Source of the DNA: Hyphomicrobiales bacterium
GTDB lineage: Bacteria > Pseudomonadota > Alphaproteobacteria > Rhizobiales > Rhizobiaceae
NCBI GenBank assembly: GCA_900472175.1
Contig: UCHD01000002.1
Location: 1-64,000 of the forward strand
Direction of reading: 5' to 3'
Length of the DNA: 64,000 bases
Shown here: one piece after another, positions 1 through 64,000 of the stretch
How positions within the stretch are numbered: the first letter of the stretch is position 1
Layout: each line of letters opens with the position of its first letter
The notes under the pieces: model-generated
Databases searched by the model: none
The model's input: only the letters and a program-made list of their open reading frames with translations
What the model was told of the DNA's origin: nothing
Made by a program: the position numbers and the translations under genes

Positions 1-117
1 GATCCGCTCGCGCGCCGTCAGCTTGCCCTTGGCATGCTGCGCATCGATGCGCTTCTGCCCGCCGCCAAGACGCGCCTCGGCCCGGCGAACGCCAAGCTGG
101 TCAAGTATCGAACGCAT
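1..117 (-). CDS. pccB: propionyl-CoA carboxylase beta subunit, 5' end only
   Basis: The reverse strand from 117 encodes 39 residues starting [16 protein letters not shown] and continuing [20 protein letters not shown], the conserved N terminus of PccB-type carboxyltransferases. The rest lies beyond the left edge. PccB with biotinylated PccA turns propionyl-CoA into methylmalonyl-CoA. It is divergent from a PccR-type regulator, the arrangement known for pccB in alphaproteobacteria. The valine/isoleucine operon at 10.9-21.7 kb yields propionyl-CoA, so the two loci are metabolically linked. The identity is confident although only the N terminus is visible. Confidence 0.88.
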
Positions 118-211
118 TATCATCCCATCCACGTGCTTTGACGAGTGCGTTCATACGTCCCTAGGCCTTTTGAGAAAACAGTTGATCGGGCGGCATTGCT
201 GAATATAAATT

Positions 212-242
212 TTTGCAAACTTTATTTTGCGAAAGTGCAAAC
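212..242. promoter_or_regulatory. candidate PccR/ScfR operator (TTTGCAAA repeats)
   Basis: A perfect TTTGCAAA palindrome lies at 212-219. A degenerate copy TTTGCGAA follows at 226-233, and a third TGCAAA partial at 236-241. TTTGCAAA-type repeats are the reported target of RamB/PccR (ScfR family) regulators. The array ends directly before the ATG at 243, so bound protein would also cover the regulator's own ribosome binding region. Autoregulation and control of pccB are inferred. Confidence 0.6.
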
Positions 243-1661
243 ATGGCGATGCGGAAGCTCTTTATCGGCCGGAAAATTCGATCCCTGCGTGAGGCCCACA
301 AGGCAACGCAAAGCCAGTTTGCGGATCGGATCGGCATTTCGACAAGCTATCTCAATCAGATCGAAAACAACCAGCGGCCGGTTTCGGCCGCTGTGCTGGT
401 CGCCCTGGTCGACAAATTTCAGATCAACCTGAGCGAATTTTCGGCAGGCGAGGGCGACCGGTTGCTGTCGGCTCTTTCGGAAGCGCTGACCGATCCCTTG
501 TTCGAATCCTATACCCCAAATCTACAGGAGCTCAAACTCATCACCCAGAATGCCCCGTCCCTGGCGCATGCCTTGGTCCGGGCCCACCAGGCCTACAGGC
601 GAAACAGCGAGCAGCTTGCCAGTCTCAACGACAGCATGGGGCGCTCAACACTTGCGGCAGAAGCGACACCATACGAGGAAGTCCGGGACTTCTTTCATTT
701 CGTCGACAACTACATCCATGAGCTCGATGTGCAGGCCGAGGAACTGGGGATCGAGCTTGGGCTCGAACATGATGATCGCCATGCAGCGCTGACCAATTAC
801 CTCCAAAAAGTGCACAATGTGAATGTCGTGCGGGCAGAGCCCGGGCGTGACATCCTGCGCCACTTCGATGCGAAGACGCGGATTCTGTCTCTCAACGCCT
901 ATCTTCCGGCGACCAGCCGTGACTTTCAGCTCGCATTGCAAATTGCGCAACTCGAGGCCGCGGATACGGTGGACCGGGTGGCCAGGACCGGCAATTTCCG
1001 GACCAAGGAAGCGGCGGACATCTGTCGGATCGGGCTTCACAACTACTTTGCCGGCGCCCTGCTCTTTCCGTACAGAGCGTTCCAGTCTGCCGCCAACCTC
1101 CTGCGCCACGATCTCGAGCTTCTGGCTTCACGGTTCGGTGCCAGCTTGGAGCAGGTCTGTCACCGGCTCAGCACGTTGCAGCGGCCGGGTGAAAAGGGTA
1201 TCCCCGTGTTCTTCGCGCGAGTCGACAGGGCGGGGAATATCACTAAGCGGCATAGTGCGACAAAACTTCAGTTCGCAAGATTTGGCGCGGCCTGTCCGCT
1301 GTGGAATGTCCATCAGGCTTTCGAGGCCCATGGCCGCATCATCAGGCAACTCGCCGAAACGCCGGATGGTGTCCGCTATCTGTGCCTTGCGACCCAGATC
1401 ACCAAGGGCGGTGGAGGTTTCAAGAGTTCGCAGCCGCAATACGCCATCGCGTTTGGATGCGAAATTTCCTACGCCTCTGCTTTCGTCTATGCGGACGACC
1501 TTGATCTTTCAAATCGCTCGAGCTTCGATCCCATCGGGATTTCATGCCGCATTTGCGAACGGACACAGTGTTTTCAACGCGCCGTCCCGCCCCTCATGAG
1601 AAAACTCCATGTCGATCACGATGTGCGGACGGTTCTTCCCTATAGCATTGGCGACAATTGA
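243..1661 (+). CDS. pccR: short-chain fatty acyl-CoA regulator (ScfR/PccR family)
   Basis: A 472-residue transcription factor expected to sense propionyl-CoA or a related short acyl-CoA and control pccB. The N terminus (about residues 8-65) is an XRE helix-turn-helix containing SYLNQIENNQRPVS. The middle is the IrrE-like region and the C terminus carries the ScfR cysteine cluster CRICERTQCFQRAVPP. A longer frame could begin at TTG 213, but that codon lies inside the operator repeats. I chose ATG 243, with a GAAAG at 231-235 as a modest ribosome site; ATG 249 is also possible. It is divergent from pccB. Confidence 0.85.
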   Translation: MAMRKLFIGRKIRSLREAHKATQSQFADRIGISTSYLNQIENNQRPVSAAVLVALVDKFQINLSEFSAGEGDRLLSALSEALTDPLFESYTPNLQELKLITQNAPSLAHALVRAHQAYRRNSEQLASLNDSMGRSTLAAEATPYEEVRDFFHFVDNYIHELDVQAEELGIELGLEHDDRHAALTNYLQKVHNVNVVRAEPGRDILRHFDAKTRILSLNAYLPATSRDFQLALQIAQLEAADTVDRVARTGNFRTKEAADICRIGLHNYFAGALLFPYRAFQSAANLLRHDLELLASRFGASLEQVCHRLSTLQRPGEKGIPVFFARVDRAGNITKRHSATKLQFARFGAACPLWNVHQAFEAHGRIIRQLAETPDGVRYLCLATQITKGGGGFKSSQPQYAIAFGCEISYASAFVYADDLDLSNRSSFDPIGISCRICERTQCFQRAVPPLMRKLHVDHDVRTVLPYSIGDN

Positions 1662-1806
1662 ATTTGGTCGGCAGGCAGACATTACACCGCGTTTCGGACG
1701 CCGGCGGAAACTGGCGACGCCGGGTTGAACGCGATCGGCCCTCTAAATGGAGACGACCGGCCACGCACTGAATTTGCATGACCGGTCAAAGCAAGTGCGA
1801 AGCGGT

Positions 1807-3525
1807 TTATTGCGCGCCGTTCTTCGCAATGAAGTCCGCCGCGACCCGCGCAACGAGCGCCAGAGAGACTGCGCCCGCATCGGGATGGCCGATGCTTTTT
1901 TCGGCGAGCGGCCGGGCGCGACCGAGTTTTGGGGTGAGAGCCGAGGTCGCGTCGGCCGCCGATTTTGCAGCGTCCGCTGCCAGCGACCAAGCTTCCGCCA
2001 GCGATTTTCCGGAAGCGGACGCACGCTCCAGCGCCTCGACAAACGGGATTAGCGCATCGACCAGCGTCTTGTCGCCAAGCCGAGCGCGGCCAAGCCGGGT
2101 GACGCCATCCAGCGCCAGCCGGGCGCCGGCGACGGCCGCATTCTTTTCAATTGCCGTGCTATCGTTCAAAGCGCTGCTCCAGGCGCGCAGCAGCAGGCCC
2201 CAGATCGCACCCGAAGTTCCGCCCGCCCGGTCGGCCCAGGCATCACCGGCAACGGCCAGAACGCTTGCGGCACCGGCACCCGCAGCAACGGCGGCATTGG
2301 CCGCGTCGAGCGCTGCAGCCGAACCCCGGCGCATACCCTGGCCATGATCACCATCGCCGGCATGCGCATCGATCAGGCCGAGTTCATCTTCGGCGTCCTT
2401 CAGCGCAGCGGCAATGCCCGAAAGCAGGCCAGCCACGCATTTGCCGGCGTTTTTCGATGCGTCAGACGCAGGCGCAAACACCATCTGCCCTTCAGTGTCA
2501 TCGAACGCATCCGTTGCCGGTTCAGTCGCAAACGTCGCGCCGCGGCGCAGGACAGGCGTATCGCAGGCGGCCGACCACAGCGTTTCCAGTTCGTCGTCGA
2601 GCCAAAGCAGCGTCAGCGAGCAACCCTGCATGTCGAGGCTGGTGACGAATTCGCCGGCTTCCGGTGCCACGACATCCAGTCCGGCATCCTTCAGCAACGC
2701 CGAGACCGTCGTCCAGAGCACGAACAGCTCTTCATATTTCGTCGCACCCAATCCGTTGAGGATAACACCAACTTTCGTCGTTCCGGCAGGACGTTCCGCC
2801 AGCAGCTTTTCGGTCAGGAGCTTCGCCAAGTCCTTCGCGGGAAGGATCGCTTCATCCTTGATGCCCGGCTCGCCATGGATACCAAGACCGAGTGCCATCT
2901 GGCCATGCGGTACCGTGAACAGCGGTCCAGCAGCCCCAGGCAAGGTGCAGCCCTTGAAGGCAACGCCGAAGGAGACGGTGCGGTCATTGGCAAGACGGGT
3001 CACGCGCTCGACTTCGTCGAGGTTCATGCCGGCTTCGGCGGCAGCACCAGCAATCTTGAAGACGACGAGGTCGCCAGCGATGCCACGGCGCTTGGCGGCC
3101 TCGGCCATCGGCGCACTGGCCACGTCGTCGGTGACCGGCACGATCCGCACATCGATGCCTTCAGCGCGCAGGCGTTCCGCCGCGACACCAAAATTCAGAA
3201 CGTCACCGGCATAGTTGCCGAAACCGAGCAGGATACCGCCGCCTTGATCCGCGTGACGGCAGACGCGTGCAACGGCAGCCGTGGAAGGTGAGGCGAACAC
3301 GTCACCGGCGACGGCCGCATCGGCAAGGCCGGGGCCGACATAACCGGCGAAGGCCGGATAGTGTCCGGATCCGCCGCCGATCACCACCGAGACCTTGCCC
3401 TTCGGCACCTGGGTCGAGCGTACGACGCCGCCCTTCACGTGGCGGACATAACGGCTGTAGATCGCGGCAAAGCCTGCAAGCGCGGTCGTTGCGAATTCCT
3501 CGGGCTCATCGAAAATGGTGGTCAT
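1807..3525 (-). CDS. dihydroxyacetone kinase-family protein (DhaK-DhaL fusion)
   Basis: A 572-residue ATP-dependent kinase of the DAK family. The N-terminal DhaK half has GGGSGHYPAFAGYVGPG and the substrate-binding histidine in GIHGEPG (about residue 217). The C-terminal DhaL half has the Mg-ATP aspartates in DAHAGDGDHGQG. Such enzymes phosphorylate dihydroxyacetone, and relatives act on erythrulose. It is the last gene of a minus-strand operon and its ATG overlaps the upstream stop codon (ATGA at 3522-3525). Its neighbours are a TIM-barrel isomerase, a TctABC importer and a PdxA-type dehydrogenase. That suggests it phosphorylates a small ketose made from the imported acid. The substrate is inferred. 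Confidence 0.88.
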   Translation of the reverse strand: MTTIFDEPEEFATTALAGFAAIYSRYVRHVKGGVVRSTQVPKGKVSVVIGGGSGHYPAFAGYVGPGLADAAVAGDVFASPSTAAVARVCRHADQGGGILLGFGNYAGDVLNFGVAAERLRAEGIDVRIVPVTDDVASAPMAEAAKRRGIAGDLVVFKIAGAAAEAGMNLDEVERVTRLANDRTVSFGVAFKGCTLPGAAGPLFTVPHGQMALGLGIHGEPGIKDEAILPAKDLAKLLTEKLLAERPAGTTKVGVILNGLGATKYEELFVLWTTVSALLKDAGLDVVAPEAGEFVTSLDMQGCSLTLLWLDDELETLWSAACDTPVLRRGATFATEPATDAFDDTEGQMVFAPASDASKNAGKCVAGLLSGIAAALKDAEDELGLIDAHAGDGDHGQGMRRGSAAALDAANAAVAAGAGAASVLAVAGDAWADRAGGTSGAIWGLLLRAWSSALNDSTAIEKNAAVAGARLALDGVTRLGRARLGDKTLVDALIPFVEALERASASGKSLAEAWSLAADAAKSAADATSALTPKLGRARPLAEKSIGHPDAGAVSLALVARVAADFIAKNGAQ

Positions 3526-4475
3526 GACGTCTGTCCTTGGTCGCGAGGCAGGATGCGCCTCAGATAATCGCGATTGGCTGCGCTGACGGAAAGCCCGTCG
3601 CCGCCATAATGTTCACAAAGAAACGGGCTGGAAAAGCCATGCGCGAGCGCCATGCGAATGGCGGCGCGATAACTGATGATACCGGACTCCAGCGGCGCCG
3701 GATGCGTGACGATGACCCCGGACGCCGGATCTTCCGTGCGGGTGTAGTTCTTCACATGCCAGTATTTTGCGTGAGGCGCGACCTTGGCCATCATTTCCTG
3801 CCAGTGCTCGACCGGCCGGTGCAGGCGGATCAGGTTGCCAAGGTCGGCGTTGATGCCGACATTGGCAAGACCGATATCCTCGACGAGGCGGACCGAGCTT
3901 TCCGCCGTTCCGAGATAGGTATCCTCGTACATTTCCAGCGCCAGCTCGATGCCGAGTTCTTCGGCATGTCGGCCCAGCTCTCGAAGGCGGGCGACGGCCT
4001 TGCCCCAAATTGCCGCATCATGGGGATTTTTCGCGCCATCGACGGTCCAGAACCATAGCGCTTTCTTCTGCGCCTCGGTCAGTGCCTCGAACAGGCCGAA
4101 GGACACGGAACCGGCACCGATCGCCTTGGCGGTATCGATGACCCGGTGGCCATAGGCCAGATAGTCATCGCCGTGCTTTTCATCGATAACGCTGCGGCGG
4201 GCCGTCGATATCGCCGGCATCGTCAATCCCAGCGATTGGGTCAGCGCCACAAATGCGTCGAGCCGTGCGGGCGAAAGGTCGGCAAGCCGGATCCAGCTAT
4301 CGGTCGGATCGAGTTCGGTGAAGCCGGCATCGACGACGTCGGCCAGGGTCTCTGCCCATTCCTCGACTGACTGGTCCTGAACGGAGCGGCCATCAGGCAA
4401 GGTGTTCGGATACTGGATCATCGCGGCTGCGATCGGCCAGGTGTCTCTGTTCCATTGGCGCGGTTTGGCGGTCAT
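3522..4475 (-). CDS. sugar phosphate isomerase/epimerase-family TIM barrel
   Basis: A 317-residue AP_endonuc_2/xylose isomerase-like TIM barrel. Candidate metal ligands are Glu in LALEMYEDT, Asp in INADLGNL, His in WHVKNYTR and Glu in FLCEHYGGDG, the usual pattern of the family. Members include epimerases, isomerases and sugar-acid decarboxylases such as OiaC. The start at 4475 has an AAGGATG ribosome site. It lies between tctA and the DAK-like kinase and is translationally coupled to the kinase. An isomerase or decarboxylase step producing the kinase substrate is plausible but unproven. Confidence 0.82.
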   Translation of the reverse strand: MTAKPRQWNRDTWPIAAAMIQYPNTLPDGRSVQDQSVEEWAETLADVVDAGFTELDPTDSWIRLADLSPARLDAFVALTQSLGLTMPAISTARRSVIDEKHGDDYLAYGHRVIDTAKAIGAGSVSFGLFEALTEAQKKALWFWTVDGAKNPHDAAIWGKAVARLRELGRHAEELGIELALEMYEDTYLGTAESSVRLVEDIGLANVGINADLGNLIRLHRPVEHWQEMMAKVAPHAKYWHVKNYTRTEDPASGVIVTHPAPLESGIISYRAAIRMALAHGFSSPFLCEHYGGDGLSVSAANRDYLRRILPRDQGQTS

Positions 4476-4514
4476 GGTTTCATCCTTGAAATTTCCGGGA
4501 CATGCGGCGGCCGG

Positions 4515-6053
4515 TCAGGCCGCCGTTTTTCCATCATTGGCCGATGCCGGGGTATCCTTGTTGGAGCCGCGGACAATACCGATCAGCCAGAACACCAGCG
4601 GCGACAGGAGCAGCACAAGACCAAGTGTCATCAGGCCAGAGACAAGACCGTTCGACCAGAAGATCGAGAGATCGCCGTTCGACATGAGCATCGACTGGCG
4701 GAAGGCGTCTTCTGCCTTGTCGCCGAGTACCATGGCCAGCACCAACGGCGCCAGCGGATAGTCGAGCTTCTTGAAGACGTAGCCGAGCAGACCGAAAGCA
4801 ATCACCAGCCAGATATCCATCACCGAGTTCGCCACCTGATAGGCGCCGGAGAAGATGACGGCGACGATGATCGGGCCGATAATGGCGAAGGGCACGCGCA
4901 AAATAGACGCGTAGAGCGGCACGGTGGCAAGCACCAGGATAACGGCGACGATATTGCCGAGATACATCGAGGCGATCAGGCCCCAGACGAAGTCCGGACG
5001 GTCAGTGAACAGTGTCGGCCCGGGTGTCAGGCCCCAGATCATCAGGCCACCCATCATCACCGCAGCGGTTGCCGAGCCGGGCACGCCGAGCGCCAGCATC
5101 GGCAGCAGGGCGGACGTTCCGGCCGAATGGTCGGCGGTTTCCGGCGCAACGATGCCGCGCGGGTCACCCTTGCCGAACATCGACTTGTCGCGGGCCGAGC
5201 GGCGGGCAACGCCGTAGCTCATGAACGAGGCGGCTGTCGGACCAGCGGGCGTGATGCCCATCCAGATGCCGATGATGGTGGAGCGCACGATGGTGAACCA
5301 GTAGCGCGGCATTTCCATCAGCGTGCGGCCGATCTCCGACAGTCTTACGCGCGCCTTGATGCCTTCGAAACGCAGGCCCTCTTCCGTGGTCAACAACAGC
5401 TCACCGATCCCGAACAGACCCATGACGGCAATCAGGAAGGAAACGCCCTTGATCAGTTCGGGAATGTCGAAGGTCAGGCGAAGGTTGCCGGAGATCGTAT
5501 CCATGCCGACCGAAGCCAGCGCGAAGCCGAGCATCATCGAGACCAGCGTCTTGAACGGCGATTGTGCGCCCATCGAAATGAAGCTGGCGAAGGCAAGGAA
5601 ATAGACGGCGAAATATTCGGGCGACGAGAACTTCAGAGCGAAATTGGCGACCCAGCCCGACAGCAGCGTGATCATCACGACGCCGGCGAGCGCACCGATA
5701 CCGGCGGACACGAAGGCAAGCGTCAACGCGCGGCTCGCCTGGCCGGTCTTTGCCATCGGGTAACCGTCGAAGGTCGTGGCGACCGAAGAGGGCTCTCCGG
5801 GGATGTTGAACAGGATGGACGTCGTCGATCCGCCGAACAGTGCGCCCCAGTACATGCAGGACAAAAGGATGATCGCCGAGATCGGGTCCATCGAGAATGT
5901 CAGCGGTAAAAGCAGCGAAACACCGTTGGGAGCCCCCAACCCGGGAAGCACGCCGACGAGGATGCCGAGCGTCACGCCGAGCATCATCAACAGGATATGA
6001 TTGAAGCTCAGGATATGGCCGAAGCCGTCGATCAGCAGACCGATATTTTCCAT
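4515..6053 (-). CDS. tctA: tripartite tricarboxylate transporter, large membrane subunit TctA
   Basis: A 512-residue polytopic inner membrane protein of the TctA family. Near the N terminus it has the signature LGVTLGILVGVLPGLGAPNG, followed by many hydrophobic spans. With TctB and the periplasmic TctC it forms a secondary, binding-protein-dependent carboxylate importer. The GGAGG site is directly upstream of ATG 6053. The gene order tctC-tctB-tctA on the minus strand is the usual one. The substrate is probably a small hydroxylated carboxylate, judged from the enzymes on both sides. Confidence 0.93.
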   Translation of the reverse strand: MENIGLLIDGFGHILSFNHILLMMLGVTLGILVGVLPGLGAPNGVSLLLPLTFSMDPISAIILLSCMYWGALFGGSTTSILFNIPGEPSSVATTFDGYPMAKTGQASRALTLAFVSAGIGALAGVVMITLLSGWVANFALKFSSPEYFAVYFLAFASFISMGAQSPFKTLVSMMLGFALASVGMDTISGNLRLTFDIPELIKGVSFLIAVMGLFGIGELLLTTEEGLRFEGIKARVRLSEIGRTLMEMPRYWFTIVRSTIIGIWMGITPAGPTAASFMSYGVARRSARDKSMFGKGDPRGIVAPETADHSAGTSALLPMLALGVPGSATAAVMMGGLMIWGLTPGPTLFTDRPDFVWGLIASMYLGNIVAVILVLATVPLYASILRVPFAIIGPIIVAVIFSGAYQVANSVMDIWLVIAFGLLGYVFKKLDYPLAPLVLAMVLGDKAEDAFRQSMLMSNGDLSIFWSNGLVSGLMTLGLVLLLSPLVFWLIGIVRGSNKDTPASANDGKTAA

Positions 6054-6086
6054 GTCTTTCCTCCTAAAGACAACAAGGCGGCGGGA

Positions 6087-6587
6087 TCAATAGATCCCGA
6101 ACCACGCCTCGACCGGACCTTTCAGGAGCGGAACCTTGAAGCCGATTTCGAAAATGACGAAGAAGAGAACCGAGACGGCGATGCCCGCGGGCAGGCCGAT
6201 CCACCACTTGTAGCGGCCCTGGAAAGTCATTGCGCCGGCGATATAGAGCGCCGTTCCGACATAGAGGCCGAGAAAGGTGGAAACCGCAGCGAAAGCAACC
6301 AGCGGCAACAGGAATGACAAGACCACCTTGAAGCGGGCCGCTTCGAAGAAAATCTCGCCGGTGTTGCGGTGCTTAAACACCGCGCCGATCAGATTAGCGG
6401 CGCTGCCGAACACGATCAGAAGACCGATGTAGAAGGGGAAGTAGCCTGCATCCGGCCCCATGTCGGTCCAGCCGGTTCCGGCCTCGACCGACCCATAACA
6501 GATGGCGGCACCGAAGGCGCCGGTCAACAGGGCGACGCCGACCTCCATCGCAAAACGGGACAATCCCTTGGCGCTGTTCACGCTCAT
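6087..6587 (-). CDS. tctB: tripartite tricarboxylate transporter, small membrane subunit TctB
   Basis: A 166-residue small membrane subunit with four predicted hydrophobic spans, normal for TctB. Recognisable stretches are GTGWTDMGPDAGYFPFYIGL after the first span and KWWIGLPAGIAVSVLFFVIF near the end. TctB is poorly conserved, so the call leans on size, topology and its place between tctC and tctA. A GGAAAGG ribosome site precedes ATG 6587. Confidence 0.88.
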   Translation of the reverse strand: MSVNSAKGLSRFAMEVGVALLTGAFGAAICYGSVEAGTGWTDMGPDAGYFPFYIGLLIVFGSAANLIGAVFKHRNTGEIFFEAARFKVVLSFLLPLVAFAAVSTFLGLYVGTALYIAGAMTFQGRYKWWIGLPAGIAVSVLFFVIFEIGFKVPLLKGPVEAWFGIY

Positions 6588-6648
6588 TGTTCAAACCTTT
6601 CCGGTGAATGCGGACGCCCGAAAGCGTCCGCAGGGTACCTTAATGGGT

Positions 6649-7638
6649 TCAGTTGGCGAGCCAACCTTCGCGCTTCAGCACTTCCGTCACCGAAGCCTCG
6701 TTGGCCTTGATGAAATCGGCAAGCTGTGTGCCGGCCATGTAATCGGACGACTGCGAGGTGTCGGCGATGTATTTGGCCCATTCCGGTGTCTCGGATACTT
6801 TCTTCAGCACGCCGGCGTAAAAATCAACAACGTCCTTTTCGACGCCAGCCGGCAGCCAGACGGTGCGGGGCATGGCGTAGTTGTCGACCGCGATGCCTGA
6901 TTCCTTGCAGGTCGGGATGTCGCCCCAGCCCTGTTCGCCGACAACCTTGCCGGCGCTCTTCAGCTTTTCCGACTTGAACACGCAGATCGGCTTGACCATG
7001 CCCGCCTGCCACTGGCCGAGATTTTCGCTCGGGTTGTTGACGTTGGCGGCGATGTGCTCGCCTGCCAGCTGAACGGCCGCTTCGCCGCCGCTCTTGAACG
7101 GGATGTAGCCAAGCTTGGCGCCAGTCGCATCGTTGATCATCGAGGTGAGGATCTGGTCGACGTCCTTGGACTGGCTGCCGCCAACCTTGTAGTTGCCGGA
7201 TTCCTTGGCCTTGGCGACGAAATCGGTGCCCGTCTTGATGTCGGCCTTGCCATTGACCCAAAGGATGAATTCATCGGAGGCGAGTGCTGCAACCGGTGTC
7301 AGGTCTGCCGACTTGTAGGGAACCTTGGCGCGAACCGGCAGCAGATAGGCATTGTTGGTGCCGAAAGCGAGCTTGTAGGAATCGCCCTTGTAGCCGGCCG
7401 TGTAGACGAAGCCCTCCGCGCCGCCGGCGCTGCCTTTGTTGGTGACGACGACCGGAGCCTTCATCAGCTCATACTTGGCAATAATCGACTGGATGGTGCG
7501 GGCAAAGATATCCGTGCCGCCGCCTGGGCCGGCAGTAACCACGAATTCGACCGGGCGGTTTGGCTCGAAAGCCATCGCCGGGGCGGCAACGCCGAATGCG
7601 GCAACCATGATGCACGCGAGAGAGACTGTATGTTTCAT
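6649..7638 (-). CDS. tctC: tripartite tricarboxylate transporter, periplasmic binding protein TctC
   Basis: A 329-residue Bug/TctC-family binding protein. A signal peptide ends at about AAPAMA, followed by FEPNRPVEFVVTAGPGGGTD, the usual start of the mature domain that holds the ligand carboxylate. A longer frame upstream lacks support; ATG 7638 has a strong GGAGGAG at 7645-7651 and a proper signal sequence. It is transcribed after the PdxA-type gene and before tctBA. The ligand cannot be read from the sequence. Confidence 0.92.
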   Translation of the reverse strand: MKHTVSLACIMVAAFGVAAPAMAFEPNRPVEFVVTAGPGGGTDIFARTIQSIIAKYELMKAPVVVTNKGSAGGAEGFVYTAGYKGDSYKLAFGTNNAYLLPVRAKVPYKSADLTPVAALASDEFILWVNGKADIKTGTDFVAKAKESGNYKVGGSQSKDVDQILTSMINDATGAKLGYIPFKSGGEAAVQLAGEHIAANVNNPSENLGQWQAGMVKPICVFKSEKLKSAGKVVGEQGWGDIPTCKESGIAVDNYAMPRTVWLPAGVEKDVVDFYAGVLKKVSETPEWAKYIADTSQSSDYMAGTQLADFIKANEASVTEVLKREGWLAN

Positions 7639-7707
7639 GCTTAACTCCTCCGTTGAATGAACGGCGTGGACCTCCTCCACGCCGGTAGAAAGCAAAACCG
7701 TTCGAAT

Positions 7708-8742
7708 TCAGGCGGCAGCAGCCTGCGCTGCGCTTCTTTTCGCCATGCGGGCGGCCAGAAGAATGGCCTCACGGCTCGCACCAGAATCGGCAATACCCTT
7801 GCCGGCAATGTCGTATGCGGTGCCGTGAGCGGGCGTGCACAGAGCGAATGGCAGTCCGCCCATCATCGTCACACCCTTGTCGAAACCCATCATCTTCATC
7901 GCGATCTGACCCTGATCGTGATACATGGTCAAAACCGCCTGGAACCCTTCCTTCAGCGCACGAAGGAAGACGGTGTCGGCCGGCAAGGGGCCTTCGACAT
8001 CCCATCCGCGCTGGCGGGCAAACTGCACGGCCGGCTCGATGATATCGATTTCCTCCATGCCGAAGCTGCCACCATCGCCGGCATGCGGATTGAGACCGGC
8101 AACCAGGATGCGCGGATTGTCATGACCGGCCGCCTTGAGGCACTGCCGCGTCAGTTCGATCTCAGCAAGAATGCGATCGACCGAAAGATTGGCCGAAACT
8201 TCCGACAGTGGAATGTGGGAGGTGACGCGGGCATTCCAGACTTTTTCCAGAACATTGAACTCGCGCACCTTGCCGGTAAAGCCGATGACATCGGCAACGA
8301 ACCGGATTTCGTCGTCATACCCCGGATAGGCAAAGCGCATCGCCTTCTTGTTGAAGGGCGTGAAGCAGACCGCCTGCGCCCGGCCCTTGTCGGCCAGCTG
8401 CAACGCAGTGCGGAAATTGGTGGTGGCGAACGTGCCGCCGGCAAGCGTCGCCTCGCCGCGATCGACATCGGCCGGATCGAGATGGGCAAGATCGATGAAT
8501 ACGTGCCGGTCAGTGCCGGCACCCTCGAAATTCTCCAGCGATGCGGCAGCGAGATCGAGCGTGAGCCCGGCGCATTCGGCACCTTCATCGAGAATGCGGC
8601 GATCGCCGATCACAACCAGATGTGCCGCTTCGCGAATATCGTCCATCGCCAGGATCCTGGCGGTTAGTTCGGGGCTGATGCCTGCCGGGTCGCCCATGGC
8701 GAGCGCAATGACAGGACGCGCATCGTTGGCGCTCAGGGTCAT
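7708..8742 (-). CDS. pdxA2: PdxA-family dehydrogenase (4-phospho-sugar-acid type, PdxA2-like)
   Basis: A 344-residue NAD-dependent, metal-dependent dehydrogenase. Motifs are ALAMGDPAGISPE at the N terminus, VTSHIPLSEVS, GLNPHAGDGGSFG, YHDQGQ and CTPAHGTAYDIAG. PdxA itself makes pyridoxine precursors. PdxA2 paralogues oxidise and decarboxylate 4-phospho-threonate or -erythronate to dihydroxyacetone phosphate. First position in a transport operon with a GntR regulator favours the catabolic PdxA2 role. The start at 8742 has GGAGGA at 8751-8756. The DUF1537 kinase that normally feeds PdxA2 is absent here. Confidence 0.88.
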   Translation of the reverse strand: MTLSANDARPVIALAMGDPAGISPELTARILAMDDIREAAHLVVIGDRRILDEGAECAGLTLDLAAASLENFEGAGTDRHVFIDLAHLDPADVDRGEATLAGGTFATTNFRTALQLADKGRAQAVCFTPFNKKAMRFAYPGYDDEIRFVADVIGFTGKVREFNVLEKVWNARVTSHIPLSEVSANLSVDRILAEIELTRQCLKAAGHDNPRILVAGLNPHAGDGGSFGMEEIDIIEPAVQFARQRGWDVEGPLPADTVFLRALKEGFQAVLTMYHDQGQIAMKMMGFDKGVTMMGGLPFALCTPAHGTAYDIAGKGIADSGASREAILLAARMAKRSAAQAAAA

Positions 8743-8810
8743 GATGAAAGTCCTCCGCTTCATGCTGTTGAAGCCGTCATACGTCATTCAAAACTCTGCA
8801 TCAAGTCTTT

Positions 8811-8823
8811 TGTATTCTGTATG
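8811..8823. promoter_or_regulatory. TGTAT direct repeat in the divergent promoter region
   Basis: TGTAT occurs at 8811-8815 and again at 8818-8822, inside the AT-rich stretch between the pdxA-type operon and its divergent GntR gene. It is a possible regulator or promoter element. No clear palindrome is visible, so this is weak. Confidence 0.2.
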
Positions 8824-8922
8824 CAGCATTTTTTGTTGACGTCAGATCAGGCAGTCTTCATGTTCGCAGTGCGCTAAAACGATTCAAAAACTCACACGAG
8901 AGCGGAACGGGCCTTAAAGACT

Positions 8923-9609
8923 ATGGACGAGATCTCCTCACTGGAACGTCGCCCTGATGGCAGCACCGGCCCGATCCGGCGCACCGCTCTGCACGACACA
9001 CTCGTCAATCACCTGCGCGACATGATCATCGAAGGTGACCTGGAGCCCGGAACGCGCCTGCATGAAGGGCAGCTTGGCGAACAGCTCGGGGTTTCCCGCA
9101 CGCCACTGCGTGAAGCGATCAAGTATCTGGCCAGCGAAGGCCTGGTGGAGCTGGTGCCGAGCCGGGGCGGCGTGGTGAAGCGCTTCAGCCCGAAGGATGT
9201 CCATGACATGCTGACGGTGCTGCGTACGCTGGAGGAACTTGCAGGCCGTCTCGCCTGCGAACTGGCAAGCGACGCGGAAATTGCGGAAGCGCGCGCCCTG
9301 CACGATGAGATGATCGTGCGCTACAAGGCTGCCGATCGCCTGAAGTACTACAAGCTCAACCAAGCCATTCACACGGCGATCGTCCGGATGGCGCAGAACA
9401 GCTCGCTGATCGATATCCACGCCATGCTGCAGACGCGGCTGAAGCGTATCCGCTTCATCGGCCATGAGGGCCCGGAAAAGTGGGCGGCCTCCGTCGGCGA
9501 ACACGAGGAAATGATCTCGGCGCTGGAAGCCCGCGACAAGGCCCGCCTCTCCGAAGTGCTCGGCCGGCACCTGTTCAACGCCTGGGACCGGGTGCGCGAT
9601 TCAATCTGA
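8923..9609 (+). CDS. GntR-family regulator, FCD type
   Basis: A 228-residue regulator. The winged helix is at about residues 20-90 (GEQLGVSRTPLREAIKYLAS). The C-terminal FCD ligand domain includes QAIHTAIV and the metal-type histidines in GEHEEM and LGRHLFNAW. It is divergent from the pdxA2-tctCBA-isomerase-kinase operon across about 180 bp, so it probably represses that operon and responds to a pathway intermediate. FCD regulators commonly bind organic acids. Confidence 0.9.
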   Translation: MDEISSLERRPDGSTGPIRRTALHDTLVNHLRDMIIEGDLEPGTRLHEGQLGEQLGVSRTPLREAIKYLASEGLVELVPSRGGVVKRFSPKDVHDMLTVLRTLEELAGRLACELASDAEIAEARALHDEMIVRYKAADRLKYYKLNQAIHTAIVRMAQNSSLIDIHAMLQTRLKRIRFIGHEGPEKWAASVGEHEEMISALEARDKARLSEVLGRHLFNAWDRVRDSI

Positions 9610-9656
9610 CGCGGCCCGCCATTCTTCAACGGCAGTTCAGGGACAGACCTGCGATC

Positions 9657-10664
9657 CTATCCGCGGCCGGAAGCCGCCTCGCGCCGCAACGACGCCGGGC
9701 TTTTTGCCGTCCACTTGCGGAACGCCCGGTGAAAGGCGCTGGGTTCGGAATAGCCAAGCTGCGCTGCGATCTCTCCCACACTTGCGTCACCGCCCAGCAG
9801 CATCTCGATTGCACGGTCGCGGCGAATTTCGTCCTTGATGCCAGCATAGCTTTGCCCTTCGCCCTGCAGGCGGTGGCGCAGCGTCGACGGGGACATGTGC
9901 ATCTGCGCGGCAAGATCGCCGAACCCGGTCCAGCTTATGGGTGTCTGTTGGCGCAGCCGCTTGCGCACCACGGCAGCGAGGCCAGCGTCATAGCGATAGC
10001 GCACAAGAATGTTGGCAGGCGCGCCACGCAGAAAATGCTTCAAGGCTTGCTCGGTGCGGGCGATCGGCAGTTTCAAGACTGAGCGGTCGAAGGCAAGCCG
10101 GCTGACAGGTTGCGAAAACTGCACGGGCGCGCCGAAGAAAAGGCGGTAGTCGGCGCCCTCCAGCGGTTCGGGGCAGCGGAAATCCACCCGGCGGATCGGG
10201 ATGCGACGGCCGACCAGCCAGCAGGTGATACCGTGCAGCAGGATCCAGTAGGTCCGGTAGGCGAAGGCCGAGCGGGCCTTGCCCTTGTCGCTCAGGACGA
10301 TTTCTGCCAGCCCGTCGCGGATTACCAGTTCGCCGCTCGGGTCTTCCAGCACGACGCCCAAAAAACGCAAAGCCCGGCGAAGCGCCTGGTCGAGCGTCCG
10401 TGCATGCAGCACGCAATGACAGAGAAGCGTAAAGCTGCCGCGCCGCATCGGCCGCTCGCCCATACCGAAGAACTCGTCGTCCACTTCGGCGGCGACCGCC
10501 AGCCACAGGGCACCGTAAGTTTCGGCGGAAATCGGGTTTTCGACCACGGCCGGCAGGCCCAGTGACACCAAAAGCGGCGCCGTTGGCTTGCCAATCCGGC
10601 GCAGGCAATCGAGCGCCTCCTCGACAAACGAGGGCGAGATCATCCGCCGGTCGGCGTCCACCAT
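9657..10664 (-). CDS. AraC-family transcriptional regulator
   Basis: A 335-residue regulator with the N-terminal arabinose-binding-like domain found in OruR/ArgR-type AraC proteins. The C-terminal double helix-turn-helix runs from about residue 240 (FGDLAAQMHMSPSTLRHRLQ, then VGEIAAQLGYSEPSAFHRAF). An in-frame ATG at 10679 overlaps the AGAGGAAA ribosome site, so I chose ATG 10664. It is divergent from the branched-chain degradation operon and is its likely activator. The inducer is unknown. Confidence 0.88.
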   Translation of the reverse strand: MVDADRRMISPSFVEEALDCLRRIGKPTAPLLVSLGLPAVVENPISAETYGALWLAVAAEVDDEFFGMGERPMRRGSFTLLCHCVLHARTLDQALRRALRFLGVVLEDPSGELVIRDGLAEIVLSDKGKARSAFAYRTYWILLHGITCWLVGRRIPIRRVDFRCPEPLEGADYRLFFGAPVQFSQPVSRLAFDRSVLKLPIARTEQALKHFLRGAPANILVRYRYDAGLAAVVRKRLRQQTPISWTGFGDLAAQMHMSPSTLRHRLQGEGQSYAGIKDEIRRDRAIEMLLGGDASVGEIAAQLGYSEPSAFHRAFRKWTAKSPASLRREAASGRG

Positions 10665-10755
10665 CGGCTTTCCTCTCATATGGCAAAATTGGCCGAAAAA
10701 TGAAGGACAGTTCTGTCATCGCTTGCAATACCGCGCAAGCGTAAAGTCCGGAAGG

Positions 10756-10776
10756 TGCCATGATTGAAATCTGGCA
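10756..10776. promoter_or_regulatory. possible activator site TGCCA-N11-TGGCA
   Basis: An inverted repeat, TGCCA at 10756-10760 and TGGCA at 10772-10776, lies between the AraC gene and the SDR gene. A further TGGCA is at 10681. It could be bound by the AraC regulator, but the half-sites are short and may be chance. Confidence 0.25.
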
Positions 10777-10857
10777 TAGGGACGGAACGCGGCGGGGAGG
10801 CTGCATGACGTATCAATGGCTGACTGCTGCGCGCCTTCGCACAAGAAGGGCAGTGCT

Positions 10858-11625
10858 ATGAAGATTTCCGGCAAGGTTTTTGTGGTGACCGGTGGTGGTT
10901 CCGGCCTTGGCGCGGCTGTCACGCGCATGCTGGCCGAGGCTGGCGCCCGCATCGTCATCGCCGATATCAATCAGGACGGCGGCGCACAGGTGGCTGCCGG
11001 TCTCGGCTCTAGCGCCCGGTACATTCGCACCGATGTCACCAGCGAGCCGGACGCTCAGGCCGCCATCAACGCCGCGCTTGAAACATTCGGCTACCTGAAT
11101 GGGCTGATCAATTGCGCTGGCGTCGCGCCGGGCGAAAAGGTTCTTGGCCGCGACGGTCCGCATCGGCTTGAGAGCTTTGCCCAGGCGATCGGCATCAATC
11201 TGGTCGGCACATTCAACATGATCCGGCTTGCCGCTGCCGCCATCCAGGCGCAGGAACCGGACAGCGAAGGCGAACGCGGCGTCATCGTTAACACAGCCTC
11301 CGTTGCGGCGTTCGACGGCCAGATCGGTCAGGCTGCCTATTCCGCCTCCAAGGGCGGCGTCGTCGGCATGACCCTGCCGATTGCGCGCGAACTCGCCCGC
11401 TACGGCATCCGCGTCGTCACCATCGCGCCGGGTATTTTCGAGACGCCGATGATGGCCGGCATGCCGCCCGAGACGCAGGAAGCGCTTGGAAAGAGCGTAC
11501 CGTTTCCGCCACGCCTTGGCCGTCCGGCTGAATTTGCCGCTTTGGTGCGCCACATCTGTGAGAACACCATGCTGAATGGCGAGGTCATCCGTCTGGATGG
11601 CGCGCTGCGCATGGGGCCGCGCTGA
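10858..11625 (+). CDS. SDR 3-hydroxyacyl-CoA dehydrogenase, type II (2-methyl-3-hydroxybutyryl-CoA type)
   Basis: A 255-residue short-chain dehydrogenase. It has the nucleotide motif TGGGSGLG, the catalytic [21 protein letters not shown] (Ser, Tyr, Lys) and the C-terminal [10 protein letters not shown] typical of the HSD17B10-like group. That group oxidises 2-methyl-3-hydroxybutyryl-CoA in isoleucine breakdown. ATG 10858 follows AGAAGGG, in preference to an upstream in-frame start at 10816. It is the first gene of the ten-gene operon and is followed by the matching thiolase. Confidence 0.88.
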
Positions 11626-11644
11626 GCGGCTTGGGAGGTTTGAA

Positions 11645-12832
11645 ATGACAGCACATGATCCCATCGTCATTGTCGGCGCCGCCCGTACCGCCATGGGCGG
11701 ATTTCAAGGTGACCTGCAGGGCGCCACCGCGCCGGACCTCGGGGCTGCGGCCATTCGCGCCGCATTGGAGCGCAGCGGCCTGGCATCGGAGCTGGTGGAT
11801 GAAGTCGTGTTCGGCTGCGTGCTTCCGGCCGGGCAGGGGCAGGCACCAGCCCGGCAGGCGGCTATCGGCGCGGGTCTTCCATTTGCAACCGGCGCCAGCA
11901 CCGTCAACAAGATGTGTGGCTCGGGCATGAAGGCGGCGATGCTGGCGCATGACCTGATCCTGGCCGGTAGCGCCAACATTGCCGTCACCGGTGGCATGGA
12001 AAGCATGAGCAACGCGCCCTATCTGCTGGATCGGGCCCGTGGTGGTTACCGGCTCGGCCATGGCCGCGTCATCGACCACATGTTCCTCGACGGGCTGGAG
12101 GATGCCTATGACAAGGGACGGCTGATGGGCACGTTTGCCGAAGATTGTGCCGAGGCCTACCAGTTCACCCGCCCCGCCCAGGACGATTTTGCCGTGGCTT
12201 CGCTCACTCGTGCTCAAAAGGCAATTCAAGATGGGGCGTTCGATGCAGAGATCACGCCGGTCACCGTGAAGACTGGAAAGACGGAACAGATCGTCAGCCG
12301 CGATGAACAACCGGGCAAGGCGAAACTTGAAAAAATTCCGACGCTGAAACCTGCCTTCCGCGAAGGCGGCACGGTAACGGCGGCGAATGCCAGCTCGATT
12401 TCCGATGGCGCCGCCGCACTGGTGCTGATGCGCCGCTCCGAAGCAGAGCGTAGGGGATTGACGCCGCTTGCCACCATCACCGGCCATTCCACCCATGCGC
12501 AGGCACCCAATCTGTTTGCCACCGCACCGATCGGCGCGCTGAAGAAGCTCAGCGAACGCACCGGATGGGCCTTGAAGGATGTCGATCTGTTCGAGATCAA
12601 CGAGGCCTTCGCCGTTGTCGCCATGGCTGCGATGCGCGATCTCGACCTGCCGCACGACAAGGTCAACATCCATGGCGGTGCCTGCGCGCTTGGCCATCCC
12701 ATTGGCGCATCCGGCGCCCGCGTCATCGTCACATTGCTGGCGGCTCTTGAGCGCTACGGTCTGAAGCGCGGCATGGCCTCGCTCTGCATCGGCGGCGGCG
12801 AGGCGACGGCGATCGCGGTCGAGCGGCATTGA
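11645..12832 (+). CDS. acetyl-CoA acyltransferase (thiolase)
   Basis: A 395-residue thiolase. The nucleophilic cysteine is in NKMCGSGMKA, the active-site NEAFAV and the final GHPIGASGARV plus CIGGGEA are intact. Beside an HSD10-like dehydrogenase it most likely cleaves 2-methylacetoacetyl-CoA to acetyl-CoA and propionyl-CoA, though it may also handle acetoacetyl-CoA. ATG 11645 has GGGAGG at 11633-11638; upstream in-frame starts overlap the SDR gene and are less likely. Confidence 0.92.
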   Translation: MTAHDPIVIVGAARTAMGGFQGDLQGATAPDLGAAAIRAALERSGLASELVDEVVFGCVLPAGQGQAPARQAAIGAGLPFATGASTVNKMCGSGMKAAMLAHDLILAGSANIAVTGGMESMSNAPYLLDRARGGYRLGHGRVIDHMFLDGLEDAYDKGRLMGTFAEDCAEAYQFTRPAQDDFAVASLTRAQKAIQDGAFDAEITPVTVKTGKTEQIVSRDEQPGKAKLEKIPTLKPAFREGGTVTAANASSISDGAAALVLMRRSEAERRGLTPLATITGHSTHAQAPNLFATAPIGALKKLSERTGWALKDVDLFEINEAFAVVAMAAMRDLDLPHDKVNIHGGACALGHPIGASGARVIVTLLAALERYGLKRGMASLCIGGGEATAIAVERH

Positions 12833-12856
12833 GCGGAACGGGGAGGAAAGCAAAAC

Positions 12857-13984
12857 ATGATCCTTTCTGAGCAGCAGATCCAGATCCGCGACATGGCTCG
12901 CGATTTCGCCCGCGAGCGGCTGGCACCGGGCGCTGCCGAGCGCGACGTGTCGCATGCGTTTCCGAAAGGCGAACTGAAGGAGATGGGCGAGCTCGGTTTC
13001 CTCGGCATGCTGGTGCCGGAGGCCTATGGCGGCTCGGAGACCGGAACCGTTGCCTATGCGGTCGCGCTCGAGGAAATTGCCGCCGGTGACGGCCCCTGCT
13101 CGACGATCATGAGCGTGCACAGTTCGGTGGGTTGTGTGCCGATCCTGAAATTCGGCACAGAAGAGCAGAAGCAGCGCTTCCTGCCGAAACTGGCCTCCGG
13201 TGAATGGATCGGCGGCTTTGCGCTGACGGAACCGCAGGCAGGGTCCGACGCCTCCAACCTGCGCACCCGCGCCCGCCGCGACGGCGACCATTACGTGCTC
13301 GACGGCGCCAAGCAGTTCATCACATCCGGCAAGAACGGCAATGTCATCATCGTCTTCGCCGTTACCGATCCCGATGCCGGCAAAAAGGGCATCACGGCCT
13401 TCATTGTGCCGACCGACACGCCCGGCTATGAGGTTGTTCGCGTCGAACACAAGCTTGGCCTGCATTCTTCCGACACCTGCCAGATCGCCTTCACCAATAT
13501 GCGTATCCCCGCTGACCTGCGGTTGGGCGCCGAGGGCGAGGGTTACAGGATCGCGCTTGCCAATCTCGAAGGCGGCCGCATCGGCATCGCCTCTCAATCG
13601 GTCGGCATGGCGCGGGCCGCCTTCGAGGCGGCCCGCGATTATGCCCGCGAGCGCATTGCCTTCGGCAAACCGATCATCGAGCACCAGGCCGTCGCCTTCC
13701 GTCTTGCCGACATGGCGACGCAGATTACAGCGGCGCGGCAGATGGTGCTGCATGCGGCCGAGCTGAAGGAGGCCGGTGAACCCTGCCTGACGGAGGCGTC
13801 GATGGCAAAACTGTTTGCCTCGGAGATAGCGGAAAAGGTCTGCTCGGACGCGATCCAGATCCATGGCGGCTACGGATACATGTCGGACTATCCGGTTGAG
13901 CGCATCTATCGCGACGTCCGCATTTGCCAGATCTATGAAGGTACAAGCGACGTGCAACGCATCGTCATTGCCCGTAGTCTATAA
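12857..13984 (+). CDS. acyl-CoA dehydrogenase (short/branched-chain)
   Basis: A 375-residue FAD-dependent acyl-CoA dehydrogenase. Typical motifs are [13 protein letters not shown], the helix with [19 protein letters not shown] and the C-terminal [14 protein letters not shown]. The operon context points to isobutyryl-CoA and 2-methylbutyryl-CoA as substrates. It is the only acyl-CoA dehydrogenase in the operon, so one enzyme may serve both the valine and isoleucine branches. GGGGAGGAAAG precedes ATG 12857. Confidence 0.92.
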
Positions 13985-15283
<1,299 letters not shown>

Positions 15284-15284
15284 C

Positions 15285-16298
15285 ATGGCCAGAATGACAA
15301 TGATCGAGGCCGTGCGCAGCGCCATGGACGTCTCGATGGAACGTGACGACGACGTGGTCGTCTTCGGCGAGGACGTCGGCTATTTCGGCGGCGTCTTCCG
15401 TTGCACCCAGGGGCTTCAGGCGAAATACGGCAAGACCCGCTGCTTCGACGCTCCCATCAGCGAAAGCGGCATCGTCGGCACCGCGATCGGCATGGCGGCC
15501 TATGGCCTGAAACCTTGCGTCGAAATCCAGTTCGCCGATTACATGTACCCGGCCTACGACCAGATCACCCAGGAAGCCGCCCGTATCCGCTACCGGTCAA
15601 ACGGCGACTTCACCTGCCCGATCGTGCTGCGGATGCCGACCGGCGGCGGCATTTTTGGCGGGCAGACGCACAGCCAAAGCCCGGAGGCGCTGTTTACCCA
15701 TGTCTGCGGTCTGAAGGTCGTTGTTCCGTCAAACCCGTATGACGCAAAGGGCCTGCTGATCGCCTCGATCGAAGACCCCGACCCGGTGATGTTCCTCGAG
15801 CCGAAGCGCCTCTACAACGGCCCTTTCGACGGCCATCACGACAGGCCGGTGACGCCATGGTCCAAGCATGAACTCGGCGAGGTGCCGGAAGGCCATTACA
15901 GCATTCCGATCGGCAAGGCCGAAATCCGAAGGCAAGGTTCTGCGGTCACCGTGATCGCCTATGGCACGATGGTGCACGTGGCTTTGGCCGCCGCTGAGGA
16001 AATGGGTGTGGATGCCGAGGTGATCGACCTGCGCAGCCTTCTGCCGCTTGATCTCGATACGATCGTGCAATCGGTCACCAAGACCGGCCGCTGCGTCGTC
16101 GTCCATGAGGCAACCCTGACGTCCGGTTACGGCGCCGAACTGGCGGCCCTCGTGCAGGAACATTGCTTCTACCAGCTGGAAGCACCGATCGTGCGGGTCA
16201 CGGGTTGGGACACGCCTTATCCGCATGCGCAGGAATGGGATTATTTCCCCGGACCCGGCCGCGTCGGCCGCGCGCTTGCCGAAGTGATGGAGGCGTGA
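15285..16298 (+). CDS. bkdAb: branched-chain 2-oxoacid dehydrogenase E1 beta
   Basis: A 337-residue partner of E1 alpha. It has VFGEDVGYFGGVFRCTQGL, FADYMYPAYDQI, the RMPTGGGIFGGQTHSQSPEA loop and VHEATLTSGYGAELAA. I chose ATG 15285 directly after the E1 alpha stop; a longer in-frame extension lies within E1 alpha. The full length matches the family. Confidence 0.94.
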   Translation: MARMTMIEAVRSAMDVSMERDDDVVVFGEDVGYFGGVFRCTQGLQAKYGKTRCFDAPISESGIVGTAIGMAAYGLKPCVEIQFADYMYPAYDQITQEAARIRYRSNGDFTCPIVLRMPTGGGIFGGQTHSQSPEALFTHVCGLKVVVPSNPYDAKGLLIASIEDPDPVMFLEPKRLYNGPFDGHHDRPVTPWSKHELGEVPEGHYSIPIGKAEIRRQGSAVTVIAYGTMVHVALAAAEEMGVDAEVIDLRSLLPLDLDTIVQSVTKTGRCVVVHEATLTSGYGAELAALVQEHCFYQLEAPIVRVTGWDTPYPHAQEWDYFPGPGRVGRALAEVMEA

Positions 16299-16300
16299 CC

Positions 16301-17572
16301 ATGGGTGAATTCATCATCAAGATGCCGGATGTGGGCGAAGGTGTGGCGGAAGCCGAGCTGGTCGAATGGCATTGCAAGGTTGGAGATCCCGTCCGCGAAG
16401 ATATGATCCTTGCAGCCGTCATGACCGACAAGGCAACGGTCGAAATCCCGTCGCCGGTGACCGGTACCGTTCTCTGGCTCGGCGCCGAGATCGGCGATAC
16501 GGTTGCGGTTAAAGCGCCGCTGATGCGCATTCAGGTCGCAGGCGAGGGTGGCGAGGTGGAAGCCGTTGCGATGGCGGAAACGGTGACGGTCGAGTTCGTC
16601 GAGCCACCTATTGCAAAATCGGAAAGCCACCCGCCCGTCGAAACAAAGAAGTCCATCCCGTCCACGCCGGTTGCGAAGACACCGGCGCAACCCCACGCGG
16701 ATAAACCGCTTGCCTCGCCCGCCGTCCGTCTCCGGGCGCAGGATGGCGGCATAGATCTCAGGCAGGTGTCGGGCACCGGCCCCGCCGGGCGCATCACCCA
16801 TGACGATCTCGACCAGTTCCTGGCCCGTGGCGCGCAGCCGCAACCTGCGTCCAGCGGTCTTGCCAAAAAGACCGCCGTCGAGGAGATCAAGGTCACCGGC
16901 CTTCGCCGCCGCATTTCTGAAAAGATGGTGCTGGCGACCTCGCGCATTCCCCATATCACCTATGTCGAGGAGATCGACGTCACCGATCTGGAGGACTTGC
17001 GCGCAACGATGAACGCCACCCGCAAGCCGGACCAGACGAAGCTGACGATCCTGCCCTTCCTGATGCGGGCCCTGGTGAAGACCATCGACGAGCAGCCCGT
17101 CGTCAATGCCACCTTCGACGACGACGCAGGCATCATCAGCCGTCACGCGGCGGTGCATATCGGCATCGCCACCCAGACACCGGCGGGCCTGACGGTCCCG
17201 GTCGTTCGCCATGCGGAAGCGCGCGGCATCTGGGATTGCGCCGCCGAAGTCGTGCGGTTGGCCGAAGCCGCCCGCACGGGCTCGGCGCTGCGTGAAGAAC
17301 TCTCCGGCTCCACCATCACCATCACTTCGCTCGGCGCCATGGGCGGCATCGCCACGACGCCGATCATCAACCATCCGGAGGTGGCGATCGTCGGGGTCAA
17401 CAAGATCATGACACGGCCGGTCTGGGACGGCAGCCAGTTCATCCCGCGCAAGATGATGAACCTCTCGTCCAGCTTCGACCACCGTGTGGTGGACGGATGG
17501 GATGCGGCAACCTTCGTCCAGAGGATCAAGGCGTTACTCGAAACTCCCGCGCTGATTTTCATTGAAAGCTGA
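16301..17572 (+). CDS. bkdB: branched-chain 2-oxoacid dehydrogenase E2 (dihydrolipoyl acyltransferase)
   Basis: A 423-residue core subunit. A single lipoyl domain lies at about residues 4-78, with the lipoylated lysine at residue 44 in [11 protein letters not shown] Pro/Ala/Lys linker follows, then the E3/E1-binding domain ([20 protein letters not shown]). The catalytic domain ends with [14 protein letters not shown], which holds the active histidine and aspartate. ATG 16301 follows the E1 beta stop by two bases. The E3 start lies five bases beyond its stop. Confidence 0.94.
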
Positions 17573-17576
17573 GCCC

Positions 17577-18968
17577 ATGAAAGAGATCGTCTGCAAACTT
17601 CTCGTCATCGGCGCTGGTCCCGGCGGCTATATTTGCGCCATCCGGGCCGGGCAGCTCGGGATCGACACGGTCATCGTCGAAGCCGTCAAGGCTGGCGGCA
17701 CCTGCCTCAACATCGGCTGCATCCCCTCCAAGGCGCTGATCCATGCGGCCGAGGAATTCGAAAAAGTCAGCCATATGGCGGCTGCCAAAAGCCCGCTCGG
17801 GATTTCGGTCGAGACGCCGAAGCTCGATCTTGCCAAGACCATCGCCTGGAAGGACGGCATCGTCGGGCGGCTGAACAGTGGCGTTCTGGGGCTCCTGCGC
17901 AAGGCCCGGGTCAAGATCGTCCATGGCCGGGCAAAATTCCGCGACGGCAAGACCGTCGAGGTCGAGACGGAAACGGGCACGCAGGTCATCCGCGCCGAAA
18001 CGATTGTCATTGCGACCGGTTCGGAGCCCGTCGAATTGCCGTTCCTGCCCTTCGGCGGGCCGGTGATTTCCTCGACGGAAGCGCTGTCTCTGAAAACCGT
18101 GCCGCAAAAGCTGGTGGTGGTCGGCGGCGGCTATATCGGGCTTGAACTGGGCACCGCCTTTGCCAAGCTGGGCTCGAAGGTAACCGTCGTGGAAGCAACA
18201 TCACAAATCTTGCCGCAATATGATGCCGAACTGGTCAAGCCGGTGGCCAAGCGGCTGGCCGATCTCGGTATCCGTGTCCTGACCGGTGCCAAGGCCAAGG
18301 GGCTTTCCGGCAACACGCTGCTGATCGAAACCGCCGAGGGCGCGGAAGAGCAGCTTGCCGCCGACAAGATACTCGTCACCGTCGGCCGCAAGCCGAGGAC
18401 GGAAGGCTGGGGGCTGGACGAACTCGACCTTGATCGCGCTGGCAAATTCCTGCGTATCGACGACCGCTGCCGCACCTCGATGCGCGGCGTCCATGCCATC
18501 GGCGATATTACCGGTGAGCCGATGCTGGCCCACCGCGCCATGGCGCAAGGTGAGATGGTTGCCGAAATCGTTGCGGGCAAAAAGCGCACATGGGACAAGC
18601 GCTGCATTCCGGCGGTCTGCTTTACCGATCCGGAGATTGTCACTGCCGGCCTGTCGCCGGATGAGGCACGGGCGCAGGGCTACGAAATCCGTGTCGGGCA
18701 GTTTCCGTTCAGTGCCAACGGCCGCGCCATGACCATGCTCTCGGAAGACGGCTTCGTGCGTATCGTCGCACGCGCCGACAGCAATCTCGTTCTCGGCATC
18801 CAGGCCGTCGGCTCCGGTGTTTCCGAACTGTCGAGCGCGTTTGCGTTGGCCATCGAAATGGGAGCCCGCCTGGAAGACATCGCCGCGACGATCCACGCCC
18901 ACCCGACACGCAGTGAAGGCTTCCAGGAAGCCGCCTTGAAAGCGCTTGGCCATGCCCTCCACATCTGA
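17577..18968 (+). CDS. lpdV: dihydrolipoyl dehydrogenase (E3 of the branched-chain complex)
   Basis: A 463-residue flavoprotein disulfide reductase. The FAD motif is [19 protein letters not shown], the redox cysteines are in [15 protein letters not shown], the NAD motif is [12 protein letters not shown], and the C-terminal catalytic [10 protein letters not shown] is present. Position after bkdB marks it as the dedicated E3. A TTG at 17562 is in frame but lies inside the E2 gene; ATG 17577 is preferred. The symbol is chosen by context. Confidence 0.93.
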
Positions 18969-20055
18969 CCACCTCGCGACAGAAGCCGAAACGCTGGTCG
19001 AACGCGACGGCGCGCTCGGCCGCATCCGGCTCAATCGCCCAAAGGCGCTCAACAGCCTGACGCTACAGATGGTGCGCGACATGGAGGCAGCACTCGACGG
19101 TTTCGAACGGGACTCGGCCATCGCTGCCGTGCTTGTTACAGGCGAGGGGGAACGCGGCTTGTGCGCCGGCGGCGACATCCGGGCGATCTACGATGGGGGG
19201 AAAGCCGGATCGGACGCGCCAACGACATTCTGGCGGGAAGAATACAAGCTCAACGCGCGTATCGGTCATTATCCCAAGCCTTACATCGTAATCATGGACG
19301 GTATCGTCATGGGCGGCGGTGTCGGCATCTCCGTTTATGGCAGCCATCGGATCGTTACCGAACGGACCCGGTTTGCCATGCCGGAAACCGGCATCGGGTT
19401 TTTCCCGGATGTGGGTGGATCATGGTTCCTGACGCGTCAGGCCGGTGAACTCGGCACCTATGTCGGCTTGACCGGCGAACCGCTGGGGGCTGCCGACGCC
19501 ATTCTCTGTGGTCTTGCCGATGTTTTTGTCCCCTCCGGGCGGCTTCCAGAGCTGATCGAGGCCTTGGTATCACTGCCTCCTGACAGCCCGCGCGAAGCCG
19601 TTTCAATCACCATTGCAAGCTTTTCGGAGGCGCCGCCAGTAGGCGTTCTGGAACCGCACCAACAGGCCATCGATCGCCTCTTCGCCTTTGACACGATCGA
19701 AGGCATTCTGGAGGCGCTGCGCCGGGACAATAGTCCTTTTGCTGAAAGGATTTTATCCGTTCTCTCGACAAAATCGCCGCTCAGTCTCAACGTCACGTTG
19801 CGGTTGTTGCGGCTTGGCAAACATGCCGAACGTCTGGAAGATTGCCTCGAACGGGAGTTCGCTGCGACGGCCGCGGTTCTGCGCAGTCATGACTTCTACG
19901 AGGGTGTGCGGGCCGCCGTCATCGACAAGGACCGCAATCCGCACTGGCGGCCAGCGCGGCTTGCCGATGTCACCGCAGCCGATGTCGATGCCTATTTCCA
20001 GCCATCCGCGCGGCCGCTGTTTGCAGACAAGATCAGGGAAGGATCACCAGCATGA
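18952..20055 (+). CDS. 3-hydroxyisobutyryl-CoA hydrolase (crotonase family)
   Basis: A 367-residue crotonase-fold protein, longer than a simple hydratase. It has [28 protein letters not shown] and [17 protein letters not shown], characteristic of HIBCH enzymes of valine degradation. It releases free 3-hydroxyisobutyrate for the next gene product. ATG 18952 overlaps the end of the E3 gene by 17 bases, implying translational coupling. Confidence 0.9.
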
Positions 20056-20942
20056 CCATCGGTTTTATCGGTCTCGGTCACATGGGCGGGCCGATGGCTG
20101 CCAATCTCGTCAAGGCAGGCCATACGGTAAGGGGATTTGACCTCGCGCAGCCTCTATTGGACGAAGCGCGCGGCAAGGGCATCACCGCCTGCGCGTCGCT
20201 CGCTGAAGCGGTCGCTGGTGCCAATACCGTCATCACCATGCTTCCTGCAGGTAAACACGTCCTGTCGGTCTGGCAGGAGCTGGTGGCCACGGTGCCGTCC
20301 GGCACATTACTGATCGATTGCTCGACCATCGATATCGACAGTGCCCGCGCGGCGCATGACATGGCGGCCGCAAAAGGCTGCCCGTCGCTCGATGCACCCG
20401 TATCCGGCGGAACCGGCGGTGCCACCGCGGGCACGCTGACCTTCATGATCGGCGGCGGTGATGAGGTGTTTGCAAAGTCTCACCCGATCTTCGAAGCGAT
20501 GGGCAAAAAGATCATCCATTGCGGCGGCGTGGCTGCAGGGCAGGCGGCGAAGATCTGCAACAACATGATCCTCGGCATCAGCATGATTGCGGTCGGCGAA
20601 GCCTTCGTGCTCGGCGAAAAACTCGGCCTCTCGCATCAGGCGCTGTTTGATGTCGCCTCGGTATCGTCAGGTCAATGCTGGTCACTGACCACCTACTGCC
20701 CTGTCCCTGGCCCTGTCCCGGCGTCGCCGGCCAACAATGACTACAAGCCGGGTTTTGCCGGTGCGCTGATGCTGAAGGATCTGAAGCTTTCGCAGGAGGC
20801 GGCGCAATCCGCAGGTGCCACCACGCCGCTTGGCGCCAAGGCGGCCGCACTCTACGAATTGTTCAACGAACTCGGAAATGCCGACAAGGATTTTTCCGGC
20901 ATCATCAACATGCTAAGGCAACAATCCGGCGACATCGCCTGA
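20052..20942 (+). CDS. mmsB: 3-hydroxyisobutyrate dehydrogenase
   Basis: A 296-residue beta-hydroxyacid dehydrogenase. The NAD motif is FIGLGHMGGPMAANL, the substrate motif is DAPVSGGTGGATAGTL, and the catalytic lysine is in GQAAKICNNM. It oxidises 3-hydroxyisobutyrate to methylmalonate semialdehyde. Its ATG overlaps the upstream stop codon (20052-20055). The mmsA semialdehyde dehydrogenase that usually acts next is not in this window. Confidence 0.94.
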   Translation: MTIGFIGLGHMGGPMAANLVKAGHTVRGFDLAQPLLDEARGKGITACASLAEAVAGANTVITMLPAGKHVLSVWQELVATVPSGTLLIDCSTIDIDSARAAHDMAAAKGCPSLDAPVSGGTGGATAGTLTFMIGGGDEVFAKSHPIFEAMGKKIIHCGGVAAGQAAKICNNMILGISMIAVGEAFVLGEKLGLSHQALFDVASVSSGQCWSLTTYCPVPGPVPASPANNDYKPGFAGALMLKDLKLSQEAAQSAGATTPLGAKAAALYELFNELGNADKDFSGIINMLRQQSGDIA

Positions 20943-20977
20943 CCAAGCCCTGAACCCTTTGCAAGAGGATCACGCCC

Positions 20978-21748
20978 ATGGAAAAGCCGATCATCGTCGA
21001 ACAGCAGGACCGGGTCGTCATCGTCACGCTGAATCGGCCTGCGGCCCGCAACGCCCTCAATTCCGAGATCATGAACGCGCTGGCGGCTGAGCTTGCGCCG
21101 CTGGATCGCGATCCCGGTGTCGGCTGCTTCGTGCTGAAAGGTTCCGATAAGGCCTTTGCCGCCGGCGCCGACATCAAGGAAATGGCTGACAAGTCGTTCC
21201 CCGACATGTTCGGCGAGGATTTCTTTGCCGCCTGGGACAAGTTCGCGTCGTTGCGCACGCCAAAGATTGCCGCGGTCTCCGGCTATGCGCTCGGTGGCGG
21301 TTGCGAGCTGGCAATGATGTGCGACATGATCTTTGCGTCCGACACCGCGATGTTCGGGCAGCCCGAAATCAAGCTTGGTGTCATCCCCGGCATGGGCGGC
21401 TCGCAGCGGCTGACGAAGCTGGTCGGCAAGGCAAAGGCGATGGACATGATCCTCACCGGCCGGATGATGGACGCAACCGAAGCAGAACGCTGCGGCCTCG
21501 TCGCCCGCGTGCTGCCAGCAGAAAAGCTGCTGGATGAAACATTGGCGGCGGCCAAAACGATTGCGGGATACGGCAAGGCCGCTACCATGGCGGCGCGCGA
21601 AGCGGTCGAGCGTGCTCTTGAAGGCGGCTTGCGCGAAGGCATCCTGTTCGAACGCCGCATTTTTCACGCGCTGTTTGCCACAAACGACCAGAAGGAAGGC
21701 ATGGCGGCGTTCATCGAAAAGCGGCCAGCGCAATTCCAGGGCAAGTAA
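20978..21748 (+). CDS. enoyl-CoA hydratase
   Basis: A 256-residue crotonase. Both catalytic glutamates appear intact, in [11 protein letters not shown] and [19 protein letters not shown], and the oxyanion hole is in [10 protein letters not shown], so a true hydratase is expected. It would hydrate methacrylyl-CoA and tiglyl-CoA. It is the last gene of the operon, and GCAAGAGG precedes ATG 20978. Confidence 0.92.
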
Positions 21749-21750
21749 CC

Positions 21751-21772
21751 GGCAGTTTCGGCCGGAACCGCC
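21751..21772. terminator. hairpin between convergent genes
   Basis: Arms GGCAGTTTC (21751-21759) and GGAACCGCC (21764-21772) pair at eight of nine positions, counting one G-T wobble, around a GGCC loop. It starts three bases after the enoyl-CoA hydratase stop. No T-run follows, so it may slow or process the transcript rather than act as a classical terminator. Confidence 0.35.
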
Positions 21773-21875
21773 TGTTATGCCGCGTCCGGAATCACCGAAT
21801 GACGGGTTGCCGCTTACAATGACGGCGGGGAACACGATGTGCTGACGATGCCCCCGCCGGCGGCCTCTATCCTGG

Positions 21876-22631
21876 TTAAGGCTTGCCCAGAACCAGCGTT
21901 TCGCCATCGGCAGGGATCAGCAATCTCGACGGGGAAATGCCTTTTGCCTCCGCCGCTTGGCGTAGATCCGAGCGGCTGATGGTGGCGTGATCAAGGGCCT
22001 CCATATGCGTGGCGATGACAGTGGCGCCCGGTGCCGCCTCGCAGACCGCGACCGTTTCCGCAGCATCCATGACGATCAGGTCGCCGTCCCAGCGCGCACC
22101 GCAGGAATGGGTGATTATGATGTCGGGGTTCGTGTCCCGGATGACTTCCGCGACGGGCGGATAGAGCACCGTATCGCCCGCCCAATAGATCGACGGCTCG
22201 CCCGCCGCCTCAAGGCTGAACCCCATGACAGAGCCCATCAGCTCGATAACCGGCCCAAGTCCGTGACTGCCTTCACGGCGCGTCAGCGTCAGCCCTTCCC
22301 ACGTCGCGCTGTTGCTCAGCGGTGTCACATTGGTAAACCCGGCCTCGCGAATGGTCGCCTCATCGCCAGGCTGGCAGAAGAGCGGCAGGTGCTTCGGCAC
22401 GCGTTGCATGGCGACACTGTCAAAATGATCGTCATGCAGATGCGAAACGATCACCAGCTCCACACCCTCCAGAATATCGTCAATCTCGACCGGAAGCTCC
22501 ACCATCGGATTGGGCGACCGGCCGGTAAAGGACGGCAAGCTATGCTTCGGCGCCAGATAAGGATCGATCAGCACGGTGCGCCCGGCATAATCGAGTTTCA
22601 GAGTGGCATTGCGGATCGGCTGAAGTTTCAT
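21876..22631 (-). CDS. MBL-fold metal-dependent hydrolase (UlaG/YtkL-like)
   Basis: A 251-residue metallo-beta-lactamase-fold protein. It has the metal motif SHLHDDHFD, the later ligand region YWAGDT and THSCGAR and the C-terminal ATHMEALDH. Related proteins include lactonases and many uncharacterised hydrolases, so the substrate is unknown. ATG 22631 has AGGAAAA upstream; an in-frame start at 22706 adds an unlikely extension. It stands alone between the operon above and SURF1. Confidence 0.82.
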   Translation of the reverse strand: MKLQPIRNATLKLDYAGRTVLIDPYLAPKHSLPSFTGRSPNPMVELPVEIDDILEGVELVIVSHLHDDHFDSVAMQRVPKHLPLFCQPGDEATIREAGFTNVTPLSNSATWEGLTLTRREGSHGLGPVIELMGSVMGFSLEAAGEPSIYWAGDTVLYPPVAEVIRDTNPDIIITHSCGARWDGDLIVMDAAETVAVCEAAPGATVIATHMEALDHATISRSDLRQAAEAKGISPSRLLIPADGETLVLGKP

Positions 22632-22751
22632 GGCGTTTTCCTGACGAGGGAGGCTGGGATCATTCAGCGCCATCCTCACGACCGGCAGGATAAAATCAAG
22701 AACCAAGAGAGGGGCCGGCGATGCTTGCCGGTGCCAATCGGCCTCAAGGGC

Positions 22752-23510
22752 TCAGATGAGCCGCCGGCGGCGGAGAATGATGGTGGCGGCCGCTGTCATG
22801 ACCGCAAGGGCATACCAGGTCAGGGCGTAGACGAGATGGCTGTTGCGGAAGTGGACCACCGTCAGGCCGCCGATGGGCAAGCCGCCGGAATTGGGTGTCG
22901 CATCGGCATCGATGAAATAAGGGGCGACGGCGCCAAGGTTTTTGGCGCGCGCGATGGCGGCGACGTCGCGGGAGTACCAGCGGTCGTTGAGCAGATCGTT
23001 CGAGCGCAGAAAAGCCCCGCCGGGTTCGCTGCTGCGCAACAGGCCGGTGATGCTGACCGGCCCGGCCGCGATCTCGCTTGCGATGCGTGCCGCGGAATCA
23101 CTGCGGCCAGCCGGCAAGAAACCGCGATTGACGAGTATCGTCGATGCATCCGAAAGATGCAGGGGCGTCAGCAGCCAGAAGCCGGCGCCGCGCTCGGTTA
23201 CGGCCTGCACGAGGACTGATTTGTCGTGCTCGAAGAGACCGGTGGCGGTGATGCGGCGATACTCGTCTTTCTCCGTGCTGATCGTCCTCCATTCCGCAGG
23301 TGGGGGAGCGGCGACCGGATCGGCGTGGATACGGGTTTCAACACGCTCGATCAGGTCGAGTTTCCAGAACAACCGCTGGACCTGCCAGGTGCCGAGCCCG
23401 ATGAAGATAGCCGTCAGCGCAAGCATCGCGCCGACGAAAATCAGACCTGCACGGCGTGGCCGGTCCGCAGCGCCGGTTGTGGCGGAGTACTCCTTACTCA
23501 CCGTCAGCAC
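22752..23510 (-). CDS. SURF1-family oxidase assembly protein
   Basis: A 252-residue inner membrane protein with one transmembrane span near each end. The family motif GLGTWQVQRL follows the first span, and LVYALTWYALAVMTA forms the second. SURF1 proteins help insert heme into terminal oxidases. Here it ends the cyoABCD operon, fitting a quinol-oxidase-dedicated SURF1 as known in alphaproteobacteria. No ATG is available; it starts at GTG 23510 (or GTG 23501), just after the cyoD stop and probably by coupling. Confidence 0.87.
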   Translation of the reverse strand: MLTVSKEYSATTGAADRPRRAGLIFVGAMLALTAIFIGLGTWQVQRLFWKLDLIERVETRIHADPVAAPPPAEWRTISTEKDEYRRITATGLFEHDKSVLVQAVTERGAGFWLLTPLHLSDASTILVNRGFLPAGRSDSAARIASEIAAGPVSITGLLRSSEPGGAFLRSNDLLNDRWYSRDVAAIARAKNLGAVAPYFIDADATPNSGGLPIGGLTVVHFRNSHLVYALTWYALAVMTAAATIILRRRRLI

Positions 23511-23513
23511 CCG

Positions 23514-23915
23514 TCAGGGCATATTCTTCATCATCTCCGGCGACATCGGCATCATGTTCGCATTGAGATGATGCATGACCCAGAGTGAGCCGGCGAGCGT
23601 GATGCCGACGATGACGAGGGTGAAGATCAGCGCCATCATCGTCCAGCCGCCTTCCGAGCGCGGGCTCATGTGCAGGAAGTAGACCATGTGGACGATGATC
23701 TGGACGACAGCCAGCGCCATGACGAGGAAAGCCGTCAGCAGTTTGCTGTCGAAGGTCCCGGCCATGACCAGAATGAACGGAACGGCCGTCAGGATGACAG
23801 ACAGTCCAAAACCGATCATGTAGCCCTTCAGCGAACCATGTCCCGCCTCGTGACCATGGCCGTGGTGAGCGTCGGCGGCATCTTCATGCGCGGGGGCGTG
23901 CGGGTGTGAGCTCAT
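23514..23915 (-). CDS. cyoD: cytochrome bo3-type quinol oxidase subunit IV
   Basis: A 133-residue subunit with three membrane spans. The C-terminal half matches CyoD (VQIIVHMVYFLHM). The first 30 residues are unusually rich in histidine (HPHAPAHEDAADAHHGHGHE), more than is needed for the fold, which could bind metal. ATG 23915 overlaps the cyoC stop (ATGA). Confidence 0.92.
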   Translation of the reverse strand: MSSHPHAPAHEDAADAHHGHGHEAGHGSLKGYMIGFGLSVILTAVPFILVMAGTFDSKLLTAFLVMALAVVQIIVHMVYFLHMSPRSEGGWTMMALIFTLVIVGITLAGSLWVMHHLNANMMPMSPEMMKNMP

Positions 23916-24535
23916 CCGAGGACTCCCATCAGATAGACAAAGGAGAAGACGCCGATCCAGATGACGTCGAGGAAGTGCCAAAACATCGACAGGCACATCA
24001 GGCGGCGGCGGTTTTCCGGAATCAGGCCGCGCTTGGAGACCTGGACCATCAGAGTGACCAGCCAGATGATGCCGAAGGTGACGTGAAGGCCGTGGGTGCC
24101 GACCAGCGTGAAGAAGGACGACAGGAACGCACTGCGCGTCGGGCCAGCGCCTTCGTTGATCAGATGGGCAAACTCGTAGAGTTCGAGGCCAAGGAAGGCC
24201 AGACCGAACAGACCGGTGATGGCGAGCCAGAACAGCGTTTCAGCCTTGGCGTTCCGCTCCATCTGCAGCATGGCAAAGCCATAGGTGATGGAGGAGAACA
24301 GCAGCATCGCCGTGTTGATCGCGACCAGTGGCAGATCAAAGAGGTCAGCTGGCGATGGACCAGCCGCATAGTTGCGGCCGAGCACGCCGTGCGTGGCAAA
24401 CAGCACGGCGAAGATCAGGCAGTCGCTCATCAGGTAGAGCCAGAAGCCCAGATTGGTGCTGCCTTCCGGATGATGATCTTCCGTCAGGTAGAAGACAGGC
24501 TTTTCGCCCGCTTGCGTTTGAATGTCGTGTGCCAT
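23912..24535 (-). CDS. cyoC: cytochrome bo3-type quinol oxidase subunit III
   Basis: A 207-residue subunit III with five membrane spans, including GFWLYLMSDCLIFAVLFATH and HGLHVTFGIIWL. I chose ATG 24535, which lies one base after the cyoB stop codon; upstream in-frame codons fall within cyoB and are not needed. Confidence 0.94.
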   Translation of the reverse strand: MAHDIQTQAGEKPVFYLTEDHHPEGSTNLGFWLYLMSDCLIFAVLFATHGVLGRNYAAGPSPADLFDLPLVAINTAMLLFSSITYGFAMLQMERNAKAETLFWLAITGLFGLAFLGLELYEFAHLINEGAGPTRSAFLSSFFTLVGTHGLHVTFGIIWLVTLMVQVSKRGLIPENRRRLMCLSMFWHFLDVIWIGVFSFVYLMGVLG

Positions 24536-24536
24536 G

Positions 24537-26537
24537 TCAGGTCCGCTCCGCGAGCAGTTTCGTGCGCGCATCTTCCGTCGAGGTAACGGTTTCCGCCGGG
24601 ATGTAGAAGTCGCGGTTGTAGTTGAACGTATGGCCGATCGCGACAACGAGGAGACCGACGAAGGAGAGGATGGCCAGCCACCACATGTACCAGATCATCG
24701 CAAAGGCAAACGCAATGCTGATGGCGGACAGAATGACGCCGGTGCCTGTGCTCTTCGGCATGTGGATCCGCTTGAAGCCGGTGAGCGGACGCTCATAGCC
24801 GCGGTTCTTCATGTCGTACCAGCTGTCATGATCGTGAACGACCGGCGTGAAGGCGAAATTGTACTCCGGCGGCGGCGACGATGTCGACCATTCGAGCGTG
24901 CGGCCATCCCAGGGATCGCTGCCGCAGGCCAGTTGGTCACGGCGCAGGAAGCTGACGACAAGCTGGATGACGAAGGAAGCGATACCGAGCGCGATGAGGG
25001 CAGCACCGAAGGCCGCGATGATGAACCAGATCTGCAACGAAGGATCTTCGAACTGGGATACGCGGCGCGTCACGCCCATCAGGCCGAGCACGTAGAGCGG
25101 CATGAAGGCGAAGAAGAAACCGATCTGCCAGAACCAGAAGCTCATCAGGCCCCAGAAGCGGTCGAGCTTGTAGCCGAAGGCCTTTGGCCACCAGTAGACG
25201 ATGCCCGCCATCAAGCCAAAGAGCACGCCGCCGATGATGACGTTGTGGAAATGGGCGATGAGGAACAGCGAGTTGTGCAGCACGAAGTCGGCGGGCGGAA
25301 CCGCGAGCAAGACACCGGTCATGCCGCCGATGACGAAGGTGATCATGAAGCCGATTGTCCAGTACATCGGCAATTCGTAGCGAATACGGCCGCGATACAT
25401 GGTGAAAAGCCAGTTGAATATTTTGGCCCCAGTCGGGATCGAGATGATCATCGTGGTGATGCCGAAGAAGGCATTTACCGACGCGCCCGAACCCATCGTG
25501 AAGAAGTGGTGCAGCCAGACGAGGTAGGAGAGGATCATGATGACACAGGTCGCGTAGACCATCGAGGCGTAACCGAAGAGGCGCTTGCCGGAGAAGGTTG
25601 CGACCACTTCTGAAAAGATGCCGAAGGCTGGCAGGATGAGGATGTAGACCTCCGGGTGGCCCCAGATCCAGATGAGGTTGACATACATCATCGGATTTCC
25701 GCCGAGGTCATTGGTAAAGAAGTTCGTGCCGGCGTAACGGTCGAGCGTCAGCAGAGCGAGCGTTGCGGTCAGGACCGGGAAAGTAGCAACGATCAGGATG
25801 TTGGTGCAGAGCGCGGTCCAGGTAAAGACCGGCATCTTCATGAAGGTCATGCCCGGCGCGCGCATCTTGACGATGGTGGCGATCAGGTTGATGCCCGAGA
25901 GGGTGGTTCCGACACCCGCGACCTGCAGGCCCCAGATATAATAATCGACCCCGACGCCCGGACTGTAATCGGAGCCGGACAGCGGCGGATAGGCAAGCCA
26001 GCCGGTACGGGCGAACTCGCCGACGAACAGCGACATCATGATGATGATCGCACCGGCCGTGGTCATCCAGAACGAGAAGTTGTTGAGGAACGGGAAGGAG
26101 ACGTCGCGCGCGCCGATCTGCAGCGGTACGACATAGTTCATGAAACCCGTGACGAACGGCATCGCCACGAAGAAGATCATGATCACGCCATGGGCGGTGA
26201 AGATCTGGTCGTAGTGATGCGCATTGAGGTAGCCCTCATTGCCGTTGAAGGCGATCGCCTGCTGGACGCGCATCATGATCGCATCGGCAAAGCCGCGCAG
26301 CAGCATGATGATCGCCAGGATGATGTACATGATGCCGATCTTCTTGTGATCGACGCTGGTGAACCATTCCGTCCAGAGATAGCCCCAGAGCTTGAACTTG
26401 GTGATGAGGGCGAGGACGGCAAGGCCGCCGATCGCCACACCGATGAAGGTCACCACGAGAATGGGCTCGTGGTAGGGGATGGCCTCCAAGGTCAGCCGCC
26501 CGAAGATGAATTCCGTCAAAGTATTATAGCCGAACAT
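24537..26537 (-). CDS. cyoB: cytochrome bo3-type quinol oxidase subunit I
   Basis: A 666-residue heme-copper oxidase catalytic subunit of normal CyoB length. It has the Cu_B histidine and cross-linked tyrosine motif [15 protein letters not shown], the pair LHHFFTMG and the heme ligand region HFHNVIIGG. It reduces oxygen with ubiquinol electrons and pumps protons. ATG 26537 is preferred over an in-frame TTG at 26549. Confidence 0.96.
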
Positions 26538-26567
26538 TGTTCTGTCCAAAATGTCGCGTGCGCGGCC

Positions 26568-27719
26568 TTACGGCTGCGTCGTGCTGTTGGTGTTCAGTTG
26601 CGCCGGAGCGGGGCTGTTCTGATCGTTTTCGGGCATGGAATGGCCCTGGTGCATGTCGTGGTTCATCGGCTGCTCCACACCTTCAGCAGGCTGTTCGCTG
26701 CGCGCGGGGTTGCCGGTTGCCGGGAACGTTGCTGCCGGGGCCTCATCGTTCGTGTGGCGGGTGTCATATTCGAGACGAGCCCGGTTTTCATGGCTTTCGA
26801 CGCCGGCACCGCCCATCATGTCGATATGCATCATTTCGCTCATGCACATCTTGCCGGGGTGGGCGCACATGTTGAGGATGGAGGTGTAGAGGCCATCGTC
26901 GACAGTGGCGTAGTAACGCACCGGTTCTTTCGTGCTCGGCTTTTCGAGCTTGAGATAGGCGTCGCGGTTCAGCGCCGTACCCTGTGCCTTGACCCGTGCA
27001 ACCCACTGGTCGAAGCCTTCCTGCTGCAGGCCATGGAACTTGAAGCGCATGTGGGAGAAGCCGTCGCCGGAATAGTTGGCGGATAGGCCCTCATATTCAC
27101 CCTCCTTGTTGATAACGGCATGAAGGCGCGTCTGCATGCCCGGCATGGCGTAGATCATCCCGGCGAGAGCCGGCACGTAGAACGAGTTCATCACCGAGGA
27201 TGCGGTGATCTTGAAATTGATCGGCACGTCGATCGGCGTGGCCATCTCGTTGACGGTCGCGATGCCGTATTCCGGATAGAAGAACAGCCACTTCCAATCC
27301 AGCGCGACCACTTCGACGGTGATCGGCTTAACATCGGCAGGAAGCGCGCGTTGCGCGTCGATCCGGTCCAGCGGGCGATAGGGGTCAAGCTTGTGTGTGC
27401 TGATCCAGGTGATCGCGCCGAGTGCGACAATAATGGCGAGAGGCGCAGACCAGATGACCACTTCCAGCGCCGTCGAATGATGCCATTCGGGGGCGTAGGT
27501 GGCGCTGGTGTTGGAACCGCGGTACCTCCAGGCGAAAAACACGATCAGGAACAGCACGGGCACAATGATCAAAAGCATCAGCACCGTCGAGATGATGATA
27601 AGGTCCCGCTGCTGCATGGCGATATCGCCGGACGGGGCCATGACAACCATGTTGCACCCGGCCAAAGCCAGGAGTGGCAACAGAGCGAGAAAGCGGCTGG
27701 CGGATTTCCATTTTGACAT
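26568..27719 (-). CDS. cyoA: cytochrome bo3-type quinol oxidase subunit II (lipoprotein)
   Basis: A 383-residue subunit II. The N-terminal lipoprotein signal has lipobox LALAGCN, then two spans and the periplasmic cupredoxin domain. The domain lacks the Cu_A ligand set, as expected for a quinol oxidase. The last 80 residues form a Met/His-rich tail (MNHDMHQGHSMPEN) beyond the usual end, perhaps for metal handling. ATG 27719 gives the correct signal; the longer frame is unsupported. A perfect hairpin lies in its leader. Confidence 0.94.
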   Translation of the reverse strand: MSKWKSASRFLALLPLLALAGCNMVVMAPSGDIAMQQRDLIIISTVLMLLIIVPVLFLIVFFAWRYRGSNTSATYAPEWHHSTALEVVIWSAPLAIIVALGAITWISTHKLDPYRPLDRIDAQRALPADVKPITVEVVALDWKWLFFYPEYGIATVNEMATPIDVPINFKITASSVMNSFYVPALAGMIYAMPGMQTRLHAVINKEGEYEGLSANYSGDGFSHMRFKFHGLQQEGFDQWVARVKAQGTALNRDAYLKLEKPSTKEPVRYYATVDDGLYTSILNMCAHPGKMCMSEMMHIDMMGGAGVESHENRARLEYDTRHTNDEAPAATFPATGNPARSEQPAEGVEQPMNHDMHQGHSMPENDQNSPAPAQLNTNSTTQP

Positions 27720-28025
27720 AGCGGGCTCGAGTTTTTGCGTTCGTCTGGTCCGCACTAACGAAGCACCTCGGATGACGGAATGAGGTGCTTCGTCGCAGTG
27801 CAGCAATTTGTCGCGTTGCAAAAAGTGTGGCTGCGATCGAAGTCGAATGTCTGGCTGGGCTAAGGTATAAACGGTCTTTGGTTGAGGTCAAAGCGTCTGT
27901 TGCATTTCCTGAGCGGTACAATCGTTTATAGGATAGACCGCAACGGTTTTGCACCATATTCTTGATCAAAGCCCGGCCTGGGTTCACATTGTGATGAATT
28001 CGGAATCCTGCGAGGAGAAAAGATT
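27720..28025. other. divergent promoter region of cyoA and the MFS gene
   Basis: 306 bases without a gene. It holds the perfect inverted repeat described separately. TTGAGGTCAA near 27880-27890 and TTGATCAA near 27960 are short palindromes that could bind redox or metabolic regulators. A ribosome site GCGAGGAG lies before the MFS gene. No ORF is convincing. Confidence 0.5.
27758..27793. repeat. perfect 12-bp inverted repeat in the cyoA leader
   Basis: ACGAAGCACCTC at 27758-27769 pairs perfectly with GAGGTGCTTCGT at 27782-27793 around a 12-base loop. It lies 38 bases upstream of the cyoA ATG. Neither side has a T-run, so a classical terminator is unlikely. It could be a leader RNA structure, a regulator site or a dispersed repeat element. 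Confidence 0.7.
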
Positions 28026-29393
28026 ATGGGCGTGGCTGGAAATCCATCGTCATCGGGGCTCGAACAGGACGCCCGGCGGATGCACGGCGACAAGCCGCTT
28101 TCTGCCGGCAGTATTGCCCTGGGTGTGATCATCGGCCGCATGTCGGAGTTTTTCGACTTCTTCGTCTACGGCCTTGCCTCCGTTCTGGTCTTTCCGCGGC
28201 TGGTTTTTTCGTTTGCGCCCAATCCGGTTGCGGCAACGATGATGTCCTTTGCAGTCTTCTCGCTGGCATTCCTGGCGCGCCCGGTCGGTTCCTTCGTCTT
28301 CATGTGGATCGATCGCAATTACGGACGTGGCACCAAGCTCACCATTGCCCTTTTCATTCTCGGCGGCTCCACTGCCTCCATCGCGTTCCTGCCGGGCTAT
28401 GAAACCGTCGGATACTGGTCGGTCGCACTTCTGGCGCTGTTCCGGTTGGGCCAGGGGTTCGCGCTCGGCGGGGCCTGGGATGGTCTCGCGTCGCTGCTCA
28501 ACCTCAACGCGCCGTCGCATCGCCGCGGCTGGTACGCCATGATCCCGCAGCTCGGCGCACCGATCGGGTTTGCGCTGGCCAGCACGCTCTTCGGTTATTT
28601 CGTGACCAATCTGCCCGACGCGGACTTTCTGTCCTGGGGATGGCGTTATCCATTCTTCGTCGCCTTCGCCATCAACGTCGTGGCGCTGTTTGCCCGCCTG
28701 CGCATCGTTGCCAGCCAGGAGTTCGGCTCCGCACTGGAAAATAACGAGCTGCAGGCGCGGCCGGTTTTCGAGATGCTGAGCAAGCACGCGTCTGACGTTG
28801 TGCTTGGAGCCTTCGCGCCGCTGGCGAGTTTTGCCATGTTCCACCTCGTCACGATCTTTCCGTTGAGCTGGGTCACACTGTTTGGCGGCCAGTCGGCGGC
28901 GCAGTTTCTGTGGGTCCAGGTGGCGGGTGCGGCCGTCGGCCTCATCGGCATTGTCCTGTCCGGCGTCATTGCCGACCGTATCGGACGCCGCAATCAGTTG
29001 ATGATCGGCGCGATCATCATCGCGATCTTTTCGTTCTCGGCGCCGTTCCTGCTCGATGCCGGCCGCACGGGGCAGGATGCGTTCATCATCATCGGCTTCG
29101 GTATTCTCGGCCTGTCTTTTGGCCAGGCGTCGGGCGCCGTGTCGTCGCGGTTCGGGCAATATTACCGCTATACCGGTGCTGCCCTGACCTCCGACCTTGC
29201 ATGGCTGATCGGCGCCGGTTTTGCGCCATTGGTTGCCCTCGGTCTCGCCAGCAATTTCGGCATCATTTTCATCGGCGGCTACCTGATCTCCGGCGCAATC
29301 TGCACGATCATCGCGCTGAGCGTCACCCGGGCGCTGGATTTGAGCGGCGAACCGGACGCCAAAGCCGAGACATCGTCGAACGGCAAGCGATAA
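28026..29393 (+). CDS. MFS transporter, metabolite:H+ symporter (MHS) family
   Basis: A 455-residue carrier with about twelve hydrophobic spans. It has the MHS features IGRMSEFFDFFVYGLASVLVF near the start, GLASLLNLNAPSHRRGWYAM, and the loop ADRIGRRNQ in the second half. Members import organic acids or osmolytes with protons. It is divergent from cyoABCD, so the pair may share regulation. GAGGAG precedes ATG 28026. Confidence 0.87.
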   Translation: MGVAGNPSSSGLEQDARRMHGDKPLSAGSIALGVIIGRMSEFFDFFVYGLASVLVFPRLVFSFAPNPVAATMMSFAVFSLAFLARPVGSFVFMWIDRNYGRGTKLTIALFILGGSTASIAFLPGYETVGYWSVALLALFRLGQGFALGGAWDGLASLLNLNAPSHRRGWYAMIPQLGAPIGFALASTLFGYFVTNLPDADFLSWGWRYPFFVAFAINVVALFARLRIVASQEFGSALENNELQARPVFEMLSKHASDVVLGAFAPLASFAMFHLVTIFPLSWVTLFGGQSAAQFLWVQVAGAAVGLIGIVLSGVIADRIGRRNQLMIGAIIIAIFSFSAPFLLDAGRTGQDAFIIIGFGILGLSFGQASGAVSSRFGQYYRYTGAALTSDLAWLIGAGFAPLVALGLASNFGIIFIGGYLISGAICTIIALSVTRALDLSGEPDAKAETSSNGKR

Positions 29394-29586
29394 ACGCAGC
29401 GTATAACCCTTGGCGCCCTGGTGTTCCACAATATTCAGGGCGTCAGCTGCCCTGCCGCACCAAGGTGGCGGCACGCAGCCTGCGGTTCTATCCCTACGCT
29501 CAAATCAGGTTCATCATCGAAGATGATATCGTTCGCTCGATCCTGTTTGGTCCGCGTAAGGGGAGCTGACGACCGCGGGCCTGTGC

Positions 29587-29600
29587 ATATTGTGTACTAT
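29587..29600. promoter_or_regulatory. imperfect second copy of the GntR-like palindrome
   Basis: ATATTGTGTACTAT matches 12 of 14 bases of the perfect site near 29820, about 233 bases upstream of it. It could be an auxiliary operator allowing looping. It is weak on its own. Confidence 0.35.
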
Positions 29601-29819
29601 TTACGGGCTATTGGCTTTCCTGTTTCGCCGTCACGTCCGGTTTGGTGGCTGCGAACTTTATAACATGTTCGCGCGAGCGGATGTCGTGCAATCCCTCCGC
29701 TGGAAGGCCCTTGTCCTCCGCCTGACGGGGGGAATCCCTTTGAGCCTTCGCTGCGTCGATGTTTCGTGCCGCGAAATCGCGTCGTTTTTGTTTTCGATTT
29801 TGTTGCCAAATAATTTTTG

Positions 29820-29835
29820 ATATTGTATACAATAT
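29820..29835. promoter_or_regulatory. perfect 16-bp palindrome ATATTGTATACAATAT
   Basis: This self-complementary sequence lies 91 bases upstream of the binding-protein ATG at 29927. TTGTATACAA cores are typical targets of GntR regulators. It sits where a promoter is expected, so repression is likely. The nearest GntR genes are more than 20 kb away, so the cognate regulator is not local. Confidence 0.6.
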
Positions 29836-29836
29836 T

Positions 29837-29855
29837 GGCGATCGGGAGGATCGCC
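29837..29855. repeat. hairpin in the leader of the importer operon
   Basis: GGCGATC (29837-29843) and GATCGCC (29849-29855) form a perfect 7-bp stem with a GGGAG loop, directly downstream of the 16-bp palindrome. The loop exposes a purine-rich segment. Confidence 0.4.
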
Positions 29856-29926
29856 GATTGTCGATTTTCTGCTGGAGGGCAGAAGTTTCGTTCGATCGCG
29901 ACGACAGAACAACGAGGGAGGGGACT

Positions 29927-30943
29927 ATGAAACACGGATTTCTGACAATCTGCGCTGCTGCCACAGCGCTTCTGGCAGCCGGCGTGGTGCAGGCAGGAAC
30001 GCTCGATACAGTAAAAGCCCGTGGCAAGCTGGTCTGCGGCGTTTCGCTCGCCACGCCGGGCTTTGCCGCTCCGGACGACAAGGGCCGGATGCAGGGCTTC
30101 GATGCCGACGTTTGCCGCTCGGTGGCTGCCGCCGTCTTCGGCGATGGCGACAAGATCGAATTCGTGCCGACCAATATCAATACCCGTTTCCAGGCCCTGC
30201 AATCCGGCGAGATCGACATGCTGTCGCGCCAGACCACGCAGACCTTTTCGCGCGAAGCCTCGCTCGGCCTCGATTTCGGCCCGACGGTATTTTACGACGG
30301 CCAGGGCCTGATGGTTGCCAAGTCGCTCGGCGTCTCCAGCGCCAAGGAACTGACGGACGCCGCCATCTGCACGCTTCCCGGCACCACCACCGCGCAAAAC
30401 CTCAGCGACTTCTTCCGCACGATCGGCGGCAAGTTCGAGCTGGTGGTTTTCGAAAGCCCGGATGAAAACCGGGCAGCCTTCTTTGCTGGCCGCTGCGAGG
30501 CGATTTCGTCCGATCGCTCCGATCTGGCGTCGATCCGTGCGGTTGCCAACAATCCGGACGACTACATCGTCCTGCCGGAGACAATCTCCAAGGAGCCGCT
30601 TGCACCGGCCGTTCGCCAGAATGATTCCAACTGGCGCGATATCATGTCCTGGTCCGTCTGGCTGCTGATGGCTGCCGAGGAAAAAGGCATCACCCAGGCC
30701 AATGTCGATGAGATGCTGAAAAGCCAGGATCCGGACATCCAGCGCATGCTTGGTGTGACCGACGAACTGGGCGCCATGCTCGGCCTCGACAACAAATGGG
30801 GCTACAACATCATCAAGGCCGTCGGCAATTACGGCGAGATCTTCGAGCGCAATGTCGGTGAGAAAACGCGGCTTGGGCTGACGCGTGGGCCGAACGCGCA
30901 GTGGAATGCCGGTGGTCTGGTCTACGCACCACCGTTCCGTTGA
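29927..30943 (+). CDS. amino acid ABC transporter, periplasmic binding protein (AapJ-like)
   Basis: A 338-residue binding protein. The signal peptide ends at about GVVQA, and the mature start GTLDTVKARGKLVCGVS with GFDADVCRSVAAAVFGD is typical of AapJ/BztA general L-amino acid receptors. A strong GAGGGAGGGG precedes ATG 29927. Two Aap-like permeases and an amidohydrolase follow. No ATPase gene is present. Confidence 0.9.
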   Translation: MKHGFLTICAAATALLAAGVVQAGTLDTVKARGKLVCGVSLATPGFAAPDDKGRMQGFDADVCRSVAAAVFGDGDKIEFVPTNINTRFQALQSGEIDMLSRQTTQTFSREASLGLDFGPTVFYDGQGLMVAKSLGVSSAKELTDAAICTLPGTTTAQNLSDFFRTIGGKFELVVFESPDENRAAFFAGRCEAISSDRSDLASIRAVANNPDDYIVLPETISKEPLAPAVRQNDSNWRDIMSWSVWLLMAAEEKGITQANVDEMLKSQDPDIQRMLGVTDELGAMLGLDNKWGYNIIKAVGNYGEIFERNVGEKTRLGLTRGPNAQWNAGGLVYAPPFR

Positions 30944-31011
30944 TCTGATCGCCCGCGCATCCCACGGGTGCGCGGGCTCCCTCCCGTTCGGCAATACAGC
31001 GGCGAGTTGTG

Positions 31012-32160
31012 ATGAATATCCTGAATGATATGCGTTTCCGCGCACTCTGCTATCAGATCGGCGCGATCGGCCTGGTTGCGGCTGCGGCATGGACGATGTT
31101 TGCGACGGCGAGCGACAATCTCGCAAAGCAGAACATTGCCACCGGTTTCGGCTTCCTGGCGCGGCAGGCCGGTTTTGTCATCAGCGAAACGGCGATTGCC
31201 TACCAGCCGACCGACAGCATTGCCCGCGCGATTTTTGTGGGTATCGTCAATACGGTCAAGGTTTCGCTGCTTGCGGCGATCCTCGGAACCATCCTGGGGC
31301 TCTTCGTCGGGGTGGCACGCATGTCGCGCAATCCGCTTCTGACGCGCCTCGCACTCGCTTATGTCGAGGTGCTGCGCAACGTCCCGCTGCTGCTCTATCT
31401 CTTTCTCTGGTATTCGCTGATCATCCTGGTGTTTCCGCCGGTCAAGCAGGCGCTCAACATTCTGCCGGGTGTCTATCTTTCCAATAGTGGTCTGGTTCTT
31501 CCGGCCGTGTTCGTCGAAAACGGTGCGGTGCTGCTGGCATTATTCGTTTGCGCCGGCGTTGCGGCTGCGATCCTGATCCGGCGCATCGGCCAGCAACGGC
31601 GGATCGCGACCGGAAAATCCAACCATGGCATGGCCATTGCGGCACTGGCGCTGCTGTTGCCGCCGCTGCTTCTGTGGATGCTGGGCCTTGTTTCCTTCGG
31701 CTGGGATATTCCGCAGGCCGGCAGGTTCCGGCTGACCGGTGGCCTGCATGTGCGGCCGGAATTCGTCGCCCTGCTGTTTGGCCTGCTTCTCAGCGTGTCC
31801 GCCAGCGTGGCCGAAATCGTCCGGGCCGGTATCCAGGCGATCGGGCCGGGACAGTGGGAGGCCGCTGCCGCCCTTGGGCTGCATCGCTCGCGGGTGATGC
31901 GGCTGGTGGTGCTGCCGCAGGCGCTACGCCTGATAATTCCGCCGCTGACCAACACATATCTCACCGTCTTCAAGAACAGCTCGCTGGCGATCGCCATCGG
32001 CTATCCCGATCTGGTGATGGTGTCCAACACGGTGATGAACCAGACCGGCCAGGCGATCGAGACGATCGCGATTTTTATGGGTGTCTATCTCGGCCTGTCG
32101 ATCGCCATTTCGCTGGCGATGAACTGGTACAACGCGCGTGTCGCGCTGAGGGTGCGCTGA
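31012..32160 (+). CDS. amino acid ABC transporter permease (AapQ-like)
   Basis: A 382-residue permease with the extended N-terminal and middle region characteristic of AapQ/BztB. The permease signature near the C terminus is the EAAAALGLHRSRVMRLVVLPQ loop. A GTG at 31009 precedes ATG 31012; I chose the ATG, with only a weak GGCGAG site. Its stop overlaps the next ATG at 32160. Confidence 0.9.
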   Translation: MNILNDMRFRALCYQIGAIGLVAAAAWTMFATASDNLAKQNIATGFGFLARQAGFVISETAIAYQPTDSIARAIFVGIVNTVKVSLLAAILGTILGLFVGVARMSRNPLLTRLALAYVEVLRNVPLLLYLFLWYSLIILVFPPVKQALNILPGVYLSNSGLVLPAVFVENGAVLLALFVCAGVAAAILIRRIGQQRRIATGKSNHGMAIAALALLLPPLLLWMLGLVSFGWDIPQAGRFRLTGGLHVRPEFVALLFGLLLSVSASVAEIVRAGIQAIGPGQWEAAAALGLHRSRVMRLVVLPQALRLIIPPLTNTYLTVFKNSSLAIAIGYPDLVMVSNTVMNQTGQAIETIAIFMGVYLGLSIAISLAMNWYNARVALRVR

Positions 32161-33254
32161 TGGCTGAAACCCAGGCTCTGTCCTTGCCGCTTGGCGCGGC
32201 CAAACCGCCAGCGCGCCGTTCCGGCTGGTTCAAAGCCTATTTCGGCACGCCGCTGAACTCGATGATCAGCCTTGCCTCGATGGCCGCGATTTTCTTCCTG
32301 GGCAAGCTGGCGTTTGGCTGGCTCGTGGTGAACGCCGTCTTTTCAGGCGATGCCGCAACCTGCAAGGCGAGCAGCGGCGCGTGCTGGCCGTTTCTTGCCG
32401 AAAAGCTCCGCTACATGATCTTCGGCTTCTATCCGTTCGAGGAGCAATGGCGGCCGCTTCTGGCGCTGACGCTGTTTCTGGCGAGTTGCCTGATCTCGAT
32501 GATGCCCCGTTTCTGGAGCCGGGCCTTGCTGTATGCGTGGCTGCTCGTGGTTCTGCCTATTCTCTATGTCCTGATGGCGGGCGGTTTCTTTGGCCTGTCT
32601 GTTGTGCCGACATCGAGCTGGGGCGGCTTGCCGCTGTCGTTCATGCTCTCGTTCATCGGTCTGGTCTGCGCCTTGCCGCTCGGCATCGGGCTTGCGCTTG
32701 CGCGTGCCTCCAGCCTGCCGGCGATCCGTGTTCTGGCGGTCGGCTTCATCGAGATCGTCCGTGGCGTCCCATTGATCAGCATCCTGTTCATGGCAACGGT
32801 GATGCTGCCGCTGTTCATGCCGGAGGGTGTGACCATCGACAAGCTTTTGCGGGCGCAGGTCGCCATCATCATCTTCGCCGCCGCCTATATCGCCGAAATC
32901 GTCCGTGGCGGCCTGCAGGATGTTCCGGAAGGCCAGTTCGAGGCAGGCCAGTCTCTCGGGTTGTCCTATTGGCAGGTGATGCGAAAGATCGTGCTGCCGC
33001 AGGCGTTGAAGAAAGTCATCCCGCCGATGGTCGGGCTGTTCATCGGCTTTTTCCAGGATACGACGCTGGTCACCATCGTCGGCCTGCTCGATTTTCTCGA
33101 CACGGTGCGCTCGGCGCTCAGGGATCCCGAATGGCAGGGCATTGCCGTTCTTGAAGGTTACATCTTTGCAGCTGCCGTCTATTTCACCTTCAGCGCCCTG
33201 ATGGGGCTCTACAGCCGCTTCCTCGAACAGCATTTCAGGGTCACCCATGGCTAA
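32160..33254 (+). CDS. amino acid ABC transporter permease (AapM-like)
   Basis: A 364-residue second permease with an N-terminal extension as in AapM/BztC. The EAA-type loop is FEAGQSLGLSYWQVMRKIVLPQ. It would pair with the AapQ-like subunit. Its start overlaps the upstream stop (TGATG) and its end overlaps the amidohydrolase start by eight bases. In the Aap system the ATPase gene follows here, but not in this locus. Confidence 0.9.
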   Translation: MAETQALSLPLGAAKPPARRSGWFKAYFGTPLNSMISLASMAAIFFLGKLAFGWLVVNAVFSGDAATCKASSGACWPFLAEKLRYMIFGFYPFEEQWRPLLALTLFLASCLISMMPRFWSRALLYAWLLVVLPILYVLMAGGFFGLSVVPTSSWGGLPLSFMLSFIGLVCALPLGIGLALARASSLPAIRVLAVGFIEIVRGVPLISILFMATVMLPLFMPEGVTIDKLLRAQVAIIIFAAAYIAEIVRGGLQDVPEGQFEAGQSLGLSYWQVMRKIVLPQALKKVIPPMVGLFIGFFQDTTLVTIVGLLDFLDTVRSALRDPEWQGIAVLEGYIFAAAVYFTFSALMGLYSRFLEQHFRVTHG

Positions 33255-34686
33255 CGATATTCACGTCATCCGCAACGTCACCACCATCGTCGGCTATGAC
33301 GAAAATCGGCAGGGCCATGGCTATCTTTCCGATGGTGATGTCGCCTATGACGCCAACGGCTTCGTCCATGTGGGCGGCCGCTATGATGGTGTTTTCGCCC
33401 ACGAAACCTCCGGCAAGGACAGGATACTGCTGCCGGGCTTCGTCAATGTGCACTGCCATTCCGGTGAAGAGCCGATCTCCAAGGGGGTGTTCGAAGACGA
33501 AGGCACCGCAGCACTGTGGGGCAATGCGCTCTATGAATATTCTAACCTGATCGAGATCAGCGACAGCGCCGTCGAAGCCTCGCTGACGGTCATGCTGGGA
33601 GACCTGATGCGCAGCGGTGTCACCACCCTTGTCGACATTGCCGGCCCGCATGACACATGGCTGCTGACCCTAGCGAAGAGTGGCGCCCGCGCCTATGTGG
33701 CACCTGGTTTCCGCGAAGCCGCATGGCACGTCGAAGACAGCCGCCGTCTCGATCTCGTCTGGGACAAGGGCAGGGGACGCGAGGCGTTTGCCCGGGCGCT
33801 GGAGGTTGTCGATGCGGCCCGTGCGCATCCGTCCGGCAGGCTGGGCGGGATTGTGGCTCCCTCTCAGGTCGAAACATGTTCTGCCGAACTGTTGCAGGCG
33901 GCGGCCGAGGCTGGCCGCAGCCGGAATGTTCCTATCACCGTGCATGCGGCCCAGACGATGGCCGAGCATGAGGAATTGATGCGCCGCACCGGCCTGACGG
34001 CGGTTCAGTATCTTAACGAGCTGGGCGTGCTGGGCGAAGACCTGATCATCGGCCATTGCATCTTTGTCGATGGCCACTCGTGGACACGGCAGCGGACCGA
34101 TATCGACCTTGACCTGCTCGCTGACCGGCGCGCCACGGTCGCCCATTGCCCGGTGACCTTCTCGCGCAGCGGCATGGTGCTGCAATCGCTTGGCCGCTAT
34201 CGCCGCCGCGGCGTCAATGTGGCGCTTGGGACCGACAGTTATCCGTTCAACATGCTGGAGGAGATGCGCCAGGCAATGATCTGCGCGCGGGTTGCCGGGC
34301 GCTCGGTCTTCGATGTCGGCACCGCCGACGTGTTCGAGGCGGCAACACTCGCCGGAGCGCGCGCGCTCGGCCGCAGCGACATCGGCCGGATAGCGCTGGG
34401 TGCCAAGGCCGATTTCAGCATTATCGATCTCAAGCATGCGGCCATGCAGCCGGTCTACGATCCATTGCGCAACCTGCTGCATTGCGCCGCCGAACGCGCC
34501 ATCGAGGCTGTCTATGTGGATGGTCGTGAGGTGGTGAAGGGAGGCAGGCCGGTTCATCTTGATTATGACGGCGCCCTGGCCGAACTGCAGGAAGCGCAGG
34601 ATTTTGCCGTCAGGCACCTGCAGGCCAATGATCCGGCCGGGCGGGCGAGCAATGTGCTGGCAAGGCGGTCCCTACCGCCGATGTGA
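33247..34686 (+). CDS. amidohydrolase, ATZ/TRZ (chlorohydrolase/deaminase) type
   Basis: A 479-residue cytosolic metal-dependent hydrolase. The N-terminal metal pair is NVHCHSGEE, with later ligands in VHAAQTMAEHE, IGHCIFVDGH and LGTDSYPFNMLEE. Relatives deaminate or dechlorinate ring nitrogen compounds such as triazines, guanine or adenosine derivatives. Translational overlap with the permease suggests it acts on the imported compound, so the importer may carry a heterocyclic or guanidino compound rather than a plain amino acid. The substrate is unknown. Confidence 0.86.
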   Translation: MANDIHVIRNVTTIVGYDENRQGHGYLSDGDVAYDANGFVHVGGRYDGVFAHETSGKDRILLPGFVNVHCHSGEEPISKGVFEDEGTAALWGNALYEYSNLIEISDSAVEASLTVMLGDLMRSGVTTLVDIAGPHDTWLLTLAKSGARAYVAPGFREAAWHVEDSRRLDLVWDKGRGREAFARALEVVDAARAHPSGRLGGIVAPSQVETCSAELLQAAAEAGRSRNVPITVHAAQTMAEHEELMRRTGLTAVQYLNELGVLGEDLIIGHCIFVDGHSWTRQRTDIDLDLLADRRATVAHCPVTFSRSGMVLQSLGRYRRRGVNVALGTDSYPFNMLEEMRQAMICARVAGRSVFDVGTADVFEAATLAGARALGRSDIGRIALGAKADFSIIDLKHAAMQPVYDPLRNLLHCAAERAIEAVYVDGREVVKGGRPVHLDYDGALAELQEAQDFAVRHLQANDPAGRASNVLARRSLPPM

Positions 34687-34700
34687 GAACGCCAGCGAAG

Positions 34701-34715
34701 CCGGTCGAAAACCGG
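34701..34715. terminator. short hairpin between convergent genes
   Basis: CCGGT (34701-34705) and ACCGG (34711-34715) surround a CGAAA loop, between the amidohydrolase stop and the last small ORF on the minus strand. It is short and lacks a T-run, so this is a weak bidirectional terminator candidate. Confidence 0.25.
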
Positions 34716-34720
34716 TGGCC

Positions 34721-34888
34721 TTATTGGTCGAGCAGGTTTTCACGCCAGGACATCTCGTCGATGCGATCCTGCCGGGTGGGATTCATCTTGGCGTTGAACC
34801 GCCGCTGGCTGAGAATGCCGTAGGTGATGGCTACACCAAACACGCTGAGTGCAGCCACCAGTGCGATAATCCACGTTGCGCTGGCCAT
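34721..34888 (-). CDS. small single-span membrane protein, 55 residues
   Basis: Starting at ATG 34888, directly after a strong GGAGGAGAG ribosome site. It begins MASATWIIALVAALSVFGVA, one hydrophobic span at residues 5-25, followed by a charged tail ending DEMSWRENLLDQ. I do not recognise a family. It is the last of four small ORFs on the minus strand. The ribosome site and sensible topology argue it is real. Confidence 0.68.
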   Translation of the reverse strand: MASATWIIALVAALSVFGVAITYGILSQRRFNAKMNPTRQDRIDEMSWRENLLDQ

Positions 34889-34954
34889 GTTCTCTCTCCT
34901 CCGGGAAGGACAACGCGGCAACCGGGCTCAAAGTTCCAGAAAGCCGGAATCTCG

Positions 34955-35104
34955 TCAACCGTAAGGCTGGACTTCACTGCTGACTGTCGCAGCAGGCTCC
35001 GCGGCACTTGTCGCAACGGGCTGGTAGAACGCATTGTGGATGAGGAGGAGTGTTGTCAAATAGAACGCTGTGAGCAGCAGCAGCAAAACGTCCCGCGCCG
35101 TCAT
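34955..35104 (-). CDS. small single-span membrane protein, 49 residues
   Basis: Starting MTARDVLLLLLTAFYLTTLL, with a span at about residues 5-24 and a short polar tail. Its ATG overlaps the stop of the 35-residue ORF upstream (ATGA, 35101-35104), indicating translational coupling. It has no recognised family. Confidence 0.6.
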   Translation of the reverse strand: MTARDVLLLLLTAFYLTTLLLIHNAFYQPVATSAAEPAATVSSEVQPYG

Positions 35105-35208
35105 GACCGTTCACCGGGATTGTTGCCGCGCCACCACGTCCCATGATCAGGCCTGGCCGGAGGCACCAGGTCATTGTCGTTCGGGCATTCCAGGCCATTG
35201 TCGCTCAT
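35101..35208 (-). CDS. small soluble ORF, 35 residues
   Basis: Encodes MSDNGLECPNDNDLVPPARP followed by DHGTWWRGNNPGERS. AGGAG at 35216-35220 is well placed before ATG 35208, and the stop overlaps the next small ORF. It is a polar peptide with no membrane span. It could be a small protein or a leader peptide coupling translation of the next ORF. Confidence 0.55.
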   Translation of the reverse strand: MSDNGLECPNDNDLVPPARPDHGTWWRGNNPGERS

Positions 35209-35304
35209 CGCAGTTCTCCTCAAGGGGGAAACACGCCAAGCCTTCAAAAGTTCCCTATGCATGGCATCAGGAAAGCCCGTGGAGGAGCGGTCGCAGGCAG
35301 CCGG

Positions 35305-35451
35305 TTATTTTGGTATCGACGAGGTGATTTCGCCGGATACGCCATCCGGTGCGGCCGGCGTGCCGTAATGGGCCATCGCAACATTCAGCGTGAACATCGC
35401 AACGACCGTGAAGGCGATGACGGCGAGTGTGATTCCTTTGTCCGTGTTCAT
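35305..35451 (-). CDS. small single-span membrane protein, 48 residues
   Basis: Starts MNTDKGITLAVIAFTVVAMF, with a span at about residues 7-27 and the tail HYGTPAAPDGVSGEITSSIPK. AGGATTGGGAAA precedes ATG 35451. It is the first of four small ORFs on the minus strand between the amidohydrolase and the LacI gene. The function is unknown. Confidence 0.6.
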   Translation of the reverse strand: MNTDKGITLAVIAFTVVAMFTLNVAMAHYGTPAAPDGVSGEITSSIPK

Positions 35452-35887
35452 TTTCCCAATCCTAATCGCGAGCAACGACAACGCTTTGAATGCCGGGATT
35501 GGGCGATTGTGCGGCGCAGAACTGCTGTTCCACCACTGACGGCCAACATGGTGAACGCCGGGTTAAGGCGAGGCCTCGCGGGAGTGAAAAATGGCCGGTG
35601 TCACCGCTTTGCATCTGCGAATGAATGCGGCTGTTTCCTTCGTTTTCCACCATTGTCCATATCGCCTATACGCGCTTGCAAGTCGGCTGGCCGTTCCCGT
35701 GCCATTGCGGCACCGCATGGGCCGGACGCGCAGTTTTCCTGTCCGGTACTCTGTTTGCACTGGTGGACGTAACGGTTGCAAATCAGGAATTCCGGTCTTC
35801 CGGTGGTTTGTTGAATTTATCCCTTGCGGTTTCGAGCGAGGCCGTGGTAACGTTCCCACGAAATCATGCTGAGGAGGGCGTGTTTCG
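35452..35887. other. intergenic region upstream of the LacI gene
   Basis: 436 bases between the small ORF cluster (minus) and lacI-like (plus). It should hold promoters for both. The clear element is the LacI operator-like palindrome at 35844-35859. Short plus-strand frames here (from 35591 and 35625) lack convincing ribosome sites and are rejected. Confidence 0.5.
35844..35859. promoter_or_regulatory. LacI-type operator 1 (GTGGTAACGTTCCCAC)
   Basis: A 16-base palindrome with one mismatched pair, centred on CG, 28 bases upstream of the LacI ATG. It shares AACGTTCCCAC with a second copy near 36982. Central CG palindromes are typical of LacI-family operators. Autoregulation is likely. Confidence 0.65.
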
Positions 35888-36934
35888 ATGCAGAGACGGC
35901 GTCCGACCATTATTGATGTTGCGCAGAAGGCGGGTGTGTCGAAGAGCACGGCTGGGCGCGCGCTCTCGGGTGCCTCCAATGTGACGGACGAGGCGCGCGA
36001 GCGTGTGCTGGAGGCCGCAAGGGCCGTTGGCTACGAGCGCAACGATCTTGCGGTCGGTATGCGATCGGGGCGGACCGGATTGCTGGGCCTCGTCATTCCG
36101 GATATCACCAACCCCTTCTGGGCCGAGGTTGCCCGTGGCGCGCAGGATCGTGCCGCCGAAAACGGTATGTCGCTGCTGGTGTTTTCATCCGATTGGGATC
36201 ACGGCCGCGAGGCGAGCCACCTTCGGGCGCTCCGGCAAGCGCGGGTCGATGGTGCGATCATCAATCCGGTGGCTGATAATTTTGACGATCTCGACCGGTT
36301 CGGGCTTCCCTTCGTGTTGATCGGCTCGAGCGCCGAGCGTTTCCCGGCCACGTCGAGCGTCGGTTCCGATATCGCCCAGGCTGTGCGGATCGGCATGGAT
36401 CATCTTGTCTCCAAGGGGCATCATGCTCCGGCGCTGATCCTCGGACCCAAGTCGCGTATCGCGCGGGCACGCTTCCTGCGGACCTTCCATGAACATTGCG
36501 TCGAGCGCGATATCGATCCTGCGGCCCTGCCGATGGAAGATGGAGAATATACCGTCGAAGGTGGTCATGCCGCGATGAAGCGATTGCTGGAACGGCAGCA
36601 CGCCAGGCACTTGGCGGTCTTTGCAGCCAATGATTTGATGGCGCTCGGTGCCATGGTGGCCGTGCGCGAGGCGGGACTGCGATGCCCGGAGGATGTATCG
36701 ATCCTCGGATTCGACGGTGTACCCGCCGGTGCATTTTCATGGCCGGGGCTGACGACTGTCGCCAAGCCGGGGCGCGAGATCGGCATGCGGGCGGTCGATT
36801 GCCTGTTTGACGAAATTGCTGGCCGTCCCGAACATGGCCGGGTGTTCATGCCGTGCCGGTTGATCGAGCGCGGCTCGCTGGCCGACCTTTCATTAAGCCA
36901 GCCCATGCGGAAAGCCGGGGCCGGGAGGGGATAA
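35888..36934 (+). CDS. LacI-family transcriptional regulator
   Basis: A 348-residue repressor. The helix-turn-helix TIIDVAQKAGVSKSTAGRALSG begins at residue 7 and the hinge helix follows. The periplasmic-binding-protein-like effector domain has GLVIPDITNPFWAEV and FAANDLMALGAM. It is encoded three bases upstream of the first permease gene, so it should control the ABC importer, ADP-ribosylglycohydrolase and CoA genes to 46.8 kb. GAGGAGGG precedes ATG 35888. The effector is probably the imported glycoside or its product. Confidence 0.92.
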   Translation: MQRRRPTIIDVAQKAGVSKSTAGRALSGASNVTDEARERVLEAARAVGYERNDLAVGMRSGRTGLLGLVIPDITNPFWAEVARGAQDRAAENGMSLLVFSSDWDHGREASHLRALRQARVDGAIINPVADNFDDLDRFGLPFVLIGSSAERFPATSSVGSDIAQAVRIGMDHLVSKGHHAPALILGPKSRIARARFLRTFHEHCVERDIDPAALPMEDGEYTVEGGHAAMKRLLERQHARHLAVFAANDLMALGAMVAVREAGLRCPEDVSILGFDGVPAGAFSWPGLTTVAKPGREIGMRAVDCLFDEIAGRPEHGRVFMPCRLIERGSLADLSLSQPMRKAGAGRG

Positions 36935-36937
36935 TTC

Positions 36938-37915
36938 ATGACTGATCGCCAACATGTCTTGACGTCACCAAGAATTGGGAACGTTCCCACAAATTCTTCC
37001 CGCCGAGCGCCGGGACGGGCGTCCGCGTTCGCCGACGGCTGGCGCCGCTGGTGGCCGTATTACCTCATGATGGCACCCGGCATCCTGTTTTTCTTCGTGT
37101 TCCATTACCTGCCGATCTGGGAAACCCGCATCGCATTCGAGCAGGTCCGCATCGTGCCGCCGAATGTCTGGGTGGGGCTGAAGCATTTCCAGGTGCTGTT
37201 TTCCTCTCCCGTCTTCTGGCAGGTGCTCGCCAACACGTTGATCATCTCGACCATGAAGATGGTGTTCTTCCTGCCGGTTCCGATCATCGTGGCGTTGTTG
37301 CTCAACGAGGTGCGCGGCGGCTCGCTGCGCAAGTTCATCCAGTCGGCGATCTACCTGCCGCATTTTCTCTCCTGGGTGGTCATAGCCGGCATTTTCATTG
37401 CGGCCCTGTCGCCGACGGACGGCGCGGTGAACAATCTGCTCGGGATGGCCGGCATGGCGCCACGCTCGTTCATGACCGACACTGGTGCCATCCGCTGGGT
37501 GCTGGTGTTCACGGAAATCTGGCGTTCGGCCGGGTGGGACAGCCTGCTCTATCTGGCCGCCATCATCGCCATCGACCAGCAGCTTTATGATGCCGCTGAG
37601 GTCGACGGCGCCAACCGGTGGCAAAAGATCTGGCACGTCACCTTGCCCGGCATCGTTCCGACGATCGCCACCCTGTTCATCCTGAACGCGGGGATGTTCC
37701 TCAATGCCGATCTCAACCAGGTCATCAACCTGTCCAACGATGTGGTCCGCAGCAAGATCGATATCGTCGATACCTATGTCTACCGGATCGGCCTGCAGAC
37801 CGGCGAATATTCGCTGGCAACGGCGGCCGGCCTGTTCAAGGCCGTGCTCGGGACGATGATGATCGTCGTCGCGCATTTTGTCTCCAAACGCCTGACCGGA
37901 AAGGGAGTCTGGTAA
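36938..37915 (+). CDS. sugar ABC transporter permease (LplB-like)
   Basis: A 325-residue permease with six spans starting near residue 42 (YYLMMAPGILFFFVFHYLPI) and the EAA loop AAEVDGANRWQKIWHVTLPG. It belongs to the LplB/YtcP-type family that moves oligosaccharides or glycosides. The ATG is three bases after the lacI stop. The first 20 codons contain a perfect operator palindrome, which is unusual for a coding start. Confidence 0.9.
   Translation: MTDRQHVLTSPRIGNVPTNSSRRAPGRASAFADGWRRWWPYYLMMAPGILFFFVFHYLPIWETRIAFEQVRIVPPNVWVGLKHFQVLFSSPVFWQVLANTLIISTMKMVFFLPVPIIVALLLNEVRGGSLRKFIQSAIYLPHFLSWVVIAGIFIAALSPTDGAVNNLLGMAGMAPRSFMTDTGAIRWVLVFTEIWRSAGWDSLLYLAAIIAIDQQLYDAAEVDGANRWQKIWHVTLPGIVPTIATLFILNAGMFLNADLNQVINLSNDVVRSKIDIVDTYVYRIGLQTGEYSLATAAGLFKAVLGTMMIVVAHFVSKRLTGKGVW
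36975..36990. promoter_or_regulatory. LacI-type operator 2, inside the permease gene
   Basis: TGGGAACGTTCCCA at 36976-36989 is a perfect 14-base palindrome. It shares AACGTTCCCAC with operator 1 and lies about 40 bases inside the permease coding frame. A TTGACG at 36959 could be part of an internal promoter. It may act as a roadblock or as the operator of a second promoter. Confidence 0.62.
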
Positions 37916-38811
37916 TGGCCCTGTCGCGCAAGACCCCGATTGAACGCATCGAATACGCGATCATCGTTTCAACACTGCTGCTGCTGGTCGTCGTGACCGT
38001 CCAGCCGATCCTCAACCTTCTGGCGGTTTCGCTGTCGGCACCCGGCAAGGTGCCTGGCATGAGCGGACTGGCCATCCTGCCGGACGGCTTGTCGTTCGAA
38101 GTCTGGAGCGTCCTGCTGCAGCATCCCAACGTCCAGCGCGGCATCATCAACTCGATCTTCATTACCGGTGTCAGCACAGTGATCGGCGTCGTCGGCACGG
38201 CGCTGATGGCCTGGGGGCTGTCGCGGCCGAACCTGCCGGGACGCAAGGCGCTGTTCATTCTGGTGCTCGTCACCATCGTCTTCGAACCGGGCATCATCCC
38301 CGACTACTTCGTCAACAAGCGGCTCGGGCTGCTCGACAGCTACTGGTCGGTGATCCTCTTCAAGGCGGTCAATGCCTGGTACCTGATCATCCTTATTCGC
38401 TTCTTCGAGGAAATTCCGAAGGAGCTGCTGGAAGCCGCCGAACTCGATGGCGCCAACCCCTTCCAGGTGTTCTGGCATCTGGTGCTGCCGCTCGCCAAAC
38501 CTGCGCTGGCAACCATCTCGCTGTTCTATCTGGTCTTCCACTGGAACGAGTTCTTCCGGGCGATGATCTATCTCAACGACCAGGGGAAATGGCCTTTGCA
38601 GGTGGTGTTGCGGCAATTCGTCATCGATGGCGACAAGATCGCGATCGTCGGGGCCGACAGCGCCAACAACAATACCGGTGCGGGGCAGCTCAACCTGCGG
38701 GCGCTGAAGGCCGGGATGATCCTTCTGACCATCGTGCCGATCCTGGCGATCTACCCGCTGATCCTGAAATTCTTCACCAAAGGCACCATGAGCGGCGCGC
38801 TCAAGGGCTGA
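37915..38811 (+). CDS. sugar ABC transporter permease (LplC-like)
   Basis: A 298-residue permease, partner of the preceding gene. The EAA loop is EAAELDGANPFQVFWHLVLP, and the C terminus FFTKGTMSGALKG is typical of YtcP/LplC permeases. The ATG overlaps the upstream stop (TAATG). Confidence 0.9.
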   Translation: MALSRKTPIERIEYAIIVSTLLLLVVVTVQPILNLLAVSLSAPGKVPGMSGLAILPDGLSFEVWSVLLQHPNVQRGIINSIFITGVSTVIGVVGTALMAWGLSRPNLPGRKALFILVLVTIVFEPGIIPDYFVNKRLGLLDSYWSVILFKAVNAWYLIILIRFFEEIPKELLEAAELDGANPFQVFWHLVLPLAKPALATISLFYLVFHWNEFFRAMIYLNDQGKWPLQVVLRQFVIDGDKIAIVGADSANNNTGAGQLNLRALKAGMILLTIVPILAIYPLILKFFTKGTMSGALKG

Positions 38812-38859
38812 TGACGACGACGCAATAACCAAAAAAGCAAATCTAACGGAGGAAACGAA

Positions 38860-40284
38860 ATGCTTAGAAAACTGGTCCTGACGACTTCGACTGCCCTGGC
38901 GCTAAGCCTTGGCATTACCGTGCCTGCCATGGCCGACCCGATCAAGATCCGGATCGTATCCAAGGATTTCGGCCCGACCAACCCGGATGACGTCAAGCAC
39001 CTGCAGCGCATTGAGGAAGCGCTGAAGGCGCAGGGCACCGATCTGGATATCGAGCTCGTCGACCTGCCGTCGTCGGGCTATGCCGACAAGCTTTCCGTCA
39101 TGCTTTTGTCGGGTGATATCCCGGACCTGATCTACTTCCAGGGGGGCGACGCCAAGATGGTCGAGCAGGGGGTGCTTGAAGATCTGGGGTCGATGATTGC
39201 CGAGACGACCTATCTCAAGGACGCGCTCTGGCCGCACAACGTCCAGCGCCTGAAGAACTACCCCTATCTCCTCTATGTCTATCCGGTTCGCGGCCCGCAG
39301 CCTGTTATCCGCAAGGATTGGCTGGAAAAGACCGGCCTGAAGGCGCCTGAAACCGTCGAGGACTATGTGACCCTGTTCAAGGCGATCAAGGACGGCGATC
39401 TCGACGGCAACGGCGTCGCCGACACCTATGGGGTGACCACGGCCGACAATACCAACGAACTGGATTCGATCTTCAACCAGGCATTCGGCATCACCGGCAC
39501 CTGGATGAAGAACACGGCCGGCGAGTGGGTCAGCGCCCGGATCACCAGCCAGGAGAAGGACAAGATCGCCTTCTACGCCTCGTTGCGCGAGCAGGGGCTT
39601 TACGATCCGGAATACATCACCACCAAATTCGATGTGAAGGAAGACAAGTTCTATACCGGCAAGGCCGGGGTGATCTTCGGTTCGTCCGGCGAAGTCATCG
39701 ACATTTATGGCGGCAAGATGCGGCAGGTACATCCGGGTACCGAACTCGTGCTTCTTGCACCGCCCAAGGGTCCGGGCGGGCAGGGTCTTTCCGCCGTCGA
39801 CGTATCCAAGGAATCGCGTGGCTTCGCCATCTCGACCACCTCCGAACACAAGGCGGAGGTGATGAAGCTGCTGGACTTCATGGCAAGCCCTGAGGGCCAG
39901 ATGTTCGATCGGCTGGGCTTCGAAGGCCAGGAGTTCACCAAGGACGGCGATAGCTACAAGGTGACCGACAAGATCGCCACCTGGTACGCCCGCTTCATGG
40001 TGGCGGCGAACTGGACGCCGCCCGTGGTCTGGCAATCGCAAGCCGCCCAGCAATCGCTGGCAACGATCCAGAAGGACTTCAAGCCGGACAACACGTTCGT
40101 CTGGCCGGCCGATTATGCCGCTGATCTCGATGCCACCGAAAACGTCTATCGCTCCTGGGTCTACAAGTTCATCTCGGGCGCGGCGAAAATGGACCAGTGG
40201 GATCAATATGTCGCCGAATGGGAAGCCGCCGGCGGCACGCGTCTCAACGAGTATGCAAGGACTGTTCTCGATGCAAAAAACTAG
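38860..40284 (+). CDS. sugar ABC transporter, extracellular binding protein (LplA-like)
   Basis: A 474-residue family 1 solute-binding protein. The signal peptide ends at about VPAMA, and the mature chain starts DPIKIRIVSKDFGP. It is long, as in LplA proteins that bind larger saccharides. GGAGGAA precedes ATG 38860. Its 3' end overlaps the first ADP-ribosylglycohydrolase gene by 14 bases. Confidence 0.9.
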   Translation: MLRKLVLTTSTALALSLGITVPAMADPIKIRIVSKDFGPTNPDDVKHLQRIEEALKAQGTDLDIELVDLPSSGYADKLSVMLLSGDIPDLIYFQGGDAKMVEQGVLEDLGSMIAETTYLKDALWPHNVQRLKNYPYLLYVYPVRGPQPVIRKDWLEKTGLKAPETVEDYVTLFKAIKDGDLDGNGVADTYGVTTADNTNELDSIFNQAFGITGTWMKNTAGEWVSARITSQEKDKIAFYASLREQGLYDPEYITTKFDVKEDKFYTGKAGVIFGSSGEVIDIYGGKMRQVHPGTELVLLAPPKGPGGQGLSAVDVSKESRGFAISTTSEHKAEVMKLLDFMASPEGQMFDRLGFEGQEFTKDGDSYKVTDKIATWYARFMVAANWTPPVVWQSQAAQQSLATIQKDFKPDNTFVWPADYAADLDATENVYRSWVYKFISGAAKMDQWDQYVAEWEAAGGTRLNEYARTVLDAKN

Positions 40285-41455
40285 TGCTTCCGGGCTCTCT
40301 CTGAAAGGGAGAGTCCGCGCGCTCATCCATGGCGTCGCGCTCGGCGACGCCATGGGGGCGCCGGTCGAAAAACTGCCTGCCGCCGATATCGTGGCGCGCT
40401 ACGGCCGGGTCGCCTCGCTCGACACGCAGTGGCACAAGATGTCGCTCGACGCGACGGCGCGCAACGGCAGGGTACGCGGCAATGGCATCGTCACCGACGA
40501 TACGCTGATGACGCTCTGCCTGATGGATATCTATGCCGATGTCGGCCGGCATCTGGACGCCTGGGACATGGCCGACGGTATGGTGCGCCAGATCGCCTGG
40601 ATTCCCCGCTACGTGCCGGAACTCCAGCGCGAGGCGATGCTGATCGAGCGGCTGTTCTACCCGGAAAAATGGATTTTCCAGCGTCACCAGCTGACCTCCT
40701 GCGATCCCCGGCAGGGCGGTATCGGCAACATGGTCAACTGCGGTGCCGCCATGTACGTGGCGCCGATCGGTGTGATCAATGCCTGCGATCCGAAGGCTGC
40801 CTATGACGAGGCGATCGCTTTCGCTTCCGGCCATCAGGAAAGCTATGGCCTGGAAGCAGCCGGCGTGTTTGCTGCTGCCGTTGCCGCCGCTTTCGTGCCC
40901 GGCACGACGATCGATACCGTGGTCGAGACGGTCCTGGCCCTGGCCAAGGACGGCACCCGCAACGCCATCGCCGATATCGCGCAAAGCGCCCGCCAGTTGA
41001 AGGCTGAGGGTGCGGATCATGCGGCGGTGGTTGCAGAATTCCACCGGGTCATCGCGCCCTATTCCCCGATGGGGGACGACGTCAACCACACCGCTGCCAA
41101 GGCCGGGCGCCTGACAGGCGCCTATCAGCCGAACCGACTGGGTTCGATCGAGGAACTGCCGCTGGCGCTGGGCTTCTGCCTCGTCAATGACGGCGATTTC
41201 CGCCGCTCGATCGAGGATGGCATCAATTCCGGCCGCGATACCGACTCGATTGGGGTCATGGCGGGCGCCATTCTCGGCACCATGCACGGCGAAGACGTTG
41301 TCGATGAGGCCGACTGCCAGCTGCTCGACCGGGCAAACCGGCTCGATCTCACCGCATCAGCCGATGCGTTCACCGAAACCGTCAAAACCATCCTCGCAGC
41401 CGACCAGGCTGCGGCGGAAAACCGTAGCCGCAGCCGCGCTGCTCTCCTGATTTAG
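40271..41455 (+). CDS. ADP-ribosylglycohydrolase-family protein (1)
   Basis: A 394-residue DraG-like all-helical hydrolase. The three metal-binding motifs are conserved: GVALGDAMGAPVE (about residue 22), VTDDTLMTL (about 74) and GRDTDSIGVMAGAILG (about 318). It has no signal peptide, so it is cytosolic. Family members cleave N- or O-glycosidic bonds of ADP-ribose or related ribosides. Being fused by overlap to a binding-protein gene suggests it acts on the imported compound, probably a glycoside. The start at 40271 lies 14 bases inside the upstream gene. Confidence 0.85.
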   Translation: MQKTSASGLSLKGRVRALIHGVALGDAMGAPVEKLPAADIVARYGRVASLDTQWHKMSLDATARNGRVRGNGIVTDDTLMTLCLMDIYADVGRHLDAWDMADGMVRQIAWIPRYVPELQREAMLIERLFYPEKWIFQRHQLTSCDPRQGGIGNMVNCGAAMYVAPIGVINACDPKAAYDEAIAFASGHQESYGLEAAGVFAAAVAAAFVPGTTIDTVVETVLALAKDGTRNAIADIAQSARQLKAEGADHAAVVAEFHRVIAPYSPMGDDVNHTAAKAGRLTGAYQPNRLGSIEELPLALGFCLVNDGDFRRSIEDGINSGRDTDSIGVMAGAILGTMHGEDVVDEADCQLLDRANRLDLTASADAFTETVKTILAADQAAAENRSRSRAALLI

Positions 41456-41473
41456 AATTGTAAAGAAAGACGC

Positions 41474-43582
41474 ATGATGTCCAAGCTGACCAAAGAGATG
41501 ATTCACGAGAAGATCTATGCCGGTTTCATCGGCAAGGCGATTGGCGTTCGTCTCGGTGCGCCGGTTGAGCCGACGATCTGGAGCTACGAGCGCATCCACA
41601 GGACCTATGGCGAAGTCACCCAGTATCTGCGCGACTTCAAGAATTTTGCCGCCGATGACGATACCAACGGCCCGGTCTATTTCATCCGCGCGCTGCGCGA
41701 CTACGGCCTGAAGGCGAGTGCTGCCGATGTTGGCCGGACCTGGGTGAACTATGCCGCCGAGGAGCATGGCATGTATTGGTGGGGCGGCTTTGGGGTATCC
41801 ACCGAACACACGGCCTATCGCAACCTGCGCGCCGGTATTCCGGCACCCCAGTCCGGATCCATCGCCCAGAACGGCGCCAGCGTTGCCGAGCAGATCGGCG
41901 GGCAGATCTTCATCGACAGCTGGGGCTGGGTGCATCCCGGCGAGCCGCAGAAAGCCGCCGATGCCTCGGCGCGGGCCGCAAGTGTTGCCCATGACGGCGA
42001 GGGTTTGAATGGCGCGCGCTTCTGCGCTGCGGCGATTGCTGCGGCGTTTGAAGCAACGTCGATTGCCGATATCGTCACCACTGCCATGGCGACGATATCG
42101 GCAAAATCCACCTACGCGCGCGTCGCCCAAGCGGTGATCGATTTCCACAAGGCCAACCCTGGCAACTGGCGCGCGTGCCGCGACATGCTGACGGCGGAAT
42201 GGGGCTATGACCGTTATCCCGGCGTCTGCCATATCATTCCGAATGCCGGCGTCACCGTGATGGCGATCCTCTATGGCGAGGGCGATCTGCCGCGCACCGC
42301 CGAGATTGCCACGATGGCCGGCTGGGATACCGACTGCAATGCCGGCAATGCCGGTGCCATCGTCGGCACGTTCCAGGGCGTGCAGCCGGGCTGGGATCGA
42401 TACCGGACGCCGATCAACGATTTCGTCATCGCCTCCGGCGTCGTCGGCTCGATCAACATCGTCGACATTCCGTCCTTCGCGCGGGAACTGACGGTGCTGG
42501 CACTCCAGCTGCGTGGCGACGAGGTGCCGGCGCTCTGGCTCGAAGACTTCACCCGGCGCGGTGTCCGCTTCGATTTCGATCTGCCGGGCTCGACGCATGC
42601 CTTCCGGACAGCGGGTTTCAACCAGATCAGCGTCAAGTCATCGACAGAAAAACATGTCGAAGGCTCTCGCGGTTCGCTGGAAATCCAGCTCGATCGGCTT
42701 GAGCGCGGGCATGGCGGCCGCATTTTCTGGAAGCCGTTCTATCGCCGCGAGGATTTTGACGACGAGCGCTATCGTCCGATGTTCACGCCGCTGGTCGATG
42801 CGGGACAGAAGGTCTCGTTCAAGCTGTTGCTCGATCCCTGGAACGGCGACGGCAATCTGCGCGTCGTCCCTTACGTCCGCCGCGCCATGTCGGGAACGGT
42901 CGAGGAAATCGGCGGCTGGCATGTGCCCGATCATCAGGGCTGGCAGGACTACGCGTTCACCGTCCCGGAAGGCGTGGAGGCCATCGACGAGATCGGCATT
43001 CAGGTCGAATATTTCGGCCGGTTGAAATTCCTCGGTCGCCTGTTCCTTGCCGATTTCAACGTCGAAGGTGTCGGCCATACCGTCATCGACCCGAAAACCG
43101 AAGTGCAGGAATGGGGGGCGATTTCCCGCTTCACCTGGAACCGCGGCCATTGGACCCTGCAGAACGGCCGCATTCACGCCCATACGGCCAGCGACGCCGA
43201 TATCTGGACGGGGCATTATTATGCCCGCGCCGTCACCGTTCGCGCCGATATCCAGCCGCTGGCAGGGACGTCGCATCTGGTCACCGCTCGCGTCCAGGGC
43301 ACCAGCCAGTTCTACGCTGCCGGGTTTGATGGCGATGACGTGGTGATCCTGAAGGAGGATTTCGGCACCACCGTTCTGGTCCGGGCGCCCTTCAAGCGGG
43401 AGTTTGGCCGCAATTATGCATTCGCGTTTTCGGCGCACGGCGACACTTTGTCGTTTGCGGTCGATGGCAAGGTGCTGATCGAGGCAAAGGACGGTCAGTA
43501 CACCTACGGCATGGTCGGCCTCCGCCTCGGTGCGCTCGGGCGCATGAGTGTCGGCACGGTTGAGATCGTCGAGGCTGCCTGA
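41474..43582 (+). CDS. ADP-ribosylglycohydrolase-family protein (2) with C-terminal beta domains
   Basis: A 702-residue protein. The N-terminal half (about 1-350) is a DraG-like domain with GFIGKAIGVRLGAPVE, DDDTNGPVYF and AGWDTDCNAGNAGAIVGT. The C-terminal half has no recognised name. It reads as two beta-rich domains (about 370-520 and 530-700), the second resembling LamG or DUF1080-like folds that bind carbohydrate. It has no signal peptide. It is transcribed with the first DraG-like gene, so the two may act on different linkages or steps. Confidence 0.82.
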   Translation: MMSKLTKEMIHEKIYAGFIGKAIGVRLGAPVEPTIWSYERIHRTYGEVTQYLRDFKNFAADDDTNGPVYFIRALRDYGLKASAADVGRTWVNYAAEEHGMYWWGGFGVSTEHTAYRNLRAGIPAPQSGSIAQNGASVAEQIGGQIFIDSWGWVHPGEPQKAADASARAASVAHDGEGLNGARFCAAAIAAAFEATSIADIVTTAMATISAKSTYARVAQAVIDFHKANPGNWRACRDMLTAEWGYDRYPGVCHIIPNAGVTVMAILYGEGDLPRTAEIATMAGWDTDCNAGNAGAIVGTFQGVQPGWDRYRTPINDFVIASGVVGSINIVDIPSFARELTVLALQLRGDEVPALWLEDFTRRGVRFDFDLPGSTHAFRTAGFNQISVKSSTEKHVEGSRGSLEIQLDRLERGHGGRIFWKPFYRREDFDDERYRPMFTPLVDAGQKVSFKLLLDPWNGDGNLRVVPYVRRAMSGTVEEIGGWHVPDHQGWQDYAFTVPEGVEAIDEIGIQVEYFGRLKFLGRLFLADFNVEGVGHTVIDPKTEVQEWGAISRFTWNRGHWTLQNGRIHAHTASDADIWTGHYYARAVTVRADIQPLAGTSHLVTARVQGTSQFYAAGFDGDDVVILKEDFGTTVLVRAPFKREFGRNYAFAFSAHGDTLSFAVDGKVLIEAKDGQYTYGMVGLRLGALGRMSVGTVEIVEAA

Positions 43583-43586
43583 CGTT

Positions 43587-43627
43587 TCGCCCCGTCTGCT
43601 GCCTTCGAAAGAGGGCAGGCGGGGCGA
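43587..43627. repeat. 13-bp hairpin between two operon genes
   Basis: TCGCCCCGTCTGC (43587-43599) pairs with GCAGGCGGGGCGA (43615-43627) at 13 positions with one wobble, around a 15-base loop. No T-run follows and the ATPase gene begins soon after. It may tune expression of the distal genes by partial termination or RNA processing. Confidence 0.55.
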
Positions 43628-43659
43628 TGGTCTAGGCGGAGCAATTGGGAGGAATGTGC

Positions 43660-44715
43660 ATGTCTGAGATCGAACTCAGGAACGTCGGCAAGAGCTATGG
43701 CAGCCTGTCCGTACTCAACGATATCTCGCTTGATATGAGCAGCGGCGAGTTTGTGGTTCTGGTCGGCCCGTCGGGCTGCGGCAAGTCCACGCTGCTGCGG
43801 ATGATTGCCGGGCTGGAGGATATCAGCGCCGGTGAGATCACCATCGGCGGCAAGATCGTCAACGACATGCCGGCAAAGGAACGCGACCTGGCGATGGTGT
43901 TTCAGAGCTATGCGCTCTACCCGCATATGAAGGTCGCCGACAATATGAGTTTTGCGCTCAAACTCGCCGGCGTCTCCAAGGTGGAGATCAACCGTCGTGT
44001 CAACGACGCTGCCGAAATCCTTGGCCTGGAACATCTTCTTGGTCGCCTGCCGCGTGAGCTTTCCGGTGGGCAGCGCCAGCGTGTCGCCATGGGGCGCGCC
44101 ATCGTGCGTGATCCGCGCGCCTTTCTGTTCGATGAGCCGCTGTCCAATCTCGATGCCAAACTTCGCGTCAAGATGCGCGGCGAGATCAAGAAACTGCATC
44201 AGCGCCTGGGCAAGACGACGATCTACGTCACCCACGACCAGACCGAAGCGATGACCATGGCCGACACGATCGTGGTGCTGAACGGTGGCAGGATCGAGCA
44301 GATGGGGCCGCCGCTGGAGCTTTACAGAAATCCCCGCAACCTCTTCGTTGCAGGGTTCATCGGCTCGCCGGAAATCAACTTGCTGAAGGGCGAAGTCGAC
44401 GGGACTTCACTCAGGCTTGCCGATGGCACCGCGCTGCCGCTGCCCGCCGGCCTTAATCTGGCTCAGGGCCGCAAAGCCACCTACGGCATCCGCCCGCAGC
44501 ATGTCCGCCTCAGCGATGAGGGTGTTGCCGCCGAGGTCGGGCTGGTCGAGCCGACCGGGGATACGCAGGAAGTGACGCTGCGGCTTGCGGCGAACGATAT
44601 CACCATGGTGCTGGGCGACGATCCGCCATTGCTGCCCGGTGCGCGGGTGAGAATCGGCATCGATCCCGCCAATGTGCTGCTGTTCGATGACATATCCGGC
44701 GAACGCATCCAATGA
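43660..44715 (+). CDS. sugar ABC transporter ATPase (UgpC/MsmK family)
   Basis: A 351-residue ATPase. Walker [10 protein letters not shown] is at residues 36-44, the signature is [19 protein letters not shown], Walker B is [11 protein letters not shown], and the C-terminal TOBE-like domain is present. It powers the LplBC-like permeases. GGGAGG at 43647-43652 sits ideally before ATG 43660; in-frame ATG 43654 is too close. Its stop overlaps the next ATG. Confidence 0.93.
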
Positions 44716-45929
44716 CCGGCTACGCGCGCAAACATTGGGACCCAAGGGCTGAAGGTCCGCTTGAGGGCATCAAGGTGCTCGATCTTTCGCGGCTGGTGGC
44801 CGGCAACATGCTGTCGCTGCAACTGGCCGATTTCGGTGCCGATGTGGTCAAGATAGAGCCTCCGGCCGGCGATCCGCTGCGGGAGTGGAAGGAAGACGGG
44901 CTTTCGCTGTTCTGGAAGACCTACGGCCGCAACAAGCGCTCCGTGGTGCTCAACCTGCGCGAAGCGGCGGATCGCGAGGCGCTGTGGGCTTTGATTGATA
45001 GCGCCGACGTGCTGATCGAAAATTACCGGCCGGGCACGTTGGAACAGATGGGCTTTGGCCCCGATGTGCTGCTGGCGCGCAACCCCGATTTGGTCGTCGT
45101 GCGCATTTCAGGATTCGGCCAGACAGGTCCCTATGCCACGTTTCCCGGTTTTGGAACCATCGTTGAGGGCATGAGTGGCTATGCCTATCGGACCGGGTTT
45201 GCGGATCGTGAACCGGTCCTGCCGCCGCTGGCGCTGGCCGACATGATCGCCGGGATCTATGGCATGTCGGCCACGGTCACAGCCCTTTTTGCCCGCCAGC
45301 AGGGTAAGGCGGGCGGGCAGGTGATCGATCTGTCGCTGCTGGAGCCGATCTTCTCGGTGCTCGGCCCGGAGGCGGCCATCTACGCGCTGACCGGCAAGGT
45401 CAAGGAGCGCACCGGCAGTGCCTCCAACACGGCATGCCCGCGCAATGTCTACCGCTGCGCCGATGGCCAATATGTGGCCCTGTCCGGCTCGACGCCCGCT
45501 GTCGCGCGGCGTATTTTCGAGATCATCGGACGGGCCGATATGAATGACGACCCGCGCTTTTCCACCAACAGCGCGCGTCTCAAACATCGGGACCTGGTCG
45601 ATGAAGCAATCGGCGCCTGGTTTTCGGCTCGCTCGCACGACGAGGCGTTGGCGGTCATGCGCGACAGCGGCGCAACTGTCGGTCCGATCTACAGCATCGC
45701 CGATGCGGCCTCAGATGCGCATTTCAACGAGCGCGAGGTCATCGTCGCCCTGGACGACGAGGAGCACGGCGTGCTGCCGATGCACAACATCGTCCCGCGC
45801 ATGTCCGCGACACCCGGAGGTTTCCGGCGCCCGGCACCCGCACTTGGCGAACACACGTCGGAGGTGCTGACGGAGGCCGGTGTTTCTGCCGAAACCGTAG
45901 CGACGATCGTTGCCGGAGCCGCTGGATGA
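44712..45929 (+). CDS. CaiB/BaiF-family CoA-transferase
   Basis: A 405-residue class III CoA-transferase. It opens with [20 protein letters not shown] and has [19 protein letters not shown] and the catalytic aspartate in [12 protein letters not shown]. It moves CoA between carboxylic acids. The ATGA overlap with the ATPase ties it to the import operon. It pairs with the CitE-like lyase that follows, as in pathways where an acid is activated to its CoA ester and then cleaved. The acid is unknown. Confidence 0.9.
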
Positions 45930-46786
45930 AGTTGCGCTCGCTGCTTTACGTTCCCGCACATCTCGACCGCTTCGTCGGCCGGGCTCACGAGCGCACTGCC
46001 GACGCAATCATCCTCGATCTCGAGGATTCGGTGCCGGTCGCAAGCAAGCTTGGCGCCCGCGAAGTGCTGCCCGGCTCGGTCCGACAAACGGGGCAATCAG
46101 GTGCGGCGGTGTTCGTACGGATCAATGCCGACGACGCTCTGCTATTCGATGACGCTGCGGCTGCGTGCAGGGCGGGCGCCTATGGCCTTGTCGTTCCAAA
46201 GGTGACGTCCGCCGGGGAACTTGAACGGCTCGCTGTCCACCTTGCCGCTGTGGAGCGCGACATGGCGCGTGCGCCGATGTCCATTATCGGCCTCATCGAA
46301 GATCCGGGGGCGGTGTTCGATGCGCGGGCGGTGGCCGCACATGCCCGTGTGCTTGGCCTGGCCCTCGGCAGCGAGGACTTTGCCATGGCGATGGGGGCCG
46401 ACCCGGTGCCGGATGTCCTGCGGCTCCCGAAGCTTACGGTTCATATGGCCGCGAAGGCGCATGGCAAACTGTCCTTCGGCCTGCTTCGCAGTATCGCGGA
46501 TTATGCCGATAGCGACGGCCTGCAGGCAGCTGCCATTGAAGCCAAGGCCTTTGGGTTTGACGGCGCAACATGCGTTCACCCGTCGGCCGTTCCGGTCCTG
46601 AATGCCGGGTTCTCGCCGACCGAGGCGGAATGCGATTGGGCAAGGCGTCTGCTCGTTGAAGCGGCCAAGGCAACCGCGGAAAACCGCGGAGCCTTTATCT
46701 TCGAAGGCAGAATGGCCGACGCGCCAGTCCTGGCACGCGCCCGGACGATATTGACCAAGGCGGGGCGAGGCGGCGAAAGCGACTGA
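45926..46786 (+). CDS. HpcH/HpaI aldolase, citrate lyase beta-like (CitE)
   Basis: A 286-residue TIM barrel. The motif LRSLLYVPAHLDRFV starts it, ILDLEDSVPVASK and a later LIEDPGAV supply acidic metal ligands, and ALGSEDFAMAMG is conserved. CitE-like proteins cleave acyl-CoA esters such as malyl- or citramalyl-CoA. With the CaiB gene it implies a hydroxy-acid CoA intermediate. It overlaps the upstream stop (ATGA). It is the last gene of the operon. Confidence 0.88.
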   Translation: MKLRSLLYVPAHLDRFVGRAHERTADAIILDLEDSVPVASKLGAREVLPGSVRQTGQSGAAVFVRINADDALLFDDAAAACRAGAYGLVVPKVTSAGELERLAVHLAAVERDMARAPMSIIGLIEDPGAVFDARAVAAHARVLGLALGSEDFAMAMGADPVPDVLRLPKLTVHMAAKAHGKLSFGLLRSIADYADSDGLQAAAIEAKAFGFDGATCVHPSAVPVLNAGFSPTEAECDWARRLLVEAAKATAENRGAFIFEGRMADAPVLARARTILTKAGRGGESD

Positions 46787-46844
46787 ACAGGGACATGCTC
46801 GCGTTGTGCGCCCCTTCAGACAATCTGCCACGGCCTCGATAAGC

Positions 46845-48311
46845 TCAAGCCGCCTTGGGTTCGATCAATCCGTCCAGGCTGCCGATCAGTGCCGAGCTTG
46901 CCTGATTTAATCCGGCAACATCCACGGCGATGCCATGGCTCCTGAACCGTTGCACCACCTTGTCGAGTGCGGCAACAGCCGTGATATCCCAGAAATGCGC
47001 TTCCGATACATCGATCAGCACCGTCATCCCGGTGGCCTGCGGAATATCGAATGCCTCGATGAAAATGTCTGCGGAGGCAAAGAATACTTGCCCGGAGACA
47101 CGGTACGACACGCGGCCAGCCTCGCTATCGACCGTTGTTTCCACCCGCAGCAGGCGGGCGACCTTGAACGTGAAGAAGACGCCGCTGAGCAGCACGCCGA
47201 CGGTGACGCCCAGCGCGAGGTTGGAGCTGAACACCGTGACCAGAACGGTCGCCACCATCACGGCACTCGACATCCTGGGATGAACGACCACCGAGCGCAG
47301 TGACGACCAATCAAATGTGTCGATCGATACCATCACCATGATAGCGACCAATGCGGCGACCGGGACCTGGGAAACCCATGGCTTGAGCAAGACCATCAGG
47401 ATCAGCAGGAAGGCGCCGGCAAACAGGGTGGAGAGGCGGCCGCGCCCACCGTATTTCACGTTGCTGACCGTCTGGCCGATCATGCCGCATCCGGCGATGC
47501 CGCCGAACAGGCTGGCCGCAGCATTGGCGATGCCAAGGCCGGTACACTCCCGGTTTTTCGAACTTGCGGTGCCGGTGAGATCATCGACGACGCTGGCCGT
47601 CATCATGGATTCGAGCAGGCCGACCATGGCGATGGCCAAGGCCGGTCCGGCGATGATTGCCAGCGTTTCCAGCGTCAGCGGAACGGCGGGCCACCCAAAG
47701 ACCGGAAGGGTGTCCGGCAGTTTGCCGAGGTCGGCGACGGTCATGACCGGCAGCTGAAAAGCAATCGAGGCAACCGTCAGCACAAGGATGCAGATCAGCG
47801 GCGACGGGATCGCCCGCGTGATCCTTGGAACAAGATAGATGATCGCAAGCCCGGCGGCGAGCATGGCATAGGCAATCCAGTCCCCACCAATGATATGCGG
47901 CAGTTGGGCCGCAAAGATCAGGATGGCCAGCGCATTGACGAAACCGGTGCGGACGGAATTGGAAACAAACCGCATGAGAACGCCAAGGCGCAATAGTCCG
48001 AAGGCGATCTGGAAAATGCCGGCCAGCAACCCGGCGGCGAACAGGTATGGCAGTCCGTGCGCATGGACCAGAGGGGTCGCAACCAGCGCCACCGAGCCAG
48101 CCGCAGCCGAAATCATCGCGGGGCGTCCGCCGGTAAACGCGATGACGATGCCGATGACGAACGAGGCGAACAGGCCGACCTGCGGATCGACGCCTGCGAC
48201 GAAGGAAAAGGCGATAACCTCGGGGATCAGGGCGAAGGTCGCGACAGCGCCGGCAAGCATGTCGCGCATGGGGTTGGCGGACCAATCCCGGCGGATGGAT
48301 GAAAATAACAT
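46845..48311 (-). CDS. SulP-family anion transporter with STAS domain
   Basis: A 488-residue transporter. The family start [19 protein letters not shown] is followed by about ten to twelve spans. The C-terminal STAS domain has [22 protein letters not shown]. Members move sulfate, bicarbonate or organic anions. ATG 48311 has no clear ribosome site; the upstream in-frame extension is compositionally unlikely. It is convergent with the CitE operon. Confidence 0.88.
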
Positions 48312-48636
48312 GGGGTGAGTTCTCGCAAAGCATGGCAACGCGCTTCTCGAAGCGGGTATGGATTGGCATGCGGGTTTTGCGTTGTCTGGCGGATCGGCGG
48401 CCAGAAGAGCCACCCGGAATTTCACCGGGTCCGTGGTGATTGAAGGGGTTATAGACCGCATTTTTGCAGCGATGCAACACGAAATGTCTCCTGATCGCGG
48501 GCGACCTGGGAGCGAGCTGCGATCAGGGGGCTGGGGCTTTCCGGCCCTTGCTCGGCCGGTCGAAGATTGCTGATGGATGCGCCCGCGGCCGATACAGGCC
48601 GCGCGCGCTTCTTAAAGATTGGCGCGAGGGTGAGCC
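48312..48636. other. intergenic region between SulP and the biotin carboxylase gene
   Basis: 325 bases, all upstream of the minus-strand SulP gene and downstream of the biotin carboxylase gene. A 7-bp hairpin CGCGGCC/GGCCGCG (48584-48603) is a possible end-of-transcript structure. No ORF or other regulatory element is convincing. Confidence 0.45.
48584..48603. terminator. GC hairpin downstream of the biotin carboxylase gene
   Basis: CGCGGCC (48584-48590) and GGCCGCG (48597-48603) form a 7-bp stem with a GATACA loop, 34 bases past the stop of the minus-strand gene. There is no T-run. Confidence 0.28.
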
Positions 48637-50364
48637 TTACTCGACCCGGGCGAGGGCCGATCCGGCGTTGACGTAGGCGCCTTCTGCAGCCTTGATGCGC
48701 AGCACGCCGGAGCGCGCCGAGAGGATCTGCGTTTCCATCTTCATCGCTTCCATCACGGCGATCAGGTCGCCCTCTTTCACAGTGTCGCCATCGTTGCATT
48801 TCCAGGCCTGCAACGTGCCCGAAATGGGAGCTGCGACAGTGGAGGCGTCCTCGACATTCGCCGTTGCTGCCGGACCGGAATCCTGTCCTTTCAAGCCGCC
48901 GAGGCCGGCCAGCAGCGCGGCTGGAATGCCGAGCGCATGGCGTTTGCCGTCGATCTCGACATGAGTGCGGATTAGCGATGTGTCGGCACCCGGAGCGGGC
49001 CGGGTTTCGGCTGCCAGGGTGTCTGCGAAATCGGTTTCGATCCAGCGCGTATGAACCTTGAAGCCGTCGTCGCCAATGAAGTCGGGAGCGTCCATCGCGG
49101 CGCGGTGGAACGGCAGAACCGTCGCGATGCCTTCGATCTTGAACTCCTGGAGTGCCCGGCGCGCGCGTGTCATCGCCTGCTCGCGGGTGGCGCCGGTGAC
49201 GATCAGCTTCGCCATCAGCGAATCGAACGTGCCGGGAATGGTCGAGCCGGAGACGACGCCGCTGTCGAGACGCACGCCGGGGCCGGATGGAGCGTCGAAT
49301 GTCGTAATGGTGCCGGGCGTCGGCAGGAAGCCGCGGCCGGGATCTTCGGCATTGATGCGGAATTCGATCGAGTGGCCGCGCGGGGCGGGCGTCTCGGTGA
49401 CCAGCAGCGGCAGGCCGTCGGCGATGCGGAACTGTTCGATCACAAGGTCGATGCCGGTGGTCTCTTCGGTGACGGGATGTTCGACCTGCAGGCGGGTATT
49501 GACCTCGAGGAAGGAGATCGTGCCATCGACGCCGAGCAGAAATTCGACCGTACCGGCGCCGGAATAGCCGGCGGCGGCGCAGATCTTTTTTGCGGCATCG
49601 TGGATCGACTGGCGCTGCGCGTCGCTGAGGAAGGGAGCGGGGGCCTCTTCGATGAGCTTCTGGTTGCGCCGTTGCAGCGAACAATCGCGGGTGCCAAGCA
49701 CCAGGACGTTACCGTGTTTGTCGGCGATCACCTGTGCCTCGATATGGCGCGGACGGTCGAGGAAACGTTCGAGGAAACATTCGCCGCGGCCAAAGGCGGC
49801 CTTGGCTTCACGCACGGCCGACTCGTAGAATTCGGCAATGTCTTCCATTTTCCAAGCGACCTTGATCCCGCGCCCACCACCGCCGTGGGCGGCCTTGATC
49901 GCGACCGGAAGGCCGAATTTTTCGGCAAAGGCAATAACCTCGGCTGCCGTTTCGACAGGACCGTCGCTGCCGGCCACCAATGGCGCACCGACGCTCTTGG
50001 CGATCCGCCGTGCTTCCACCTTGTCGCCGAGCATTTCGATGACGTGTGGGTCGGGGCCGATCCAGATCAGGCCGGCATCGATAACCGCACGGGCAAATTC
50101 TGCCCGTTCGGACAGGAAGCCGTAGCCCGGATGCACGGCGTCGGCGCCGGAGCGCTTGGCGATGCCGATCAGCTTTTCGATGTCGAGATAGGTTTCCGCC
50201 GGCCGGCTGCCGGAAAGCCCATAGGCCTCGTCGGCCAGCTGGACAAACAGCGCGTCCATGTCCGGATCGGCATAGACAGCAACCGAGCCGATGCCATGGT
50301 CGCGGCAGGCGCGGATGATGCGGACGGCGATTTCGCCACGGTTGGCAATCAGCACTTTTTTCAT
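48637..50364 (-). CDS. biotin carboxylase fused to biotin carboxyl carrier domain
   Basis: A 575-residue biotin-dependent carboxylase subunit. The N-terminal biotin carboxylase half opens [15 protein letters not shown] and has the glycine-rich [28 protein letters not shown] and FLEVNTR motifs. The C-terminal biotinyl domain has [10 protein letters not shown], with the biotin lysine at about residue 542. AGGA lies before ATG 50364; an in-frame start at 50403 adds little. It neighbours a KipI-KipA fusion, which is related to the carboxyltransferase part of urea carboxylase. Together they have all the urea carboxylase modules. Confidence 0.9.
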
Positions 50365-50407
50365 GGGTTCTATCCTCATTGTCCTTGTTCGGCCGGGCAT
50401 CACGATA

Positions 50408-52009
50408 TCAGGCGTTGGCAGGCTTGATATCGGCGAAGGCCGTCACGGGCCGGAAGCGGATTTTTGCATTGACCGGAATCTGCCCGGCGAGATCGAGATG
50501 GTATTCGGCGACGGTCCCGATCACGGGATAGCCACCCGTCAGCGGATGGTCGGCAAGGAACAGCACCGGCTGGCCGCTATGCGGAACCTGGATGGCGCCA
50601 GTGGCCGTACCTTCGCTTGGCAGTTCCGCCTTGTCCTTGCGCTCCAGCGGCACGTCGCCGGACAGGCGGATGCCGACGCGGTTCGATTGTGGCGTCATCG
50701 TCCAGAGCTGCCCGGAAAGCGTGGCGATCCCGGCTTCGGTGAACCAGTCGCTGCGCGGCCCCATCACAACGTCGAGCGTCACCGTCTCGCCGGAGGCCGG
50801 ATGCTCGAAGGCGGGCGCTTCGGTGAGCGAGACGGGCTCCAGCCCCTTCGTTTCGGTCTCGATGGTCAAGACGGCGCCTGCGATCACTGGGTCCGGCCCG
50901 ACAATGGCGAGCGTATCGGTGGAGGCACTGCCAAGCACTGGCTTCACGGCAAAGCCGCCGCGGATTGCGAGATAACTGCGCATGCCTTTCGGTGCCTGGC
51001 CGAGCGTCACAACGTCTCCCGGCTCCAGCGCGATCGGCTGATAGGTTTCAGCCGTCTGAACATTACCCGCAGCATCGCAGACAAGGATAGGACAGGGGGC
51101 GCCGGTAATGCCGAGCACCGCGCGGCCGGTGATCTCGAAGGAGAAACCGCCGAGCGTGATTTCGAGACAAGCGAAATCGACTGGATTGCCGACAACGCGA
51201 TTGGCGGCCTTAAGCGCACCGAGGTCGAGCGCGCCGGACGCCGAGACACCCTGTCCGGTCTGGCCGAACCGGCCGAGATCCTGAAACAGTGCCGGCATCG
51301 GGGCCGCCAGCACCTTCAGCGTCAGCGCATCGGCTGCCTGGGGCAGCGCCGGCTCTGCGGACGGTTTGGCGGCAGCTGCAGAGATCGTCGCCTTGGTCTT
51401 CGAGAGGTCGGTGAAACGCACCCGGTAACCCGGCTGAAACAGTGCCGGCGGATCGCGCGACAAGTCCCACATCTTTTCCGGCGTCGTGCCGATGATCTGC
51501 CAGCCGCCGGGGCTTGCCTGCGGATAGACGCCGGAGAAGGCGCCCGCGAGCGCGACGGAACCGGCCGGTATTTTCGTACGCGGGCTCTGGCGGCGCGGCA
51601 CCTGCAGGGCGGGATCGCCGCCGACGAGATAGCCAAAGCCAGGCGCAAAACCGCAGAAGGCGACGGTGAATTCGCTTTCGGTGTGGCGGCGGATAACCTC
51701 TTCGACCGGCAGGCCGGTCAGCTCAGCCACGTCCGCCAGATCCTCGCCATTATAATTGACGGGGATTTCGACGCATTTGTCGGATGGCGCGATGCGGGCG
51801 GAGAGGTCGCGTGTGCTAATTGCCCCGGCAAGTCTTTCGGCCGTCAGCTTTTCCGGCCGGAAGCGGATCATCAAGGTACGGGCGGCAGGCACCATGTCTT
51901 CGATGCCGTCAACCGGATCGGCTTGAAGCGAGGCAAACAGCGCCAGCGTCTCGTCGAGATCGGCGAGTTCGACAAGCAAGACTGTCAGGCTGACGGGTAG
52001 AAAACGCAT
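50408..52009 (-). CDS. KipI-KipA fusion (PxpB-PxpC / biotin-dependent carboxyltransferase-like)
   Basis: A 533-residue protein. The first ~225 residues match KipI/PxpB ([34 protein letters not shown]). The rest matches KipA/PxpC ([45 protein letters not shown]). PxpABC opens 5-oxoproline with ATP. The same fold is the carboxyltransferase of urea carboxylase. The start at 52009 has GAGGTT and lies just downstream of the DUF1445 gene; an in-frame extension to 52288 is inside that gene and rejected. Confidence 0.9.
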
Positions 52010-52016
52010 CGGAACC

Positions 52017-52823
52017 TCAGGCGTGATAAGCGGAATCAGGGATATCAGTGATGAACATATGACCCGGTGCATGGGTGATGGCAAACGGAACACCGGACGC
52101 CATGACGGCTGCCTGCGGGGTGACGCCGCAAGCCCAGAAGACCGGGATTTCACCTGGCTCGATCCGCACCGGATCACCGAATTCCGGCTTGGCGAGATCC
52201 TTGATGCCGATCTCCTCCGGGGCGCCGATATGCACCGGCGCGCCATGCACCGACGGGAAGCGGCCGGAAATCGTCGCCGCATCGGCAACGCGCGAAGCGG
52301 GGATCGGCCGCATCGACACGACCATGTTGCCGTGCAGGCGCCCGGCCGGGCGGCAAGGCGTATTGGTCAGATACATCGGCACATTGGACTTGTCGGTGAT
52401 GTGGCGGATCTCGATACCGGCTTCCGCCATCGGTGTCTCGAAGGTGAAGCTGCAGCCGATCAGAAAGCTGACGAGATCGGGATGCTCGGCCCAGGCGGCG
52501 CGCGCATCGGCGGTTTCTTCGGCCAGCTTGCCATTGCGCCAGATGCGGTAGAGCGGAATATCGGTGCGCAGGTCGGCGCCGGGGGCGAGCAAAGTGGCAT
52601 GCGAGCCGGGATCGGACACGTCGAGGACCGGGCAAGCCTTCGGATTGCGCTGCGCATACAGCAGGAAATCAAATGCCCAGTCGCGCGGCAAAACGATCAT
52701 GTTGGCCTGGGTGAAGCCCGGCGCGACGCCCGAAGTCGGCTCGACTGCGCCTGCGCGATAACGCTCGCGGGCGAGGCGCGCCTGTTCGGCATTCACGTGG
52801 TGGAGATGGTCTATCGCGATCAT
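52017..52823 (-). CDS. DUF1445 putative hydro-lyase (YcsI / D-glutamate cyclase-like)
   Basis: A 268-residue protein. It has [40 protein letters not shown] and the C-terminal [14 protein letters not shown], characteristic of the DUF1445 (YcsI) family, which includes mammalian D-glutamate cyclase. In this locus it could interconvert D-glutamate and 5-oxo-D-proline, feeding the PxpABC-like enzyme. GGGAGGAA precedes ATG 52823. Confidence 0.86.
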
Positions 52824-52845
52824 TGTGTTCCTCCCGGAATGCCCG

Positions 52846-53610
52846 TCAGGCCGAAAGAAATGACTGGACGGTGATGCCGTCGGCCTCGAAGGCGCGGCGG
52901 ATTTCCTGTGCGATGGCGACGGCACCCGGGCTGTCGCCATGGACGCAGATCGACTGCGCGTCGATCTTGATGGTCGAACCGTCGATCGCTTCCAGCGTGC
53001 CCTCATGGGCAAGCTGCAGCATGCGGCGGGCGATCAGTTGCGTATCGTGCAGGACGGAACCCTGTTCGCGGCGCGACACGAGCTGTCCGTCCGGCGTATA
53101 GGCGCGGTCGGCAAAGGCTTCGGCGACGGTCTTCAGACCGGATGCCTGAGCGAGTTTGAGGATCGGGGCGTTGGCAAGGCCCATCAGGACGAGTGTAGGA
53201 TCGATCGCCTTGATGGCATCGATCACGGCCTGCCCCTGCTTGGCGTCATGGGCGATGCGGTTGTAGAGGGCGCCATGCGGCTTGACATAGCCGACGGTCA
53301 CGCCGGCGGCTGCGGCCATGCCCTTCAGGGCGCCGATCTGGTAGATGACGTCGGCGATCAGTTCGCCGCTGGTCACATCCATGTCGCGCCGGCCGAAGCC
53401 GACGCGATCGGGATAGGAGACATGCGCACCGATCGAAACACCCTTTTCAGCTGCGGCCTTGACGGTCTTCCAGATACCGGCGGGGTCGCCGGCATGGAAA
53501 CCGCAGGCGACGTTGGCGCTGGAAACGATGGCGAGCATTGTTTCGTCGTCGCCCATGCGCCAGGCGCCGTAGCTTTCACCGAGATCGCTGTTCAGATCGA
53601 TGGCAGTCAT
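52846..53610 (-). CDS. pxpA: 5-oxoprolinase subunit A (LamB/YcsF family)
   Basis: A 254-residue PxpA. The start [20 protein letters not shown], the [15 protein letters not shown] motif, [10 protein letters not shown] and [13 protein letters not shown] match the family. With PxpB and PxpC it hydrolyses 5-oxoproline to glutamate with ATP. GAGGAGGATAAAC before ATG 53610 is a strong ribosome site; in-frame upstream codons belong to the NRAMP gene. Confidence 0.93.
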
Positions 53611-53621
53611 GTTTATCCTCC

Positions 53622-54887
53622 TCAGGTGGCCGGCGACAGCAGGGCGAAGATCGGGCCGATCGACTTGTAGCCCATGTACCAGGTGAGCGCGCAAGCCAGG
53701 ACGCCGAGCACCAGCAGCCAGCGCGGATAGCGGTAGCCGGCCATGAGGTCGGACCGTGCCCAGGCGGCGTAGATGAAGATCGACAGGCCGATGGGCAGGA
53801 TCAGGCCGTTGAGACCGCCAACGAAGACCAGCATCTGCGCCGGAGGCGTGGTGATGATCACGTAGAAGAACAGCGAGACGGCGATGAAGATCACGGTCGC
53901 TATGTTGCGCGCGCGTTCGCTGATGTCCTTCTTGAAGACGGTGATGAACGAGACCGAAGTATAGGCGGCGCCGATCACCGAGGTGATGGCGGCAAACCAC
54001 AGAACGGCGCCGAAGATGCGGTAGCCAGTCTCGCCCGCAGCCGCCTGGAAGGCCTGCGCCGCCGGGTTGGCGCCCTTGCCGGATACGTCGATGACGACAC
54101 CGCTGGCGACCACACCGAGAATGGCCAGGAAAAGCACGTAGCGCATCAGGCCGGTGACGGCGATACCGGTCAAGGCTGCCCGATTGACGGCGCCAAGGTT
54201 CTCGATGCCGACCGTGCCCTTGTCGAGCAGACGGTGGGCGCCGGAATAGGTGATGTAGCCGCCGACCGTGCCGCCGACAATGGTGGTGATCGTGGCGAAA
54301 TCAATGGTGGAGGGCAGGAAGGTCTGGAACAGCGCATCGCCGACCGGTGGAGCAGAGACGATCGCAACATAGAGTGTCAGCAGGATCATCAGGATGCCAG
54401 CGACGACGATCAGCCGGTCGATGGCAACGCCTGCACGCTTCGAGCTGAAGATGCCGATGGCGATCAGTGCGCTGATGGCGCCGCCCCATTTGGGATCAAG
54501 GCCCATCATGGCGTTGAGGCCGAGGCCCGAGCCGCCAATATTGCCGATGTTGAAGAACAGGCCGCCGACGATGACGAGAACGGCCAGCAGGTAACCGGTG
54601 CCGGGGATGGCGGCATTGGCAATGTCGGACGCGCGCATCTTGGTGAGCGTCACGATCCGCCAGATGTTCAGCTGTACGACGAAATCGATGAGAATGGAGG
54701 CAAGAATCGCGAAGGCGAACGCAGCGCCGAGCTTGCTTGTGAAGGTGGCCGTCTGGGTGATGAAGCCCGGGCCGATGGCAGATGTTGCCATCAGAAAGAT
54801 TGCGGCGACGAGCGCGGCACGCCGCGACTTGGTCGACATTCCGGCGGGCGGAGCCGCCTTGTTGGGTGAAATAGCTGACTGTTCCAT
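53622..54887 (-). CDS. NRAMP-family transporter lacking canonical metal motifs
   Basis: A 421-residue carrier with about eleven spans. In the first span the usual DPGN is replaced by GPGF ([15 protein letters not shown]). In the sixth-span region the usual MPH is replaced ([14 protein letters not shown]). Both motifs supply metal ligands in true NRAMP divalent-metal transporters. B. subtilis YcsG, of the same family, lies in an operon with ycsF, ycsI and kipIA homologues. The likely role here is import of 5-oxoproline or a related organic compound rather than metal. First gene of the operon. Confidence 0.86.
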
Positions 54888-55276
54888 GAACCCTCTCTTG
54901 ATTTGCAGGTGCCCTCAAATTCCCAGGCAGGCCCGCATCAATTTTATTGACAGCCGCAACCTCGCCGCATTTCACAATTCTGTCAATATTGTTCAACGAT
55001 TATTATTTCATCGTTCCATCATATTGTTGAAATGTTGAGCTTTTCATATGTGGCCCGGGGGGAGATATGTTCTGTTTATCCGCATTCCGGTTCAGTCGCC
55101 GTGCATCGCAGCCGCAGTATAGCAAAGCTGGACTGCGGAATCTCACTGTGGCCGTCTTGTGGACCCGCAGACTATCACTCCTATCGGGGTGATCGGCGCA
55201 AACCCCATTTCCAAGGGAAGAAAACCACGATAACGGTCAACAATGAGATGCTGACTGCTTCGAATGAAAGACGTGT
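54888..55276. other. divergent promoter region of the NRAMP operon and its GntR gene
   Basis: 389 bases. The AT-rich centre (54975-55035) carries repeated TTGTT(C/G)AA motifs and an inverted AACGAT/ATCGTT pair, listed separately. Plus-strand ORFs here are not convincing. Confidence 0.5.
54984..55031. promoter_or_regulatory. cluster of ATATTGTT(C/G)AA motifs
   Basis: CAATATTGTTCAAC is at 54984-54997 and ATATTGTTGAA at 55021-55031, two related motifs about 35 bases apart. AACGAT (54995-55000) and ATCGTT (55010-55015) form an inverted repeat between them. They are candidate sites for the adjacent FCD-type GntR regulator. Confidence 0.42.
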
Positions 55277-55945
55277 ATGACTGACCAGGACATGACATCC
55301 GCACTCGCGCCCCGCCTGGCGGAAGCGATCCGCAACAAGCTTATCGCCGGCGAACTCAAGCCAGGCCATCGCCTGTCGGAAGTAAAGTTGAGCGCCGATC
55401 TGCAGGTTTCCCGCAATTCGCTGCGCGAAGCATTCCGTCTTCTGACCAAGGAAGGCCTTTTGCGTCACGAACCGAACCGTGGCGTCTTCGTTGCCATTCC
55501 CAGTATGGCCTCGATCATCGATATCTACCGGGTGCGCCGCGTCATCGAGTGCCGGGCCGTGGCGCAGGCCTACCCGAAGCATCCTGCAGTCGGCCGCATG
55601 CGCGCCGCCGTTGAGGAGGCGCGCTCAGCCAGCGCCAGGAGCGACTGGGGAACGGTCGGCAGCGCCAACATGGTCTTCCATGCGGCGATCGTCGATCTCG
55701 CCGACAGCGAGCGCCTCAACGCGTTCTATCTGCAGATTGCTGCGGAACTGCGCCTGAGTTTTGGGCTTCTCGATAGTCCCGAGCTTCTGCACGCGCCCTA
55801 TATCGAGCTGAACGCCGCCATCGTCGAGAAACTCGACGCCGGCGAGATGCAGGAGGCCGCCGTCGCGCTGGAGGCGTATCTGCTGCAATCGGAGCGCACC
55901 GTCCTTGCAGCCTTTTCGCGCATTCCCGACAAGGGAAAAGCCTGA
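55277..55945 (+). CDS. GntR-family regulator, FCD type
   Basis: A 222-residue regulator with winged helix (LSADLQVSRNSLREAFRLLT) and FCD domain (NMVFHAAIVDLA). It is divergent from the NRAMP-pxpA-DUF1445-kipIA-biotin carboxylase operon and is its likely local regulator, in the place that KipR (IclR family) holds in Bacillus. GAAAGACGTGT precedes the ATG. Confidence 0.88.
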   Translation: MTDQDMTSALAPRLAEAIRNKLIAGELKPGHRLSEVKLSADLQVSRNSLREAFRLLTKEGLLRHEPNRGVFVAIPSMASIIDIYRVRRVIECRAVAQAYPKHPAVGRMRAAVEEARSASARSDWGTVGSANMVFHAAIVDLADSERLNAFYLQIAAELRLSFGLLDSPELLHAPYIELNAAIVEKLDAGEMQEAAVALEAYLLQSERTVLAAFSRIPDKGKA

Positions 55946-56150
55946 ACCGCGTAGCTGTTCCGAAATCGGTCACACTTGATCCAGAACGGGATCGCTTGTC
56001 TGCCTATTAACGCCGCTTGATGGTTTCGTGCGCGCCATCCCGATCCTGATGTGGGGATCCGGCAGTCTGCTGTAGCTTGTGTGCACTGCGGCATCGCTCT
56101 CGTTTTCTGTTGCCGCAGGCCATTGCCAGCAGGCCAGACAGGAGATGATC

Positions 56151-57542
56151 ATGCGAAAAACCGTTTTGAATGCCGTTGGGCAAACTCTGTTCTACAGCGA
56201 CAGCTCGACCGGCTTTTTCTCCGCAACCGGCTCCGGCCCGGTGCTGAAGGGAACGGCGGGCAACGATTCCATGTGGGGTGACAGCGCCGTCAATGTCACG
56301 ATGACCGGCGGCACGGGTGATGACATCTATTACCTCTATTCGGCGATCAACCGCGCCTATGAGACGGCAGGTGAGGGGGTCGACACGATCAGCACCTGGA
56401 TGAGCTACACTCTGCCGGACAATTTCGAGAACCTGACCGTCACCGGCGATCTGCGCTATGCCTTCGGAAATGCCGGCGACAACATCATCAAGGGTGCGTC
56501 CGGCCGTCAGACCCTGGACGGCCGAGGCGGCAATGATGTGCTTACCGGCGGTTCAGGCGCGGATACATTCATTTTTACCAAGGGGAACGGCAGCGACCTG
56601 ATCACGGATTTCGAGGCTGCAGATATCGTTCGGCTGAATGACTATTCGCTGACATCCTTTGATCAGGTTCTCGCGCATGCAACGCAGGAAGGCGCGCATC
56701 TGAGGCTCGATCTCGGCGATGGCGAAAGCCTGGTGTTTGCCGATACGGCCAAGGCCGATCTGAGTGCGGACCAGTTCGAGCTGAGTCTCGACCGTTCAGC
56801 CCTGACGCAGACATTCGGCGACAATTTCAATACGCTCCGGCTGATGAACGGGACGCAGGGTGTCTGGGAGGCAAAATACTGGTGGGCGCCGGAGAAGGGC
56901 GCCACGTTGACGGGCAATGGCGAGCTTCAGTGGTACGTCAATCCCCGTTATGCGCCGACATCCGAAAGCAATCCGTTTTCCGTCAGCGACGGCGTGCTGA
57001 CGATCACGGCGGAAAAAACGCCCGATGCGATCAGCGGCGAGGTCAATGGGTACGACTACACGTCCGGCATGCTGACGACGCACGCCTCTTTCTCGCAGAC
57101 CTATGGCTATTTCGAAATCCGTGCCGACATGCCGGAGGATAAAGGCGTGTGGCCGGCTTTCTGGCTGCTTCCGGAAGACGGCTCCTGGCCGCCGGAACTG
57201 GATGTCGTCGAAATGCGCGGTCAGGATCCCAATACCGTGCATGTGACGGTTCACTCGAACGAAACCGGGAAGAAAACGTCTGTTGCCACCGCCGTCAGCG
57301 TCTCCGATACGCAAGGGTTTCATACTTACGGCGTCCTGTGGCAGGAGGAGGAGATCGTCTGGTACATCGATGATGTTGCCGTTGCACGCGCCGATACGCC
57401 ATCCGATATGCACAAGCCGATGTATATGCTTGTCAATCTTGCGGTCGGCGGCATGGCCGGCGCGCCCACGGACGGATTGCCGAACGGTTCCGAAATGAAG
57501 ATCGACTATATCCGCGCCTATACGCTGGACGATCTGGCCTGA
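56151..57542 (+). CDS. exsH: RTX endo-1,3-1,4-beta-glycanase, GH16 (ExsH-like)
   Basis: A 463-residue extracellular glycanase. The N-terminal part has calcium-binding nonapeptide repeats (GGTGDDIYY, GRGGNDVLTGGSGADTF) and no classical signal peptide, as expected of a type I secreted protein. The GH16 domain starts near residue 250 and has the catalytic ELDVVE at 349-354 (Glu349 nucleophile, Glu354 acid/base). ExsH of Sinorhizobium is about the same length and cuts nascent succinoglycan. The partner secretion genes are not in this window. AGGAG fits ATG 56151; ATG 56145 is alternative. Confidence 0.88.
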   Translation: MRKTVLNAVGQTLFYSDSSTGFFSATGSGPVLKGTAGNDSMWGDSAVNVTMTGGTGDDIYYLYSAINRAYETAGEGVDTISTWMSYTLPDNFENLTVTGDLRYAFGNAGDNIIKGASGRQTLDGRGGNDVLTGGSGADTFIFTKGNGSDLITDFEAADIVRLNDYSLTSFDQVLAHATQEGAHLRLDLGDGESLVFADTAKADLSADQFELSLDRSALTQTFGDNFNTLRLMNGTQGVWEAKYWWAPEKGATLTGNGELQWYVNPRYAPTSESNPFSVSDGVLTITAEKTPDAISGEVNGYDYTSGMLTTHASFSQTYGYFEIRADMPEDKGVWPAFWLLPEDGSWPPELDVVEMRGQDPNTVHVTVHSNETGKKTSVATAVSVSDTQGFHTYGVLWQEEEIVWYIDDVAVARADTPSDMHKPMYMLVNLAVGGMAGAPTDGLPNGSEMKIDYIRAYTLDDLA

Positions 57543-57576
57543 CCTCAGCCCTGATGACGTTTCGACGCAGTCGGCA

Positions 57577-58071
57577 TCATTCTTCTGACTCGGTGCCAGC
57601 TGCCTTGAAACGTTCCTCGAACTCGCGCCGGAGGCTGCGCCTTACTTGTGCAGCACGTTCACGGCGTTTGGCGACGCCGGTTTTTGGGCTATAGGCCGGC
57701 ACATTGGTCGGGCGCCCCTCGGCATCGACGGCAACCATCGTGAAATAGCAGGAGTTGGTATGCCGTCGCTCACCGGTGCGGATGGTTTCCGCCTCGACCC
57801 GGATGCCGACCTCCATCGATGTGCGGCCGGCATAGTTGATCGAAGCGCGAAACGTCACCAGTTCGCCGACATGGATCGGCTGACGGAAGACAACCTGATC
57901 GACCGACAGCGTCACGGCATATTCCTGCGAGAAACGGGATGCGCAGGAAAAGGCGACACGGTCGAGAAGGTTGAGCAGCGCGCCGCCGTGAACCTTGCCG
58001 CTGAAATTGGCCATATCGGGCGTCATCAGGACGACCATCTCGAGTTGGCTCGTGTCGTGACCCGTTTCCAA
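57577..58071 (-). CDS. acyl-CoA thioesterase (YciA-like hotdog)
   Basis: A 164-residue hotdog-fold thioesterase. It has MTPDMANFSGKVHGGALLNL for the catalytic loop and YAGRTSMEVGIRVEAE in the second half. It hydrolyses acyl-CoAs of unknown chain length. The long N terminus requires a non-ATG start: TTG 58071 or ATT 58074, the latter near a G-rich stretch. The first internal ATG is at 58038 and gives a protein short of the family start, so I prefer the TTG. Confidence 0.82.
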   Translation of the reverse strand: METGHDTSQLEMVVLMTPDMANFSGKVHGGALLNLLDRVAFSCASRFSQEYAVTLSVDQVVFRQPIHVGELVTFRASINYAGRTSMEVGIRVEAETIRTGERRHTNSCYFTMVAVDAEGRPTNVPAYSPKTGVAKRRERAAQVRRSLRREFEERFKAAGTESEE

Positions 58072-58168
58072 AATGCGCCCCCGTTATATTTCCCGAAATT
58101 CGTGCCGATTATCTACAACGAACCAGCGCTGATCAACCCAACCGCCTCAGGCGTGCGCTCACAACCGC

Positions 58169-58816
58169 TTATTTCGGTGTGTCGGCCGGTTGGCGGATAT
58201 GCAGGGCGATAAGCCGTTTCAGCTCTTCCGCATTCCGTGCTTCCAGTGCATCGATCATCATGTGATGTTCGCGGCCGGATTTTTCGATCCGTGCGCGCGT
58301 CCGCCATTGCGAAACAGGGGCTGACGACGTGCGCTGGCGAATTTCCGAGACAAGATCGACCAGCGCCTGATTGCCGCCCAGCAGCAGCAATTCGCGATGA
58401 AAGGCCAGGTTGGCCTCGTAATGCTCCAGGATCGTCCCTGTCAGCGTCATTTCGTCAAAGTATCTCGCAAGCCCGCGTAACGTGGCGATGCTGTCGGAGG
58501 TTGCGTTGGCGACCATCATGTCGGCAACGGCGGTCTCGAGAATGACACGGATATCACCGACTTCCCTCGCATTGCGGTCGTCCGGCTGGTAAACGTGGTA
58601 GCCGCGATTGGGCACATGAGCAACCAGCCGCTTCTGTGACAGGCGATCGAGCGCGCGGCGGACTTCCGGTCTTGTGCAGTCATATCGCCGCTCCAGGTCG
58701 ATCTGCTTCAGCCAAGTGCCGGCAGGCAGCATACCTGTCAGGATGTCTTGAAGCACAAGTTCGGTCACGTCCCGCTCTTCGGGGCCGGCAGCCGTTTCAC
58801 TTTGAACTTCGCTCAT
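58169..58816 (-). CDS. GntR-family regulator, FCD type
   Basis: A 215-residue regulator. The winged helix includes LERRYDCTRPEVRRALDRLS, and the FCD domain has NLAFHRELLLL, GREHHMMIDAL and LIALHIRQ with the metal histidines. ATG 58816 has AGGAAGAA; the longer frame to 58924 runs into the promoter. It is divergent from the M20 hydrolase-ABC operon and is its likely repressor. Confidence 0.88.
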   Translation of the reverse strand: MSEVQSETAAGPEERDVTELVLQDILTGMLPAGTWLKQIDLERRYDCTRPEVRRALDRLSQKRLVAHVPNRGYHVYQPDDRNAREVGDIRVILETAVADMMVANATSDSIATLRGLARYFDEMTLTGTILEHYEANLAFHRELLLLGGNQALVDLVSEIRQRTSSAPVSQWRTRARIEKSGREHHMMIDALEARNAEELKRLIALHIRQPADTPK

Positions 58817-58924
58817 GAATTCTTCCTGTTGTCCTGGACCGGCGCGGTATGCCCGATCCGTAGTTTTCTTGTAACCGAGTCTCGGCAAATGCAACGCGGA
58901 TGGGCCCTGATTAAAATTATTCAT

Positions 58925-58932
58925 TGGCGCCA
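58925..58932. promoter_or_regulatory. palindrome TGGCGCCA, first copy
   Basis: An 8-bp perfect palindrome (core of ATTGGCGCCA at 58923-58932), about 110 bases upstream of the GntR start. It matches the second copy near 58965; centres are 37 bases apart. Confidence 0.55.
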
Positions 58933-58959
58933 GTTGCGCAATTTATTTTTGTATCATAA

Positions 58960-58971
58960 ATTGGCGCCAAT
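58960..58971. promoter_or_regulatory. palindrome ATTGGCGCCAAT, second copy
   Basis: A perfect 12-bp palindrome 35 bases upstream of the M20 hydrolase ATG. With the first copy it forms a probable twin operator for the divergent GntR regulator. Confidence 0.6.
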
Positions 58972-59006
58972 ATTGGTAACTATAAGACAAGCGAGTCCCC
59001 AACGCC

Positions 59007-60434
59007 ATGAAAAACTCCGATTCCGTCTGGGATTTCGTAGAAGCGAAACGTGAGGCTTTCTTCACGCTCAGCGACCGTGTCTGGGATGTGCCGGAAACGA
59101 ACTACGAGGAATTTTCCGCCTGCGAGGAGCATGCGCGATTGCTGACGCAGGAGGGTTTCCGCGTCGAACGCAATGTGGCGGGTCTCCCCACGGCCGTCAT
59201 GGGCGAAGCCGGCGAAGGCGGCCCGGTGATTGCCATTCTTGGCGAGTTCGATGCCTTGCCGGGCCTGAGCCAGGAAGCCGGGATCGCTGAGGAGCGGCCG
59301 CTCATCTCCGGCGGCAATGGCCATGGCTGCGGTCACAACCTTCTGGGTTCCGGTTCGATGATGGCGGCCGCCGCGGTCAAGGATTTTCTGGCAGCCAACG
59401 GCCTGAAGGGCCGGGTGCGCTATTATGGCTGCCCCGCCGAAGAGGGCGGCTCGTCCAAGGGTTTCATGGTCCGGGCCGGGGTTTTCGATGACGTCGATAT
59501 TGCCATCTCCTGGCATCCGGCCGCGTTTTCCGGTGTCAACAACCCGATATCGCTCGCCTGCAACGAGCTGAATTTCCATTTCAGCGGCCGCGCCTCGCAT
59601 GCCTCTGCAACGCCGCATCTTGGCCGCAGCGCCCTTGACGCGGTCGAACTCATGAATGTCGGCGTCAACTACATGCGCGAGCATATGCCCTCGTCGGCGC
59701 GGGTTCATTACGCCGTCACCGATGCGGGCGGAGCAGCGCCGAATGTGGTCCAGGCCCGCGCGACGGTACGCTACCTGATCCGGGCACGGACGCTGGGCGA
59801 GTTGCTTGGCCTTGTCGAGCGCGTCAAGAAAATCGCCGATGGCGCCGCCTTGATGACCGAAACGACGGTACGCAGCGAAGTCGTCAGCGGCGACGCCAAT
59901 CTCGTTGGCAATACGCCGCTGGAGGAATGCATGTATGCCAATCTCCAGCGTCTCGGCCCACCTGATTTTGATGCAACAGACAACGATACTGCATTGAAAT
60001 TCCAGCGGACATTCTCGCCGGAAGACATTGCGGCATCCTATGCTCGCTTCGGCATCAAGCCGAAGAAGGGGCAGGCGCTTTGCGATCTGATCTATCCGCT
60101 CGGCAGCGGCGACGGCTCGATCGTCGGCTCGACCGATGTCGGCACCGTCAGCTGGGTTGTCCCGACCGTGCAGATGCGCGGCGCAACCTATGCTATCGGC
60201 ACGCCGGGCCATTCCTGGCAACTGGTGGCACAAGGCAAGCTGCCGGCCGCACACAAGGGCATGGAATACGCGGCCAAGGTCATGGCGAGCACAGCACTTG
60301 ACCTGATCGCCAATCCGGCGCTGATCGAGGCCGCCAAGGCGGATCACCGGGAGCGCCTCGACGGCAACCCGTTCGTCAATCCCATTCCCGACGACGTTTC
60401 ACCGCCGCTGCCGGAGAGCCCCAATGGCCGTTAA
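59007..60434 (+). CDS. M20 amidohydrolase (AbgB-like)
   Basis: A 475-residue metallo-aminoacylase. It has ILGEFDALPGLSQEAG and GNGHGCGHNLLG for the metal site, CPAEEGGSSKG with the catalytic glutamates and the dimerisation domain RASHASATPHLGRSALDA. AbgB relatives cleave N-aroyl or N-acyl amino acids such as p-aminobenzoyl-glutamate. It is the first gene of an operon with a polar amino-acid importer, so it presumably hydrolyses the imported conjugate. Confidence 0.9.
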   Translation: MKNSDSVWDFVEAKREAFFTLSDRVWDVPETNYEEFSACEEHARLLTQEGFRVERNVAGLPTAVMGEAGEGGPVIAILGEFDALPGLSQEAGIAEERPLISGGNGHGCGHNLLGSGSMMAAAAVKDFLAANGLKGRVRYYGCPAEEGGSSKGFMVRAGVFDDVDIAISWHPAAFSGVNNPISLACNELNFHFSGRASHASATPHLGRSALDAVELMNVGVNYMREHMPSSARVHYAVTDAGGAAPNVVQARATVRYLIRARTLGELLGLVERVKKIADGAALMTETTVRSEVVSGDANLVGNTPLEECMYANLQRLGPPDFDATDNDTALKFQRTFSPEDIAASYARFGIKPKKGQALCDLIYPLGSGDGSIVGSTDVGTVSWVVPTVQMRGATYAIGTPGHSWQLVAQGKLPAAHKGMEYAAKVMASTALDLIANPALIEAAKADHRERLDGNPFVNPIPDDVSPPLPESPNGR

Positions 60435-60485
60435 GCCTACCCTTCAAGGCAGTGCCGCCTGCCACTTCTCCGCAAGGGGCGCGCC

Positions 60486-61205
60486 ATGACCCAGCCGGGA
60501 TTTTTCGATCTGCTGAGTTTTGGCCCGGACGGCTGGGCAAAGGCGCTGATGGCTGGCGCCTGGATGACGATCCTGATCGCGCTGTCCGGCTATACGATCG
60601 GTGCCATCATCGGCACATTCGGCGCCTGGGCGAAGATTTCCGGCGGCAAGACACTGCATGTTGCCGCCGATGCCTATACGACCGTCTTGCGCGGCATACC
60701 GGACCTTCTCGTCATCTACCTTCTCTACTTCGGCGGAAGTGCCGCGATCACCTCGATCGGCAGGCTGTTCGGAGCTGACGGGTTCATCAGCTTCCCCGGT
60801 TTTCTCGCAGGTGCGCTTGCGGTTGGCATCACGTCCGGCGCGCAGCACACGGAAGTGTTTCGTGGTGCCTTCAAGGCGGTTCATCGCGGCGAGATCGAGG
60901 CGGCAATTGCCTGCGGCATGTCGCGTTCGCTGCGCTTCCGGCGCATCATTGCACCGCTCACCTTGCGCCATGCGCTGCCGGGGCTCGGCAATGTCTGGCA
61001 GGTCGTGTTGAAGGAATCGGCTCTGGTCTCCATCACCGGCGTGGTCGAACTTCTGCGCCAGTCGCAGATTGGTGCCGGCTCAACCGGTCTACCCTTCGAT
61101 TTCTATCTGATCGCCGGCCTGATCTATCTCGCCATCTCGACCGTCTCCAGCATCGCCATGCGGCAGGCAGAGCGTCATTTCAGCCGCGGCGTGAGGAGAG
61201 GCTGA
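60486..61205 (+). CDS. polar amino acid ABC transporter permease (HisQ-like)
   Basis: A 239-residue permease with the EAA loop [20 protein letters not shown] and five spans. It is the first of two permeases and its stop overlaps the next start (TGATG). Confidence 0.9.
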
Positions 61206-61930
61206 TGGATTGGGAATTTACACAGGAAACGTTTGTCAGCCTCGTTTCGGCCCTGCCGCTGACCTTGTCGCTTGCCGCCACCGCAATTGCCCTTGGTGCG
61301 ATATTGGCATTGGCTTTGGCGCTTGCGCGCACCTCGGGCATTCTGGTTCTCGACTGGTTCGCCCGGGCCTATGTCTTCGTCTTTCGTGGAACGCCGCTGC
61401 TGGTCCAGATCTTCCTGATCTACTATGGCCTCAGCCAATTCCCCGCCGTCCGTCACAGTATCTTCTGGCCGGTTCTTCGCGACGCCTACTGGTGCGCGGT
61501 GATGGCGCTCAGCCTCAACACCGCCGCCTATGCCAGCGAAATCATCCGTGGTGGGCTGCTGTCGGTTCCGCATGGACAGGTCGAGGCGGCGCGTGCCTGC
61601 GGCATGCCGCGATTGATGGTCTTCCGCCGTATCGTCCTGCCTCTGGCGATCCGCCAGGCGTTGCCGGGTTATGGCAACGAGATGATCTCGATGATCAAGG
61701 CGACGTCGCTCGCTTCCATCATCACGATCATGGAAGTCACCGGCGTTGCCGCCCGGATCATTTCCGAGACCTACCGTGCCATCGAAGTGTTCGTCGTGGC
61801 GGGCTTCATCTATCTGGCGATCAATTTTCTTCTGACGCGCCTAGTCCAGTTGGTCGAATTCAAGCTCAGCCCGCATTTGCGGCAACCGGAAAACGCCGCC
61901 CAAATGGCTATTGCAGGAGATGCGCGATGA
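61205..61930 (+). CDS. polar amino acid ABC transporter permease (HisM-like)
   Basis: A 241-residue second permease with the loop [21 protein letters not shown]. It pairs with the HisQ-like subunit. Its ATG lies at the upstream stop codon and its stop overlaps the ATPase ATG at 61927. Confidence 0.9.
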
Positions 61931-62709
61931 ACCTTCCCTTGTCCGCGGTGGAATCGCCGGCGCTGGGCGTCAAGGATCTTCACAAGAGTTTTGGGCCGAT
62001 CGAGGTCCTCAAGGGGATTTCGCTCGACGCGAGGGAAGGCGAGGTCGTGTCGATCCTGGGTTCCTCCGGCTCTGGCAAATCGACCTTCCTGCGCTGCATC
62101 AACATGCTGGAAACGCCGGATTCCGGCAGCGTGACAGTCGGCAACGAAACCATCAAAATGGTGCCTGCGCGCCACGGCAAAAGCAAACCGGCCGATATCG
62201 CCCAGGTGGACCGTGTCCGCTCGAGGCTCGGCATGGTGTTCCAGAGCTTCAATCTGTGGACACACAAGACCATTCTCGAAAATGTCATCGAGGCGCCGGT
62301 GCACGTGCAGAAAAGGCCGCGCAAGGAGTGCATCGAGGAAGCCGAAGCGCTGCTTGCCAAGGTCGGTATTGCCGACAAGCGCAATCAGTATCCGTCACAT
62401 CTCTCCGGTGGCCAGCAACAGCGGGCGGCGATTGCCCGTGCGCTGGCCATGCGGCCTGACGTCATGCTGTTCGACGAGCCGACATCGGCGCTCGATCCCG
62501 AACTTGTGGGGGAGGTGCTGCGGGTCATGCGATCGCTCGCCGAAGAGGGGCGCACCATGCTGATCGTCACCCACGAGATGGGGTTCGCCCGCGACGTCTC
62601 CAGCCGGGTGATCTTCCTGCACAAGGGGCTGGTCGAGGAAGACGGCAGCCCGAAGGACGTCTTCGAAAACTCCAGATCCGACCGTTTCCGGCAGTTCATC
62701 AAGGGATGA
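61927..62709 (+). CDS. polar amino acid ABC transporter ATPase (HisP-like)
   Basis: A 260-residue ATPase. Walker [10 protein letters not shown] is at about residues 45-53, the signature [19 protein letters not shown] and Walker [13 protein letters not shown] follow. This is the only amino-acid-type ATPase in the window; the importer at 29.9-33.3 kb has none. The start overlaps the HisM-like stop (ATGA). Confidence 0.94.
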
Positions 62710-62756
62710 GTGCTGCGACACTTCCAACAACCGATCAAAAAAAGGGGAATGCAACC

Positions 62757-63614
62757 ATGAAAACCATCAGATCAATCTTCAAGGCGGCCTGCTTTTCGGC
62801 GCTGATGCTGGCATCGACCAGTGCGCATGCGGAAGGAAAGAAATGGACGCATGTGACGATTGCGACCGAAGGCGCCTTCAAGCCCTACAACTTCACCAAG
62901 CCGGACGGCACGCTCGACGGTTATGAGATCGAGCTGACGAAATATCTCTGCGCCCATATGAAGGTGGAGTGCGAAGTCGTCGTCCAGAATTTCGATGGCA
63001 TGATCCCGGCGCTGAATGCAGGAAAATTCGATGCGATCATTTCCGGCATGTCGGCGACCGAAAAGCGCGAGAAGGTCATCGACTTCAGCAATTCCTACGG
63101 CTCGACCGGCCAGGCATTTGCCACGCTGAAATCCAGCCCGCTGGCCGCCCTGCCGTCGAAGGGCGAAGTCTTTTCGCTGGCCTCCAACGAAGCCGGTGCG
63201 CTGAGCATGATCGAAAAGATCAAGCCTGAGCTTCAGGGCAAGATTATCGGCGTACAGATCGCCTCGACCGGCGCCTCTTTTGTCGACAAGTATCTGAAGG
63301 GCGTGGTTGAGGTTCGCGAATACAAGACGACCGAGGAGCACGATCTCGATCTGGCCGCCGGCCGCGTCGACCTCGTGATGGCGTCGATGGCCTACCTGAC
63401 GACGGCGTCTGAAAAGCCGGGCAACGAAGACATGACGACAGCCGGCCCGCGCTTCCAGGGCGGTTTCCTCGGGCGTGGCAGTTCGGTCGGCCTGCGCAAG
63501 ACCGACCCGGAATTGAAGGCGATGTTCAACGCTGCGATCGATGCCGCCAAGGCCGACGGCACGATCAAGACATTGTCGGAGAAGTGGTTCGGGTTCGACG
63601 TAACCCCGCTGTAA
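62757..63614 (+). CDS. polar amino acid ABC transporter, periplasmic binding protein
   Basis: A 285-residue binding protein. The signal peptide MKTIRSIFKAACFSALMLAS ends near SAHA. The mature chain has EGAFKPYNFTKPDGTLDGYE and the binding-pocket motifs of the lysine/arginine/ornithine family. AAAGGGGAA precedes ATG 62757; the longer frame overlaps the ATPase gene. The ligand is probably the N-acyl amino acid conjugate cleaved by the M20 enzyme or its amino acid. Confidence 0.9.
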   Translation: MKTIRSIFKAACFSALMLASTSAHAEGKKWTHVTIATEGAFKPYNFTKPDGTLDGYEIELTKYLCAHMKVECEVVVQNFDGMIPALNAGKFDAIISGMSATEKREKVIDFSNSYGSTGQAFATLKSSPLAALPSKGEVFSLASNEAGALSMIEKIKPELQGKIIGVQIASTGASFVDKYLKGVVEVREYKTTEEHDLDLAAGRVDLVMASMAYLTTASEKPGNEDMTTAGPRFQGGFLGRGSSVGLRKTDPELKAMFNAAIDAAKADGTIKTLSEKWFGFDVTPL

Positions 63615-63657
63615 GACGCGGACAAGTCGGCCGAAGAGCCGGACAATAACGCCTTTG

Positions 63658-63683
63658 TCCGGCGGGCAGCGATGCTCGCCGGA
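63658..63683. terminator. strong hairpin between convergent genes
   Basis: TCCGGCGGGCA (63658-63668) pairs with TGCTCGCCGGA (63673-63683) at eleven positions, one of them wobble, around a GCGA loop. It lies between the binding-protein stop and the stop of the small minus-strand ORF, fitting a bidirectional terminator. The T-run is weak. Confidence 0.55.
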
Positions 63684-63692
63684 TATGACTTC

Positions 63693-63920
63693 CTACTCGG
63701 CCATCAGGCCGTCAAACACCTCGAGCATTGCATCCGCAATAGCCTTGCCGAGTGCGGCGCCATTTTCCTGCAGAGCTTCCTCGTTCATGTCGCGGGCAGC
63801 CAGTGCCAGGGCTGCACCTTCCGCCATGACGATCTCCTGCGCGCGCTGAATTGCCCAAAGCGCAAAATCGCTCCGGCCATTGATTTCCACGGTTTCCATA
63901 TCGATTTCCATTCCTGCCAT
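63693..63920 (-). CDS. small acidic hypothetical protein
   Basis: Up to 75 residues, starting MAGMEIDMETVEINGRSDFA and rich in Ala, Glu and Met, with no membrane span. I do not recognise a family. The start is uncertain: ATG 63920, 63911 or 63899 are possible, none with a good ribosome site, and TTG 63944 is the longest. The composition looks like real protein, unlike the Arg-rich shadow frames nearby. Confidence 0.5.
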   Translation of the reverse strand: MAGMEIDMETVEINGRSDFALWAIQRAQEIVMAEGAALALAARDMNEEALQENGAALGKAIADAMLEVFDGLMAE

Positions 63921-64000
63921 CGTGCCGGGTGCCGGTTGTTTCAACCAGGGCAGGCCTCCCTTAGCAGGCGAAGGGCGCGTTGCAAAACATGCCCGCGATC

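Follow-up and report, generated by a model that had tools for sequence, protein, structure and literature searches.

Described systems and organization of the locus

DraG-type enzymes are known for the removal of ADP-ribose tags from their targets. Among the operons that resemble the one considered here, E. coli yegTUV with yegW/ggaR brings together a transporter, a PF03747 protein and a PfkB kinase along with a GntR regulator, much like the Bacillota version described below; its function is reported as unknown, with ADP-glucose tried as an effector (PMC10819704). In the Bacteroides thetaiotaomicron rus locus (BT2804 region), a ribokinase and a nucleoside hydrolase are combined with dedicated uptake, as given in the pertinent table row of its source (PMC10434189). 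On the side of acid metabolism, the citramalate lyase pathway fed by mesaconate features the same enzyme classes and the same exchange between CaiB–CitE and CmlAB as seen in this study (PMC4682846). Finally, the LplABC/CUT1 sugar importers with a UgpC-type ATPase possess two permeases, a family 1 binding protein and a UgpC subfamily ATPase, as in our locus.

In the window, i.e., the whole stretch of 64,000 nucleotides that was analysed, nine plus-strand genes at 35888–46786 code in order for LacI, two permeases, a binding protein, DraG1, DraG2, an ATPase, CaiB and CitE (Table 1). The gaps between successive genes are 3, −1, 48, −14, 18, 77, −4 and −4 bases, in keeping with the tightly overlapping unit of the original prediction. 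Its LplABC-like importer is likewise borne out: the solute-binding protein, two permeases and UgpC/MalK-type ATPase together constitute a CUT1-type ABC importer. An annotated homologue of the first permease is shorter (849 bp). An amidohydrolase gene lies about 1.2 kb upstream of the operon and a minus-strand SulP transporter gene downstream. The gene order recurs in Hyphomicrobiales and Rhodobacterales, together with a conserved LacI operator, far above chance. With somewhat more confidence than doubt, we propose that this operon specifies, under LacI control, the uptake of a ribosyl-citramalate conjugate and its hydrolysis, from which ribose 5-phosphate, acetyl-CoA and pyruvate would result.

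Table 1. Features of the operon and their positions in the window
Feature	Position	Strand	Remarks
LacI operator O1, GGTAACGTTCCC	35846..35857	+	Upstream of lacI
LacI-family repressor, 348 aa	35888..36934	+	Pfam LacI, Peripla_BP_3
ABC permease 1 (LplB/UgpA-like), 325 aa	36938..37915	+	BPD_transp_1; start uncertain, may be 37067/37070
LacI operator O2, perfect palindrome GGGAACGTTCCC	36977..36988	.	42 bases past lacI stop
ABC permease 2 (LplC/UgpE-like), 298 aa	37915..38811	+	BPD_transp_1; ribosome-binding-site-like sequence at start
Extracellular solute-binding protein, family 1, 474 aa	38860..40284	+	SBP_bac_1, E 4.7e-27
DraG1, PF03747 hydrolase, 394 aa, predicted ribose release	40271..41455	+	ADP_ribosyl_GH (PF03747), E 7.8e-40
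DraG2, 702 aa, PF03747 domain (17-303) and C-terminal beta-sandwich region	41474..43582	+	ADP_ribosyl_GH (PF03747), E 1.6e-48
UgpC/MsmK-type ABC ATPase, 351 aa	43660..44715	+	ABC_tran/TOBE_2; NF008653 469.1 bits vs cut-off 432
CaiB, class III CoA-transferase, 405 aa, predicted citramalyl-CoA synthesis	44712..45929	+	CoA_transf_3 (PF02515), E 4.9e-115
CitE, predicted citramalyl-CoA lyase, 286 aa	45926..46786	+	HpcH_HpaI (PF03328), E 7.7e-29

Operators and phyletic distribution

The LacI protein scores under all NCBIfam equivalog cut-offs shown, its top models being CytR, RbsR and PurR. Operator O2 is present in 56/56 LacI loci, 34–65 bases past the lacI stop; it agrees with one of three 12-mers without any mismatch in 53 of these loci and with a single mismatch in the other 3. 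An O1-like site accompanies 51 of the 56. In 1.01 Mb, 109 operator sites lie near lacI and 3 in other places. A genome-wide search, confined to the exact O1 form, recovered this 12-mer once per genome in 8/8 genomes, at the operon by coordinates; the reversed control pattern occurred 0–2 times per genome. Scanning the lacI promoter for the sigma-70 consensus gave no match.

The conserved cluster extends from rhizobia to Paenibacillus, with its order kept across Alphaproteobacteria. The loci compared are the best-scoring 80 of 587 relatives and not a random sample; those with full context number 63, comprising 28 from Bacillota and 35 others, among which are 3 Burkholderiaceae without an ABC importer. 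In genomes sampled by taxon, with the centre genome counted in each case, DraG1 was found in 8/199 of the family and DraG2 in 2/385 of the class, while the DraG1 profile detected 1/398 in the phylum, 3/348 in Bacillota and 1/17 in the class of the genome G1141.

DraG1 and DraG2

Both hydrolases exceed the PF03747 gathering cut-off of 26.2 bits (DraG1, 137.8; DraG2, 166.3). We take the metal motif of this family to be T-D-D-T followed by D-x-D-S/T, with Thr/Ser as the usual ligand positions. The original prediction had both proteins keeping their metal motifs. This holds for DraG1, where T75, D76, D77, T78, D323 and S326 are kept in 28/28 sequences and D325 in 27/28, but not for DraG2: here, 25/25 sequences display A60-D61-D62-D63 (followed by T in 13, A in 10 and V in 2) and D285-T286-D287-C288, such that the presumed Thr/Ser ligand positions are changed and the Asp residues retained. 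The predicted structure of DraG1 (pLDDT 87.7) matches ARH3 and DraG; that of DraG2 (pLDDT 89.1) matches ARH3 and CBM66, and a CBM22 pair more loosely. Clusters with four DraG proteins are found at L016 and L128.

Given their DraG/ARH3 fold and metal motif, these proteins might be thought to target ADP-ribosylated proteins or free ADP-ribose, in signaling or scavenging. We regard this as very unlikely: the DraG equivalog TIGR02662 is missed by DraG1 (41.7 vs 337.05 bits) and has no match in DraG2; no ADP-ribosyltransferase family is represented in the nine genes; the setting is an import operon, with a ribokinase in relatives; and DraG2 carries a carbohydrate-binding-like sandwich. Protein de-ADP-ribosylation was set aside on account of the missed equivalog cut-off and the import context. 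Instead, the DraG-type enzymes probably cut a ribose–citramalate conjugate.

The sugar of this conjugate is probably D-ribose because relatives carry a ribokinase in the cluster, namely 25/28 Bacillota and 2/35 other full-context loci. Of five such ribokinases that were scanned, three exceed the TIGR02152 equivalog cut-off of 299.65 bits (L086, 325.6; L074, 301.9; L060, 349.9) and two fall under it (L064, 235.3; L017, 279.4). The genome of the window has a ribokinase-like gene outside the operon, which at 261.8 bits is also below this cut-off.

The acid module and its replacements

CaiB scores 385 bits against the PF02515 cut-off of 23.3, and CitE 101 against 25 for PF03328. D177 of CaiB, presumably the catalytic Asp of class III CoA-transferases, is present in 41/41 full-length operon proteins (2 fragments excluded) and is Asp in 5/5 PDB sequences shown. 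The residues of CitE invariant in 37/37 include E125, D151 and D265, which we take to be metal/catalytic acids. The best NCBIfam model for CaiB is the succinate-glutarate transferase (252 vs 750 bits), and CitE misses the citramalyl-CoA lyase RipC/Ccl model NF038242 (111.2 vs 375 bits); since both lie under every NCBIfam equivalog cut-off, their substrates are not fixed by sequence.

Comparison of the loci points to the acid. Among the 35 non-Bacillota full-context loci, 30 encode CaiB in the cluster and 25 CitE. In the Bacillota cluster of importer, DraG1 and DraG2, the acid role falls to CmlAB, which is unrelated to CaiB–CitE: the structurally solved citramalate lyase 9erq has matches to its CmlA and CmlB among the cluster proteins of L086 (E 6.5e-133 and 5.5e-23), where the genes homologous to chains A and B are adjacent, and both homologues occur in 27/28 full-context Bacillota loci. 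CmlA and CaiB co-occur in 0/63 full-context loci; L082 has DraG2 and no CmlA match in its genome. In the DraG1 tree, the loci that switched to CmlAB form one clade, and independent events are thus few. A third system, CitF (TIGR01584, 638.8 vs 501.45 bits) with CitE–CitD, adjoins a DraG1 relative in L128. As this is one distant genome, with DraG1 40% and permeases 24–28% identical to those of the window, its cluster may serve another compound. On an E. coli plasmid, CmlAB-type genes adjoin glutamate mutase, methylaspartate ammonia-lyase and fumarase, and on an S. meliloti plasmid CaiB–CitE adjoins methylaspartate ammonia-lyase and fumarate hydratase; hence, the two systems are exchanged where citramalate is the known intermediate. 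Citramalate being the substrate common to the three systems, it is likely the hydroxy-acid of the operon's substrate.

The original prediction had envisaged a single pathway for uptake and breakdown of a glycosylated or ribosylated hydroxy-acid, which would fail if CaiB and CitE were not conserved with the importer elsewhere. Their conservation and the substitution of CmlAB in Bacillota support and sharpen this idea; taken together with the ribokinase of relatives, they make a ribosylated hydroxy-acid the best-supported reading of the substrate.

Related CaiB–CitE pairs elsewhere have TctABC transporters or RraA-type aldolases as neighbors. Such pairs would accord with malate, citrate or another 3-hydroxy acid in place of citramalate, with the pathway logic unchanged and a different aglycone, as would the naming of CitF/CitE/CitD as citrate lyase and the fact that the CitE-type lyase and class III CoA-transferase families extend to malyl-CoA and similar substrates. 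This alternative is rather unlikely, in that malate and citrate need no dedicated lyase to enter the TCA cycle and CmlAB is deposited as a citramalate lyase and located in the methylaspartate pathway. A methanopterin-type hydroxyglutarate was considered and dropped as the acid because the CitE-type retro-Claisen step is unsuited to 2-hydroxyglutarate.

Across the 63 full-context loci, an acid module is present in 57/59 with DraG2 and 0/4 without it; in a separate set of 13 loci, obtained from other searches and containing at least two repeats, CaiB accompanies DraG2 in 6/11. CaiB–CitE is absent from the DraG2-bearing operons L009, L012/L019, L017, L020 and L058, and therefore represents an exchangeable module and not a fixed part; the same-genus genome G175 also has the operon without it. 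Might CaiB–CitE then merely hitch-hike, serving other metabolism, with the operon handling an ordinary riboside or nucleoside-like substrate (ribose plus a base or alcohol)? In favor of this, LacI resembles CytR, RbsR and PurR; clusters of DraG1, a ribokinase and a transporter lack acid genes in Caballeronia, Pararhizobium mangrovi and Ruegeria, with no more than 3.9 kb covered downstream in Ruegeria; and in yegTUV a putative nucleoside-type transporter is accompanied by a PfkB kinase as well as a DraG homologue. We nevertheless deem this unlikely, as acid modules of differing make-up accompany DraG1 and track DraG2, and UgpC, CaiB and CitE are joined by 4-base overlaps. Absence of the acid module from several operons would also suit a set of separate sugar and acid genes under one promoter without any shared substrate; this is extremely unlikely, with order and operators conserved over several alphaproteobacterial orders and analogous enzymes exchanged for one another.

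Proposed pathway and its implications

Returning to the ribosyl-citramalate conjugate, we advance the following mechanism. The LacI-type repressor would occupy the operators flanking its own gene until an inducer arrives, and the ABC importer would take up the conjugate containing ribose and citramalate. DraG1, and probably also DraG2, would hydrolyze its (N- or O-) ribofuranosyl bonds in the cell, releasing D-ribose and citramalate. A ribokinase, encoded elsewhere in the genome of the window and in the cluster in relatives, could convert ribose to ribose 5-phosphate. CaiB would activate citramalate with CoA taken from succinyl-CoA or a similar donor, and cleavage of the resulting citramalyl-CoA by CitE would give acetyl-CoA and pyruvate. 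The sequence comparisons establish which genes are present, their conservation, the operators, the conserved residues of the active sites and the exchange of lyase systems; the individual reactions, the nature of the substrate and the way in which DraG1 and DraG2 share the work are inferred.

The open-licence literature searched yielded no ribosyl-citramalate or citramalate glycoside, and no relevant report of an operon combining DraG with a CoA-transferase or a ribokinase. If correct, the proposal would add nutrient breakdown to the roles of DraG-family proteins, point to a ribose–citramalate metabolite beyond that literature and offer an entry to orphan transporter–DraG–kinase operons such as E. 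coli yegTUV. The question is amenable to screens with a small set of synthetic ribosides, since the repressor, the hydrolases and the binding protein should all be soluble. More tentatively, and with confidence a little short of even, we suggest that ribosylated citramalate is an undescribed class of natural compounds, sufficiently common in soil and the rhizosphere for dedicated uptake operons to be maintained in Alphaproteobacteria and Bacillota; that DraG-fold proteins act as metal-dependent ribosidases of small metabolites; and that DraG2 and the proteins of the four-DraG clusters form new glycoside hydrolase families.

Comparison with known systems

Relative to the E. coli system, YegU is 25% identical to DraG1 (E 2e-18), and the kinase shares 23% identity with the ribokinase in the L086 cluster; yegTUV differs in its MFS-type transporter and in having no acid module. 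The rus locus differs in its SusC/D-type uptake, and its table row contains no citramalate genes (PMC10434189). DraG and ARH1–ARH3 have the PF03747 family, fold and metal residues in common with DraG1; in contrast, the operon proteins belong to a nutrient import context and score far under the DraG equivalog cut-off, and DraG2 departs further in its altered metal motif and extra beta-sandwich region. In the known citramalate lyase pathway, citramalate is formed from mesaconate; no methylaspartate or mesaconate gene is among the nine of the operon, and thus citramalate would derive from the imported conjugate. Lastly, unlike the LplABC/CUT1 importers, the importer is here accompanied by DraG hydrolases and by a predicted CoA-dependent cleavage of an acid.

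Organization of the operon and its two hydrolases

The nine plus-strand genes claimed by the original prediction are present at 35888-46786, separated by successive intergenic gaps of 3, -1, 48, -14, 18, 77, -4 and -4 bases, and every gene family it named was confirmed with Pfam. The score of the ATPase exceeds the cut-off for the UgpC subfamily. The LacI protein, the class III CoA-transferase CaiB and the lyase CitE of the window reached none of the equivalog cut-offs shown; therefore, their exact substrates are not fixed by sequence. Upstream, an amidohydrolase with no obvious relation to the operon (33247-34686) immediately follows an ABC permease-like open frame; on the downstream side, the minus strand of 46845-50403 encodes a STAS-domain SulP-type transporter and a biotin carboxylase that includes a biotinyl domain.

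Predicted operators and most likely gene starts in the window
Feature	Position	Strand	Remark
O1	35846-35857		predicted operator upstream of lacI
O2	36977-36988		predicted operator past the lacI stop; palindrome GGGAACGTTCCC
DraG1 start	40271	+	most likely start, from start-codon context
UgpC start	43660	+	most likely start, from start-codon context

The window genome codes for two PF03747 (ADP-ribosylglycohydrolase family) proteins, DraG1 and DraG2, both within the operon. DraG1 has conserved metal residues, and the top structural matches of its model (pLDDT 87.7) are human ARH3 and R. rubrum DraG. DraG2, whose profile matches that of DraG1 with 95.8% probability, conserves the metal Asp residues with altered Thr/Ser positions. 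In its model (pLDDT 89.1), the N-terminal domain matches ARH3 with a TM-score of up to 0.74, and the C-terminal part aligns with B. subtilis CBM66 over ~158 columns at 2.3 A, with a target-length TM-score of 0.81; a CBM22 pair ranks first but fits loosely (target-length TM-score 0.35-0.38). Taken together, the changed metal motif and the CBM66 and ARH3 matches of the model give DraG2 the appearance of a modular glycosidase, not of a protein de-ADP-ribosylase.

A putatively dedicated repressor

Of 60 loci entered in the operator survey, with near-repeats among them, four lack lacI in the available sequence. In all the other 56, O2 lies 34-65 bases past the lacI stop, matching one of three 12-mers with zero mismatches (53 loci) or one (3 loci), and an O1-like site lies 5' of lacI in 51. 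Sites with at most one mismatch across 55 loci number 109 around lacI versus 3 elsewhere in 1.01 Mb. A single copy of the exact O1 12-mer is present in each of 8/8 genomes, placed at this operon by its coordinates every time; a reversed control pattern has 0-2 copies per genome. This confinement of the sites, searched genome-wide in the exact O1 form, makes the repressor look dedicated to the operon. O2 falls inside permB, the first permease gene, if the latter starts at 36938, and in its leader if the start is 37067/37070, which parallels a shorter annotated homologue.

Conservation and layouts in relatives

DraG1 was found in 8/199 family genomes, counting the window's own, and in 21 plasmid records. 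Scanning genome contigs yielded at least 594 candidate stretches, at least 587 of them relatives; the loci analyzed are the best 80 of these and therefore not a random sample. Their neighborhoods were read by labeling open reading frames according to similarity to the window proteins and to reference proteins taken from these loci. The usual alphaproteobacterial layout, LacI-permease-permease-SBP-DraG1-DraG2-(UgpC)-CaiB-(CitE), is mostly kept in Ensifer, Sinorhizobium, Aminobacter, Devosia, Pelagibacterium and Rhodobacterales. The Bacillota sampled (Paenibacillus, Cohnella, Thermobacillus, Bacillaceae, a Halanaerobiales and Clostridiales bins) usually present permease-permease-SBP-DraG1-DraG2 together with an AtuA-family protein and a ribokinase, to which a GntR regulator is often added. 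The three Burkholderiaceae loci (L060, L063 and L067) combine LacI, a FucP/NagP-type MFS transporter and DraG1, with a ribokinase in L060 (Caballeronia), and all three retain the O2 palindrome.

Two further neighborhoods were observed. L052 (JAQCHP010000211.1) is a contig of 6.4 kb assigned to a Planctomycetota bin; its permC-SBP-DraG1-DraG2-UgpC genes (54-75% identical) look alphaproteobacterial, and the bin may be an error. L109:5276-12471, from an alphaproteobacterium with a 1.6 Mb genome, encodes SBP-permease-permease, a DraG2-like protein (30% identical), a reductase-like gene and a divergent HpcH/HpaI aldolase; this stretch has no DraG1 match.

Coupling of DraG2 to acid-cleaving genes

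With 17 of the 80 loci excluded, their available sequence stopping <6.5 kb from DraG1 on one side, 63 were left. Acid-cleaving genes (CaiB with or without CitE, or CmlAB) occur in 57/59 loci with DraG2 (exceptions L058 and L082) versus 0/4 without it (Fisher p 2.5e-5, relatedness ignored). In none of the 63 does CaiB occur together with CmlA or with a ribokinase. The coupling is looser in a first set of 14 loci: six have DraG2 with CaiB (L010, L011, L013, L014, L021, L022), five have DraG2 without acid genes (L009, L012, L017, L019, L020), two have neither (L015, L018) and the remaining one, L016, is a four-DraG cluster. This set overlaps the 80: L010 and L015 are on contigs equal in length to those of L037 and L061, respectively, and L013 resembles L059. 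L012 and L019 are alike.

Three genomes with DraG2 but a CaiB-less operon have a CaiB relative outside it (that of L058, 70% identical; G175, 68%; G040, 56%), and the L019 plasmid has a CaiB-CitE pair with a TctABC transporter; these relatives may belong to other operons. The genome of L082 gave no CmlA match. The L024 operon has CaiB without an adjacent CitE, and a CitE (54% identical) lies ~194 kb off on the same contig; the L022 plasmid has a CitE 51% identical. When 69 DraG1 rows were placed in a maximum-likelihood tree, every Bacillota CmlAB locus included fell within one starred clade, so the CaiB-CitE/CmlAB difference may reflect one historical switch; L128 and L016 form a separate deep branch.

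The predicted acid and sugar

Residues 5-446 of the AtuA protein of L086 (Bacillota) match chain A of PDB 9erq/9evf (E 6.5e-133), deposited as citramalate lyase subunit A (CmlA), and the 103-aa product of the next gene matches chain B (CmlB, DUF4387; E 5.5e-23). Both homologues are present in 27/28 full-context Bacillota loci; thus, a citramalate lyase of another family replaces the alphaproteobacterial CaiB and CitE. A third system, in L128 (G1141, Bacillota), comprises CitF (638.8 vs 501.45 bits) and a CitE-CitD fusion beside four PF03747 proteins. According to PMC4682846, citrate and citramalate lyases are similar and probably homologous enzymes. The substrate common to the CaiB-CitE, CmlAB and CitF systems is citramalate. 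Malate and citrate are TCA intermediates; citramalate is not, and needs a lyase. Hence, we regard citramalate as a reasonably probable identity for the acid. The low identity of L128 to the window (DraG1 40%, permeases 24-28%) implies that its cluster may serve a related compound rather than the same one. Four consecutive PF03747-type genes within one import operon were seen both there (L128:7036-14595) and, with a ribokinase, in Nonomuraea gerenzanensis (L016:9952-14531).

On an E. coli plasmid (L107:7001-8685), DUF1446 and DUF4387 genes, which resemble the solved CmlAB when compared via the L086 proteins, adjoin genes for glutamate mutase, methylaspartate ammonia-lyase and fumarase. On an S. 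meliloti plasmid, a methylaspartate ammonia-lyase (equivalog match, 621 vs 286.15 bits) is followed by CaiB, CitE (36.4% identical to that of the window) and, further on, fumarate hydratase. These neighborhoods indicate that CaiB-CitE and CmlAB interchange there as in the DraG operons. In PMC4682846, (S)-citramalate is the intermediate of the methylaspartate pathway, and the CmlAB-like L107 genes would answer the open question of its fate raised there. The window CaiB is closer (66-68% identity in the three plasmids examined) to CaiB-CitE pairs that occur alongside an SBP, genes of an Fbp-type importer and an RraA-type aldolase, and further related pairs adjoin TctABC transporters; therefore, citramalate specificity remains a prediction. 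Aureimonas, Shinella and Pararhizobium (L129:4237-12773, L130:4149-12705, L131:4303-12725) have a conserved regulator-SBP-permease-ATPase-CaiB-CitE-hydroxyacid dehydrogenase-RraA aldolase operon, its CaiB 66-68% identical to the window's.

As for the sugar, cluster PfkB proteins pass the TIGR02152 ribokinase equivalog cut-off in three of five scanned (L086, L074, L060); those of L064 and L017 did not reach it. A ribokinase lies within the cluster in 25/28 full-context Bacillota loci versus 2/35 others, and in Agrobacterium HAMBI 105 it follows UgpC, at the position of CaiB in the window. The best ribokinase-like gene of the window genome sits outside the operon (261.8 bits, under the 299.65 cut-off). 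Because of this cluster evidence and the ribose-handling PF03747 family, D-ribose is the likely sugar released. A division of labor in which DraG2 would hydrolyze the link between ribose and citramalate, and DraG1 a different ribosyl bond, is a guess.

Overall reading and precedent

The original proposal of a single pathway for uptake and breakdown of a glycosylated or ribosylated hydroxy-acid has gained support from the relatives, and the operon genes are likely to form one pathway. For the whole reading, import and breakdown of a ribose-citramalate conjugate, the balance tilts modestly in favor; it names that conjugate as a concrete, cheaply testable candidate substrate. No description of this operon or of a citramalate riboside was found among open-licence papers. 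In this operon, known parts are combined in a new way. E. coli yegTUV, its function described as unknown in PMC10819704, shows the same logic on a smaller scale: a transporter, the DraG homologue YegU (25% identical to DraG1), a PfkB kinase and a GntR regulator.
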